The notes under the pieces: generated by a model | Database searches by the model: none | What the model was told of the DNA's origin: nothing | The model's input: the letters and a program-made list of their open reading frames with translations, nothing else | In this document: one piece after another, positions 1-39,665 of the stretch | Layout of the letters: every line of letters starts with the position of its first letter | How positions within the stretch are numbered: the first letter of the stretch is position 1 | Source of the DNA: a virus | Length of the DNA: 39,665 bases | Strand: one strand, 5' to 3' | Virus record (IMG/VR): IMGVR_UViG_3300031862_000365 | Location: 1 to 39,665 of that record | Made by a program: the position numbers and the translations under genes

Positions 1-124
1 GACGCCCGGCGTTATCGCGGCTGAGTTGGGCGAGCCGTTGCACCGCGTCCAGTACGTCCTGCGAACTCGACACCACATCAGCCCAGCGGCCACCGCTGGC
101 CGCCTGCGGCTTTTCGATAGTCAG
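1..124 (-). CDS. Possible partial CDS running off left edge
   Basis: On the minus strand a frame without stops runs from about 124 to the window edge. It would encode about 40 residues with a protein-like composition (TIEKPQAASGGRW, then an amphipathic helix with DVLDAVQRLAQL). No ATG, GTG or TTG lies close upstream; the only candidate is a CTG overlapping the stop of the 79-aa gene. It may be the 5' part of the next leftward gene or a chance open frame. No function can be given. Confidence 0.25.
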   Translation of the reverse strand, partial: MTIEKPQAASGGRWADVVSSSQDVLDAVQRLAQLSRDNAGR

Positions 125-360
125 GCCATCGCGCCGCGAGCCGTCTGCACATCCTCGGGGCTGTGTCCCGGCTCTCCCGGGGCGATGAGACGCGTCGAGT
201 CCTTGCCGCGCCCCTGCGCGTACACAGTGATTTCCTCGCGGCACATGCCGCAGGCGCAGGCGGATCGGAACTCGAGCGCCCCGTTTCCCGTGTCCCAGCA
301 CCCAGGATTTTCCTGGCACCCGCGCGCCGACGGAATCCAAACGTGTTTGTGCTTTTGCAT
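121..360 (-). CDS. Small Cys-rich protein (79 aa), possibly zinc-binding
   Basis: This leftward gene encodes a 79-aa protein that begins MQKHKHVWIPS. Cysteines fall at residues 15, 21, 35, 37 and 40, with an ACACGMC cluster and nearby histidines (4, 6), which suggests a zinc-ribbon-like fold. The start is chosen because AGGAG sits 7 nt upstream on the minus strand; the frame stays open further upstream, but no good ribosome site is seen there. It is the second gene of the leftward transcript, about 100 bp after the 226-aa gene. Small proteins of this His/Cys pattern are common in phage accessory regions, usually without assigned function. The zinc role is inferred only from the Cys spacing. 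Confidence 0.7.
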   Translation of the reverse strand: MQKHKHVWIPSARGCQENPGCWDTGNGALEFRSACACGMCREEITVYAQGRGKDSTRLIAPGEPGHSPEDVQTARGAMA

Positions 361-384
361 TGCGTGTCTCCTTCCGCTATCTCT

Positions 385-403
385 CCCGCCGGACCCCGGC
401 GGG
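385..403. other. Perfect 8-bp inverted repeat with 3-nt loop
   Basis: CCCGCCGG, loop ACC, CCGGCGGG form a perfect hairpin in the gap between the two leftward genes. No T-run follows on either strand, so it is not a classical terminator. It lies just ahead of the AGGAG of the 79-aa gene and could affect mRNA stability or processing. Confidence 0.5.
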
Positions 404-459
404 TCATCGCGTGTCCAGGCCAGGCCGCCCCGCACGGCGGCGAGATGCGGCCATGATGG

Positions 460-1137
460 TCAGTTTCGCCGCGCGAAACCCATAAGCGCGGCCTGCAACT
501 CCGCCGTGGCCTCGGCCCCGATAGCGGCGCGAAGTTTCCGCCACGCGCGCTTGCGCGTGGACCTCGATTTGCCGGGGATCGCGGCGATGATCTCCCTCGC
601 CTTGGCGGCCCCGTCGGCCCTGAGCCGGACAAGAACCCTCTGGATCAGCGTGGCCCTTTCGGCGTCTCGCGCCGCCTGGCGCATCTCCCCGAGCCAGTAC
701 CGTGCCTGCTCGTCTTCCGCGCGGTCCTTGTCGGTAGTGGAGCAGTCGGCCGTCGCGGCCTCGGCCGCGGCTACCCAGGCATCGCTTTCGGCGTGTTGGG
801 CGGCGCGCCACGCGGCGAGGACTTCGGCGCTCGGTTCTCGGCCTTCCTCGGCGCACGCCAAAGTATCCTGCCACGGCCACCAGACGCGCGACCTCTGCTC
901 CTCCTCGTCGTCCTCCTCCCCTTCCTGCCAGAACTCCCTGACGAAATAGTGGCACTTGGTGATGTCGCAGCCATAATCGAGTTGGCCATCGACCCCCGCT
1001 TCGGCGAGGAAATCGACCCAGGCGTGCATCGCGGCATCCTGGTGGGAATCGCCGCAAAGGCAGACTGCCTGAGCCACTCTCTCGAACTGCATGCGATCCC
1101 TGATGACTGTGACTTCGATTTTTTCTGCGGTCGCCAT
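460..1137 (-). CDS. Hypothetical protein (225 aa), leftward
   Basis: First gene of the leftward transcript. The start MATAEKIEVTV is preferred because it has AGGGG about 8 nt upstream; an in-frame ATG 14 codons earlier lacks a clear site. The N-terminal half has scattered Cys/His (VCLCGDS, GCDITKCH) and a very acidic stretch (EGEEDDEEEQ, around residues 74-83). The C-terminal half is helical and rich in Ala, Arg and Lys, ending in a basic segment (SRSTRKRAWRK) that could bind nucleic acid. I do not recognise the family. Transcription from the strong promoter at 1188-1215, with a palindrome in its spacer, suggests an early or regulated gene. Function unknown. Confidence 0.75.
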   Translation of the reverse strand: MATAEKIEVTVIRDRMQFERVAQAVCLCGDSHQDAAMHAWVDFLAEAGVDGQLDYGCDITKCHYFVREFWQEGEEDDEEEQRSRVWWPWQDTLACAEEGREPSAEVLAAWRAAQHAESDAWVAAAEAATADCSTTDKDRAEDEQARYWLGEMRQAARDAERATLIQRVLVRLRADGAAKAREIIAAIPGKSRSTRKRAWRKLRAAIGAEATAELQAALMGFARRN

Positions 1138-1187
1138 CTCAGGCCCCTTTCGTTTCCGGCGTGCCCCGCCGGCCCTCATCTACTATT

Positions 1188-1215
1188 AATATACGCCATT
1201 TGGCGGGGCTGTCAA
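1188..1215 (-). promoter_or_regulatory. Leftward sigma70-like promoter with palindrome in spacer
   Basis: Reading the minus strand, TTGACA (1215-1210) is followed after 16 bp by TATATT (1193-1188). The spacer holds CGCCATTTGGCG (1194-1205), an inverted repeat of CGCC/GGCG around ATTT. A protein bound there would block RNA polymerase, so this is a good candidate operator. It lies about 50 bp upstream of the leftward 225-aa gene. Confidence 0.75.
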
Positions 1216-1280
1216 GGGGAAATCCGGAAAAAATCTGGAATATTTTTTGGGGATATCGAGATTTTGGGGTAATCTGGCCG

Positions 1281-1292
1281 CGCCAAATGGCC
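1281..1292. promoter_or_regulatory. Second copy of the palindromic operator
   Basis: CGCCAAATGGCC is the reverse complement of the promoter-spacer palindrome at 1194-1205 except for the last base. The two copies are about 87 bp apart, that is about eight helical turns, in a region free of genes. This suits looping by a dimeric regulator. A weak rightward match, TTGGGG (1247-1252) and TAATCT (1270-1275), lies just before it. Confidence 0.5.
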
Positions 1293-1380
1293 CAGGATTG
1301 CGCAGGACGCACGCGGACGGGTGCCTTTGAGCAATGACACCAGGGTTTAGACGGGGCTGGCAGGCGGTCGATAAACCGGC

Positions 1381-1827
1381 ATGAGGAAGGAAGGAAAACG
1401 GACTGGGAAAACCGATCTGGCACTGGGCCAGACTGGGCCGGCTGCAAGGGCGTATGACCCTGACAGGAAAAAGCAAGCGCGGTTTCTGGCGGCCTACGCC
1501 CTGTGCGGTTCGATCCGCAAGGCCGCGCGAGCCGCCGGTGTCAGTCGCAATACGCACAGGCAGCAATGGATGGCATTCGACCCTGCCTATCCGGTCAGGT
1601 TCGCTGAAGCCCAGGAAGATGCGGACGAGGAGTTGCTCGACCAGGCCCGGAAGCGCGCGATGAAAAGCAGCGATCGCCTGCTCATGTTTTTGATCATGGC
1701 TCGGCACCCTGAGTACCGGCCGCACCAGCGGATCGACGTGGCCCGCGCCCTGCCCCTGGAGGGCGATGTGGATGGTCAGGGGGAGCAGGCTCTAAAGGCG
1801 TTCGATGCGCGACACCGAAAGACCTGA
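1381..1827 (+). CDS. terS: Putative terminase small subunit
   Basis: The 148-aa product lies directly before the large terminase gene and overlaps it by 23 nt. Small terminase subunits recognise the phage DNA and deliver it to the large subunit. A basic N-terminal arm is followed by a helix-turn-helix-like region at residues about 34-62 (FLAAYALCGSIRKAAR then AAGVSRNTHRQQW), the usual arrangement in this family. A charged helical segment (residues 70-95) could be the oligomerisation part. The start ATG has no strong ribosome site (only GGCGG about 15 nt upstream), so the true start is a little uncertain. It is the first rightward gene after the divergent control region. Confidence 0.75.
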   Translation: MRKEGKRTGKTDLALGQTGPAARAYDPDRKKQARFLAAYALCGSIRKAARAAGVSRNTHRQQWMAFDPAYPVRFAEAQEDADEELLDQARKRAMKSSDRLLMFLIMARHPEYRPHQRIDVARALPLEGDVDGQGEQALKAFDARHRKT

Positions 1828-3679
1828 TCTGCCGGGCTTGGCGGCCAAGTGGCATCAGGCCGTCCCGCGCGACCCGCAAGCCAACGTCGAGTGGCGGCGC
1901 GATCTTTGGGGATTGTGCGACACAAGCGCGGCGATCCGCGCGGCGGCGGGCCGGCGCTCCCGCGAGGACATCCTGTATTGGACCAACGCGTTTGTTTGGT
2001 TGTTCGACCCAGACGCGCCCGCAACCATTCCCTTTGCCACGTGGCCGTACCAGGATGTGGCGATCCGCGAGATGGTGCAGGCCGTGATCGAGGGCTATGA
2101 CCTGTTGGTGGAGAAAAGCCGCGACATGGGCGCGTCGTGGATGGTCTTGATCGTCTACCTCTGGCTGTGGCTCTGGCATGGGGACATGGCGCTGCTGGCC
2201 ATCAGCCGGATCGAGGACCTGGTAGACCGACCGGGGGACCCCGACACCTTGTTTTGGAAGTTCCGCTTTGCCCGCGACCATTTGCCGACCTGGATGATCC
2301 CGTCTTGCCGCGATGCGAGTTTGCATGCCGAGAACCTTAGCAACGGTTCGGTCTTTGACGGTCGCGCCACGTCCCAGGATGCTGCCCGGGCTGGCCGGCG
2401 TAAGTCGCTGCTCATTGACGAACACGCCTCTATCGAGCACGCGCAGGCGGTTGAGACCGCGACGGCCGACGTCGCCAAGTGCAGAATCCGAATCTCGACG
2501 CCCAAGGGGATGAACACCTTCGGCAAGTTGCGGCACTCGGGCAAGGTCAAGGTCCTGACGCTGCACTGGTCGAGCCATCCCATCAAAGCCCGGGGACTCT
2601 ATACGAGCGAGGGTGGGAAGGTCAAGTTGCTCGATGCCTACCGCGGCACCGTCAAGACCTTCCGCATCAATTCCGACAGTCAGGAGATCGAGCAGGAGAC
2701 CCACCAGTATCCCGATGCCTACCCGTTCATGCTCGATGGCCGCACCCGGTCCCCCTGGTACGACGGCGAGTGCGTGCGGCGCGGGAGCGAGATCGAGGTT
2801 GCTCAAGAACTCGACATCGACTACCTGCGTTCCGGCCACCTGTGGTACGACGCCGCGGTCGTGCAACGGCTCAAGCGCACGACCGTTCGCAAGCCCGAGC
2901 AGTGCGGCGACTTGGCCTTCACGCTCACGCCGGACGACCGGATCGAGGTGCGGCAGTTTCTGGAGGCCCACGTGGGCATGCTCCGGCTCTGGTGCATGCT
3001 CGACCCGGATGGCAGGCCCGCCCAAGCCGCGAACTATGCCGTGGGATGTGACATCGCGGAGGGCACCGGGGCGAGCAACAGCGTGGCTAGCGTGTACGAC
3101 TGCACGGGCGGCCGGAAGGTGGCGGAACTCGTCACCCCCCACCAGACTCCCGAAGCGTTCGCGCGGACCGTCGTGGCGCTGTGCCAGTGGTTCGGCGGCG
3201 GCACGGGGGAACCGTTTTTGATGTGGGAACAGAACGGCCCCGGCCTCATCTTCGGCAAGGAGATCCAGCGACTGGGTTATGGCTACGTGTACTACCAGCG
3301 ACACGAGGAGGCGGTCCACCGCGACCGCCATGAAATGCGTGTGGCCGGTTGGCCGGCAACCCGGGTCAACAAGCAACTCCTGCACGGCGACTACCGCCGA
3401 GACCTCAGCCTGGGCCAGTTCCTGAACCCCAGCGCCCAAGCCGTCGCGGAACTGCTGGAATACATCGTCGACCAAGACGGCTCACCGTTGCATGAGAAAT
3501 TGGCCGACGAACCATCAGGCGCGAGGCTCGCCCACGGGGACCGTGTAGTGGCGGATGCCTTGGTCAACCTGGCGCGGAAGGAACAGTCGCACTACCGCGC
3601 CCCGGAGCGGCCGATCCCTGCAAGCAGTTACTTTGGACGCCGACAGGTTGCCCTTGCCAAGCAGCGCCGGGAGGACTGA
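1805..3679 (+). CDS. terL: Terminase large subunit (ATPase and nuclease)
   Basis: This 624-aa protein is the DNA-packaging motor. A Walker A-like motif EKSRDMGASWM is at residues 103-113 (the deviant form seen in many TerL proteins). Walker B LLIDEH is at 202-207 with the catalytic glutamate, and the coupling motif STPKG is at 231-235. The RNase H-like nuclease domain begins with Asp416 in YAVGCDIAEG, and the late acidic motif HGDRVVADAL lies near residue 578. Length is typical for large terminases with both domains intact. It is placed between terS and portal, as expected. The start overlaps terS; the ribosome site is weak (GGAG about 20 nt upstream), so expression may depend on coupling. 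Confidence 0.95.
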   Translation: MRDTERPDLPGLAAKWHQAVPRDPQANVEWRRDLWGLCDTSAAIRAAAGRRSREDILYWTNAFVWLFDPDAPATIPFATWPYQDVAIREMVQAVIEGYDLLVEKSRDMGASWMVLIVYLWLWLWHGDMALLAISRIEDLVDRPGDPDTLFWKFRFARDHLPTWMIPSCRDASLHAENLSNGSVFDGRATSQDAARAGRRKSLLIDEHASIEHAQAVETATADVAKCRIRISTPKGMNTFGKLRHSGKVKVLTLHWSSHPIKARGLYTSEGGKVKLLDAYRGTVKTFRINSDSQEIEQETHQYPDAYPFMLDGRTRSPWYDGECVRRGSEIEVAQELDIDYLRSGHLWYDAAVVQRLKRTTVRKPEQCGDLAFTLTPDDRIEVRQFLEAHVGMLRLWCMLDPDGRPAQAANYAVGCDIAEGTGASNSVASVYDCTGGRKVAELVTPHQTPEAFARTVVALCQWFGGGTGEPFLMWEQNGPGLIFGKEIQRLGYGYVYYQRHEEAVHRDRHEMRVAGWPATRVNKQLLHGDYRRDLSLGQFLNPSAQAVAELLEYIVDQDGSPLHEKLADEPSGARLAHGDRVVADALVNLARKEQSHYRAPERPIPASSYFGRRQVALAKQRRED

Positions 3680-3682
3680 CCA

Positions 3683-3925
3683 GTGATTAGTTTCCCGCCT
3701 CCTCTCTTCGAGGAACTGGAGTCTTGGACGCCAGTTCTCATAGAGGTGCCCGGACCTGTACCCGGATCACCCGATCTGTGGCGGGCGGGGTGCATTTGCA
3801 TACGGAAGGTTCTCCGCATCGAAAACCGATTGAGTCCGACACTGCTTGCCGAACCGGTCTTCCCGAAGGAGCCACCAAATGGCCGTTGCTCAAGCGAACC
3901 AACGGGCCGAGAAGACAGCCGTTGA
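3683..3925 (+). CDS. Possible small protein (80 aa), GTG start
   Basis: A GTG four bases after the terL stop follows GGGAGGA at good spacing and opens an 80-codon frame. The product starts VISFPPPLFEEL and is rich in Pro, Glu and Arg, with no recognised domain. Its last 47 bases overlap the start of the portal gene. GC at third codon positions is only moderate, lower than in the neighbours, so coding status is uncertain. If it is not a gene, the 199 bases between terL and portal would be unusually long for this compact operon. Confidence 0.4.
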   Translation: MISFPPPLFEELESWTPVLIEVPGPVPGSPDLWRAGCICIRKVLRIENRLSPTLLAEPVFPKEPPNGRCSSEPTGREDSR

Positions 3926-5702
3926 ACGTCTCCGCCGCGGTCTCAGGATGTGCCAGACCAAACTGGAGAAGTTTCGGACGGAACGGGTGCGGATGTTGGA
4001 GGCGTTCGTGGGCGCCCACTACGGTGCTGTCACCAGCCAACGGTTGCCCATGAACGTCTTGGCCGGGGCGGTGCTGAGTCTCGTACCGAACCTCATCAGC
4101 GGTCGACCACGGGCGTACTGCGACGGCAAGACCCCGGAGGCGCGACAACGTGCGGCCCTTTTGGCGCATGACCTCGACCAATGGGCAAAAGACGATGGGT
4201 TTGAGGAGGTCCTGCGGCTGGTTGTCTTGGATGCCATGTTTGGGCCTGGCCTGTTCTGGGTCGGGCTCGGTCAAGGCGGGGAACGGTTGTCGGTCGGGGA
4301 CCTGTTTGGCGACGCGGCATCCGAGGGTGAAATCGACACCGGCAAGGTCGTGGCCGAACGGGTCAGTCTCGACGACTACGTGATCGACCCCCTGGCCAAA
4401 CGGCGCTCTGCGGCACAGTTCGAGGGCCACATTGCGGAACTGGACTTCGGCATGATTCAAGATTCGCCCCTGTACGCGAACAAGGAGTACCTGCGACCCG
4501 ATGGTGGCCCCGAACTACTGGATCGCACAGACCGGGCCGAGTACCTGTCGCGCGAGAAAACCATGATCCGGGAGAACCTTGTCGACGTGGTGCGGGTCTA
4601 CGAGTTGTACTTGCCGCGCGGCTTCGACGGCCGGGCCGGCAAGCCGCTCTTGCTGACGCTGCCCTTGGAGGACCAGGGGGACCTTCCCCTGCGGATTGAA
4701 CCGTACGATGGGCCGGAGGGGGGGCCTTACGTGGAGTTGACTTACCACGAGGTCCCGGACAACGCCTTCGGCCTGGCCCCAGCCATGGTCTACTACGATC
4801 TGCACGCAGAGATCAACCGATACGCCCGGAAGATGTTCCGGCACATCGACCGGGAGAAGATTTTGCTCTTGTACGAGCGGGCCGTGGCCGGCGAGGACGC
4901 CGCTGAAATCCGGGGCGCCAGCGACGGGGACGTGCTGGGGGTCAAGGATGTCAAGGCGTTCCAGGAAGTCAGGATGGGTGGTGCTGGCACCGAGAGGACG
5001 GCCATGCTGAATGCCCTCCTGGACTTTTTCTCGCAGCAGGCCGGCAACAGCGACCTCATCGCGGGCACCGACGAGACCGCGCCCACCCTTGGCCAGACGC
5101 AGATTCTGGTGGGTAACACCCAGGTCCGCATCGAGGCGATGCGCCAGGCCGTCAAACGGGCGGCCAAGGCGGTCTACGAGAAAGTCGCCTTTTACCGCTA
5201 TCACGATCCGCTGCACGACGTTACTCTCTTGCACCGCCCGGAAGGTTTTGACGACGACATTCGCGTAGATTGGAATCCTGAAGAACGCGCCGAGGCGGAG
5301 TTCGGCGATTACGACGTCGACATCGAGGCCCAGAGTTTCCGACCTCCAACGCCGGAGCAGGCGGCCGAGAAACTGATCAACGCCGCTCGCCTGGGCGTCG
5401 AGTTCGGCGTGCAGTTGGACGGCGAAGCGTTGATCCGCCGCGTGGCGCAACTGACGAACGTGGACGAGATCAACGACCTTCTGACCGGTGCTACCCCGAT
5501 GCCCGCAGAACCGGCAAGTCTCGGCACTGGATTGCCAGCACCACCGCGGCCGGCCGTGATGGGGCGTGTGGTCAATCGTGGCGCGAGGATGCTGGCCGCG
5601 CCGGAACCGATGCGCGCAGAAGGACGCCATGGTGAAAGGTCGCCAACTCAAGGCGCTGGACCGGGGGCCGCCACCGAGGCGACTACCCCCGGCCGTACTT
5701 AG
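3879..5702 (+). CDS. Portal protein
   Basis: The 607-aa product forms the dodecameric ring at the capsid vertex through which DNA enters and leaves. Support comes from position (after terL, before scaffold and capsid), size and character: helical N-terminus, a beta-rich middle (VVRVYELYLPRG, YVELTYHEVPDN) and a long helical region with DLIAGTDETAPTLGQTQ and QVRIEAMRQAVKRAAKAVYEK, which resembles portal stem and crown regions of podovirus-type portals. The start is set at MAVAQANQR because GAAGGAG lies 7 nt upstream; an ATG 11 codons earlier lacks a site. The C-terminal 60 residues are Pro/Ala/Gly-rich. The last 74 bases overlap the sigma-factor gene in another frame. Confidence 0.9.
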   Translation: MAVAQANQRAEKTAVERLRRGLRMCQTKLEKFRTERVRMLEAFVGAHYGAVTSQRLPMNVLAGAVLSLVPNLISGRPRAYCDGKTPEARQRAALLAHDLDQWAKDDGFEEVLRLVVLDAMFGPGLFWVGLGQGGERLSVGDLFGDAASEGEIDTGKVVAERVSLDDYVIDPLAKRRSAAQFEGHIAELDFGMIQDSPLYANKEYLRPDGGPELLDRTDRAEYLSREKTMIRENLVDVVRVYELYLPRGFDGRAGKPLLLTLPLEDQGDLPLRIEPYDGPEGGPYVELTYHEVPDNAFGLAPAMVYYDLHAEINRYARKMFRHIDREKILLLYERAVAGEDAAEIRGASDGDVLGVKDVKAFQEVRMGGAGTERTAMLNALLDFFSQQAGNSDLIAGTDETAPTLGQTQILVGNTQVRIEAMRQAVKRAAKAVYEKVAFYRYHDPLHDVTLLHRPEGFDDDIRVDWNPEERAEAEFGDYDVDIEAQSFRPPTPEQAAEKLINAARLGVEFGVQLDGEALIRRVAQLTNVDEINDLLTGATPMPAEPASLGTGLPAPPRPAVMGRVVNRGARMLAAPEPMRAEGRHGERSPTQGAGPGAATEATTPGRT

Positions 5703-6420
5703 GCTGACGTGGCGCACGTACTGGCGCTCAGGCCGGGAGGACTTGAAGGCCCGCAATGCGTTGGCGATGCACTATCGGTATCTGGTGATCGACTCTGCCC
5801 GCATCCGGGCTGCGTCTTATCCGAGAAGCCTAACGAGTCAAGACCTCGAAACTTTCGGGGACGAGGGACTCTTGATAGCGATCAAAAAATATGATCCGAA
5901 CCGGCGAGTGGCGTTCACGAGCTACGCCGAGCATCGGATTCGTGGAGCAATTCAGGATGGCATGAGACGCTGGGACCACGTTAGACGGAGGTCGCGGCAA
6001 ATCGAAAGAATGCATAAAAGGACCAGGTCCCAACTGACCCAAACCTTGGGGCGTTGGCCAACGGACGATGAAATGGCCGATGCCCTCGGCAGGGGACCTG
6101 TCCGTTATCGCGTCGAGCGGGATGCCGTGCTTGCGGCAGAGCTGCAGCCATTGGCCGTCGCCGTGTACGGCCAGCAGGATGCCGGCCCGAGACCCGATAG
6201 CGTAATGGAAGGACGCGACACTTGGCAACGCCTCATGCGGGGATGTAGCCGCGTCGAAAGAATCATCCTGACCTGTTACTATTCTCACGGCCTGACCATG
6301 AAGTCGATCGCCAACTTACTGGAGCTGTCGGAGTCGCGTGTCTCCCAGGTGCATGGCCACCTGCTCGCGCGGCTGCGCGAAACCTGGAAAGGAACGGAGC
6401 TATGCCCCTCCCCGCCTTAA
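5629..6420 (+). CDS. Phage-encoded sigma factor, sigma70/FliA-like
   Basis: The 263-aa protein has the layout of a group 3 (FliA/WhiG-type) sigma factor. Region 2 spans about residues 38-118, with NALAMHYRYLV, then DLETFGDEGLLIAIKKYDPN and FTSYAEHRIRGAIQD, the core-binding and -10 recognition helices. A region 3-like segment (LTQTLGRWPTDDEMADALG) is at 136-154. Region 4 at about 200-252 ends in a helix-turn-helix, LTMKSIANLLELSESRVSQVH, for -35 recognition. GAAGGA lies 5 nt before the chosen ATG. It would bind host RNA polymerase core and direct it to phage promoters. Its place inside the packaging/head operon, overlapping the portal gene, is unusual. No FliA-type target promoter could be identified with confidence here. 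Confidence 0.92.
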   Translation: MVKGRQLKALDRGPPPRRLPPAVLRLTWRTYWRSGREDLKARNALAMHYRYLVIDSARIRAASYPRSLTSQDLETFGDEGLLIAIKKYDPNRRVAFTSYAEHRIRGAIQDGMRRWDHVRRRSRQIERMHKRTRSQLTQTLGRWPTDDEMADALGRGPVRYRVERDAVLAAELQPLAVAVYGQQDAGPRPDSVMEGRDTWQRLMRGCSRVERIILTCYYSHGLTMKSIANLLELSESRVSQVHGHLLARLRETWKGTELCPSPP

Positions 6421-6593
6421 GAGCGATGGCCCGGAAGCTCGGCGCGTCACCGGCTACCGCGGAATCCATTTGGAACCAGCAAAAGGCGCAGATCAAACCC
6501 CAACCCGGGAAGGACCGGGGCAAGCACTCGTACCGTTACCTGATGGCAACGGTGAAGCACATCCTGCAAAATCGGCGAAAGGCGAAAGCCTGA
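6402..6593 (+). CDS. Hypothetical small basic protein (63 aa)
   Basis: The gene overlaps the 3' end of the sigma-factor gene by 19 bases and has AGGAACGGAG before its ATG. The product begins MPLPALRAMARKLGAS, continues with a helical, basic sequence (ATAESIWNQQKAQIK) and ends in a Lys/Arg-rich tail (HILQNRRKAKA). This could bind nucleic acid or partner with the sigma factor, but there is no recognised domain. It is the last gene before a strong terminator. Confidence 0.7.
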   Translation: MPLPALRAMARKLGASPATAESIWNQQKAQIKPQPGKDRGKHSYRYLMATVKHILQNRRKAKA

Positions 6594-6725
6594 AGCGGCC
6601 GACAGACCATCTATGAGGTAACAGGCAACGCGGAGAACCTTGTTGCGGACCACAAAATGACGATGTAGCAGACGGGCAAGACAACCCCAACAGCCGCGGA
6701 GTAATTACCCGCGGTCCAAGAACCC
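6594..6725 (+). other. Non-coding segment with hairpins before terminator
   Basis: About 130 bases without a convincing gene. It holds GCAAC...GTTGC (about 6628-6649), which can form a short stem, and CCGCGG AGTAATTAC CCGCGG (6694-6714), a 6-bp inverted repeat whose loop contains palindromic GTAATTAC. Together with the terminator it may be a structured 3' UTR or small RNA. No known RNA family was recognised. Confidence 0.35.
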
Positions 6726-6767
6726 AAGAGGTCCTGACCTGCCGGCAGGAGGTCGGGACCTCTTTTT
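6726..6767 (+). terminator. Rho-independent terminator
   Basis: GAGGTCC-T-GACCT pairs with AGGTC-G-GGACCTC across a GC-rich loop, giving a stem of about 12 bp with one mismatch, followed by TTTTTGTT. It separates the packaging/sigma block from the scaffold/capsid block, so the head genes downstream need read-through, antitermination or their own promoter. Confidence 0.85.
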
Positions 6768-6786
6768 GTTGGGGATCGGAGGCGAC

Positions 6787-7128
6787 GTGCCTTTCTTGGC
6801 GGAGTTTCAGATGGACTCGACTGGGGAGCGGATTCAACGCCTCTTTCCCTCTCGGGCCCACGTGCCCCCGATCCTGACGCGGCGGAACGATCCCGACAAG
6901 ACTCTCGGGCCCGGGGAGACGGCCCACTACCTGGTCTTTGCGGCAGCATTCGTCAAACCGGCGAAGTACCCCATCGTGTCGGCGTCGTTGGCGGTCGCGC
7001 CTGAGTTGATCGGAGAAGCGCGGAAGGTTCTTGGTTGCGAGTTCACGCCCGAAGGCCGGGCGATCATCACCAGCCGCGCCCATCGCCTGAGCGTTCTCAG
7101 GCGATACGGCGGCACGGAATTGAGTTGA
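6787..7128 (+). CDS. Hypothetical protein (113 aa), GTG start
   Basis: GTG is chosen as start because GGAGG sits five bases upstream and the upstream ATG lies inside the terminator's T-run region. The product, 113 aa, has a mixed alpha/beta look: PGETAHYLVFAAAFVKPAKYPIV in the middle and a C-terminal segment EFTPEGRAIITSRAH. It is the first gene after the terminator and precedes the scaffold gene by 63 bases. It might be a small head protein, but no family was recognised. Confidence 0.65.
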   Translation: MPFLAEFQMDSTGERIQRLFPSRAHVPPILTRRNDPDKTLGPGETAHYLVFAAAFVKPAKYPIVSASLAVAPELIGEARKVLGCEFTPEGRAIITSRAHRLSVLRRYGGTELS

Positions 7129-7191
7129 GTTCCCACTAGCGCCCTACCCTGCGCCAATGCCGGCGCGGGAAGCCCGCGAAAGGAAACGAAC

Positions 7192-8181
7192 ATGGTGCTT
7201 TCCCTAATCTTGGTGGTTGTTTTCGCCGTCCTGGCGCTGGCGACGTTTGCCGAGGAAGGCGGGCCGGCGCCTGCTGCTGCCGCAGGACCGGATGCCGGAG
7301 CCCCCGGCCAGGATGCAGCACGCGATACGGCTCTGGCGAACATCGACGCCGCTATCCAACGTACCGGCTTGCCCTCGACGTTGCCTGAGTCGGGCGAGGC
7401 CACAGCCGGCGGGGAACAACCAACCGGCGAGCAGCAACCAAAACCAGCCGAGGCCGCAGCGGACAAGACCGGCGCGCTGGGGATCGACCCGCGCCTGATG
7501 CACGCGGCGGAACGTCTGGGTTGGACAGAGGAACAGATCGCCGAACAGTTGAAGATGTTCGGGAAAGAGCCCGTCGAGAAGGCCCTGGCCCTCCACGCGG
7601 ATGCCCTGGACAAGCACGCCGCCGCGCTTGGTCAGGATGGACGCAAGAAGGAAGACGGCGGGGAGGAACCTGCCGAGGAACCCGCCGAAACCGGTTTCAA
7701 GTTCGCTGACGAAGTCTGGGACGCCTACGGCGGCGAGAATGGGGATCTGCTCGGTGCGATCGAGAGCGGGACGAAAAATCTGGTGAAGCCCCTGTACGAG
7801 CGCCAGGCGGCCGCCGACCTGCTCCAAATGCGCATGTTGGCGCGCCAAATCATCAGAGACGCCGGCGACGCGGCCAAGGGAGTAGACCGAACGGTCCTCC
7901 TGGACAAGGCGGAGACCCTGGCGGCTGGTTATGCGCAGAGGGGCCAAGTCGTCGACCCTGAGAAGTGCCTCGAGGAAGCGCTCGCAAACCTGACCCAAGG
8001 AAAAGCAGCGGAAGCCGCACGACGGGACCTCGCGCAGAAGGTGGGCCAGCGGGCCCGCCAAGTCAGCGGCGCCCCGACGGGCCGAACGCCCCTGCCGGCT
8101 TCAGGGCCGGAGGCGCACAAGAGACGCGCGATCGCGGCCATCGAAAAGAAGATGCAGGAACATGGGATCCGCACCGCGTAA
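7192..8181 (+). CDS. Putative scaffolding protein with hydrophobic N-terminus
   Basis: The 329-aa protein sits directly before the capsid gene, the standard place for the scaffold that templates procapsid assembly and is then removed. It is acidic, Ala/Glu/Gly/Pro-rich, with helical central and C-terminal parts (RLGWTEEQIAEQLKMFG, DLLQMRMLARQII) and a basic C-terminal tail (HKRRAIAAIEKKMQEHG), a common capsid-binding feature of scaffolds. Oddly, residues 2-18 (VLSLILVVVFAVLALAT) are strongly hydrophobic, followed by FAEEGG, like a signal peptide or membrane anchor. AAAGGAAACG precedes the ATG, and no better internal start is seen. The scaffold role is inferred from position and composition. 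Confidence 0.7.
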   Translation: MVLSLILVVVFAVLALATFAEEGGPAPAAAAGPDAGAPGQDAARDTALANIDAAIQRTGLPSTLPESGEATAGGEQPTGEQQPKPAEAAADKTGALGIDPRLMHAAERLGWTEEQIAEQLKMFGKEPVEKALALHADALDKHAAALGQDGRKKEDGGEEPAEEPAETGFKFADEVWDAYGGENGDLLGAIESGTKNLVKPLYERQAAADLLQMRMLARQIIRDAGDAAKGVDRTVLLDKAETLAAGYAQRGQVVDPEKCLEEALANLTQGKAAEAARRDLAQKVGQRARQVSGAPTGRTPLPASGPEAHKRRAIAAIEKKMQEHGIRTA

Positions 8182-8215
8182 TAGGTTCCGCACAGACCGG
8201 AAGGAGTAGCGTTTT

Positions 8216-9385
8216 ATGTTCACCATGCTGTTTGTCCTCGCGGCAGCCATGATCGCGGCCGCGATCTTCGCCGGCGAAGTGACGGGCGGGGGGCCGTGGG
8301 TTGCCGGCGATCTGACGAACGAACAACTCTCCGATCTCTGGAACACGACGATGCGGGAGGTCGGCAGGGGCGACATGGACTACGCCCTGAAACACCAGAC
8401 GTACCTGTTCATGGATACGGTGCTCGCGAGTGACAAGGTCGAGGTCACGGGGACGGCCATCCAGGGCCGCATATCGCTCGACGACGCCGGCAACGCCAGG
8501 TTCATCGACCCCTACGAGGCTGCCGACCCGATCGTGAAGTCTACGACGTCGCCCTTCGCGATCCCCTGGCGTTACTTGGAAGTCCACTCGTCCATCGAGC
8601 GCCACGAGATCCTCGAAAACATGGGGGCCGCGCGGCTGTACGACCTGGCCAAACTGCGCAAGGCCCAAGCGATTGTTGACCTCTGTAACCTCGCCGAAGA
8701 ATCCTGGTTCTCCACGACCGCGCCGGAGCTGCCCACGACGAAGGCCCTGTGGGGCCTCGCCACGTGGGCGGGGAAGTACGAGGACACCGTCGACGGGGCC
8801 GGGTTCTACGGCGGTCTCCCCGCAGCCGGCTGGTCCGATCTGGCCGGCATCGCGCCTTGCACCACCGGCAGCGGCACGGCGGCGATCACCGGCGGTCACC
8901 CGCGTTGGCGCAGCTGGTGCGGCGGGTACAAGGGGTTCAATGCCCACTGGATCGACCGGATGCTCGAATGCCACGTCCGCGTGAAGTTCAAGGGGCCACT
9001 GCTGGCGACCCAGATTACGGAGGTCCCCTTCGACCGATTCCGCGTGTACACCTCGATCACCGCGTACCTCCAGGCGCTCAGTTACCAGCGCAAGCGCGGC
9101 GACGACAACGGGGCCGAACTCGCGGTCCTCTCGAACGGCACTCTGACGATCATGGGGACCCCGATTCTGCAAACGGACGTGCTGGACGGCGACACCGACG
9201 ACCCGTTCTACTTCGTCAATCGCGCCCTGTTCGCGCCGGTGGTTCTGGCCGGCGACTACCTGCGCGAGGATGTGGGTGTCCGTGATCGGCTCCAGCACGA
9301 CGTCATGACAGACTTCACGAACCTGACGGTCAACATGAAGTGCCGCAACCGCCGGCAAGCAGTCGCAGTTGTAAATAAGTACTAG
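8216..9385 (+). CDS. Major capsid protein
   Basis: This 389-aa product is the best candidate for the coat protein: it follows the scaffold gene, has GAAGGAG about 10 nt before its ATG, and has the mixed alpha/beta character of an HK97-type fold, e.g. PWRYLEVHSSIERHEILEN (helix-strand) and a C-terminal segment FTNLTVNMKCRNRRQAVAVVNKY. Residues 4-18 (MLFVLAAAMIAAAIF) are hydrophobic and followed by AGEVTGGGP, resembling a cleavable signal peptide. The scaffold protein has a similar start. This is unexpected for a capsid subunit. A GC-rich hairpin follows the gene. Confidence 0.8.
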   Translation: MFTMLFVLAAAMIAAAIFAGEVTGGGPWVAGDLTNEQLSDLWNTTMREVGRGDMDYALKHQTYLFMDTVLASDKVEVTGTAIQGRISLDDAGNARFIDPYEAADPIVKSTTSPFAIPWRYLEVHSSIERHEILENMGAARLYDLAKLRKAQAIVDLCNLAEESWFSTTAPELPTTKALWGLATWAGKYEDTVDGAGFYGGLPAAGWSDLAGIAPCTTGSGTAAITGGHPRWRSWCGGYKGFNAHWIDRMLECHVRVKFKGPLLATQITEVPFDRFRVYTSITAYLQALSYQRKRGDDNGAELAVLSNGTLTIMGTPILQTDVLDGDTDDPFYFVNRALFAPVVLAGDYLREDVGVRDRLQHDVMTDFTNLTVNMKCRNRRQAVAVVNKY

Positions 9386-9446
9386 GCCATCCTGCTTGTG
9401 ATGGGGCTGTAAGCGGCCGCGTGTACGGGCAGAAACTCCTTGCTCA

Positions 9447-9480
9447 GGGGGCCGGGTTTGCAGGGGGCGCCCCGGCCCCC
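9447..9480 (+). other. Strong GC hairpin after capsid gene
   Basis: GGGGGCCGGG (9447-9456) and CCCGGCCCCC (9471-9480) form a perfect 10-bp stem with a 14-nt loop. There is no T-run, so it is more likely an mRNA-stabilising or processing element, or a weak attenuator, that sets capsid expression apart from the downstream connector genes. Confidence 0.55.
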
Positions 9481-9508
9481 GCGCTACAAGCGGCGCGGAG
9501 GTAAGCGA

Positions 9509-10459
9509 ATGGCGTATCTCGTCGAGACCTACGAGGCGTTGCAGACGGCGCTCTGGGATTTCATCGGCAGCGAGAACCAGGACGTCGACGCGGCGATCCG
9601 CATGGGCTACCGCATGGCCGTGAATGCGGCTCGGGCTCCGGGCGAACGGGGCACGCACGTCTGGTCTTTCCTCTGCCCCCTGACGACCCTGGACGTGTGG
9701 CCGACGATTCCCGTGGGCACGAACACGCTGACGGGCGTCAAGCACGGCGGTATCACGACCTTGACGGCGATTTCCAACGCCTTCTACCCCTCGATGGTCG
9801 GTCACTCGATCGTCATCACCACGATAGGTACCTTCACCATCACGGCTTACAGTTCGGCGAAAGTGGTCGTGGTCTCGGGAGATGCCACCTGCGCCGGCAA
9901 GACGTTCAGTATCACGCCCGACGGCCTCTACTCCCTGCCTGATGCCTTCGGGAGTCTGGTTGGGGATTTCAGACAAGCGGCGGGCCTCGGGTTGCCGGCC
10001 ATCCGGCGGCGGCCTGAGTGTGACGTTCGCGCTTTCCACGAGGCGTATGACTACACGGGCGACCCGCAGATGGTAGCCATTGTGCCTCGCGCCGAGAGCG
10101 AGGCCCACGATCCGGCCCTGGTCACGAAATGGGATGCCTGGTTCTGGCCGATCCCCGACACTCAACGTACCCTGAGCTACAAGGCGACACTTCGGCCGGA
10201 GATGTTGTCGGGCAGTGTGACGCCCATAGGCGATGACGCTTTCCACGGACTCCTGGTCCTCGCGTGTCTGGCGGCCGGGGAGATTCTGTACCGCGGCGGT
10301 CCTGGCTCGAACATGCAATCGTACCAACTTGCCCTGAGCGAGCAGATCGCCCAGGACACGGCAAAGAACCAACCGGCCAACCTCGGCTACAACGAGGACC
10401 GTTCCGATCTGTGCGAGTTCCCGGACCGAGTCGTCCGGGCCATGTACCATCTTCGATAA
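9509..10459 (+). CDS. Putative head-tail connector protein
   Basis: The 316-aa protein follows the capsid gene. Its N-terminus (MAYLVETYEALQTALWDFIG) and helical C-terminus resemble connector/adaptor proteins of podoviruses, which form a ring under the portal. GGAGGTAA lies 5 nt before the chosen ATG; an upstream ATG gives an unlikely Arg/Pro-rich extension. Residues about 78-136 are a beta-rich insert (SIVITTIGTFTITAYSSAK, VVSGDATCAGKTFSI) that is clearly related to a segment of the 429-aa protein two genes downstream. The flanking parts would form the connector proper. The assignment rests on position and overall look, not on a definite family match. Confidence 0.6.
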   Translation: MAYLVETYEALQTALWDFIGSENQDVDAAIRMGYRMAVNAARAPGERGTHVWSFLCPLTTLDVWPTIPVGTNTLTGVKHGGITTLTAISNAFYPSMVGHSIVITTIGTFTITAYSSAKVVVVSGDATCAGKTFSITPDGLYSLPDAFGSLVGDFRQAAGLGLPAIRRRPECDVRAFHEAYDYTGDPQMVAIVPRAESEAHDPALVTKWDAWFWPIPDTQRTLSYKATLRPEMLSGSVTPIGDDAFHGLLVLACLAAGEILYRGGPGSNMQSYQLALSEQIAQDTAKNQPANLGYNEDRSDLCEFPDRVVRAMYHLR

Positions 10460-10470
10460 GGAGTTTGAGC

Positions 10471-10824
10471 ATGAACCTGCCTGCGATCTTTCGTGAACAG
10501 TTGGACCTCCACCTGGAAACCTGCGTGGACGAGACCTACGCCGCCAGGAGCCTCACCGAGGAGGAGACCGAGTTTGCGGCCTGGATGATCGACACGGCGG
10601 ATGCCGCGTTCGCCCTGACGATCCCCCCGGCCACGATCACTCAGGAAAAGCACCTGCTCCTGGTTGGGAACAAAGGCGGCCACAACCTGACGGTCGTCTG
10701 CGCGGCCGGGTTTGGCGGGCTGGGCGCCGGCGACGACACGATCACGCTTACGAGCGGCGAGATGGCCCTCCTCTTCTGCGACGGGACCACCTGGCGCTAC
10801 CTGAATGTCATCACGGCCGCCTAA
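10471..10824 (+). CDS. Small beta-rich virion protein (117 aa), decoration-like
   Basis: The gene starts 12 bases after the connector stop with AAGGAG upstream. The N-terminal 50 residues are acidic and helical. The rest is beta-rich with a recognisable phage virion pattern: KHLLLVGNKGGHNLTVV then TLTSGEMALLFCDGTTWRYL, which resembles the C-terminal beta-sandwich segments of phage decoration and fibre proteins (…G…L…SDGT.W…). It is likely a minor head or tail surface component. No precise family is claimed. Confidence 0.65.
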   Translation: MNLPAIFREQLDLHLETCVDETYAARSLTEEETEFAAWMIDTADAAFALTIPPATITQEKHLLLVGNKGGHNLTVVCAAGFGGLGAGDDTITLTSGEMALLFCDGTTWRYLNVITAA

Positions 10825-10864
10825 TCCTTGACCGTCCAGGCGCGATGACCGAGGAGAGTGCCTT

Positions 10865-12154
10865 GTGGCGATCACCCGCATCCGAATCCCGGAGAGGTTT
10901 CGCCGGTATGAGACCCTGGAGGATTACGTCCGCGAGATGTTCTTCAGGGTTCCCGCCGGCGCTGTCGAAACGCTCGGTCCGAACCTCGGCGAGCCGATGG
11001 ACGGCGATCCAGACGGGGCCCCGTGGGGCTACATCTGCACTGAGACCCACGGCGTAGCCGACAAGGAAGGCTTCGCGGTCGTCGGGACCTACAAGAAGGT
11101 TAAGACCTTCGGCAACAACGGCCTCCTGCGCGAAGTTGGCCGAATCGGTCCCTGCCCGGCAATCCGCGGTCGTTACTACGGTTTCCGCACCTTCGTAGCC
11201 GCTGATACTGCTCCTGATGAGCTCGTGCACGACTGGTTGCCCCCCTATTCCGCTTGGTCGGGCGGCGGTCCCAATACCTTGGCCACCGTGAGCGGGTATC
11301 ATGTCGGGGAGACTACCACCATCATCGGCAGCATGACGACCTTTCATGCGCACCTCGTCGGGAAGAGCATCGTCATTACAGACACAGGCACCTTCCCAAT
11401 TACAGCATTTGGAGGCGAAACAATCTTGACCGTTACGGGTGACGCCACCTGCTCGGACAAGACCTTCTCCATTCCCGGCGAACTCCTCGTTCAGGATGTG
11501 CGTGTCGATCGTGGTTGGCGCGTGGGTCTTGCCCGAATCACGGCGCGCTACGATACACTCAACGGATGGCCGGCTCTTGAACAGACGCCGGGGTCGGGCA
11601 TCCTTGAGATCGACGTCGGCAGTGTCTCGGAACGGCTCGTCTACGATCTGACGACCCCCAAGGCCCAAGTCATCTCCGGCGAATGGTGGGACGGCGCCCA
11701 TCATTACCGATGGATTCCCGTCTCCGGTAGCCCGACCACCTTGCGGCCGACGTGCACTCTGCGCGTCCGCGTGGTGCTCCTGAGTCCGTCCGTCCCGACG
11801 CTGATGTCCCTGGTAGGCAAGATAAACAAGGACGCCTGCCCCAATCTCGGCAACGCCGGGGAGAAGACGCTGTGGATGTACCGCATTCGCCTTCAGCCTT
11901 CAAGGAACCTGGCGTACGCTTGGCTGGCCGAAATCTATCTCGGTTACAACCCGAACGGTTGGGACAAGTTCTGCGTCGTCGAGAAACAGGAGGAGTACAT
12001 CCAGGAGGTCGAGATCATGAACTCGGCCGGCGCTTCGTTCAATCCCAAGAAGTACCAGGCGCGGGCATCGTGGAAGAGCTTGGCAACGCGGGTGTTTGAG
12101 TGCCGGAAGGTCATCGGCGAGGCGAATTTCAGCACCATCAATGGGTACGTCTAA
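10865..12154 (+). CDS. Neck/tail structural protein (429 aa), GTG start
   Basis: GTG start with GAGGAG nine bases upstream. Among other parts the product contains a beta-rich module at residues about 145-205 (SIVITDTGTFPITAFGGE, VTGDATCSDKTFSIP) that is homologous to the insert in the connector. The remainder is also beta-rich (VQDVRVDRGWRVGLARITAR, LEIDVGSVSERLVYDL, LRPTCTLRVRVVLLSP). It sits in the neck/tail block and overlaps the next gene in a TAATG junction. A tail-hub or nozzle-type protein is plausible for a short-tailed phage, but this is inference from context. Confidence 0.65.
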   Translation: MAITRIRIPERFRRYETLEDYVREMFFRVPAGAVETLGPNLGEPMDGDPDGAPWGYICTETHGVADKEGFAVVGTYKKVKTFGNNGLLREVGRIGPCPAIRGRYYGFRTFVAADTAPDELVHDWLPPYSAWSGGGPNTLATVSGYHVGETTTIIGSMTTFHAHLVGKSIVITDTGTFPITAFGGETILTVTGDATCSDKTFSIPGELLVQDVRVDRGWRVGLARITARYDTLNGWPALEQTPGSGILEIDVGSVSERLVYDLTTPKAQVISGEWWDGAHHYRWIPVSGSPTTLRPTCTLRVRVVLLSPSVPTLMSLVGKINKDACPNLGNAGEKTLWMYRIRLQPSRNLAYAWLAEIYLGYNPNGWDKFCVVEKQEEYIQEVEIMNSAGASFNPKKYQARASWKSLATRVFECRKVIGEANFSTINGYV

Positions 12155-12774
12155 TGGTCGACCTGCGCGAACTCGCTGATGAAATCGAGACTGCGTTCAC
12201 CGGACTCATGGAGGTCCTGCGCGAACGAGACGCCCAGGAAGTGCCGCCAGAAATCGTCGAGGCTTCCTTGAGCGGGCTTCGGACGAAACTCGAAGAGGTG
12301 ATCCTGTACCTCAGAAGGCTCAGGGAGATACTGCTCCCTGATGCCGCCGGCATCGAGGCGGTCTCGGAGGCGCTGGAAGTCATCGACGATCGACTTGCGC
12401 GCCTGGAACACATGACGGGATGCGACCCGATCACGGTCACTCAGACGCCGGCCGGAATCACGATAGGGTTGGGCGAGGACTTTCCTTCGCGCGAACAAGT
12501 CCAGGGCCCGCTGGGAGTCTTTCCGGTCCTCGTCACCAAGGATGGCGGTTCTGCCGGGAGTCATGAATCGGAGTGTTCCTTCACATACACCGTGAAGGAC
12601 TTGGCCAACGTAACCCTGGGTACACAAAGGACGCCTGAGCGACCTCGATTCCACTGGACCGAGTACGCCGAGCCCTCGCCAGATTCCTATGGTCTGGCCT
12701 GTTACAAACTCAACGGAGACCTGATTCTGCTTTATGTGTTGGGAGAAATCCCCCTGACGGACAAGTGCCCATGA
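12154..12774 (+). CDS. Coiled-coil plus beta-domain protein (206 aa)
   Basis: The ATG shares one base with the preceding stop (TAATG), indicating translational coupling. Residues 1-95 are heptad-rich and acidic (LRELADEIETAFTGLMEVL, VSEALEVIDDRLARLEHM), likely a trimeric coiled coil. Residues 100-206 are beta-rich (ITVTQTPAGITIGLGEDF, FTYTVKDLANVTLG). This fibre-like architecture and the position suggest a small tail appendage or fibre-adaptor. No family is recognised. Confidence 0.65.
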   Translation: MVDLRELADEIETAFTGLMEVLRERDAQEVPPEIVEASLSGLRTKLEEVILYLRRLREILLPDAAGIEAVSEALEVIDDRLARLEHMTGCDPITVTQTPAGITIGLGEDFPSREQVQGPLGVFPVLVTKDGGSAGSHESECSFTYTVKDLANVTLGTQRTPERPRFHWTEYAEPSPDSYGLACYKLNGDLILLYVLGEIPLTDKCP

Positions 12775-13307
12775 GCAGCGATGGCAAACTGCAGCGGACG
12801 GGCGGCAGGTTGTTGACAGACAAGGGCCGCCTCGCCACGGTTCGCGCTTCCTGGTTACCGAGCCACTGTGAGACCGAGGAACAGCCCCATGTTGTCGTCA
12901 CAGTCAGCGGAACGTGCGAGAATTACAACGATCCGGCTGACGTGTGTCAGCACGCAGAGGGAACATACGAGTTTGAGTTTTGCGACGCAGAGCCTTACTG
13001 GCCCTGTGCGGGAAGGTGGAGATGGAAAAAGATCGGACCCGGCGACGAAATCTGGCATTTCTTCGTCGAGTTCTGGACCGACGAGCACAGTCAACCGTGC
13101 CCGAACTTCGAAGCCTGGATTGCTGGCGACGACACGGTCACGGGTCGACAGTATCTTTTCGGATACGGCACTTGCCCTCCAGATCCGGTGTCATGCGACC
13201 GCGAAACGGGGATTCTCGGCGGCGTCTTTGATCTTCCCGGAGGGGGTCACGGTTGGGATCAAGACTGCACCGGTTGCACAGCCCATGTGACGGTCGGAGG
13301 ACCGTGA
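12771..13307 (+). CDS. Cys-rich hypothetical virion-block protein (178 aa)
   Basis: The start overlaps the preceding stop as ATGA. The product contains ten cysteines, many in a Trp/aromatic-rich, beta-type sequence (EFEFCDAEPYWPCAGRWRW, IWHFFVEFWTDEHSQPC). There is no signal peptide. The Cys spacing (CDRETG, DCTGC near the end) does not form an obvious zinc ribbon, so disulphides in a virion-exposed protein are possible. No family is recognised. The gene lies between the coiled-coil protein and a zinc-ribbon protein in one coupled operon. Confidence 0.65.
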   Translation: MSSDGKLQRTGGRLLTDKGRLATVRASWLPSHCETEEQPHVVVTVSGTCENYNDPADVCQHAEGTYEFEFCDAEPYWPCAGRWRWKKIGPGDEIWHFFVEFWTDEHSQPCPNFEAWIAGDDTVTGRQYLFGYGTCPPDPVSCDRETGILGGVFDLPGGGHGWDQDCTGCTAHVTVGGP

Positions 13308-13603
13308 TGGACTTTACCGAGACCATTCATTGCCGGTCGGGGGTCCACTGCCAGACTTGCCGCGATCTCGAACGTGGTCGGCCATGGCGCGCCGACCTCG
13401 GCCAGCGGTTCAGCCTGCCCGATGGCTTGGTCGACTTCACTTGTCCGCACGGTCGCCCGTGGGGCTGGCGGCGGGCCAGCAAGGGGTTGGGGGATACGGT
13501 CGCCAAGGTGATCCAGACCGTCACCGGCGGCCGCATCAGGCCGTGCGGCGGCTGTCACAAGCGCCGGGCGGCGCTCAACAGACTGTTTCCGTACTCGACG
13601 TAA
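13307..13603 (+). CDS. Small zinc-ribbon-type phage protein (98 aa)
   Basis: TGATG overlap with the previous gene. Cysteine pairs CQTC (15/18) and CGGC (80/83), plus C9 and the C46-P-H48 motif, suggest one or two zinc sites. The pattern HCxxGxxCxxCRD…GRPWR…F.CPHGxPWG…PCxxCxxRRxxLN is one I associate with short uncharacterised phage and prophage proteins. It is basic near the C-terminus. It could act in DNA or virion assembly; function is unknown. Confidence 0.7.
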   Translation: MDFTETIHCRSGVHCQTCRDLERGRPWRADLGQRFSLPDGLVDFTCPHGRPWGWRRASKGLGDTVAKVIQTVTGGRIRPCGGCHKRRAALNRLFPYST

Positions 13604-13615
13604 GGAGACATACTC

Positions 13616-15712
13616 ATGACGAGCATCTACCGTAAACGCAAACGGGGGCCGGAAATGGCCCCGCAAGAGGTGACTGAACTCGACGTCGATGTGGCCGGAA
13701 CCCAACCGGAGACCAAGCGCACGGCCCAGGCCCAAGCGCAGATCGGCCGAGTCGCTGGCGCCCAGACACCCGAAGAAGTCGCCGCCGCGCAGTCCCAGAA
13801 CAAGGCCGAGCGCGATGCCGAGATCGCGCGGTTGCAAGGCGAGACTGCCGCCAGCCAACAGCGGATGGCCGCAATCACCGCAGAAGACCAGCAGCGCGAG
13901 GCGGAACACCAGGCCACCTTGCAGGCCCGCGCAGCCCTCGTCAACGCGCCTACCGCCGCCGAGATGGACCGCAAGGCCCGTCTGGCGGCCGACGCGGAGG
14001 CCGCCCAGGCACGACAGAGATCGAGCGGATACCCGTTCCTGACCTCGGCGGCGACGGGCGGAGCGCTTCCCCTCACCGGCCCGGCCGCAGCGGGCGCCCG
14101 CGCGCGTGAGCGCCAGATCGCATCGGCCCACAACGTAACGCCCCACGCCCCCGACATCGGCCCACCCACCGGACCCCCAACGCCGTGGCAACCAGAGACC
14201 ATGCAGGCCATCGTCGGACGCACAGCCAACGCAGAGGAGGCCCCCCTACACATTCTGCGGGCCGAAGAAATCGAGAAGCAAATTGCCAGCCTCGATCCGA
14301 AGTCGCCCGACTATTCCCAAAGACGCGAGGAACTGGTGGCTGAGGCGCGAAGGGAGCGGGAGGTCGCCCACGCTCTGCGGGTTGGCGGAACTCTGTCGGC
14401 CCCGCAGATGGAGCAACGCCAGAAAGTGGGAGGACTTGGTCCTGATACCGGCGCGGTCGCCCGGTCCACCATCGGGGGGGGTCCGGGAAAATACATCGGC
14501 GGCTTGGTGCCGGGGGCGAAGGCCATCCGCAAAGCGGAGAACACCGCCTCGGTCCATCGCGAAGATGCGGAGCGCTACAGGACGCGGGCGGTCACCTACG
14601 AGAAGCAGGCGGACGCCGCCGCCGCGGCCGGCGATTGGAGAACTGCCGATGCGGCAAACCAACACGCAATGCAGTTGAGGCAGAACGCTCAAGCGTTGAT
14701 GGCCGAAGCCGACCGAGTTGTGAAAGCTGGCCGGGAGGAGGCCATAACGGCCGGTCGCGCGCCGTCGGCGGAGACGATGCGAATCATATCCAGCCTGGAA
14801 GCCGGAACGATGTTCACGGGCGCCGGGCCTTCCGAAGCGGTGCCCGCGATGCAAGAGGCACCGCGAATGCGGACCCCGCAAGGCCGGCGGATGGCGGAAG
14901 TGTTAAACGCCCGGCGCAAAACCATGACCGATGCTATGTATACGAGGGCAGTCAAGGAGTTACAGCAGCGCGAGGATGCCGGCCATTACGGGCCGGCCAC
15001 AGAGGAGGTCGGGATTCCTGGCATGGGTGCCACCGGCCGGGGCGGCGGGATTTCCAATCAACCGACGCCGCACATCTTCTGGCGCCAGGACGGGAAACCC
15101 TTTATGCAGGTCCAAGACAGCCGCGGTCCGCGACTCGTGGAAGTGCCGATGGAGGAAGCCGGCGGGGCAGGGTCGGCCGGGGCAGGGGCCGGCGGCCCAC
15201 CGACGCCGCGAGAGGCCCTCGACTGGGCCATGCAGCAGGTCCAGGCTGAGATCGCGAACCCGCGATTGGGTACGAACTGGTTCTACGACACACCGGCGGC
15301 AAAGATGGAGCGAATAAAGCAGTACGCCGCTCTATACATGCAGATGCACGGTGTGCAGAGCGGGCGAGCGACGTCACCGTCTTTCGGACCGCCGAGAATC
15401 GGAGGCGCGCCGCCGACCTCGCAAGGTACACCGCCGCCAAGTGCCGCCCTTCCGCCACCAGTTCCAGCAGAGACGCCGCCGAACACACCCTTGGGTACTG
15501 CGCCGCCAGTCGTGCCACCTGTGATACCGCCTGCAACCCCATCGCCCCCAGCCCCGCCACCGACAAGGACCGTGGGCGAAGTGGTCGGGCAGACTCAGGC
15601 GGGTGCCTGGGCAGGCAAGACCGTCGCCGAGTTCACCGCTGCTTTGCGTGCGAATCCGGAGGACCCGGTGTTGAGGTCGTTGGGGCAGGCCCTTCGGGCG
15701 GCGGGGTACTAA
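13616..15712 (+). CDS. Large Ala/Gln/Pro-rich protein (698 aa), putative internal virion protein
   Basis: AAGGAGA precedes the ATG. Residues about 30-140 form a Gln/Ala/Glu-rich coiled coil (KAERDAEIARLQGETAASQQRM). A second helical stretch lies around 300-400 (KAENTASVHREDAERYRTRAV). Residues about 580-660 are an extended proline-rich linker, followed by a short helical end. No catalytic motif is visible. It lies immediately before the 2751-aa polyvalent gene, where podoviruses usually encode internal core proteins ejected with DNA. The role is inferred from position and composition. The last 80 bases are overlapped on the other strand by a small membrane-protein gene. Confidence 0.6.
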   Translation: MTSIYRKRKRGPEMAPQEVTELDVDVAGTQPETKRTAQAQAQIGRVAGAQTPEEVAAAQSQNKAERDAEIARLQGETAASQQRMAAITAEDQQREAEHQATLQARAALVNAPTAAEMDRKARLAADAEAAQARQRSSGYPFLTSAATGGALPLTGPAAAGARARERQIASAHNVTPHAPDIGPPTGPPTPWQPETMQAIVGRTANAEEAPLHILRAEEIEKQIASLDPKSPDYSQRREELVAEARREREVAHALRVGGTLSAPQMEQRQKVGGLGPDTGAVARSTIGGGPGKYIGGLVPGAKAIRKAENTASVHREDAERYRTRAVTYEKQADAAAAAGDWRTADAANQHAMQLRQNAQALMAEADRVVKAGREEAITAGRAPSAETMRIISSLEAGTMFTGAGPSEAVPAMQEAPRMRTPQGRRMAEVLNARRKTMTDAMYTRAVKELQQREDAGHYGPATEEVGIPGMGATGRGGGISNQPTPHIFWRQDGKPFMQVQDSRGPRLVEVPMEEAGGAGSAGAGAGGPPTPREALDWAMQQVQAEIANPRLGTNWFYDTPAAKMERIKQYAALYMQMHGVQSGRATSPSFGPPRIGGAPPTSQGTPPPSAALPPPVPAETPPNTPLGTAPPVVPPVIPPATPSPPAPPPTRTVGEVVGQTQAGAWAGKTVAEFTAALRANPEDPVLRSLGQALRAAGY

Positions 15713-15869
15713 CGACCGACGAACTCGATCTGCGCGAGAGGACGTATCCGATGCCCTTGATCAAGCCTATGACGAAGCCCGCAAGTGCGCCCCCAAGACC
15801 GGCAACCAGAACGCCGTCGAACAGTCCGCGCGGTTCACTAGTAACGATAGCAAGCACCGTGGAAAGCAT
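15633..15869 (-). CDS. Antisense small membrane protein (78 aa)
   Basis: The plus strand has a 216-base gap here between two very long genes; the minus strand fills it. ATG at 15869 has GGAGG eight bases upstream. The product starts MLSTVLAIVTSEPRG and then has a Gly-rich hydrophobic segment, VLVAGLGGALAGFVIGLIKG (residues about 20-39), with glycine-zipper spacing. A Ser/Arg-rich stretch and a Pro-rich tail follow. One, perhaps two, membrane passes. Its 3' end overlaps 80 bases of the 698-aa gene. It is the only rightward-region gene on the minus strand. Function unknown; a holin/antiholin-like or superinfection-exclusion peptide is possible. Confidence 0.55.
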   Translation of the reverse strand: MLSTVLAIVTSEPRGLFDGVLVAGLGGALAGFVIGLIKGIGYVLSRRSSSSVVSTPPPEGPAPTTSTPGPPDSHAKQR

Positions 15870-15928
15870 GGCAGGAACCTCCATCAGGGCATGAGGAGTA
15901 TACCCCGCATTCCCGGGAAAGCAAGCCG

Positions 15929-18900
15929 ATGGGCGAGATTGCAGACATCCTGGATCAGACGGCGACACCCACGGGGGATATCGGGCGCATCCTGGCGGCG
16001 ACCGAAAGGCCGGGTATCGGCGAGATCGGTGACATCTTGGATGCGACGCAACGGCCCGCACCGTCCTTGGGTGAACTCGCCACGAGACCGCCACGCAGCG
16101 CCTACGAGGTCGGCCAAAGCCAACTCCAAACGATGTACCCGCCTGCGCCCCTACCGCGATACCTGACTCTGCCGCCGACCGAGATCGGCAACATCCTGGA
16201 AGCCACGGAAGCGCCGCCGGCACCACAGTTCGGCACGACTGTTCCCGAGCGCATCGTTGGGACAGCGAGGGAAGTGTGGACCGGCTTTGAAGATTTGGCA
16301 CAGAGCGGGTTGGTAGGACTCCTGCGATTGAGTCGCCAGAAGGACGTGGCCGACAGGTGGCAACAACATTTCGAGATTGAAAACCTCAAGAGGGTTCGCG
16401 GACTGCCTGATTTCCCGACCGTAACGAGCGTTCTTCATCAGGCCGGATACCTCGGCGGGGGAATGCTGGCGGGACCTTTGACCATTCCGACGTTTGCGCT
16501 CTCAGGCTTCAGCCGGGGCTACGATGATGCCGCGGCGCATGGGGCCAACGAGAACGCCCGTTGGGAATCGGGATTGCTGAACGCCGGCATCGATGTCGCT
16601 ACGCTCGGCCTCATCCGTCCGATTGCGGCCTTCAGCGGTCCGGCAAAGAACGCGATCGCGACGGTCCTCAAGAACGCGACGGGCGAGGCCCTTCAGTGGG
16701 GCGTGATCGGCGCCATCATGCGTTTCGGCGAGGATGCCGTGGCCCGCATCTTGTACGATCAGAACCGTGAAGCGTGGGATGGCATCCTTGAATCGGCCGG
16801 CGGCGGGGGGATCGCCGGGGCCGTGGTCGGTGCTTGCCGGGCCTTCTTTCACCTGCCGCCCGCTCCGGTCGGTGCTGGGGAGCGGTCAGCAGTCAGCCCA
16901 GTGGAGGTCGACCGCATCGCCGCCGCCCTGGCCCGGTTGTCACCGGAGACCCGCGCCCGCATCGCCGCCATGCCGGAACCCACTCGGACCAGATTCAGGA
17001 ACGAACAGGAACTCTTGGCGGCCCTCTCGGCCGAGAACCTCAGCGCCGAGAGCCGGACGGTGCGGCAACAGGTCCTGGACGAGGCCCGGAAGATGGCCGA
17101 GGCCCCCAGGATGCCCCAGGAGCCGCCCGTCGAACCTCCAAAAACCGCGCCGGAACCCGTAACGGCCCCTAACGTGCCCCCGGAAGCCGCGCCAGAAGCC
17201 CCAGGATTGCGCCCAGCCGTCGCGCAGGGTCCGGTTAGGGTAGAACCTCAGCCGGTGGCCGCGAAGGCCGTAGAGGCTCCGGCGGTGCCGCCTGCCCCGG
17301 TTCCTGCGCCGACCCCGACCGAAGTTCCGCCAGCCGTGCCCGAGAAGGCAACGAAGCGACTCACCAGGAGCCCGAGCCTGAAGGAGGCCAAGGCCGCGGC
17401 CAATGAGTTCGGTCTGATGCCAGCCAAGGTCCAACGGTTCTTGCAGTTCCTGCGCAGGCCGGGCATGACCGTCGAACAGGCGGCAGATCTGACGAGCGTC
17501 CGGCCGGAAGTCGCCGCGGTGTTGGCTGAGCGGTTCAAGCCGGAAGGCGGTAAGACGTATAAGGAGATCGTCAAGGAGGGCGAGAAGCGGCTGACGGAAG
17601 CCGTCGCGGGAGTGCCGAAAGTCGGGAAGCGCCTGAAGAAGGCAGTCGCCATGCCCCCGCCGGCGGAAACTGCGCCAAGTGCGCCAGAAGTGCGCCAGGT
17701 GCGACAACCGGCCGCCGCTGGCAAGGGATTTGCTGTTGGGCAAGAAGTCACGAGCATCGAACACCCGGAGAGGGGCACGGGCACGGTCACGCGCGTTGCG
17801 ACGGCAACCCCGGCGTCGCCGGATCTGTATCAGGTGACGTGGCGGGACAAGAAGAAAGGCTGGTTGCGGTCGGTCGAGATGCGGCAAGCGCCCGCGCCAG
17901 AGGGCAAACAGCCGTGGGAGAAGTTCTACGCAATTTGGCGTCATCCCAGCGACGGCAAATTCCGCATCGTAGACAAACGCAATCCACCTGACTTCCCGTG
18001 GGAGAAGGCGCGGCCGTTCGACACGCCAGAACAGGCCATCGCCTCTGTAGAAGCAAATTGGCAACACTGGGAAAAGACCCGCGCTCAGAGTGTACAGGAA
18101 CAGGCGCGCGAAGCAGAACGTGATCGGCGATTATCAAAACGTCTTGCCAAGGGCGCTGTTGGAACCTATGTGCGGGAACACGACCTCGACCTGGCAGAGA
18201 ATGCAGGAGAAGTTGAAGCAGGCGAGGGCATAGGACGGGTGGTGTGGGAAGACCCCGGCAATACGATAGAGACGAACGAACCTTCCGCCGTCGGTCTCCC
18301 AGGGAGCAAAGATGTCCGCGCCATTCATGTTACGAGCGACGAGGACTACTGGATACGACGTTTAGCCGAAGACTATGGACGTGACAGGAAGAACGCGAAG
18401 CGCCTCACGATTCGCCTTGCGCAAGGCGACATTCTGGCCGACGACGTTCAGTACATGACCGACCCCGATACTGGGCTCAAGGCCGATTCTGCCATTCTCC
18501 TAACGACTCGCAAGACGCTTCGGCGTGGTGTAGATTTTGTCGTGGGCGATGAACCTTGGGCCGACGCCGCGCTTGCGAAACTCGAACGGCCGGGCGGGGA
18601 ACGGGGCGGGACGGCCGCCGTCTCGCCTGTAACGCAGCCTGCGAAGGCAGTTGAGCCGGGGGAACCGGGTTACGTGACGCCGGGGTTGGCGCACGAAGTG
18701 GAACTGATTCGCCGCTGGAAGGGGGCCGGAACCGTCGGTCAACAGGCAGCGCGCCTTGCCCGTGGTCTCCGCGCCGCTGGCGTCACATTCCAGCGAGAGA
18801 ACGCGGGGACGGGTTCGGTGTATTTCCGGGTCGAACTGCCAGAGGGCGAGTCGCTTTCGCTTCGTGTCGCGGACCATGCACAACCTGAGCATGGGGGCGT

Positions 18901-21900
18901 CCGATGGTCGCCCGCGCTGGGAATGGCTACGCGCAAGGGCGCTGCGGATTTCTCGGCAGACCCGGAGACTGGACAGACGTGGCGCGACCTCTTGAAAACT
19001 GCGATTGAAAGAAATGCCCCCGCAAGCCTGGCATCACGTGCGCCCGAGAGCGCGGTGAACATAGAAGGTGTGCCCCGTGGGGCAGAACCTTCATCAGGCG
19101 CGCGTCAAGTGGAATCCGCCGCCCCTGCTGCCGTGCCAGTCGCCCCTGCCGCAGAGGGCAAGCAGCCGTGGGAGATGACCTACGCCGAATACCGCGCCTG
19201 GGCCGCCGAAAATCATCCCAACGAGGCCATACGGCGGTCCGCGCGCTCGCCGAAGTCTCTTGAAAGCGGAACGTCGGCGGTCGCCGATGTCGCTGGCCAA
19301 TGGAACGAGGCTAAACTTCAAGAGAAACTGCGGGCCGACGCCGCGCTTGCGGGCGAGGCGGCACCAACCAAGAGACTCCAGCGGAAGGTGCCCCAGGAAC
19401 CTGTGGCCGCCGAAACTGGGGGCGTTCCCGCCGAACAAGCCTTGATTCCTTTACAGAGACCGCCCACTCTGACGGATTGGCGGACGGCAAAACCGGGCAC
19501 TATCGTGCGAACCGATTTCGCCGACTACGAGGTTCTTCGGAGGCGGATCCGCCCGAAGCAGGAAGCACAAAGGTTGGCAAGGGAGCTGGGTGGCGAAGTT
19601 TGGATTGACGGGCCAGATAACTGGGCAGTCGTTAGAAAAATCCCCAAGGAAGGCCAAGTCGTCGCGCCTGCCCCCACACCAACGCGCGCTGAGCCTGCCC
19701 GCGACCTTCTCGGCAAGCCCGTGTTCGAGAGCAGAACGGGCGAGCAGCGCGCCTTGGGCTTCGAGGAACCGCCCGTCGAGGGTCACCCGGAGGCCCCACG
19801 AGCCGCAGTGGCCGAACCTGACGAATACGGTCTGACTGCCTACGATTACGAACAGGCCGAACGCATCCTCAGCGGCGGCAAGTGGAAACCGAGACCGGCT
19901 GAAACCATTGGGGTGAGGGCGTGGCTGGCAGGAAAAGCGAAACCGTCCGGCCATGAAGTTCTCGGAGCTGGTCTGTCGCCGGCCGATGTTGCCGATGCTG
20001 CGGGGGCTTGGACTACGGCCGAAAAGACCGCAGGGCCCAAGGACCGGGAACTCCGGGCCTGGAACGTGTCTCGGACCACGATGGAGGGCGAGACGGGCGC
20101 CACGCTCCTTGACGACATCGAGGTGGCCAAGGAGCGGGCGAAGAAAAGCATGGGCGGGGGTGCCACACCCGTAGGTCTCGGCCCCGTCTCCGATGTGGTG
20201 GACCTGGGATACCTGTACATCAAGAAGGGCGTGCGCGACTTCGCCACCTGGGCGAAACAGATGGTGACCGACCTGGGCCAGCGCGTCCGGGCTTACTTGC
20301 CCAAGGTCTGGGCCCGGGCGATGCGGTTCTGGCGCGAGGAAACCGGCCAGACGTTGCCCCGCGAACCCGGCGAAGAATCGGCAGGGGAACCGACCCCCGA
20401 AGAAGTCGAGGCGGAACTTCAGGCCGAGGCCGAAGCGGCGCTTGAGAGACAAGGGGAACTGGTCGAACCGCCGCTGGCTGAGAAACCGATGGGAGAACCC
20501 TACGCCGACGCCGCCAGCGCCGGGAAGCGCGTATTGAACCTTCTGCGCAGTTTCAAGGCGGCCGACCTTCCGAAGATGGTAGATCGGTTGAACGCAGCCG
20601 GCGAACGCGACTTGAAGACCGTGCCTGAAGTCGCGAAGGCGTTGGCCGACCTGCGCGAAGCGACGAAGTACAGGAAGTCCGTCGAGGCCGAGGCCAAACC
20701 TCTCATCGCCGAAGCGCCGACGCGGGCCTACACGCCGCTCCTGGACTGGCTGGGGGAGAAGATCGACGCCCGGGCCGGGGCCGACATGGCGACGGAGATC
20801 AAGGAGGCGCTGGCCGGCCGGCCTTACCTGCGGAAGTTCTTCGACTTCACCGGCAAGAGTCGGCCGCGGCCCATCGACGGCGTGATGAGCGAGGCGATGG
20901 AAAGCGCGGACAGCGGTTTCAAAGGCGACGACACCAGCGCCTTCCTCGACCAGATGGTGAAAGAGGCTGACGCCCTGGAAGCTCAGCGCGCCATCGGTGG
21001 CGACGTCGGACAACAAGTCAGGGCGATGGCGGAAGGCAGCCGGGACCCAGGCGAGGTTCGGGCACTCGCCGAAAGGGTTGACCGGGCTGTGGCCCGCGAG
21101 AACGACATGCAGAGGGCGGTCGTCGAGAGCCTCGAACCTCACATCATGGTTCGGCGGGTCGAGAACATCGCCCGGTTGGAAGCGCAGCTGCACGAGGCCA
21201 AAGCCGCAATCGAGACGGAGACGGCCAAGGCCAGGCAGGAAGAGCGGGCCGCCTCAGAAGCCAAATTGCAACAGGTACTTGCGGCGACCCATGAACAAAT
21301 CCGGATCTTTCAGGTCCACGCGAAGATGACCGCAGACGCCCGGATCATGGGTGCTCGGGCGCGCGCGGCCGCGTTCGAGAAGTTGCGGAAGGAGTTCAAG
21401 GCGGCGGTACAAGCCTTGCCGCCCGCCGTCCGCGGCAAGTTGTGGCGGTTCTCCGAAGGCATCGAGCGCCCGGAGCAACTGACGCTTGGCATCGACCGCG
21501 CGCAGCGACTCCTTGGCGAGGAGTTGAAGCGCGGTGCTTACGAGACCGCCCTGAGAACGGCCAAGGTCATTCACAATCATCGGATGGAGTTCGACCCGCA
21601 GGCCGATGCCGAGGCGTTGGTTGAAGCGGAAAAGGTGCTGGCTGGCGGCGCGACGGCGTTCAAGGGCGTCAGTGTCGAGGAGATGCGGGAGATCTCGAAC
21701 CGGCTTCTTGAGACCTGGCACATCCACCAGAACGCCAAGACCCTCTACGCGCTTGAGGGCATGGCGAATGCGGAAGATGCCGCCCGATCGGTGCTGAAAG
21801 ACTTGGCGGATTGGAAACCTGCGGCTGGCGTAGAGGAGCGCGGCCCGGCCCCGGGGACTCCGCACAGGTCCATGCCGAACCGCGTGGTAGACCTCAACAG

Positions 21901-24184
21901 TTACCCGGACTCCTTGATCGAAGGGCATCTCGGGCCGGAAGACGGCGTACTTGAGCGCGTCCTTGTCAGCAACGTCGGAACGAACGTTGCCCATCACTTT
22001 TCGGCGGACTGGTACGCAATCTGGGACCCGATGAACGAAGCGTGCAAGGTAGCCACGGGCGGCACCCTCAAGAAGGAGGCGGCGTTTCGCTGGTTCTCGG
22101 CGCCCCTGACATTCGAGATAGGCGGCGTGAAGGTCAGGGCGGAGCGCGAACAGTGGATGACCCTGCGCGCGGTATTGAAGGATGCCGACGCGACGGGGAA
22201 GTGGCTCAAGAACACGGAATCCGACAACCCCGAACCGTCGACGGCCGTATGGTCCAACCGGCGCGGCAAAGTCGCCTTGGCCTTCAACAACATGGCGGAG
22301 GTTCAAGCGTTCAGTGATGCTTTCGATGCAGCCGAGCCCAAGGCCGCCGCCTACATCGACTCCTGCCTTGCCGCGACGAATGACCCGGCTCGATTTGAGA
22401 AGAGTAATGCCACGCACTTCAGACTGTTCGGGACGTACCTTGAGAAAGTGCCCGGAACCCGGATGGCCACGGAGTATAACGTGGCGGCCGAGAAACAGCG
22501 GGCCGTGCCCGACTTTTCCACGGCGTCTCCGGCCGACATCCTCAAGCACCTGCGTCAGCACTTCGCCCGGTTGCCCGGCGGCCGCGGCATCAGCATGGTC
22601 ATCGGTCGGTTCAACAATGTGCTCCTGCGCGAGGCATGGGAAGATGCCGCATTCAACACCTACGCCCCTGGATTACGGGACGGATGGACGTTGCTTCAGC
22701 AGATGGTGGAACACGGGGCGGGCGAAAAGGAGATCACGCTGAAGGCGTACCTGGGCGAGCGGGTCGGCCAGGAAGTTCCTCGGACTCTCGATAGTCACCT
22801 CAAGTCCATCGCGAAGTATTATGGACTCTCCTATCAGGCGAGACTGGAAGAAGCCGACATTGACCCGGTTGCTCGCCGCTTGCTTTACAATGCGATGGGG
22901 GCGGCGGTTGCGTTGAAGTGGACACCGATTGCCAACCAGATTCCGGCGGTCCTGTTGCCCTGCGCCGACACCAAACCGATGGCTCTCCGAGACCTCTTGG
23001 CGGGAATCATCGAGTTCGCTTCGAGGGCCGGCTGGGCTTGGCAGAAACTGAAACGGTTGCGGTCCGACATCAGATTCAGGGCGGAACTCACGAACCCCGA
23101 AGATTTCATTGCGGCTTCGGAGTCGGCCCCGCGCGGTTACGGTCCCAACCGTGTATGGCGAACGATTAAGAGGGCCGTGCGCTACTCGGGCCGGGGCATG
23201 ATCCGCGTGGATCAGGCCAACCGCATCCTGCATTACTTGGCTGCCCGTCATCAACTGATTCGAGAAGGCAAGTTGTCGGGGGAAGCGTTGGAGCAAAAGG
23301 CCGCCGACATGGCCGCCAGGTGGATGTACCGCGTGGACGCCCCGCTGCATCCGGCCTATGCAACGCCTGTCGGTCGTGCCGCCAGGACGAGCACGCTCAT
23401 TGCCGCTGTCACTCCATTTACGAAAGGGAAACTCGCCAACTTCCAGGTAGTCCTCCGTGCCATCAACGACTATGCCCGCGACGGGGACGCGAAGAAACTG
23501 GCCTACAAACTGAGCATTGCAGGAATCGTGGCGGCGGGCTTCACGGCCATAGGGGTCGCGGGGGCGTACTTCGCTGGCCGCAAGGTCGGCGAAGGTCTCG
23601 GCGGCGTCCCTGGCGACTTCGTAGAGAACGCCCTGGGGAACGTCTACGGCGCCACGGAAGCGATCCGTCTCATCCGGTCGAAGTCCCCTTACGGAGTTCA
23701 GGTATTTTCGAGTCCGCCGGTGGCGGCGGCGGAACGGGTGGGGCGGGGCCTCGTCGGCTTGAGGGTCGCCATCGAGAAGGGCGGCACGGATAAGGCCCTC
23801 GCCGCGGCCTCGGAGATTCTGCGGGGTTCTGCGGCGCTCGCGGGGATCCCGACCGATCAAGCCGTCAACCTGATCCGTTTCGGACGTCGCATCGGCGCCC
23901 CTGGCCATCAACTGGCCCAGTGGCCCGGTCTCAGGATGACCCCGGCCGTGCGCCTCATGGCCGACATCCTGGGGCCGCGCATCCCCAGTCCGCCGGAACC
24001 AAAACGTCTGATGAAAGGCGCCAAGCCGAGGAAACGCTTGCGGCGAAGGCCGGAACGCGGCGATGTGGCGATGTTCCGCCGGCTGACTTATCAGGAGGCC
24101 CAGCGGGTCTATCGGTTGGCGGATGCCGACGAGAAACGCCTCTGGGGAAGCATCCTTGCGAGCAAGGTCAGGAGTGGTCGATAG
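15929..24184 (+). CDS. Giant phage polyvalent protein (2751 aa)
   Basis: One uninterrupted frame of 8.3 kb. From the N-terminus: four short repeats of a G/T-E/D-I-x-x-I-L-x-x-T-x-x-P motif (2-14, 16-28, 31-43, 84-96); a Gly/Ala-rich hydrophobic region (about 170-310); a proline-rich linker (391-472); an SH3-like segment (about 603-654); two GKQPWE modules (about 659 and 1078); a YxFRVE…SLRVADH segment (about 920-998); a helical DLGYLYIKKGVRDFATWAK segment (about 1425); a long coiled coil (about 1746-1830); and a C-terminal region (about 2290-2560) resembling LPD38-type polyvalent domains, with a hydrophobic helix. Proteins of this kind in phages and conjugative elements are thought to enter the cell with the DNA. 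The ribosome site is weak (GGAAA). Confidence 0.85.
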   Translation: MGEIADILDQTATPTGDIGRILAATERPGIGEIGDILDATQRPAPSLGELATRPPRSAYEVGQSQLQTMYPPAPLPRYLTLPPTEIGNILEATEAPPAPQFGTTVPERIVGTAREVWTGFEDLAQSGLVGLLRLSRQKDVADRWQQHFEIENLKRVRGLPDFPTVTSVLHQAGYLGGGMLAGPLTIPTFALSGFSRGYDDAAAHGANENARWESGLLNAGIDVATLGLIRPIAAFSGPAKNAIATVLKNATGEALQWGVIGAIMRFGEDAVARILYDQNREAWDGILESAGGGGIAGAVVGACRAFFHLPPAPVGAGERSAVSPVEVDRIAAALARLSPETRARIAAMPEPTRTRFRNEQELLAALSAENLSAESRTVRQQVLDEARKMAEAPRMPQEPPVEPPKTAPEPVTAPNVPPEAAPEAPGLRPAVAQGPVRVEPQPVAAKAVEAPAVPPAPVPAPTPTEVPPAVPEKATKRLTRSPSLKEAKAAANEFGLMPAKVQRFLQFLRRPGMTVEQAADLTSVRPEVAAVLAERFKPEGGKTYKEIVKEGEKRLTEAVAGVPKVGKRLKKAVAMPPPAETAPSAPEVRQVRQPAAAGKGFAVGQEVTSIEHPERGTGTVTRVATATPASPDLYQVTWRDKKKGWLRSVEMRQAPAPEGKQPWEKFYAIWRHPSDGKFRIVDKRNPPDFPWEKARPFDTPEQAIASVEANWQHWEKTRAQSVQEQAREAERDRRLSKRLAKGAVGTYVREHDLDLAENAGEVEAGEGIGRVVWEDPGNTIETNEPSAVGLPGSKDVRAIHVTSDEDYWIRRLAEDYGRDRKNAKRLTIRLAQGDILADDVQYMTDPDTGLKADSAILLTTRKTLRRGVDFVVGDEPWADAALAKLERPGGERGGTAAVSPVTQPAKAVEPGEPGYVTPGLAHEVELIRRWKGAGTVGQQAARLARGLRAAGVTFQRENAGTGSVYFRVELPEGESLSLRVADHAQPEHGGVRWSPALGMATRKGAADFSADPETGQTWRDLLKTAIERNAPASLASRAPESAVNIEGVPRGAEPSSGARQVESAAPAAVPVAPAAEGKQPWEMTYAEYRAWAAENHPNEAIRRSARSPKSLESGTSAVADVAGQWNEAKLQEKLRADAALAGEAAPTKRLQRKVPQEPVAAETGGVPAEQALIPLQRPPTLTDWRTAKPGTIVRTDFADYEVLRRRIRPKQEAQRLARELGGEVWIDGPDNWAVVRKIPKEGQVVAPAPTPTRAEPARDLLGKPVFESRTGEQRALGFEEPPVEGHPEAPRAAVAEPDEYGLTAYDYEQAERILSGGKWKPRPAETIGVRAWLAGKAKPSGHEVLGAGLSPADVADAAGAWTTAEKTAGPKDRELRAWNVSRTTMEGETGATLLDDIEVAKERAKKSMGGGATPVGLGPVSDVVDLGYLYIKKGVRDFATWAKQMVTDLGQRVRAYLPKVWARAMRFWREETGQTLPREPGEESAGEPTPEEVEAELQAEAEAALERQGELVEPPLAEKPMGEPYADAASAGKRVLNLLRSFKAADLPKMVDRLNAAGERDLKTVPEVAKALADLREATKYRKSVEAEAKPLIAEAPTRAYTPLLDWLGEKIDARAGADMATEIKEALAGRPYLRKFFDFTGKSRPRPIDGVMSEAMESADSGFKGDDTSAFLDQMVKEADALEAQRAIGGDVGQQVRAMAEGSRDPGEVRALAERVDRAVARENDMQRAVVESLEPHIMVRRVENIARLEAQLHEAKAAIETETAKARQEERAASEAKLQQVLAATHEQIRIFQVHAKMTADARIMGARARAAAFEKLRKEFKAAVQALPPAVRGKLWRFSEGIERPEQLTLGIDRAQRLLGEELKRGAYETALRTAKVIHNHRMEFDPQADAEALVEAEKVLAGGATAFKGVSVEEMREISNRLLETWHIHQNAKTLYALEGMANAEDAARSVLKDLADWKPAAGVEERGPAPGTPHRSMPNRVVDLNSYPDSLIEGHLGPEDGVLERVLVSNVGTNVAHHFSADWYAIWDPMNEACKVATGGTLKKEAAFRWFSAPLTFEIGGVKVRAEREQWMTLRAVLKDADATGKWLKNTESDNPEPSTAVWSNRRGKVALAFNNMAEVQAFSDAFDAAEPKAAAYIDSCLAATNDPARFEKSNATHFRLFGTYLEKVPGTRMATEYNVAAEKQRAVPDFSTASPADILKHLRQHFARLPGGRGISMVIGRFNNVLLREAWEDAAFNTYAPGLRDGWTLLQQMVEHGAGEKEITLKAYLGERVGQEVPRTLDSHLKSIAKYYGLSYQARLEEADIDPVARRLLYNAMGAAVALKWTPIANQIPAVLLPCADTKPMALRDLLAGIIEFASRAGWAWQKLKRLRSDIRFRAELTNPEDFIAASESAPRGYGPNRVWRTIKRAVRYSGRGMIRVDQANRILHYLAARHQLIREGKLSGEALEQKAADMAARWMYRVDAPLHPAYATPVGRAARTSTLIAAVTPFTKGKLANFQVVLRAINDYARDGDAKKLAYKLSIAGIVAAGFTAIGVAGAYFAGRKVGEGLGGVPGDFVENALGNVYGATEAIRLIRSKSPYGVQVFSSPPVAAAERVGRGLVGLRVAIEKGGTDKALAAASEILRGSAALAGIPTDQAVNLIRFGRRIGAPGHQLAQWPGLRMTPAVRLMADILGPRIPSPPEPKRLMKGAKPRKRLRRRPERGDVAMFRRLTYQEAQRVYRLADADEKRLWGSILASKVRSGR

Positions 24185-24207
24185 ACCAGAGAAGGAGGAA
24201 CCGAATC

Positions 24208-24561
24208 ATGGATTGCCCGTTCCACGGCGAGATCGACATTGCCGACGCCTCGGTCCTTACGAATTTCACCCTGTACCTGGGGGGCGAGACAGTTGCCTAC
24301 ACACTGCTCGACACGGACATGGTCGAGATCACCGACTACTCGATCTCCCCCGAAGTCGCGATGGTTGTTGTCGGTTGCGGGAACACGAACGCGGCCGGGA
24401 CGCGATGGTTCGACCGCTGGTGCGCGGCGGCGGGCGGGGCAGACCGTGCGTTGCAGACGCCGCACTATCTGCCGGCGGGGCACACGCCCTCCCTCGTCGG
24501 CACGGTCGAGGGCAATCTGAAGGCCACGATCCACGGCCTGATCCACCAACGCTCGATGTAG
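24208..24561 (+). CDS. Hypothetical small virion-region protein (117 aa)
   Basis: GAAGGAGGAA precedes the ATG, one of the strongest ribosome sites in the window. The product starts MDCPFHGEIDIADAS and is beta-rich (LYLGGETVAYTLLDTDMVEITDY, PEVAMVVVGCGN) with three cysteines. It lies between the polyvalent gene and the tail-fibre block and may be a small structural or chaperone protein. No family is recognised. Confidence 0.65.
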   Translation: MDCPFHGEIDIADASVLTNFTLYLGGETVAYTLLDTDMVEITDYSISPEVAMVVVGCGNTNAAGTRWFDRWCAAAGGADRALQTPHYLPAGHTPSLVGTVEGNLKATIHGLIHQRSM

Positions 24562-24600
24562 TGGGCCTGACACCAGCACGGGCCAAACAGGAGTCTCGTC

Positions 24601-24648
24601 ATGGCTGATCTGGTGGCCGAGACGGGGAAAAATCAATGGCAGACCTGA
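24601..24648 (+). CDS. Possible 15-codon micro-ORF ahead of the 76-aa gene
   Basis: CAGGAGTC is followed at good distance by ATG opening a 15-residue peptide, MADLVAETGKNQWQT, whose stop lies inside the next gene. The first residues resemble the start of that gene (MADLNILGQ). It may be a leader that couples translation, or a decayed duplicate start. Coding status is uncertain. Confidence 0.25.
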   Translation: MADLVAETGKNQWQT

Positions 24649-24866
24649 ACATCCTTGGACAGGCGGCGGCTGCGACAACGGCAGCGCCGCGACTCGCCGC
24701 GTTTCGGGGCGAACTCGACAAGCGTCTCGAAATCTGGAACCGCCTGACCGACCATCAGAAGCGCATGTGGATCAGGTCCGGCAAAGACCCACTGATGACC
24801 TTGGCCTGGCAGACCTATAAATATCTCAAGCAGTTTTTCGGGAGCGCCGACGATGGCACAGTTTAG
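24636..24866 (+). CDS. Small helical protein (76 aa)
   Basis: GGGGAAAA lies before the ATG. The product is helical and basic (RLAAFRGELDKRLEIWNRL, DHQKRMWIRSGKDPLMTLAWQTYKYLKQFF). The aromatic pattern in the second helix is amphipathic but not a clear membrane span. It overlaps the next gene by 14 bases. Small helical proteins here in phage genomes are often tail-fibre chaperones or connectors, but there is no specific support. Confidence 0.65.
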   Translation: MADLNILGQAAAATTAAPRLAAFRGELDKRLEIWNRLTDHQKRMWIRSGKDPLMTLAWQTYKYLKQFFGSADDGTV

Positions 24867-25206
24867 CGACACGAACTTCGGCTGGAAGGTCCCGGAAGGC
24901 GTCGCGGACGGCGACGAGTTCCTTCGTTGTAACCTCGTCCAGTTGCAGCCTCACACTCCGGTCTGCGCGGGCAAGATCGGGCTGGTGTTTCGCCGGTGCA
25001 ACCTGGTGAACTGCGACCTTCCGCCGGACGCCATTGCCGAGGATTGTGCCCAGGGTCACGTATCCTGGTGTGCCTGGCTGCATTCCGAATGGCCGCTCCC
25101 TGCGGAACCGATTGAGTGTCCCCACGTTACGACGAGACACACCGTCACCGTTGACGGCGCTGTCGTGGCGATGGAGTACGAGCGCGCCGATATGGCGGTG
25201 ACGTAA
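24853..25206 (+). CDS. Phage protein of the MAQFxDTNF type (117 aa)
   Basis: ATG overlaps the previous gene; GGGAGCG is upstream. The N-terminus MAQFSDTNFGWKVPEGV and the repeated pattern RCNLVQ…RRCNLVNCDLP resemble short phage proteins with a pentapeptide-repeat-like core (EFxRCNL, FxRCNLxNCxLP), usually encoded next to tail-fibre genes. A Trp/Cys pair (SWCAWLHSEWP) and a strand-rich C-terminus follow. It ends in a TAATG junction with the tail-fibre gene, so a role in the tail-fibre complex is likely. Confidence 0.7.
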   Translation: MAQFSDTNFGWKVPEGVADGDEFLRCNLVQLQPHTPVCAGKIGLVFRRCNLVNCDLPPDAIAEDCAQGHVSWCAWLHSEWPLPAEPIECPHVTTRHTVTVDGAVVAMEYERADMAVT

Positions 25207-28022
25207 TGGCCAGCACCTACTACTGCGACCTGGCGCTTGACTTCGCTGATAAATCCGGTCTCGACCACACTGGCAATCAACTGACCGGACCCGGCGGATT
25301 CTTTCTCGCAGTGGACAATGGGGCGGGCAACGCGACGAAACTTGCGGCGGGCGATACCGTCTACCTCAAGGGCACGGCCGACCTCTCAAAGTTCGTGAAG
25401 TTCACGGTTAATGTGGACAAGTCTGCAACCTGGCTCCCCGGCCACGTCGTCGAGAATCACAATGACGGCGGGGGCGAAAACGGCGACGACTGGATCGGGG
25501 TGGCCGTCTACGTCACGGCGACTCTGGTCTACGTTCAGATCAACGCGGCCAGTACTCATTATGCGCACGTGGCCATCGCTGACGGTATCTACAACGCTAC
25601 GTTGGCCGAGGACATCCCCGGCGCGAACACGACGGCCAAGGCGTGCCCCGGCATCAGCATGGCCAACGCCGTCAGCGGAGACACCACGAGCGGCAGCATC
25701 AAGATCATCGGTTGCGACGCCTCTTGGACCCCGCGGGCCGCACAAGCGGTTTTCGACGGCGGGGCAAATGGCAGCAACGAGGCCGTATACTGCGTCGACT
25801 GCGCGACCGGTAATCCCAATGTGGATTATTGGCGATGGGAATACATCACCTTCCAGAGGGCCGTCACGGCAAATATTGGGGGGCCGTCGGCGACGAATAC
25901 CTGTGACAATTGGAATTTCATACATTGTTTGATTACACTCGGCACCGCTGCCGGCCTTTCCGGCCGATTCTCTTCGTGTATCTTAAAACGATGCATTGCC
26001 ACGAACAACGGCTCGGACGGGTGTTCTCTCGGCGGCCAGAGCGGTAATCGTGTCGTGGGTTGCTTCGTAGCAACGAACGGCGGATGGGGATTGACAAACG
26101 TCGGGGGCTACCTGGCGGTGCAGGATTCGTTGATTTACGACAACGCCAGTGGAAATGCCCAAGGATACGCCGCGGGTACTTTTGCACATTCCGTTCTTGA
26201 CGGCACAAACGGGGCGGGCGATGCAATTACGATTGGCTCGACGTCCCAACACGCGTTGGTCGTCTGGGCCTGTCGCGTCACGAACAATCTAGGCATGGGC
26301 ATCAATGCTCCCGCCTACGTCGATGATACCCACATCATCGACTTCAATGTTTTCTACGGCAACACTGGGGCGGACGTGGACAGCGGCCTTATGGAGGGGC
26401 CGGACAACCTGACGCAGGACGCCGCCGAGATTACCAGCAACAGTGACGGCTACTTGGCCGCGCCCGTTACGAACGGTTTTATCGTGGTCGCAGGCAAAGA
26501 GCATTCGAGATCGGTTCTGGTTCTGGATTGGTCCAACTCCGGTGTACATAAGACATGGGTGACGGCGGGGTTGCCTCCGGCTGGCACGGTGGGCACATAT
26601 CCTGCGGCGAACAAGGTGGACTCCGGCGAGGCGGACTACGGGCCGACCGGCGCGGAATACGATCCGGCGATGGACCTCACCGCCTACGTCCTGAAAGCCC
26701 ACGTCGTCGCCGCTGGTGATGTCCGCTACGGCGTTCCCCGGTGGACGGTGGAATCGGGGAGTACAAACGGCACCTGTTTCGTGCCCCTTCCTGCTCAGGT
26801 GGAGTGGAATGTAGCCGTCGACGTCGCGGGCACCGGCACCTACACGCCCCCGAACACGGATGGTCATACGGCAGATCCGTCTCTGGTAAAGAACACTGCT
26901 CATTTCGGAGCCGGAAATGCTACGCAGGGTTCTTTGAATATGGACCTCTGGACGCTGATCAGTGGGGTCGTCTCGGCAGACTACGTCCTCTATGACCATC
27001 CCACTTATACCGGCGGCCCCGCCGGCAATCTGACGCTGCCAAACATCGGTCCGCCGTATACTCCCAGCGCTGCACTTGTTGATAAAAGCGGGCACTTCGG
27101 CACGAACAACGCCACCGCCGGTAGTCTTGACCTGAGCGACTATACTCTCAAGAGCGGCGTGGTCGCCAGGGATGCGGTCATCAAGGGATATAATAACTAC
27201 AATCCGGCCGACGGCGGCGGCGACGGTGATTTCGACGTGACGAACTGCGTGGCCGGGAACATCAAAGACGGCGTGACCATCGGCGGCAGTTCCAGTCATC
27301 ACGCTTACGGCACCTACTCTCCCGGCGGGACCTACGCCGAGGGCCAGGCAGCGCAACTTGTGACAGATCAGGCGGAGGTGACGGCCAAGGCTGCTTACAT
27401 CGACGACACGCAGACCATCCTCACCGTAGCCGGTACATTGGACATGGACCTCTGGACGCTCATTTCGGGCCTCGTTGCCCCTGCCGATGTCCGACACGGC
27501 ACCCCCAGATACAGCGGCGACCCCACGCCCGGCACCTGTTGGGTTCCGGCGGCCGCGAACGTCTATCTGAACGTTGACGTGGACGCCACCAAAGGCACGT
27601 TCACCATGCCCAACGTCGGGGGCGCATGGAGTTCCGATTACGTGCTCTCGACCGCCAGTTTCGGTCCTGGCAACATCTACACGGGTAACTATCACGAGGC
27701 GACCGAGGCGGAGGTCAAGGACGCTGTATCCTTTGGGCCATCGTCTAACTACACAGGCAATTACTCTCCCGGCGGGACCTACGCCGAGGGGCAGGCAGCG
27801 CAACTTGTGACAGATCAGGCGGCGGTGACGGCCGCCGACGATTACGTCCTGGATTCGACGACAATCCTGGCGATCCCCGGGACGTTCGCCGTGGCGAATC
27901 TTGTTCCGGAGAGCATCAAGGATGGCGTCAAGATCGGCGGGGATTCCTCGCAGGCGGTGACAGGCAATTACGCCGGCGGTGCCGGCGGCGCGGCCTTGTC
28001 GCGCGTGAGGCTGGGAATGTGA
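25206..28022 (+). CDS. Tail fibre / tailspike-like beta-helix protein (938 aa)
   Basis: Translationally coupled to the previous gene (TAATG). Residues about 130-400 have the Asn/Gly/Cys-rich rungs of a right-handed parallel beta-helix (CILKRCIATNNGSDGCSLGG, VVGCFVATNGGWGLTNV, VQDSLIYDNASGNAQGY). The C-terminal half (430-925) is made of repeating units with MDLWTLISG (579, 747), an HFG/SFG…GN… motif and SPGGTYAEGQAAQLVTDQA (705 and 854). Motifs like IKDGVTIGG are frequent in phage fibre proteins. No catalytic residues were identified, so binding versus depolymerase activity cannot be decided. Two 72-bp segments of the gene are nearly identical. Confidence 0.8.
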   Translation: MASTYYCDLALDFADKSGLDHTGNQLTGPGGFFLAVDNGAGNATKLAAGDTVYLKGTADLSKFVKFTVNVDKSATWLPGHVVENHNDGGGENGDDWIGVAVYVTATLVYVQINAASTHYAHVAIADGIYNATLAEDIPGANTTAKACPGISMANAVSGDTTSGSIKIIGCDASWTPRAAQAVFDGGANGSNEAVYCVDCATGNPNVDYWRWEYITFQRAVTANIGGPSATNTCDNWNFIHCLITLGTAAGLSGRFSSCILKRCIATNNGSDGCSLGGQSGNRVVGCFVATNGGWGLTNVGGYLAVQDSLIYDNASGNAQGYAAGTFAHSVLDGTNGAGDAITIGSTSQHALVVWACRVTNNLGMGINAPAYVDDTHIIDFNVFYGNTGADVDSGLMEGPDNLTQDAAEITSNSDGYLAAPVTNGFIVVAGKEHSRSVLVLDWSNSGVHKTWVTAGLPPAGTVGTYPAANKVDSGEADYGPTGAEYDPAMDLTAYVLKAHVVAAGDVRYGVPRWTVESGSTNGTCFVPLPAQVEWNVAVDVAGTGTYTPPNTDGHTADPSLVKNTAHFGAGNATQGSLNMDLWTLISGVVSADYVLYDHPTYTGGPAGNLTLPNIGPPYTPSAALVDKSGHFGTNNATAGSLDLSDYTLKSGVVARDAVIKGYNNYNPADGGGDGDFDVTNCVAGNIKDGVTIGGSSSHHAYGTYSPGGTYAEGQAAQLVTDQAEVTAKAAYIDDTQTILTVAGTLDMDLWTLISGLVAPADVRHGTPRYSGDPTPGTCWVPAAANVYLNVDVDATKGTFTMPNVGGAWSSDYVLSTASFGPGNIYTGNYHEATEAEVKDAVSFGPSSNYTGNYSPGGTYAEGQAAQLVTDQAAVTAADDYVLDSTTILAIPGTFAVANLVPESIKDGVKIGGDSSQAVTGNYAGGAGGAALSRVRLGM
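27315..27386 (+). repeat. Direct repeat, copy A (tail fibre gene)
   Basis: A 72-bp stretch encoding YSPGGTYAEGQAAQLVTDQA matches 27762-27833 at 70 of 72 positions. The coding repeats around it have diverged far more, so these two patches are recently duplicated or homogenised. Confidence 0.85.
27762..27833 (+). repeat. Direct repeat, copy B (tail fibre gene)
   Basis: Partner of the 72-bp repeat at 27315-27386, 447 bp downstream and in the same reading frame, so recombination between them would delete or add an exact set of 149 codons without a frameshift. Confidence 0.85.
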
Positions 28023-28023
28023 G

Positions 28024-28962
28024 ATGACAGAACGCATGCCGCAATCGATGGCAAAAAGAGTGCCTTTCAAGGCGTTCCTGGCCGCCGACCACGTGACGCC
28101 AGCCGGGGCAGGACTGACTATTCCCGTCCAGGTGTCGAAAAACGGCGGCGAGTTCGCCGACCTTGCCACCCCGGCGAATGCAACTTCCATCGGAAGTGGC
28201 TGGTACTACGTTGACCTTGCCGTCGCGGATACCGGAACGTTGGGACCCCTCATCGTTCGGGGAACTGAGGCGACCATAGACCCGGCCGAAATTGTTTATG
28301 AGGTTGTCCCGGCAACTAACGCGGGTTTCTCGTCTACGCCCAACGCAGCAGCGGATGCGCCAGGCGGGTTGCCCATCAGCGATGCGGGCGGTCTGGATAT
28401 GGATTCGCTCGTGCCGACGGGTGCCGGCACTGGCGCCTTTACTGTTACCGTGACCGTCAAGGACGAGGCCGATACTCCGCTTGAGAATGTGACCGTTCGT
28501 TACACGACTGGCGTCGACACTTATACGAACACAACGAATGTTGATGGCGTTGCCGTGTTTAACCTCGACGACGCGACGTATGTCGTGGCGGCCACCAGGG
28601 CAGGCTACTCCTACGCTGGCACTGAGCACGTCGTCACGGACGACGACACGCTTGTCATCGAGATGACGACCGTTGCGATTCCAACGCCCGAAGATCCTGG
28701 CCAGACCATGGCGCATGGTGTGGCGCGTGATTCGCAAGGCATTGCGGAGTCTGGTGTTGTAGTCTCTTTTAAGCTTCTAACTCCGACGACTGGCGGGCAG
28801 TACGCCCGCGGTTACGTTTCGGTTACGAGTGGCGCCGATGGTACGTATCAGATATTGCTTGTCAAGAACGCCACCTACCAAATGCGGCGAGCCGGCGGGC
28901 CAGCATCTTGGGAGCCGTTCACGACAACGGCCGCTGATACCTTCGAATTGCCGGTGATTTAG
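28024..28962 (+). CDS. Receptor-binding-type protein with Ig-like domains (312 aa)
   Basis: The gene starts one base after the tail-fibre stop. Residues 10-95 (KRVPFKAFLAADHVTPAG, then VQVSKNGGEFADL and GSGWYYVDLAVADTG) match a domain often found in phage tail and fibre proteins. Residues about 135-225 (TVTVTVKDEADTPLENVTVRY, GVAVFNLDDATYVVAATRAGY) and 230-312 (AHGVARDSQGIAESGVVVSF, GADGTYQILLVKNATYQMRR) look like two carboxypeptidase-regulatory-like beta-sandwiches. It probably belongs to the adsorption apparatus with the beta-helix protein. Confidence 0.75.
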   Translation: MTERMPQSMAKRVPFKAFLAADHVTPAGAGLTIPVQVSKNGGEFADLATPANATSIGSGWYYVDLAVADTGTLGPLIVRGTEATIDPAEIVYEVVPATNAGFSSTPNAAADAPGGLPISDAGGLDMDSLVPTGAGTGAFTVTVTVKDEADTPLENVTVRYTTGVDTYTNTTNVDGVAVFNLDDATYVVAATRAGYSYAGTEHVVTDDDTLVIEMTTVAIPTPEDPGQTMAHGVARDSQGIAESGVVVSFKLLTPTTGGQYARGYVSVTSGADGTYQILLVKNATYQMRRAGGPASWEPFTTTAADTFELPVI

Positions 28963-29033
28963 GAGAGCAGGCGGGGCAATGAAAGCTTTTGCCGATATCC
29001 GATGGGGATCGGACGATAGGCGGAGACTTGGCG

Positions 29034-29303
29034 ATGATCTTGGGCCAGGAAATCTCGACGATGGACAGGTGGCTTCAGTACGGGGCCTTGGGCCTCTGCG
29101 CCCTCATGGTGATCTTCAGCCAGTGGAACGCGAACCGCATGGCCAAGGCCATTGACCGCAAGGACGACAGGACCAACGCTATCGCCGAGAACGCCGTGCG
29201 GTTCATCCAGAGATGTTGCGATCTCCTGGACGACCGGCCGTGCCTGATGGGGCACGTTCACAGGGGAGGCGGGGGGTTGAACGATCAACCCAAACGGGAT
29301 TGA
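29034..29303 (+). CDS. Single-TM holin-like protein (89 aa)
   Basis: ATG with CGGAGA upstream opens an 89-aa protein: a short amphipathic start, one membrane segment (WLQYGALGLCALMVIFSQW, about residues 12-30), then a charged helical tail (KAIDRKDDRTNAIAENAVRF) with Cys pairs. An in-frame ATG 15 codons earlier lacks a better site. Short one-TM proteins with this layout lie in phage lysis cassettes as holin or holin-accessory proteins; it is first in the lysis region. Holin activity is inferred. Confidence 0.6.
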   Translation: MILGQEISTMDRWLQYGALGLCALMVIFSQWNANRMAKAIDRKDDRTNAIAENAVRFIQRCCDLLDDRPCLMGHVHRGGGGLNDQPKRD

Positions 29304-29315
29304 AAGGAGAAGCAC

Positions 29316-30041
29316 ATGGACGCCATGATCGCCTGGATTACCGCACACTGGCAAGACGTCGTAGGCGCCATCGGCGGCATGGTCATCTTGGCCCGCATCA
29401 TCGTCAAGATCACCCCAACCCAGGTCGACGACGTGTGGTTGGCGAAGATGCTTGAGTTGCTTCGCCATATCGCTCTTGCGTTGCCCGAGACCACGTGTAC
29501 CGGGCCGGACGACATCAAGCCCCCCAACAGGACCAACGTACCGCCGGCGGTCCTCCTTCTGTTTCTCCTGCCGTGCCTCGCGGGATGCGCGACCGAGGCG
29601 CGCCATGACTACACCATTGAGGCGTGCAATCTGGTTCTCGCCAATTCCGACTCGATGCAGGCCCTGGCCCTCGATTATTCCACCGGCGCCAGGGCCAAGG
29701 CGCTGCAAGACTTGAAGCGTCTCGACGACGCCCTGATGTTACAGATTGAAAAAATCGCCAAGACGACGTACACCGATGACAAGGCCCGCCAGGCGGCGAT
29801 CCTCGAAGCGATGACGACGTACAAGACCGACGTGGGGGCAGTCGAGGCGGACAAGGAGCGCGTGCGCGACCGCGATGGGCGATTCAGGGAGTTGGTGGAC
29901 GCGACCAAGGAAGCCGCGGCCGGGTTGCTGGTAGTCGAGGCGCGGACGTGGGCGAACAAAGCGACGGCAACCGACATTATCGACAAAGCCATTCTCGGCA
30001 AGGTTCTGAGCACGATGCAAACGAAAGGCGGCGGCAAATGA
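29316..30041 (+). CDS. Fusion of holin-like segment and lipobox-containing segment (241 aa)
   Basis: AAAGGAGAAG precedes the ATG. Residues 1-50 (ITAHWQDVVGAIGGMVILAR, then ITPTQVDDVWLAKML) match a one-TM phage lysis-region protein type, usually about 70-90 aa and separate. A linker (PPNRTNVPPAV) follows, then a second hydrophobic segment with a perfect lipobox, LLPCLAGC (Cys about residue 92). The remaining 150 residues form an acidic helical periplasmic-like domain. No ATG, GTG or TTG start with a ribosome site is visible before the lipobox, so this looks like a true fusion, a holin-like part joined to an outer-spanin-like lipoprotein. Whether the internal lipobox is processed is unknown. 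Confidence 0.6.
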   Translation: MDAMIAWITAHWQDVVGAIGGMVILARIIVKITPTQVDDVWLAKMLELLRHIALALPETTCTGPDDIKPPNRTNVPPAVLLLFLLPCLAGCATEARHDYTIEACNLVLANSDSMQALALDYSTGARAKALQDLKRLDDALMLQIEKIAKTTYTDDKARQAAILEAMTTYKTDVGAVEADKERVRDRDGRFRELVDATKEAAAGLLVVEARTWANKATATDIIDKAILGKVLSTMQTKGGGK

Positions 30042-30307
30042 CGACCCTCCCCCCAAACGGTCAGGGCCAAGGTTCTCCTCCGGCCACGATCCCCATTCCG
30101 ACCGCGTTCCCGTCGAGCGATCCCCAGGCCCTCGCGCACGTGACAGTCAGCCAGGTCCAAAGCACGGCCGCCCTCGTCGAAGGCGCGCTTGCCCGCCTGC
30201 GCGAGAAACAGGCCGGGGCAATGGCCGAGACGACCGTGGAGTTCCAAGCGTTCAAGGCGCTGGAGGCGGTCGGCCCGCTTCTTCAGGTGCTGATATCAAA
30301 ACTATGA
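30038..30307 (+). CDS. Hypothetical protein (89 aa) in lysis region
   Basis: ATGA overlap with the previous stop indicates coupling. The N-terminal 40 residues are proline-rich and disordered-looking (PPNGQGQGSPPATIPIPTAF). The rest is a heptad-like helix (SQVQSTAALVEGALARLRE, EFQAFKALEAVGPLLQVL). It resembles a short scaffold or anti-holin-type partner but no family is recognised. It is followed by another ATGA junction. Confidence 0.6.
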   Translation: MTTLPPNGQGQGSPPATIPIPTAFPSSDPQALAHVTVSQVQSTAALVEGALARLREKQAGAMAETTVEFQAFKALEAVGPLLQVLISKL

Positions 30308-30447
30308 CCGGCTGTCGCCCATGTGTTCATCAGGTGATTCGTCCGCGCGGATCGTGGGCTCGCCTTGAAGGCTGGGGCGACTGCCTGACCTGCGTGACCG
30401 ATGCGTCGAACGTCGCCTGCGTCGGATACCATGCGTGGCCGGGATGA
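30304..30447 (+). CDS. Small Cys-rich protein (47 aa)
   Basis: The ATG overlaps the previous stop (ATGA) and the stop in turn overlaps the next start (ATGA), so it is part of a coupled chain. The product has five cysteines: GCRPC near the start, then GDCLTC and ACVGYHAWPG. This could be a tiny zinc ribbon. GC at third positions is compatible with coding. No family is recognised. Confidence 0.5.
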   Translation: MTGCRPCVHQVIRPRGSWARLEGWGDCLTCVTDASNVACVGYHAWPG

Positions 30448-30518
30448 ACATACTGCGGTGGGTGCTCGCGGCGCTTGTACTGCTCATCTGCTTTGCGGGA
30501 TGCTCCCCCCACCGCTGA
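30444..30518 (+). CDS. 24-aa mini-lipoprotein, putative lysis lipoprotein
   Basis: The entire product is a signal peptide with lipobox: MNILRWVLAALVLL followed by ICFAGC, and then only SPHR. After signal peptidase II cleavage the mature lipopeptide would be five residues (CSPHR). Its start overlaps the previous stop as ATGA. Very short lipoproteins of this type are known as colicin/bacteriocin lysis proteins and as Rz1-like spanin subunits. Its place between the holin-like genes and the endolysin fits a lysis role, either alone or with the fused protein at 29316-30041. The gene is shorter than most gene finders would call. Confidence 0.6.
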   Translation: MNILRWVLAALVLLICFAGCSPHR

Positions 30519-30640
30519 CCCTTCTGCCCATGACCGCGCGCGGCGCGCGGGCCGAGATGTCTGATATGCAATCCACTCGATAATGAAAATTCTAAGTGCC
30601 GGTCCTGCCTACACTTACACATTTCGGTTGCGACCCAGGT

Positions 30641-30668
30641 TTGCATTGCGCCAGAAGCGTGGTATAAT
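30641..30668 (+). promoter_or_regulatory. Near-consensus sigma70 promoter
   Basis: TTGCAT (30641-30646), 16-bp spacer, perfect TATAAT (30663-30668). The expected transcription start is about 7 bases later, just ahead of the HNH-gene ribosome site. It follows a coding-poor 120-bp stretch holding a CCGCGCG/CGCGCGG hairpin (about 30531-30547). It would drive the HNH, 85-aa and endolysin genes and perhaps the recombination genes beyond. Confidence 0.8.
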
Positions 30669-30696
30669 GGCGTGCGTTCAGACTGGAGAATCAGGC

Positions 30697-31734
30697 ATGG
30701 GTTCTTCATACGACAACCCCAACCCCGAAGGTTCAATGGGCCGCGAAACGGCCGCGCCTCCCATGTTGGTCTCCTGTCTGAACGCAGAGGTCCGACCTGT
30801 CGGCGCACGTAGTAGCGGCCCGCCTGCCAGCCAACAGGCTGTCCAGCCTGAGTTTTTGTTTCGTCCCGCCGAAGGGCCGATAACGCGTGTTACGCCCTCC
30901 ACATTTTCGGACCTTGGGCCGTCGAAGGAATGCACCCGTTGCCACCGACGCAAACCCCTGACCGAGTTCACCATAGACCGGCCGCGCCCTGGCCGGAAGT
31001 ATCCCTGTCACAATAAGGATGGCCGGCACAGTCTCTGCCGCGAGTGTCAAATCGAGATCGTCCACGATTGGAAGAAGAGGAACCCCGAGCGGGCCAGGGA
31101 AACCGCGCTCCGAGCGTCGAACCGCTACGTCGAGAACCATCCCGAGGGCGCCCGCGCCCACAGACTCCTTCGGGCGGCCATCAAGCGCGGCGATCTCATG
31201 CGCGAACCCTGCAAAGCGTGCGGGAGTAAAAGAGGTATACAAGGGCACCACGACGACTATAGTAAACCTCTCGAAGTAACTTGGCTCTGTCACGATTGTC
31301 ACCGTCGTCTGCACCGTCTGCCCGCCCCCTCCGGCCAGCCGGTCGAGAGCATCGCCCATGCGGGCGATCAGAAATCAAGGGGCGACCATGTACATCCAGA
31401 ACTTGAAAATGGCGTGCGGGCACTGGCAGGAGTGGGTATTGACGTGCGCCCCGTCGGTGGGGGCGGTCTACGCGGAGATTCTGCGGACGGAGGCATGCGC
31501 CCGTTGCTTGGCCCGCGAGAGCGCCCAGAAAGTCGGCCGCGACCTGATGAGCGAGTATCACCGGGCACTGTGCCGGCGGAACACCGAGGCAGCAGCGCGG
31601 CCGTTTCCACTCTCCTCGCGCAGACGGCAACCGTCGCTGACGTAACACCTTGCGAATCGTCCAGCGAGCAATCGGCCGCGCCGAGTTCCTGCCCATCGAC
31701 TCTCCCGCGCCCCGAAGGGAGCGCCGCACCATGA
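30697..31734 (+). CDS. HNH-type zinc-binding nuclease-like protein
   Basis: CTGGAGAA precedes the ATG, downstream of a strong promoter. The first 70 residues are Pro/Ser-rich. Then come CxxC pairs at 79/82, 114/117, 172/175 and 198/201 and the segment GHHDDYSKPLEVTWLCHDC followed by HRRLH, which is the core of many phage HNH (His-Me finger) proteins; H184/H185 and H202/H206 are likely metal or catalytic residues. HNH proteins often assist terminase or act as homing nucleases. The frame stays open to 31734, where its stop overlaps the endolysin ATG, but the last 115 residues have atypical composition, and the 85-aa gene is nested there, so the true end is uncertain. Confidence 0.7.
   Translation: MGSSYDNPNPEGSMGRETAAPPMLVSCLNAEVRPVGARSSGPPASQQAVQPEFLFRPAEGPITRVTPSTFSDLGPSKECTRCHRRKPLTEFTIDRPRPGRKYPCHNKDGRHSLCRECQIEIVHDWKKRNPERARETALRASNRYVENHPEGARAHRLLRAAIKRGDLMREPCKACGSKRGIQGHHDDYSKPLEVTWLCHDCHRRLHRLPAPSGQPVESIAHAGDQKSRGDHVHPELENGVRALAGVGIDVRPVGGGGLRGDSADGGMRPLLGPRERPESRPRPDERVSPGTVPAEHRGSSAAVSTLLAQTATVADVTPCESSSEQSAAPSSCPSTLPRPEGSAAP
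31388..31645 (+). CDS. Cys-rich protein (85 aa) nested in the HNH frame
   Basis: AAGGGGCG lies just before the ATG. The product begins MYIQNLKMACGHWQEWVLTC and has cysteines at 10, 20, 37 and 40 (TEACARCLARE), a likely zinc site. It is in a different frame from the HNH protein over its whole length. Third codon positions in this frame are about 85 percent G/C in the first 60 codons, against about half in the HNH frame, which marks this as the genuine coding frame here. The C-terminus is basic (PLSSRRRQPS). Confidence 0.65.
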   Translation: MYIQNLKMACGHWQEWVLTCAPSVGAVYAEILRTEACARCLARESAQKVGRDLMSEYHRALCRRNTEAAARPFPLSSRRRQPSLT

Positions 31735-32624
31735 GCGACGCACGCAAGTGCCTGAAGTGCGGAACTCGAGCCACGGGGTTGAATCCCGGCAGCATCCGTG
31801 ACATTTGCCTTGGGTCGGCCGAGAGGAAGCGCAAGCGCGCGGCGCGGAGATGCGGTCTCCCGAGCAACACGTGGTGGGTCCTTTTCTGGATCATCTTCTG
31901 GATGGTCGCCGGTGTCCTGTGCTATGCGGCCATCTGGTCGATGAACTGGTGGACCAAATCTTCGGCGCGGCAATGCCCCGCCCGGCCCGTGACCCGGGCG
32001 CAAGGCGCGGGCGGGACGTCTGTCCCCCCGGACCCCCGCCCAACCGCGCCGGATACTCAGCCCCGGCGTGGCGGCAGTAGCGACCCCCTCCTACTCTGCG
32101 AAGTCAGCCGCAATCAGCCGATGGGCCAGAGCGCCGGGGCGCTCTTTCGGGCCATTCGTCTTGTCGAAACCGGCAACGCGCCCCACCCGGTTGCTGGAGA
32201 CAATGGGGCGGCGATTGGCCCGTACCAAATCCATCGGTCCTACTGGGTCGACGCCCGGATGCCGGACGGCTCCTACGAGGATTGCCACCGCGCCGAATAT
32301 GCCGAGCGGGTGATGGCCCGGTACTGGCAGCGGTACGCGCCGGAGTGGCGACCGGAAACGCTGGCGCGGTTGCATAACGCAGGGCCGACTAAGTGGCGCG
32401 GCGCCCGGGCGAGAACGTACTGGGAGGATGTGCAACACTACATGAATGAATACGCCCCCCGAGCGATTGGGGTTGACTTACGACATCGCGCGAAGCGCGC
32501 GGCGGCAAGGGCGGTTTCTGGCGGCCGGGGCCGCACCGGGTCGTCAACCTCGCCGGCTTCCGGCCACGACGCGACTGCCCTGGTGGCCTCGGCGGAAGGA
32601 GGATCTATGTCACTGACCCCGTAG
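31731..32624 (+). CDS. Membrane-anchored lysozyme-like endolysin
   Basis: GGGAGCG precedes the ATG, which overlaps the HNH stop. The 297-aa protein has an N-terminal Cys cluster (KCLKCGTRATGLNPGSIRDIC, cysteines 7, 10, 26), then a strong Trp-rich membrane segment at about 46-72, a Pro-rich linker, and a catalytic domain at about 135-240. There, LFRAIRLVETGN carries the putative catalytic Glu146, followed by VAGDNGAAIGPYQIH and LHNAGPTKWRG, motifs of the lysozyme/transglycosylase SLT-type fold found in phage endolysins. A basic low-complexity tail follows. The TM anchor suggests export by membrane insertion. It would cut peptidoglycan at lysis. Confidence 0.8.
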   Translation: MSDARKCLKCGTRATGLNPGSIRDICLGSAERKRKRAARRCGLPSNTWWVLFWIIFWMVAGVLCYAAIWSMNWWTKSSARQCPARPVTRAQGAGGTSVPPDPRPTAPDTQPRRGGSSDPLLLCEVSRNQPMGQSAGALFRAIRLVETGNAPHPVAGDNGAAIGPYQIHRSYWVDARMPDGSYEDCHRAEYAERVMARYWQRYAPEWRPETLARLHNAGPTKWRGARARTYWEDVQHYMNEYAPRAIGVDLRHRAKRAAARAVSGGRGRTGSSTSPASGHDATALVASAEGGSMSLTP

Positions 32625-32706
32625 GCCAACGCCTTCACCCTACCCGTCGGACGTCCGCGCAAACGGACAGCCGCGACGGGTCGGGCCTGGGCATTGGAGA
32701 ACGGAC

Positions 32707-33030
32707 ATGGGACTCGTCACCCGCCAGATCACACTCGTCCGCGTCGCTTGCGATGGTTGCCGCCGGTTCCACGACAGCCCGGACCCCCAGGACCTCAAGA
32801 TATGGCTTGATCCCGGAAGGGCCTTGCAAGCGGCCCTGACGTCGGGATGGAGGATGGTGGTGGGTCTGGGTGGGGATCGAATCCTGTGCCCGACCTGCCT
32901 GAAACGCGCCAAGGAATCAATACCGATCAAGGAGATCTGCCATGAGGACGCAGACGGGATTCACGGACGCGATGACGCCGCCGGTGGTGGACCCGGCACT
33001 GGTGGAAGCGCGGGTACGCGCCTCAATTGA
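32707..33030 (+). CDS. Zinc-ribbon-type small protein (107 aa)
   Basis: GGAGAACGGAC precedes the ATG. Two Cys pairs, CDGC (15/18) and CPTC (61/64), flank about 45 residues, a spacing typical of a zinc ribbon. The last 40 residues (Asp/Gly-rich) overlap the next gene in another frame by 89 bases; a shorter true end cannot be excluded because this tail is low complexity. It is the first gene of the early/recombination block. Function unknown. Confidence 0.65.
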   Translation: MGLVTRQITLVRVACDGCRRFHDSPDPQDLKIWLDPGRALQAALTSGWRMVVGLGGDRILCPTCLKRAKESIPIKEICHEDADGIHGRDDAAGGGPGTGGSAGTRLN

Positions 33031-33241
33031 CGAACTGCTCAAGGTCGCCCTGGCCTACGCCCGAGCGGTCAGTCAGAAGACCCGCCGCGGCCGCCTCGAA
33101 CGGGGACTACTGATGGGCGCCTATGATGCTCTGGCTCAGGCGGCGGGGGGCATCAATCGGGTCACGGACCCGGATCTCTACGAGGTCGACGCCACGGAAT
33201 GCTTGAGGCAGGACGAGGTTGACGGACGGGAGCGGACATGA
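32942..33241 (+). CDS. Hypothetical helical protein (99 aa)
   Basis: AAGGAGAT lies 5-6 bases before the ATG. The product is helical and charged (VEARVRASIDELLKVALAYAR, RRGRLERGLLMGAYDALAQAA) and has no recognised domain. It is coupled to the next gene by an ATGA overlap. Helical proteins like this in recombination operons can be accessory factors, but there is no direct evidence. Confidence 0.65.
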   Translation: MRTQTGFTDAMTPPVVDPALVEARVRASIDELLKVALAYARAVSQKTRRGRLERGLLMGAYDALAQAAGGINRVTDPDLYEVDATECLRQDEVDGRERT

Positions 33242-33435
33242 CCGATCCGCCGCAGACCGACCTTGGGCGCGCCCGGGCCGTGGCGGCGATGGTCCGGTGG
33301 AAACACCGCGAGGTGTTGAGTCGGATGCAAAATGCAGTGGGAATCGCCCAGATGGCGAGAGACGAACTGGACGCAGCCCTGGCGCTGTACGAGGCAGTGG
33401 TGCTCGAAGGGCAATGGGAATGGAGGGACTTCTAA
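33238..33435 (+). CDS. Hypothetical small helical protein (65 aa)
   Basis: Starts in an ATGA overlap with the previous gene and ends 13 bases before the nuclease gene. The product is fully helical with heptad-like spacing (ARAVAAMVRWKHREVLSRM, DELDAALALYEAVVLEGQ), likely a short coiled coil. No family is recognised. Confidence 0.6.
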   Translation: MTDPPQTDLGRARAVAAMVRWKHREVLSRMQNAVGIAQMARDELDAALALYEAVVLEGQWEWRDF

Positions 33436-33448
33436 AGGAATATATGAG

Positions 33449-34696
33449 ATGACAGAACCCATTCGCATTTCGCCGTCGAAGTTGGGCCTCGGCTACTTGT
33501 GCCCGAGCGGGATCATCCGAGTGCCCGATGCCGTTTCAAGCGACTCGGCGGCATCGAGGTTCGGGAGGGCAGGGCACAGCGTTCTTCGCTGGTGCGGCGC
33601 ACACGGGGCGACCGAGTTACCGGACCTGGCCCCCTTCCGCGAGCGGTATGTCATCGCCGAGGACCAGGCAACGGATTTCGCCGCAGCCTGCGCGATCGCC
33701 CTGCGGCGATTTCTCGATTGGGCGGCGAGTCTCGCGCCCCAAGCCCAAGCATCACTTGAGTTCGAGACCGAGACGCCTTCCTTGGACATCGCGGCCGAGA
33801 CCCGAACCTTCCTGCTTCAGGGAACGGCCGACGTGGTCGCTTGGGGGGACGAAACGCTCGACGTTCTGGATTACAAACTCGGCCATGTCGAATCAACCGA
33901 TTCTTGGGCGGCTCAAGGGTTGGCATATTTGGCCTGCGGGATGTTCGGATCCGTGCGGGACGAAGACAGCGACAGACAGGCCGAAAGGGAAGCAATCAGG
34001 GAGGGAAGTTCATCGGTGGTCTTCTTCGGGGACGGGTCCCGACAGACGTGGAGGGCCGACCGGGACGAGGTTCACCACTGGCTTGAGGAGTTCCAACGCG
34101 ATGTTCTGAACTACTACGGCCGGTTCTCGCCCGGCGCACACTGCGAACGGTGTGACCGGGCGCTCCTCCCGGAAGGCCATATCCTCGCCTGTCCTCACGC
34201 GCACAAGGAAGTAAGCCTGTTCCTCTCCGCGCTCGGTACGGGGGAACTACTTGCCGTGCGCCCTGACCAAGCCCTCGCCGACGTGTTAGCCGACCGGCTG
34301 CTCCTGGCGCGTCTGGTCGAGCGCCAGGCCAAGGCGTTCGTCGAGCGGGTGCGGCTTGCCGTCCAGGACTCTCCGAACGGCCGATTGATCCTCTCGGATG
34401 GCCGGTATCTCGGGTTCCGGTCCAAGCCCCGCCGCGAGATCCGGCCGCTTCTCGGCCTGCCGATCCTGCTTCAGTTCGCCGACGCCGACACCATCGAGGA
34501 TGCCGTCAAGGTCTCGAAGTCGGCGGCCCTGGACGCGATCAAGGCCAAGATGGAGAAGGACGATCCGAAGCGTTCGCGCGGTTGGAAGGTGGCCCTCGAC
34601 CGCGAAGTCGATAAGCAGTTGGCTGAAGCGAGAGCGTTCAGGGAAACCGAGATCAGGGAGTTGGGGATATACCAAGAGGAAGGGACCGAAGCATAG
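33449..34696 (+). CDS. PD-(D/E)XK nuclease, RecB/Cas4-like, possible Fe-S cluster
   Basis: AAAGGAA precedes the ATG. The 415-aa protein carries the nuclease signature: H43 in GRAGHSVLRW, D128 in GTADVVAW, D141-x-K143 in LDVLDYKLG, and Q156..Y160 in QGLAYLA. This is the RecB/AddB/Cas4-like core. One N-terminal cysteine (C18, YLCPSG) and three C-terminal ones (C232, C235, C248, HCERC…AC) mirror the 4Fe-4S arrangement of Cas4 and AddB. The rest is a helical C-terminal domain. Next to the annealase-type gene it probably acts as the exonuclease of a two-component recombination system. Confidence 0.8.
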   Translation: MTEPIRISPSKLGLGYLCPSGIIRVPDAVSSDSAASRFGRAGHSVLRWCGAHGATELPDLAPFRERYVIAEDQATDFAAACAIALRRFLDWAASLAPQAQASLEFETETPSLDIAAETRTFLLQGTADVVAWGDETLDVLDYKLGHVESTDSWAAQGLAYLACGMFGSVRDEDSDRQAEREAIREGSSSVVFFGDGSRQTWRADRDEVHHWLEEFQRDVLNYYGRFSPGAHCERCDRALLPEGHILACPHAHKEVSLFLSALGTGELLAVRPDQALADVLADRLLLARLVERQAKAFVERVRLAVQDSPNGRLILSDGRYLGFRSKPRREIRPLLGLPILLQFADADTIEDAVKVSKSAALDAIKAKMEKDDPKRSRGWKVALDREVDKQLAEARAFRETEIRELGIYQEEGTEA

Positions 34697-34714
34697 GAAA
34701 AGGAGAACCATCCC

Positions 34715-36001
34715 ATGACACAGACACAGACGGAGTACGACGGCGCGCCCTTGCCGGAGGAACCGCCTCCGGACTACGAGGATCAGAAGCATCGCTGTGC
34801 CAAGCGACCGGAGTTGGCCCTGGCACCCCTGGCGCCTGAACCCAGCGGCATGATGCAGGTCGCCGCGACGCGCGCGGCCCAGGAGGTGCAGGCCGCTATG
34901 GTGATCGCCAAGAAGTTCCCGCGCGACGAGACCGTGGCCTTCCAGCGCATCATCCGGGCCTGCCACAGGAAGTCGCTCGCCGAAGAGGCGGTCTACGCCT
35001 ATCCGCGCGGGAACACGACGGTCTCCGGGCCGAGTATCCGCATGGCCGAGGTCCTCGCGCTGAACTGGGGCAACATCCATTTCGGCATCCACGAGTTGGA
35101 ACGGCGCGAAGGCGAATCCTCCGTGCTGGCCTTCGCCTGGGACCTGGAGACGAACACCCGCCAGAGCAAGGTGTTTACGGTACCCCACGAGCGCCGCGTC
35201 GGCAAGGGCAGCCGCTTCCGCGTCGATCAACTGACCGATCCGCGGGACATCTATGAGATGACCGCCAACCAGGGGGCCCGCCGCCTGCGGGCGTGCATCC
35301 TGGGGGTGATCCCCGGCGATGTGGTCGAGGCGGCCGTGGTCGAGTGCGAGAAAACGATGGCCGGGAACAACGCGGAACCGCTCATCGACCGCGCCCGGAA
35401 GATGCTGGTGGCCTTCGAGGGGTTCGGCGTCACCAAGGACCAAATCGAAGGACGACTTGGACACAAGGTCGAGGTCCTAGCCGAGGTCGAACTGGTCGGC
35501 CTGCGGAAGGTCTACGCGGCGATCCAGGACAACTTCGCCGCCAAGGAGGACTTTTTCCCCGCCACCGGGCCGGCGGAAGGGAAGGTCGGCGGCAAGACGC
35601 CCGCGGAGCCGTTCTTCGGCGGTCTGACGAAGCCCAACGGCCAAGGCGAGTCGGCGACCAAGAGGGCGGGGCCCGTGCCGACCCAGACGGCCCCGGCGGC
35701 GACCCGACCGCCGTCCCCCGCCGACCCCGCCTCTTCCCCCCTACCCGGCGACGGCCAATACGATCGGCTGATGGCGGAGTGTAAGGCGATCTGTTGGGCT
35801 GCGCGGCAGAGCAATGCGAAAAAGGCCAAGGAGTTCTTGGCCCATCAGATGGCGACCCATGGTATCGGCGTCGGCGCCGCGGTCGCCGACGACCTGGCCA
35901 TGGTCCAGGCCATGCGGAAGACCTTGGGCGGCTTGGCGGAGAACCTGGGGCTGGACTGGGCATGCCACATGCCCGATGGGCCGAGTCCCGCGAAACTGTG
36001 A
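34715..36001 (+). CDS. Putative single-strand annealing recombinase
   Basis: AAGGAGAA precedes the ATG. The conserved central region (about 57-215) contains FQRIIRACHRKSLAEEAVYAY, then TVSGPSIRMAEVLALNWGNI, AWDLETNTRQSKVFTVPH and LTDPRDIYEMTANQGARRLR with GVIPGDVVEAA. I recall this pattern from phage recombination loci, where it accompanies exonucleases as a RecT/Erf-like annealing protein; the exact family name is not certain. A proline-rich linker (about 325-350) leads to a C-terminal helical domain. The companion PD-(D/E)XK nuclease upstream supports a Red-like pair. Confidence 0.7.
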   Translation: MTQTQTEYDGAPLPEEPPPDYEDQKHRCAKRPELALAPLAPEPSGMMQVAATRAAQEVQAAMVIAKKFPRDETVAFQRIIRACHRKSLAEEAVYAYPRGNTTVSGPSIRMAEVLALNWGNIHFGIHELERREGESSVLAFAWDLETNTRQSKVFTVPHERRVGKGSRFRVDQLTDPRDIYEMTANQGARRLRACILGVIPGDVVEAAVVECEKTMAGNNAEPLIDRARKMLVAFEGFGVTKDQIEGRLGHKVEVLAEVELVGLRKVYAAIQDNFAAKEDFFPATGPAEGKVGGKTPAEPFFGGLTKPNGQGESATKRAGPVPTQTAPAATRPPSPADPASSPLPGDGQYDRLMAECKAICWAARQSNAKKAKEFLAHQMATHGIGVGAAVADDLAMVQAMRKTLGGLAENLGLDWACHMPDGPSPAKL

Positions 36002-36059
36002 AAGAAGCGCATTATGGCTTATTACGATGTACTTTCCGATCAAGTTTCCAGTTTTTCGT

Positions 36060-36122
36060 TACGCAGGAGCGGCGGAGCCGCCAAGGGCCGGTCCAGGCAG
36101 AAGACCGGCGCTTCCCGGCGCC
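36060..36122 (+). promoter_or_regulatory. Overlapping GC hairpins before the replication gene
   Basis: The 136-bp gap between the annealase and replication genes contains GGCGG-AG-CCGCC (36071-36082), GCCGGTC (36087-36093) pairing with GACCGGC (36103-36109), and GGCGC (36107-36111) pairing with GCGCC (36118-36122). The last two stems share bases and exclude each other, a layout seen in attenuators. No U-run is present. Regulation is only inferred. Confidence 0.35.
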
Positions 36123-36137
36123 GACACGAGGCCGTGG

Positions 36138-36989
36138 ATGAAATCTGACGCTATCCATCATCGCAAAGTGACCTTGTTGGCGGAGATGTTGGGCATCCCC
36201 CATGCGCAGGCCCTCGGCACCGTGACGTCGCTCTTCGCTTGGGCGGCGAAGGATGTGCCTGACGGTGCTGTTGGCATCTACACGGATGCCCAGATTGCCG
36301 AGGCTTGCCTTTGGCACGGGCGGCCGGGGAGGCTCATCGAGGGATTGCTGGACTGCTTTGTCCCGAGCAAACACGAGGCCGGATTTCTGCAGCGCCATCC
36401 GGTCTTCAGACTGGTGATCCACGACTGGCGCGAGCACGTGGAAAACTACGTCCACGAGCGGCTGGAGCGCCAGGGCCTTACGTTTTGGGATGGAGTTAAA
36501 CCCCGCAACCGCAAGCACTTACCTGCGTCAGTATTACGGACCCTGACAACGACAGTGACAATGACAACGCCGTTGACAGCGCCAAAGACTGTTGTTGTTA
36601 CGCGGCGCCCCTGCGCCGGGGGACCCAACAGACAGAACAAACAATATACTTCTGCGCATAGAAAGTCTGTTGTAACAGAGTCTGTTGTTGTGAACAGAGG
36701 ATGCGCGCAACGCCAAGAACTTGTGTGTTCTGTTGACGGCAAAAAGGACAACGGAAAGGCGAGGGCAAAGGTTCTCGAACTGCTGAAAGAGTTTGGGGGC
36801 AACATCTCGCGCGGCCGGGCGGTCTTTCTTCTTCAGGCGGCAGGTTGGAGGGGCGACGAGGCGTTGGCGGTCATGCGCGAGCACAAGCCCGAACGGGTGT
36901 TCGCGTGCGTGCGGTACGCGGTCAAGAAGTCCAAACGCAATCTCGCCGGTATGGTCCGGCGAGCGCTGGAACAAGGTTGGACTCTCTAA
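36138..36989 (+). CDS. Replication initiator-like protein, HTH N-terminus
   Basis: The start MKSDAIHHRK is chosen for GAGG seven bases upstream and for its match to a frequent phage replication-protein start (charged/His-rich, then KxxxLAExLG). Residues 10-105 look like a winged-helix domain (VTLLAEMLGIPHAQALGTV, GIYTDAQIAEACLWHGRPGR, RLVIHDWREHVENYV). Residues about 130-205 are a Thr/Val/Asn/Gln-rich linker whose DNA holds repeated TCTGTT/AACAGA sites. The C-terminal 80 residues (ARAKVLELLKEFGGNISRGR, REHKPERVFACVRYAVKK) are a helical domain. The design, DNA-binding head, linker encoding iterons, and C-terminal domain, recalls lambda O. The replication role is inferred. Confidence 0.6.
   Translation: MKSDAIHHRKVTLLAEMLGIPHAQALGTVTSLFAWAAKDVPDGAVGIYTDAQIAEACLWHGRPGRLIEGLLDCFVPSKHEAGFLQRHPVFRLVIHDWREHVENYVHERLERQGLTFWDGVKPRNRKHLPASVLRTLTTTVTMTTPLTAPKTVVVTRRPCAGGPNRQNKQYTSAHRKSVVTESVVVNRGCAQRQELVCSVDGKKDNGKARAKVLELLKEFGGNISRGRAVFLLQAAGWRGDEALAVMREHKPERVFACVRYAVKKSKRNLAGMVRRALEQGWTL
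36544..36734 (+). other. Iteron-like repeats, putative replication origin
   Basis: Inside the replication-gene linker, TGACA occurs at 36544, 36556, 36562 and 36574 (approximately), then TCTGTT or its complement AACAGA at 36627, 36666, 36674, 36681, 36693 and 36729. Two of these form inverted pairs: TCTGTT-GT-AACAGA (36666-36679) and TCTGTT-GTTGTG-AACAGA (36681-36698). The stretch is less GC-rich than its surroundings. Such clustered sites fit binding sites for the encoded initiator. Confidence 0.5.
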
Positions 36990-37002
36990 AAGGAGAAGGA
37001 AC

Positions 37003-37677
37003 ATGACAAAACAAAAGGAGCGGCCGGCGGTACCCGTCATTCCCCGGAATGCGGGCGAAGAAGATGTGTTCAAACTTCGCGCCATCACCGAGCAGCACGC
37101 TATGATCGTAAAAGCGAGCAAGGTGTTGACGTGTTGCCAACTCGAGGAAGCCGCCAAGCTCCAAAGCTACAAAGAGGCCAAGGCGCGCAGCGAAGACGCC
37201 GAGGAGAGCCTCGACGGCGCGATCATGGTCCTGGTGGATCTGTGCGGCGACGACGAGTTGCCCCTGCAGAAGGCCGCGAGGGACGGGAATGTTCAGGGGC
37301 GGGCACCGGGAGATGAGTCTTGGAGAAACTGGCCCCTCGCCAGTTTGGGCGGCAAACCGGAACTGTCGGTCGGCGATGTGGAGAAGTTTGCCGCGGCGGG
37401 CATCAAAACCGTCGGCGACCTTGCCGACTGGGAGGCCAAACACTCGAACCATGTCGGTGTTAAGGGCGCCGGAGCCGCGACGTGGGGCAGGGTGGCCGAT
37501 TCGATGGCGGGGTTCTGGGCCAGGTGGAACGCAGAGCCTGGCCGCAAGGCACAACAGGCGGCGGAGGTTGCCGCATGCAATGCGGTTGCAACCACCCCGC
37601 CTGCCAAGCCGGACGGTGGAGCGAAGAAGGCGTTGGTCGGCGGTCTCGACGACGTGAAAGGAGGCCGCCAAGAATGA
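37003..37677 (+). CDS. HhH-containing protein (224 aa)
   Basis: AAAGGAGAAGGAA precedes the ATG. Residues 20-90 form a helical, heptad-rich region (EQHAMIVKASKVLTCCQLEE, SYKEAKARSEDAEESLDGAIM). Residues about 120-178 contain a helix-hairpin-helix-like part (SVGDVEKFAAAGIKTVGDLA, VKGAGAATWGRVADSM), common in DNA-binding proteins. An Ala/Pro-rich tail follows. It is coupled by ATGA overlap to the RusA gene, so it may be a partner in branched-DNA processing. Confidence 0.65.
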   Translation: MTKQKERPAVPVIPRNAGEEDVFKLRAITEQHAMIVKASKVLTCCQLEEAAKLQSYKEAKARSEDAEESLDGAIMVLVDLCGDDELPLQKAARDGNVQGRAPGDESWRNWPLASLGGKPELSVGDVEKFAAAGIKTVGDLADWEAKHSNHVGVKGAGAATWGRVADSMAGFWARWNAEPGRKAQQAAEVAACNAVATTPPAKPDGGAKKALVGGLDDVKGGRQE

Positions 37678-38093
37678 TCGTCTTGCGGGTTGAGGGCGTC
37701 CCGAAGGCCCAACCTCGCGCGAGAGCTCGGCGGTCGGGCAAACACGCGGCAGTCTACGATCCTGGTACGGCTGAGGGTTGGAAGGCGCTCGTTGCCGCTG
37801 CCGCCATGCCGCACCGACCGCCGGTCCCTTGGGATGGTCCGATCCAGGTGGACATAGACTTCTTCATGCCGCGCCCAAAGGCGCTGATGCGGAGCAAGGA
37901 TTCAGAGGGGTTGATACCTTGCTGGAAGCGTCCCGATCGGGACAATCTCGACAAAGCGATTCTGGACATCCTGACGCAGATCGGGATGTGGCGCGACGAT
38001 TGCCAAGTCTGCGGCGGCTACATCCGCAAGTGGTATCACGGGAAGACGGGTCGGCCGGGTGCCGTGGTCAAGATCGCACAACTCACGGTCTGA
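37674..38093 (+). CDS. rusA: RusA-family Holliday junction resolvase
   Basis: The 139-aa protein has the RusA signature RPDRDNLDKAILDIL (residues 87-101) followed by MWRDDCQV (105-112). Asp88, Asp90 and one of Asp108/109 match the catalytic aspartates of the family, and Lys94 the conserved lysine. The N-terminus (VEGVPKAQPRARA) is also typical. RusA dimers cut Holliday junctions and other branches formed during phage replication and recombination, before packaging. It starts in an ATGA overlap with the HhH gene, and length is normal for the family. Confidence 0.93.
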   Translation: MIVLRVEGVPKAQPRARARRSGKHAAVYDPGTAEGWKALVAAAAMPHRPPVPWDGPIQVDIDFFMPRPKALMRSKDSEGLIPCWKRPDRDNLDKAILDILTQIGMWRDDCQVCGGYIRKWYHGKTGRPGAVVKIAQLTV

Positions 38094-38100
38094 CGAGGCG

Positions 38101-39665
38101 ATGGAACGGAGTGACGAAGTGACGGAGTGCAAGAAGATCGACGTTTTCGGCGATGGGCGGTGCGTACTTATCCAGGCCGACGTGGTAGAGGGCCTGCGCG
38201 GTCTGCCCCCCGAATCGGTTCATTGTATTATTACAAGTCCTCCATATTACGGCCTGCGCGACTACGGAACGGCGATGTGGGAGGGCGGCGACGCGAAGTG
38301 CGACCACAAGGTGGGCCGGTTCGAGACGAAGACGCCGGTATCGGATAAGCAGTTGAGTAATGCCGGGTCCGCTGGGCATCGGGCGCACAGCGTGTGCTCC
38401 AAGTGCGGAGCCCGCCGCATCGACGCCCAGTTGGGGCTTGAGGCCACGCCTGCGGCTTATGTGGAGAAGATGGTCGAGGTCTTCCGCGAGGTCCGGCGGG
38501 TGTTGCGCAAGGACGGCACGCTCTGGCTCAACATGGGCGACTGCTACGCCTCCACGGGGCGAAGCGACCGAAAGGAATCTCCCGGCGTTGGTGCAACGCA
38601 GGCCATGAAGGCTCCTGGACGTAAAGTGATTTGGAAATCAGGCGGGGGCTCTAATTTCTCTTGGGAACTTCCCGGTGGCCTCAAGCCCAAGGACCTCCTG
38701 GGCATGCCTTGGCGTCTCGCCTTCGCCCTCCAGGCCGATGGCTGGTGGCTGCGCGCCGCTTGCCCCTGGCTTAAGCATTGCGCCATGCCCGAGAGTACGC
38801 GCGACCGGCCCACGTCGACCGTCGAGTACGTGTTCCTGCTCACGAAATCCGCGCGATATTTCTATGACGGCGAGGCGGTGAAGGTTCAAGGCGCAGGCGA
38901 GTCCGGCGGGGCCTGTTTCGGCAAGCAGTCGGGCGATCCCGCCCAGACCTTGGCCCAGCAACGCCGATATAACCGACCGGAGTATACGACGCGCGCCCGC
39001 CGCGCATCCGACTGGTTTTTCGAGTCCTGGCAGGGCCTCTACGACGAAGGCGACGGGCCGCTGGCTTTCATCGTGAACCCTGCCCCGTTCGACGCAGAGT
39101 TCTGTACCGCCTGCGAACGGTACTTTACGGGAGCCGGGAAAAAGGCCATCCGAATCGAGAAGTACACCGAGGATGGCCGCGAGAAGATACGCAGCTGGTG
39201 TCCGTGCGGCCGGCACGATGCTTGGGTCTCCCACTTCGCCACGTTCCCGCCCGGCTTGGTCAAGCCATGCATCAACGCCGGCACGAGCCAGAAGGGCTGC
39301 TGTCCCAAGTGCGGCGCGCCGTGGCGGCGAGCGGTGGAACGCAAGGGCGGCACAACAGGGAAGTCTTGGCATGACCACGAAGCGGACTCCGAGCGAGGAA
39401 TGAGGCAGGGAAGTAACCTTGGCGGCGTCGGCAACGCCACGGATGGGGACGGCGAGGGCTACTCAACCCGCACTCTCGGCTGGTCGCCCACTTGCGCCTG
39501 CGGCCTTGACCCCGTGCCTTGCCTCGTGCTCGACCCGTTCGGCGGCGCGGGCACGGTATCCCTCGTCGCGGAACGGCTTGGCAGGCGGTCGATCTACATC
39601 GACCTGAACGCCAACTATCTGAAGATGGCGGCCGAGCGGATCAAGAAGGACGCCAGGCTCCTTAC
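38101..39665 (+). CDS. DNA methyltransferase, beta-class, zinc-ribbon inserts (partial)
   Basis: The frame runs from ATG 38101 (GAGG upstream) to the right edge without a stop; 521 codons are visible. Catalytic motif IV TSPPYYGLRDYG is at residues 45-56, and the AdoMet motif DPFGGAGTVSLVAERLG at 478-494, so motif IV precedes motif I (beta class). SPPY favours N4-cytosine, but N6-adenine is not excluded. Between the motifs lie several Cys pairs: CSKCG, CTACERYF, WCPCGRH, CCPKCGAPWRR and TCACG, suggesting two or three zinc ribbons in the target-recognition part. Phages use such enzymes to protect their DNA from host restriction. No cognate nuclease is visible. Confidence 0.9.
   Translation, partial: MERSDEVTECKKIDVFGDGRCVLIQADVVEGLRGLPPESVHCIITSPPYYGLRDYGTAMWEGGDAKCDHKVGRFETKTPVSDKQLSNAGSAGHRAHSVCSKCGARRIDAQLGLEATPAAYVEKMVEVFREVRRVLRKDGTLWLNMGDCYASTGRSDRKESPGVGATQAMKAPGRKVIWKSGGGSNFSWELPGGLKPKDLLGMPWRLAFALQADGWWLRAACPWLKHCAMPESTRDRPTSTVEYVFLLTKSARYFYDGEAVKVQGAGESGGACFGKQSGDPAQTLAQQRRYNRPEYTTRARRASDWFFESWQGLYDEGDGPLAFIVNPAPFDAEFCTACERYFTGAGKKAIRIEKYTEDGREKIRSWCPCGRHDAWVSHFATFPPGLVKPCINAGTSQKGCCPKCGAPWRRAVERKGGTTGKSWHDHEADSERGMRQGSNLGGVGNATDGDGEGYSTRTLGWSPTCACGLDPVPCLVLDPFGGAGTVSLVAERLGRRSIYIDLNANYLKMAAERIKKDARLL

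Follow-up and report, generated by a model that had tools for sequence, protein, structure and literature searches.

The window, i.e. the whole stretch of DNA that was analysed, is IMG/VR virus record IMGVR_UViG_3300031862_000365, 39,665 bases from an uncultivated tailed phage. Its head module runs from the terminase large subunit through the portal, a sigma-factor-like open reading frame (ORF) and small ORFs to a protein in scaffold position and the capsid protein. The order terminase–portal–scaffold–capsid, a criterion for HK97-fold capsids, is found both here and in the closest relative detected, locus L147. The features that matter for this study are:

1805–3679, plus strand: terminase large subunit, used as query for finding relatives
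3846–5702, plus strand: portal protein, with a weak match to the SU10 portal
7180–7184, plus strand: AAGGA, Shine–Dalgarno (SD)-like motif for the scaffold gene, spaced 7 nt from ATG 7192
7192–8181, plus strand: scaffold-position protein of 329 aa (P0001), directly upstream of the capsid gene, acidic and helix-rich
7192–7251, plus strand: hydrophobic leader of the putative scaffold, residues 1–20 (MVLSLILVVVFAVLALATFA), followed by acidic EEGG; conserved in L147
8202–8206, plus strand: AGGAG, SD sequence for the capsid gene, spaced 9 nt from ATG 8216
8216–9385, plus strand: major capsid protein of 389 aa (P0002), predicted HK97 fold (AF2, Foldseek, VIA, NCBIfam)
8216–8272, plus strand: hydrophobic leader of the capsid protein, residues 1–19 (MFTMLFVLAAAMIAAAIFA), a low-confidence AF2 helix at 3–18; conserved in L147
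8273–8314, plus strand: linker of low confidence that joins the leader to the capsid core, residues 20–33 (AF2 and family alignment)
8315–9382, plus strand: capsid core common to the whole family, where homologues approximately begin

Several other genes can be noted in passing. The sigma-factor-like frame (5566–6420) overlaps the end of the portal gene, resembles FliA/WhiG (E 2.1e-39 to NCBIfam TIGR02479, short of the cut-off) and has a relative (35%) in the corresponding position of L147. Behind the head genes, 15929–24184 is a single ORF of 2751 aa with one marginal hydrophobic stretch and no Pfam or NCBIfam match, whose product is possibly a giant ejected virion protein. The gene at 34715–36001, downstream of a PD-(D/E)XK exonuclease-like ORF, encodes a protein of unknown function that belongs to PHROG 3657 (E 2e-98) and has strong relatives among phages infecting many different hosts. 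Across the window, many long ORFs overlap on both strands, probably owing to high G+C, and most of the listed ORFs cannot be genes.

Capsid and scaffold proteins and their N-termini

By structure prediction, the product of 8216–9385 is a major capsid protein of the HK97 fold. AF2 run with 59 family sequences gave a model with pLDDT 85.7 and pTM 0.82 (pLDDT 32 from the single sequence), for which Foldseek returned cyanophage A-1(L) as best match (7f38, E 4.3e-11); VIA aligned 304 residues to the same structure with Z 20.4 and an rmsd of 7.5. The matches listed by Foldseek and VIA comprise phage capsids, GTA, PICI and P4 shells, encapsulins and an engineered T4-derived cage, with SU10 and HK97 further down, all of which we take to be HK97-type shells. 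The capsid protein has no Pfam and no significant PHROG assignment, and it falls outside the NCBIfam equivalog NF033394 (capsid_maj_Podo), as its matches (E 3.6e-15; 56 and 54 bits) lie below the curated cut-off of 80. Fold and whole core are nevertheless those of podovirus/cyanophage-type capsids (NF033394; PDB 7f38 of A-1(L), 6j3q of Mic1, 7z46/7z48 of SU10), to which the window capsid adds an N-terminal extension with a transmembrane (TM)-like leader. This leader is without counterpart in the two best structural matches, which align only from model residues 19 and 22 onwards; AF2 models it as a helix at residues 3–18 with a pLDDT of about 50–60 and the following part, up to about residue 34, as a linker of low confidence. 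For the product of 7192–8181, which is without a database match, we infer a scaffold function from its place just before the capsid gene, which recurs in the family loci, and from its acidic, helix-prone composition (pI 5.13 without the leader). ORFs of this type were recovered in the family loci by an iterative profile.

The initial annotation had described hydrophobic starts on both proteins, and these are present: each protein opens with a segment that is TM-like and spans about 18 residues. The putative scaffold begins with MVLSLILVVVFAVLALATFAEEGG at ATG 7192, the capsid protein with MFTMLFVLAAAMIAAAIFAGEVTGGG, most likely at ATG 8216, i.e. three residues before the MLF start given earlier, because this ATG is preceded by AGGAG at 9 nt, SD matches are missing from all later in-frame starts, and the F-T pair near the start aligns with MEPFT of L147. 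Both genes have the good ribosome sites that had been claimed for them. Within the first 40 residues, the peak hydropathy (Kyte–Doolittle, 15 residues) reaches 3.34 in the scaffold and 2.73 in the capsid protein, values equalled in 0 of 20000 and 17 of 20000 composition shuffles, respectively; among ORFs of at least 150 aa with ATG and SD in family loci L037–L192, only 13 of 562 reach a peak of at least 2.5. Length and hydropathy are TM-like (19-residue means 2.94 for scaffold and 2.46 for capsid), and the other two reading frames of the leader DNA are not hydrophobic. In a scan of 23 window frames (two of them held stops and, like three mis-set frames of L147, are not used here), TM-like segments occurred only in scaffold, capsid, two lysis-region frames and the one marginal stretch of the 2751-aa protein. 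The hydrophobic core of each leader is followed by an acidic flank (EE, GE, DE). Within one genome the scaffold and capsid leaders resemble each other to a degree matched by a fraction of only 0.0028 of composition shuffles for the window and 0.0072 for L147. A common origin by recent DNA duplication was considered and rejected, the nucleotide similarity of the two leaders not exceeding that of shuffles (0.51).

Distribution of the leaders in the family

L147 (contig IMGVR_UViG_3300032020_000356) is 67% identical to the window in the terminase, 48% in the portal, 42% over 257 aa in the scaffold and 58% over 366 aa in the capsid, and a scan with the capsid pair, aimed at closer relatives, yielded just this contig a second time (as L254). 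It carries both leaders, MEFLLLFVTVAFALALFAEEAGG on the scaffold and MEPFTLLAIAALLGLALIAVSGADELG on the capsid protein, with AGGAG 6 nt upstream of each ATG; the two segments thus exist as hydrophobic leaders and are replicated in one independent genome. Between window and L147, the 22 codons of the scaffold leader include 6 identical, 6 synonymous and 10 nonsynonymous ones, with the hydrophobic class kept at 21 of 22 positions; in the capsid leader, 7 of 24 codons are identical, 5 synonymous and 12 nonsynonymous, and the class is kept at all 24. In addition, the L147 capsid gene has no in-frame ATG, GTG or TTG at residues 2 to 39, and alternative in-frame starts are also absent from the scaffold genes at residues 9 to 59 (window) and 11 to 110 (L147). 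As the codons have diverged with the hydrophobic class kept, and as the L147 capsid has no alternative start, the leader segments are most likely translated and maintained for their hydrophobicity.

These data also bear on whether the true starts might lie behind the hydrophobic segments. All 57 other aligned family capsids do begin there and the window capsid has a GTG at residue 22, but this GTG lacks an SD sequence, and the missing alternative starts and the hydrophobicity kept despite codon divergence also speak against such starts. Mis-starting was therefore rejected on the basis of the L147 capsid and both scaffolds, and we give an annotation artefact hardly any credence, in agreement with the earlier view that the genes are not mis-started.

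For the wider family, loci were fetched by terminase alignments from viral and genome contigs, and capsid profiles recognized the capsid in 87 of them; genome contigs with a full-length terminase match include bins of Planctomycetota, other PVC bacteria, Balneolia and Deltaproteobacteria. The capsid alignment consists of 59 rows, i.e. the window and 58 of the 87 capsid loci, after omission of near-duplicates, fragments and long-branch rows. Ahead of the invariant Asp40, the window has 39 residues and L147 has 41, while the other 57 rows have 8 to 22 (median 9), and none of these 57 shows a hydrophobic start (highest value 1.52), so that the statement that capsid subunits normally lack such a segment is true in this family. 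Capsids of loci outside the alignment are likewise leaderless wherever their start was assignable, that of L180 being taken from the sequence and L122 not being counted. In a tree of 83 capsids (seven short rows dropped, with L127 put back, and five duplicates removed), window and L147 are joined with support 100/100 on a weakly supported backbone. Given this grouping and the absence of the leader from 57 of 57 other capsids, sequence comparison indicates that the capsid leader is a derived trait acquired in the window–L147 clade, and it is known from this one clade and these two sequences. The homologue comparison envisaged in the initial annotation as a refutation thus cuts both ways: the closest homologue keeps the segment and distant ones begin after it, a pattern that points to a lineage-specific addition rather than an error.

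Leaders on the scaffold are distributed differently. Among 99 scaffold ORFs, strong ones were found in L127 (MINPLLLVPFLCALLGLVLRSEEDP) and in L147 (twice, as L147 and L254), and a short, weak one in L075/L172 (MFITLLTMLLAAEGE). The genes concerned lie at 9748–10800 in L127 and at 8643–9542 in L075; the capsids of both loci are without leader and placed apart in the capsid tree, and L172 ends before any recognized capsid gene. On this weakly supported tree backbone, scaffold leaders have likely arisen more than once.

Further searches for relatives returned little. No match was obtained with tblastn of window capsid, scaffold and portal in a phage collection, or in 8-mer scans of viral contigs (capsid, scaffold, TerL) and genome contigs (capsid). 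The 29 loci with relatives of the 34715–36001 protein contained no matching capsid and one marginal portal match (E 3.1e-4). A survey of 392 planctomycete genomes found capsid relatives in two and the scaffold profile in none, the scaffold search being one without positive control.

Possible functions of the leaders

An obvious question is whether the leaders are signal peptides, as the label ‘signal-peptide-like’ in the initial annotation suggested. That label holds for the hydrophobic core, which corresponds to the h-region of a classical Sec signal peptide, but not for the charged n-region, as there is no Lys or Arg before the core in the scaffold and capsid leaders of window and L147 or in the scaffold leaders of L127 and L075. 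Since proteins of these loci that look like normal export substrates often start with MKK, MKR or MRK, the leaders by their sequence are not classical signal peptides. Moreover, export would take the capsid protein out of the cytoplasm, where DNA is packaged, which argues against it.

The reading that we prefer, tentatively and at somewhat less than even chances, is one that the initial annotation had offered beside removal at maturation: while the procapsid is assembled, the leaders would anchor its proteins at the cytoplasmic membrane, the scaffold first and the capsid protein after it. The greasy N-terminus would direct first the scaffold and then the capsid protein to this membrane during synthesis, probably by SRP/YidC, and procapsid assembly would begin and become concentrated there; the N-termini of the head proteins themselves would thus do what a portal–YidC interaction does in T4. 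As the scaffold leader also occurs without a capsid leader, the scaffold anchor may have come first or be the more basic one, to which the window–L147 clade would later have added the capsid anchor. Proheads would finally be released from the membrane by cleavage of the leaders or by their being pulled out. We prefer anchoring because length and hydropathy of the leaders fit, scaffold leaders exist without capsid leaders, and T4 and SPN3US provide a precedent. Several points count against it. According to the positive-inside rule, an acidic flank makes a cytoplasmic location of the rest of the protein less favourable. The N-terminal arm in HK97-fold procapsids is usually directed towards the lumen, so that the leader of a closed shell would be out of reach of an outside membrane. 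An approximate residue insertion scale gave mixed results overall, with unfavourable sums for the scaffold windows of L147 (+1.57), L127 (+1.19) and L075 (+7.05). No membrane chaperone was recognized, the scanned head-module proteins of the window included no match to a prohead protease family (diverged proteases can be missed), and the capsid leader is confined to one clade. A more far-reaching version, in which the capsid protein is itself membrane-inserted, shell and scaffold are anchored co-translationally, and the procapsid either grows as a patch on the cytoplasmic membrane or encloses a lipid patch or vesicle as it grows, seems doubtful to us; if true, the lineage would possess an HK97-fold head with lumenal N-termini that are bound to lipid, at least for a time.

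The main rival to anchoring is hydrophobic docking within the procapsid, where the leaders of scaffold and capsid protein would face the lumen and pair with each other (or scaffold leaders would bundle), serving as an attachment device that is never in a membrane. The co-occurrence of leaders on two neighbouring, co-assembling proteins in window and L147, their mutual likeness beyond composition shuffles and the lumenal position of the N-terminal arm in known procapsids all speak for such pairing, but hydrophobicity of this kind without a polar face is unusual for soluble docking helices, and L127 and L075 combine scaffold leaders with leaderless capsids. The latter finding, in loci that stand apart in the tree, fits anchoring better than a zipper of scaffold and capsid leaders, even though the L075 leader is weak, and we consider docking a serious but rather unlikely explanation.

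If signal peptidase or a maturation protease cut off the leader, the virion capsid protein would start near residues 20–33 like its homologues. Such removal could account for the succession of leader, low-confidence linker and a core beginning where homologues begin, and some leaders have small residues at a possible signal-peptidase cut (TFA/EE, IFA/GE, SGA/DE). We nonetheless judge it improbable as the whole explanation, with the missing Lys/Arg n-region, the misplacement of the capsid outside the cytoplasm by true export and the lack of a matched protease family in the scanned window proteins all weighing against it; cleavage as such can be combined with either anchoring or docking. Trypsin-like proteases, several with signal-like N-termini, were seen near terminase or portal in 14 of the loci scanned (15 matches), among them L115 (4160–4927), L119 (2611–3357), L081 (1080–1982) and L134 (1583–2515). 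They could possibly be membrane-anchored head proteases, and their presence in some wider relatives would suit removal, but they are absent from the leader-bearing loci, and among the matches listed, no window or L147 ORF is a relative of the trypsin-like queries (the L081 query not being covered, and that of L134 not to its end). Finally, the nascent hydrophobic N-terminus could act at the level of translation only, by slowing it or bringing the mRNA to the membrane, without a role in assembly. The similar length of the two leaders and their location at the extreme N-terminus would allow this. Nothing specific speaks against it, but it would demand an extra step stripping a greasy tail from every capsid subunit, and we consider it very unlikely.

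Membrane-linked head assembly in known phages

HK97 delta-domains and similar capsid propeptides are N-terminal extensions ahead of the core that are used only in assembly, act as scaffold and are cut off by a phage protease. The window capsid is likewise extended ahead of its core, but it comes with a separate scaffold, and its extension is a short hydrophobic segment. The major coat protein pVIII of filamentous phages contains a TM helix, and in f1 it also has a leader that is cleaved off (PMC3185693). The window capsid resembles it as a major coat protein with a TM-like segment; pVIII has, however, an unrelated fold and belongs to ssDNA phages extruded through the membrane, in contrast to the predicted icosahedral HK97-fold shell of the window.

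Proheads of T4 and SPN3US can, according to the literature, be made on the inner membrane, which is the assembly site proposed here. Membrane prohead assembly has been shown for few tailed phages, and T4 head assembly begins at the inner membrane through interaction of the portal (gp20) with YidC (PMC9026906). T4 thus uses its portal with YidC plus a prohead protease, whereas in the window the candidate anchors sit on scaffold and capsid and no such protease was found. A literature search at the level of titles and abstract openings yielded no report of a TM-like leader on the capsid protein of a tailed phage.

For annotation, the findings are a warning that hydrophobic starts of capsid genes can be real. 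With regard to phage biology, the retention of both leaders in a relative as distant as L147 points to the cell membrane as a possible site of head assembly in these phages. As the anchor seems to be placed on scaffold and capsid, with leaderless sister lineages available for comparison, the purpose of membrane-linked head assembly would become directly testable in this family.

Follow-up and report, generated by a model that had tools for sequence, protein, structure and literature searches.

Why should a phage gene carry a dense cluster of short DNA repeats in its interior? The question is raised by a linear viral record of 39,665 bp from IMG/VR, which may be incomplete and is hereafter called the window. 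A sequence-only reading had taken repeats in the gene of a 283-residue protein for the iterons of a replication origin. We consider that the segment from 36531 to 36743 is probably (at roughly 85%) the phage replication origin, embedded in the linker-coding part of the initiator gene and bound by the N-domain of its own product, as judged from sequence comparisons.

The initiator gene and its neighbours

The gene, its parts and the recognised genes around it are as follows.

33332-34696, plus strand: PD-(D/E)XK / phage exonuclease gene (Pfam PDDEXK_1, 1e-6; phrog_69 exonuclease, 5e-9)
34715-36001, plus strand: phrog_3657 gene, unknown function (E=2e-98)
36138-36989, plus strand: replication initiator gene, 283 residues, ATG start, phrog_9474 match
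36138-36500, plus strand: putative winged-helix N-domain, residues 1-121, AlphaFold2 pLDDT mostly above 90
36531-36743, plus strand: linker-coding DNA, residues 132-202, predicted to be disordered, candidate origin
36750-36986, plus strand: C-domain made of five helices (pLDDT about 85-92), about residues 205-283
37674-38093, plus strand: RusA-like Holliday junction resolvase gene, start inferred (Pfam RusA, 2e-23)

Residues 5-107 match the replication initiation proteins of phrog_9474 (E=8e-12), and several distant phage relatives found by tblastn are annotated as replication initiation proteins. The N-domain, modelled with AlphaFold2 on a 69-row alignment, consists of helices and a two-strand wing in an order that fits a winged helix. 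It features the wing motif IHDWxEH, of which H95 and D96 are invariant and W97 nearly invariant in alignments. Structural matches to the winged helices of RuvB and MarR are weak (Z about 4; VIA). A Foldseek search of the PDB gave no match below E 0.001, a sequence-profile search for solved structures gave none, and Pfam, including its lambda O-type model, assigned no family to the 283-residue protein at E up to 1. The pLDDT drops below 50 over the repeat region, and the predicted disordered linker falls almost exactly on the repeats. The earlier reading had placed the sites in the linker-coding part of a helix-turn-helix protein; in the model, the linker is predicted to be disordered and lies between a putative winged-helix N-domain and a C-domain.

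The exonuclease-like, phrog_3657 and RusA genes around the initiator constitute a recombination/replication module. The gene that follows the initiator (37003-37677) has no Pfam or PHROG match, and none of the window genes searched was recognised as encoding a helicase, a helicase loader or a polymerase. Elsewhere in the window, the product of 5566-6420 has a sigma-factor-like match to phrog_351 (E=1e-18), a 2751-residue open reading frame (15929-24184) has no PHROG match, and 31650-32624 shows a weak match to Destabilase (lysozyme-type; E=4e-6) and is possibly a lysis gene.

A repeat cluster in the linker-coding DNA

The DNA elements found within the linker-coding segment are listed below.

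36541-36588, plus strand: degenerate array of eight NNNGAC hexamers, two of them deviating, containing the TGACA words
36544, 36556, 36562 and 36574 (starts): TGACA words
36589-36594, minus strand: partial site CTGTTG (CAACAG, lacking the last A)
36603-36618, no strand: GC-rich inverted repeat CGGCGC/GCGCCG
36625-36687, no strand: least stable duplex within the gene, enclosing sites 1 to 4, a candidate unwinding element
36626-36632, plus strand: iteron site 1, CAACAGA (AACAGA starts at 36627)
36666-36672, minus strand: iteron site 2, TCTGTTG, forming the left arm of a 14-bp palindrome
36674-36679, plus strand: iteron site 3, AACAGA
36681-36687, minus strand: iteron site 4, TCTGTTG
36693-36698, plus strand: iteron site 5, AACAGA
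36729-36735, minus strand: iteron site 6, TCTGTTG

The sequence-only reading had described six TCTGTT/AACAGA sites with two close inverted pairs, together with several TGACA repeats, and all were found in place: 108 bp (36627-36734) hold the six exact sites, and four TGACA words lie just upstream. The close pairs are TCTGTT-GT-AACAGA (36666-36679) and TCTGTT-GTTGTG-AACAGA (36681-36698), and AACAGA-G-TCTGTT (36674-36686) forms an outward pair. Start-to-start spacings of the six sites (39, 8, 7, 12 and 36 bp) lack the 11-bp phasing seen in L131, a relative described below.

AACAGA/TCTGTT occurs 13 times in the 39,665 bp, seven times outside the cluster, and is the sole canonical 6-mer of the whole window to reach at least six copies per ~114 bp; this cluster is the only one detected. 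In 2000 dinucleotide shuffles of 36520-36760, the word reached at most three copies and any 6-mer at most five. A stricter null was obtained by permuting synonymous codons within the gene, which keeps both protein and codon usage. Against it, and with P values that refer to a single gene, the linker is in excess on all three counts: its commonest word has six copies (P=0.001), 40 direct 6-mer pairs stand against 9.2 (P<0.001) and 22 inverted pairs against 9.6 (P=0.006). Neither the N- nor the C-terminal part of the gene shows a comparable excess. GC content by codon position shifts from.66/.40/.74 in the N-domain to.54/.53/.51 in the linker.

The NNNGAC array is periodic against the same null at lags 6 (P=0.002) and 12 (P=0.004), the remaining lags not being significant, and the TGACA words seem to belong to this period-6 array rather than to form a second iteron. 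The 30-mers starting at 36625-36658 are among the least stable 0.25% of the window, which has several weaker spots elsewhere. The GC-rich inverted repeat is not significant alone (synonymous null P=0.21). A conserved GC hairpin after the array was considered and set aside, being weak in the family (23/89 versus 11 expected) and not significant in the window copy. No DnaA box occurs in 36000-37100. A minimum of GC skew at 36.6 kb had been suggested as a check, and the cumulative skew has none there; this test is weak because the record is linear and its recognised genes all lie on one strand.

Linker repeats in the family of relatives

A family set of 144 non-redundant genes, including that of the window, was assembled from IMG/VR and bacterial genome scans, and 112 genes of the family were subjected to the synonymous-null repeat test. 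Their linkers hold 47.6 direct 7-mer pairs versus 7.5 expected and 9.4 inverted 7-mer pairs versus 3.5 expected, while the N and C parts stay close to expectation. A word with at least four copies is present in 79/112 linkers, compared with 4/112 N parts and 4/112 C parts.

Two repeat classes recur. Iterons are approximately 7-11 bp long, often spaced by 10-11 bp, and mostly unrelated in sequence between lineages. Arrays are tandem repeats of 5 or 6 bp, most of them anchored by CC, with a coding strand that is T-poor on average; for instance, CCAGAG, CCAAG, CCTAA and CCAAA tandems follow the iterons in the linkers of L002, L015, L026, L027, L077 and others, and the encoded peptides are PEPE, SQSQ, NQTKP and similar. 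Where both classes occur, iterons lie 5' of the array in 57/65 genes. The window differs from most of the family in its unphased sites of mixed orientation, in its degenerate array and in the reversed order, with the array on the 5' side and the iterons 3'. The NNNGAC array is a possible counterpart of the better-preserved CC-anchored T-poor tandems of the relatives.

No relative closer than ~44% identity was found. Close relatives were also sought through the neighbouring phrog_3657 gene, and the initiator lay within the fetched DNA at only 1/29 loci. Relatives that keep the protein and not the repeats had been named as grounds for refutation: distant relatives do lack the window's own repeat sequence, but most have repeats of their own in the same place. 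This outcome does not discriminate, because own repeats at the same place are expected if initiator and site co-evolve.

Sharing of the iteron word rises with N-domain identity, from <1% of pairs at 25-35% identity to 18% above 60%. This coupling was matched in 0/5000 permutations and holds in pairs below 50% identity, which speaks for the N-domain as the part that recognises the iterons; common descent of the linker DNA can contribute to sharing at high identity.

Some family members carry an insert after the N-domain. In L029 (3001-3972), L049 (1590-2735) and L054 (2989-4224), a T5orf172/MUG113 domain, which we take to be GIY-YIG-like, is inserted there, beside the presumed origin; in L058 and L060, the insert in this position is rich in Cys, resembles HNH and has no Pfam match.

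The word CAACAGA in two initiator families

Among the 144 linkers, 139 lack any copy of CAACAGA, and only those of the window and L131 contain it three times or more. The L131 N-domain is ~43% identical to that of the window, which ranks it first or second among the relatives, according to the stretch that is aligned. This match was noticed post hoc among many relatives, yet L131 is one of the two nearest of 143; the other, L008, has a different iteron word. The L131 linker holds seven exact and nine near-exact copies, all in direct orientation, mostly at 11-bp phasing and in all three frames. L132, a natural variant of L131, has an identical N-domain protein and nine amino-acid changes in the linker. 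All nine cores are kept, and cores change at the fifth base only: 0/54 other core positions differ, versus 16/141 remaining positions (P=0.007).

A scan of IMG/VR for three phased copies of CAACAGA returned 47 loci, several of which are near copies of one another, and 36 lie in phage initiator reading frames; in a control scan with the reversed word, the figure was 3/25. Three of the 36 belong to the L131 group and 33 are DnaD-like, a family whose HMM was built from these same loci and to which PHROG independently assigns 7/7 members tested. Profile comparison of the N-domains of the window family and the DnaD-like family revealed no significant homology. The DnaD-like linkers of L222-L268 carry CAACAGA at 11-bp phasing, so that one site is found in two initiator families. 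The double palindrome of the window type has 0 matches in IMG/VR.

Selection on the DNA of the linker

Because no closer relative was found in which the window sites could be set against synonymous change, the L131 comparison stands in for the window. Across ten close pairs of relatives, synonymous and non-synonymous codon changes number 79:10 in the N part, 25:34 in the linker and 100:66 in the C part. Synonymous changes per codon are.074,.036 and.084, respectively (P=0.0009 and 3e-5), the linker value being approximately half that of either flanking part. The claim that DNA, not protein, is under selection in the linker is supported by the excess over the synonymous null and by a synonymous change that is reduced while non-synonymous change is raised.

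Codon choice in the arrays bears on the same point. Proline is encoded by CCA in 137/140 codons of the Pro-Glu arrays, versus 75/396 elsewhere in the same 19 genes. Because arrays were chosen for their periodicity, some of the codon uniformity inside a single array follows from that choice, but use of the same CCA codon across all genes does not. The CCAGAG unit is read in the Pro-Glu frame in most genes and in the Gln-Ser frame in three. From their strict CCA-GAG codons and several reading frames, the 5/6-mer arrays of the relatives look selected as DNA.

A probable origin within the initiator gene and its alternatives

The sites could instead be operators, through which the protein or another helix-turn-helix regulator controls transcription through its own gene. 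The 14- and 18-bp palindromic pairs do resemble dimer operators, and the N-domain weakly matches MarR-type winged-helix regulators. In most relatives, however, the repeats lie within the linker, distant from the gene start; the family is annotated as replication initiation proteins, and the same layout is an origin in lambda O and SPP1 gp38. We regard control of transcription as an unlikely account of the sites, though autoregulation could exist alongside origin function. Functionless repeats, gained by slippage and duplication in an unconstrained linker, would suit short repeats in a predicted disordered segment whose protein changes freely. Such an origin of the repeats is very unlikely, given copies in both orientations at irregular spacing, the reduced synonymous change in relatives' linkers, the conserved L131/L132 cores, the recurrence of the word in a second initiator family and an iteron word that tracks the N-domain.

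Least probable of those weighed here is selection for an RNA structure in the mRNA, acting in translation control or antisense interaction. Compared with shuffled versions, the strand does fold better (RNA z -2.95, DNA z -4.4), but inverted copies raise folding energy by construction, and the pair at 36666-36679 leaves a 2-nt loop that makes full hairpin closure impossible. In L131, all copies of the word are direct, so that a stem is not what the two genes have in common.

The preferred reading, a replication origin in the linker-coding DNA, draws on what sequence data show: a repeat cluster that is denser than coding constraint requires and lies on a predicted disordered linker, the occurrence of CAACAGA as iterons in L131 and in a second phage initiator family, and the coupling of iteron word to N-domain across relatives. 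Binding, melting and helicase recruitment, along with firing and timing, we infer as follows. The putative winged-helix N-domain of the 283-residue product would bind the CAACAGA/TCTGTTG iterons, wrap or bend the origin DNA and, once bound, help melt the weak duplex at 36625-36687; the C-domain would contact and recruit the host replicative helicase or its loader.

Comparison with known origins

In lambda, the origin lies within the initiator gene O (PMC7466680), and in SPP1, gp38 binds direct repeats in its own gene, beside an AT-rich unwinding element (PMC6316719). When subjected to the same synonymous test, lambda O, a proven intragenic origin with annotated iterons that served as positive control, shows a repeat signal in the linker and none in the C part, in line with the lambda-O-like design suggested earlier. 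The window resembles lambda in having repeated sites, here putative binding sites of the initiator, midway along the initiator gene, and a weak duplex nearby. Lambda features 18-bp iterons at 20-24-bp spacing and an AT-rich tract, whereas the window features 7-bp cores of mixed orientation and a 6-mer array and, unlike lambda, has no P-like loader found adjoining the initiator. SPP1 oriL likewise has repeats inside its own initiator gene 38, but SPP1 also has oriR as another origin and encodes a loader and a helicase of its own, whereas a single site cluster was found in the window; SPP1 is absent from the tblastn matches of the window protein.

Homologous N-domains (28-37% identity) are found in the phrog_9474 proteins of Microcystis phages Mae-JY24 and Mwe-Yong1318-1, Faecalibacterium phage FP_Lagaffe, Paenibacillus phage Harrison and Roseburia phage Shimadzu, each examined protein having its own linker repeats. 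They differ from the window in their iteron words and C-domains, and in the family as a whole the iterons lie mostly 5' of a clear tandem array. The DnaD-like initiators or helicase loaders (phrog_2514, phrog_186) share CAACAGA in the linker (33 loci) but differ in their direct phased copies and in an N-domain that is not detectably homologous. In the open-licence papers searched, intragenic origins are described in lambdoid phages and SPP1, and no account of linker origins in the phrog_9474 family was found. The best reading is that the window origin joins the known intragenic design of lambda O and SPP1 gene 38.

The T-poor 5/6-mer array common to the relatives is the least understood part. 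These arrays occupy the position of lambda's AT-rich tract but are not AT-rich, and a role as an AT-weak unwinding element was rejected, the array duplex being no weaker than the gene mean. Primase trinucleotides (CTG, CTA and CCC; PMC5204125) were also considered as a rationale; several units fit by eye, but not all. A tentative and rather doubtful proposal is that the second origin element of the family is a strand-biased, T-poor tandem array of 5- or 6-bp units, selected as DNA in any frame, rather than an AT-rich tract, and that the window retains a remnant of it, the degenerate NNNGAC array, in reversed order. Such an array might serve as a strip onto which a single-stranded-DNA-binding initiator, a helicase loader or a primase is loaded.

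Implications

The analysis locates the probable origin of an uncultured phage by sequence alone, and indicates that a large family of environmental phage initiators carries its origin in the linker. If so, metagenomic sequence could yield an origin together with the specificity of its initiator. Since iteron word and N-domain are coupled, the way in which these proteins recognise DNA lends itself to direct testing; the 5/6-mer arrays, for their part, pose the problem of how GC-rich origins open without an AT-rich tract.
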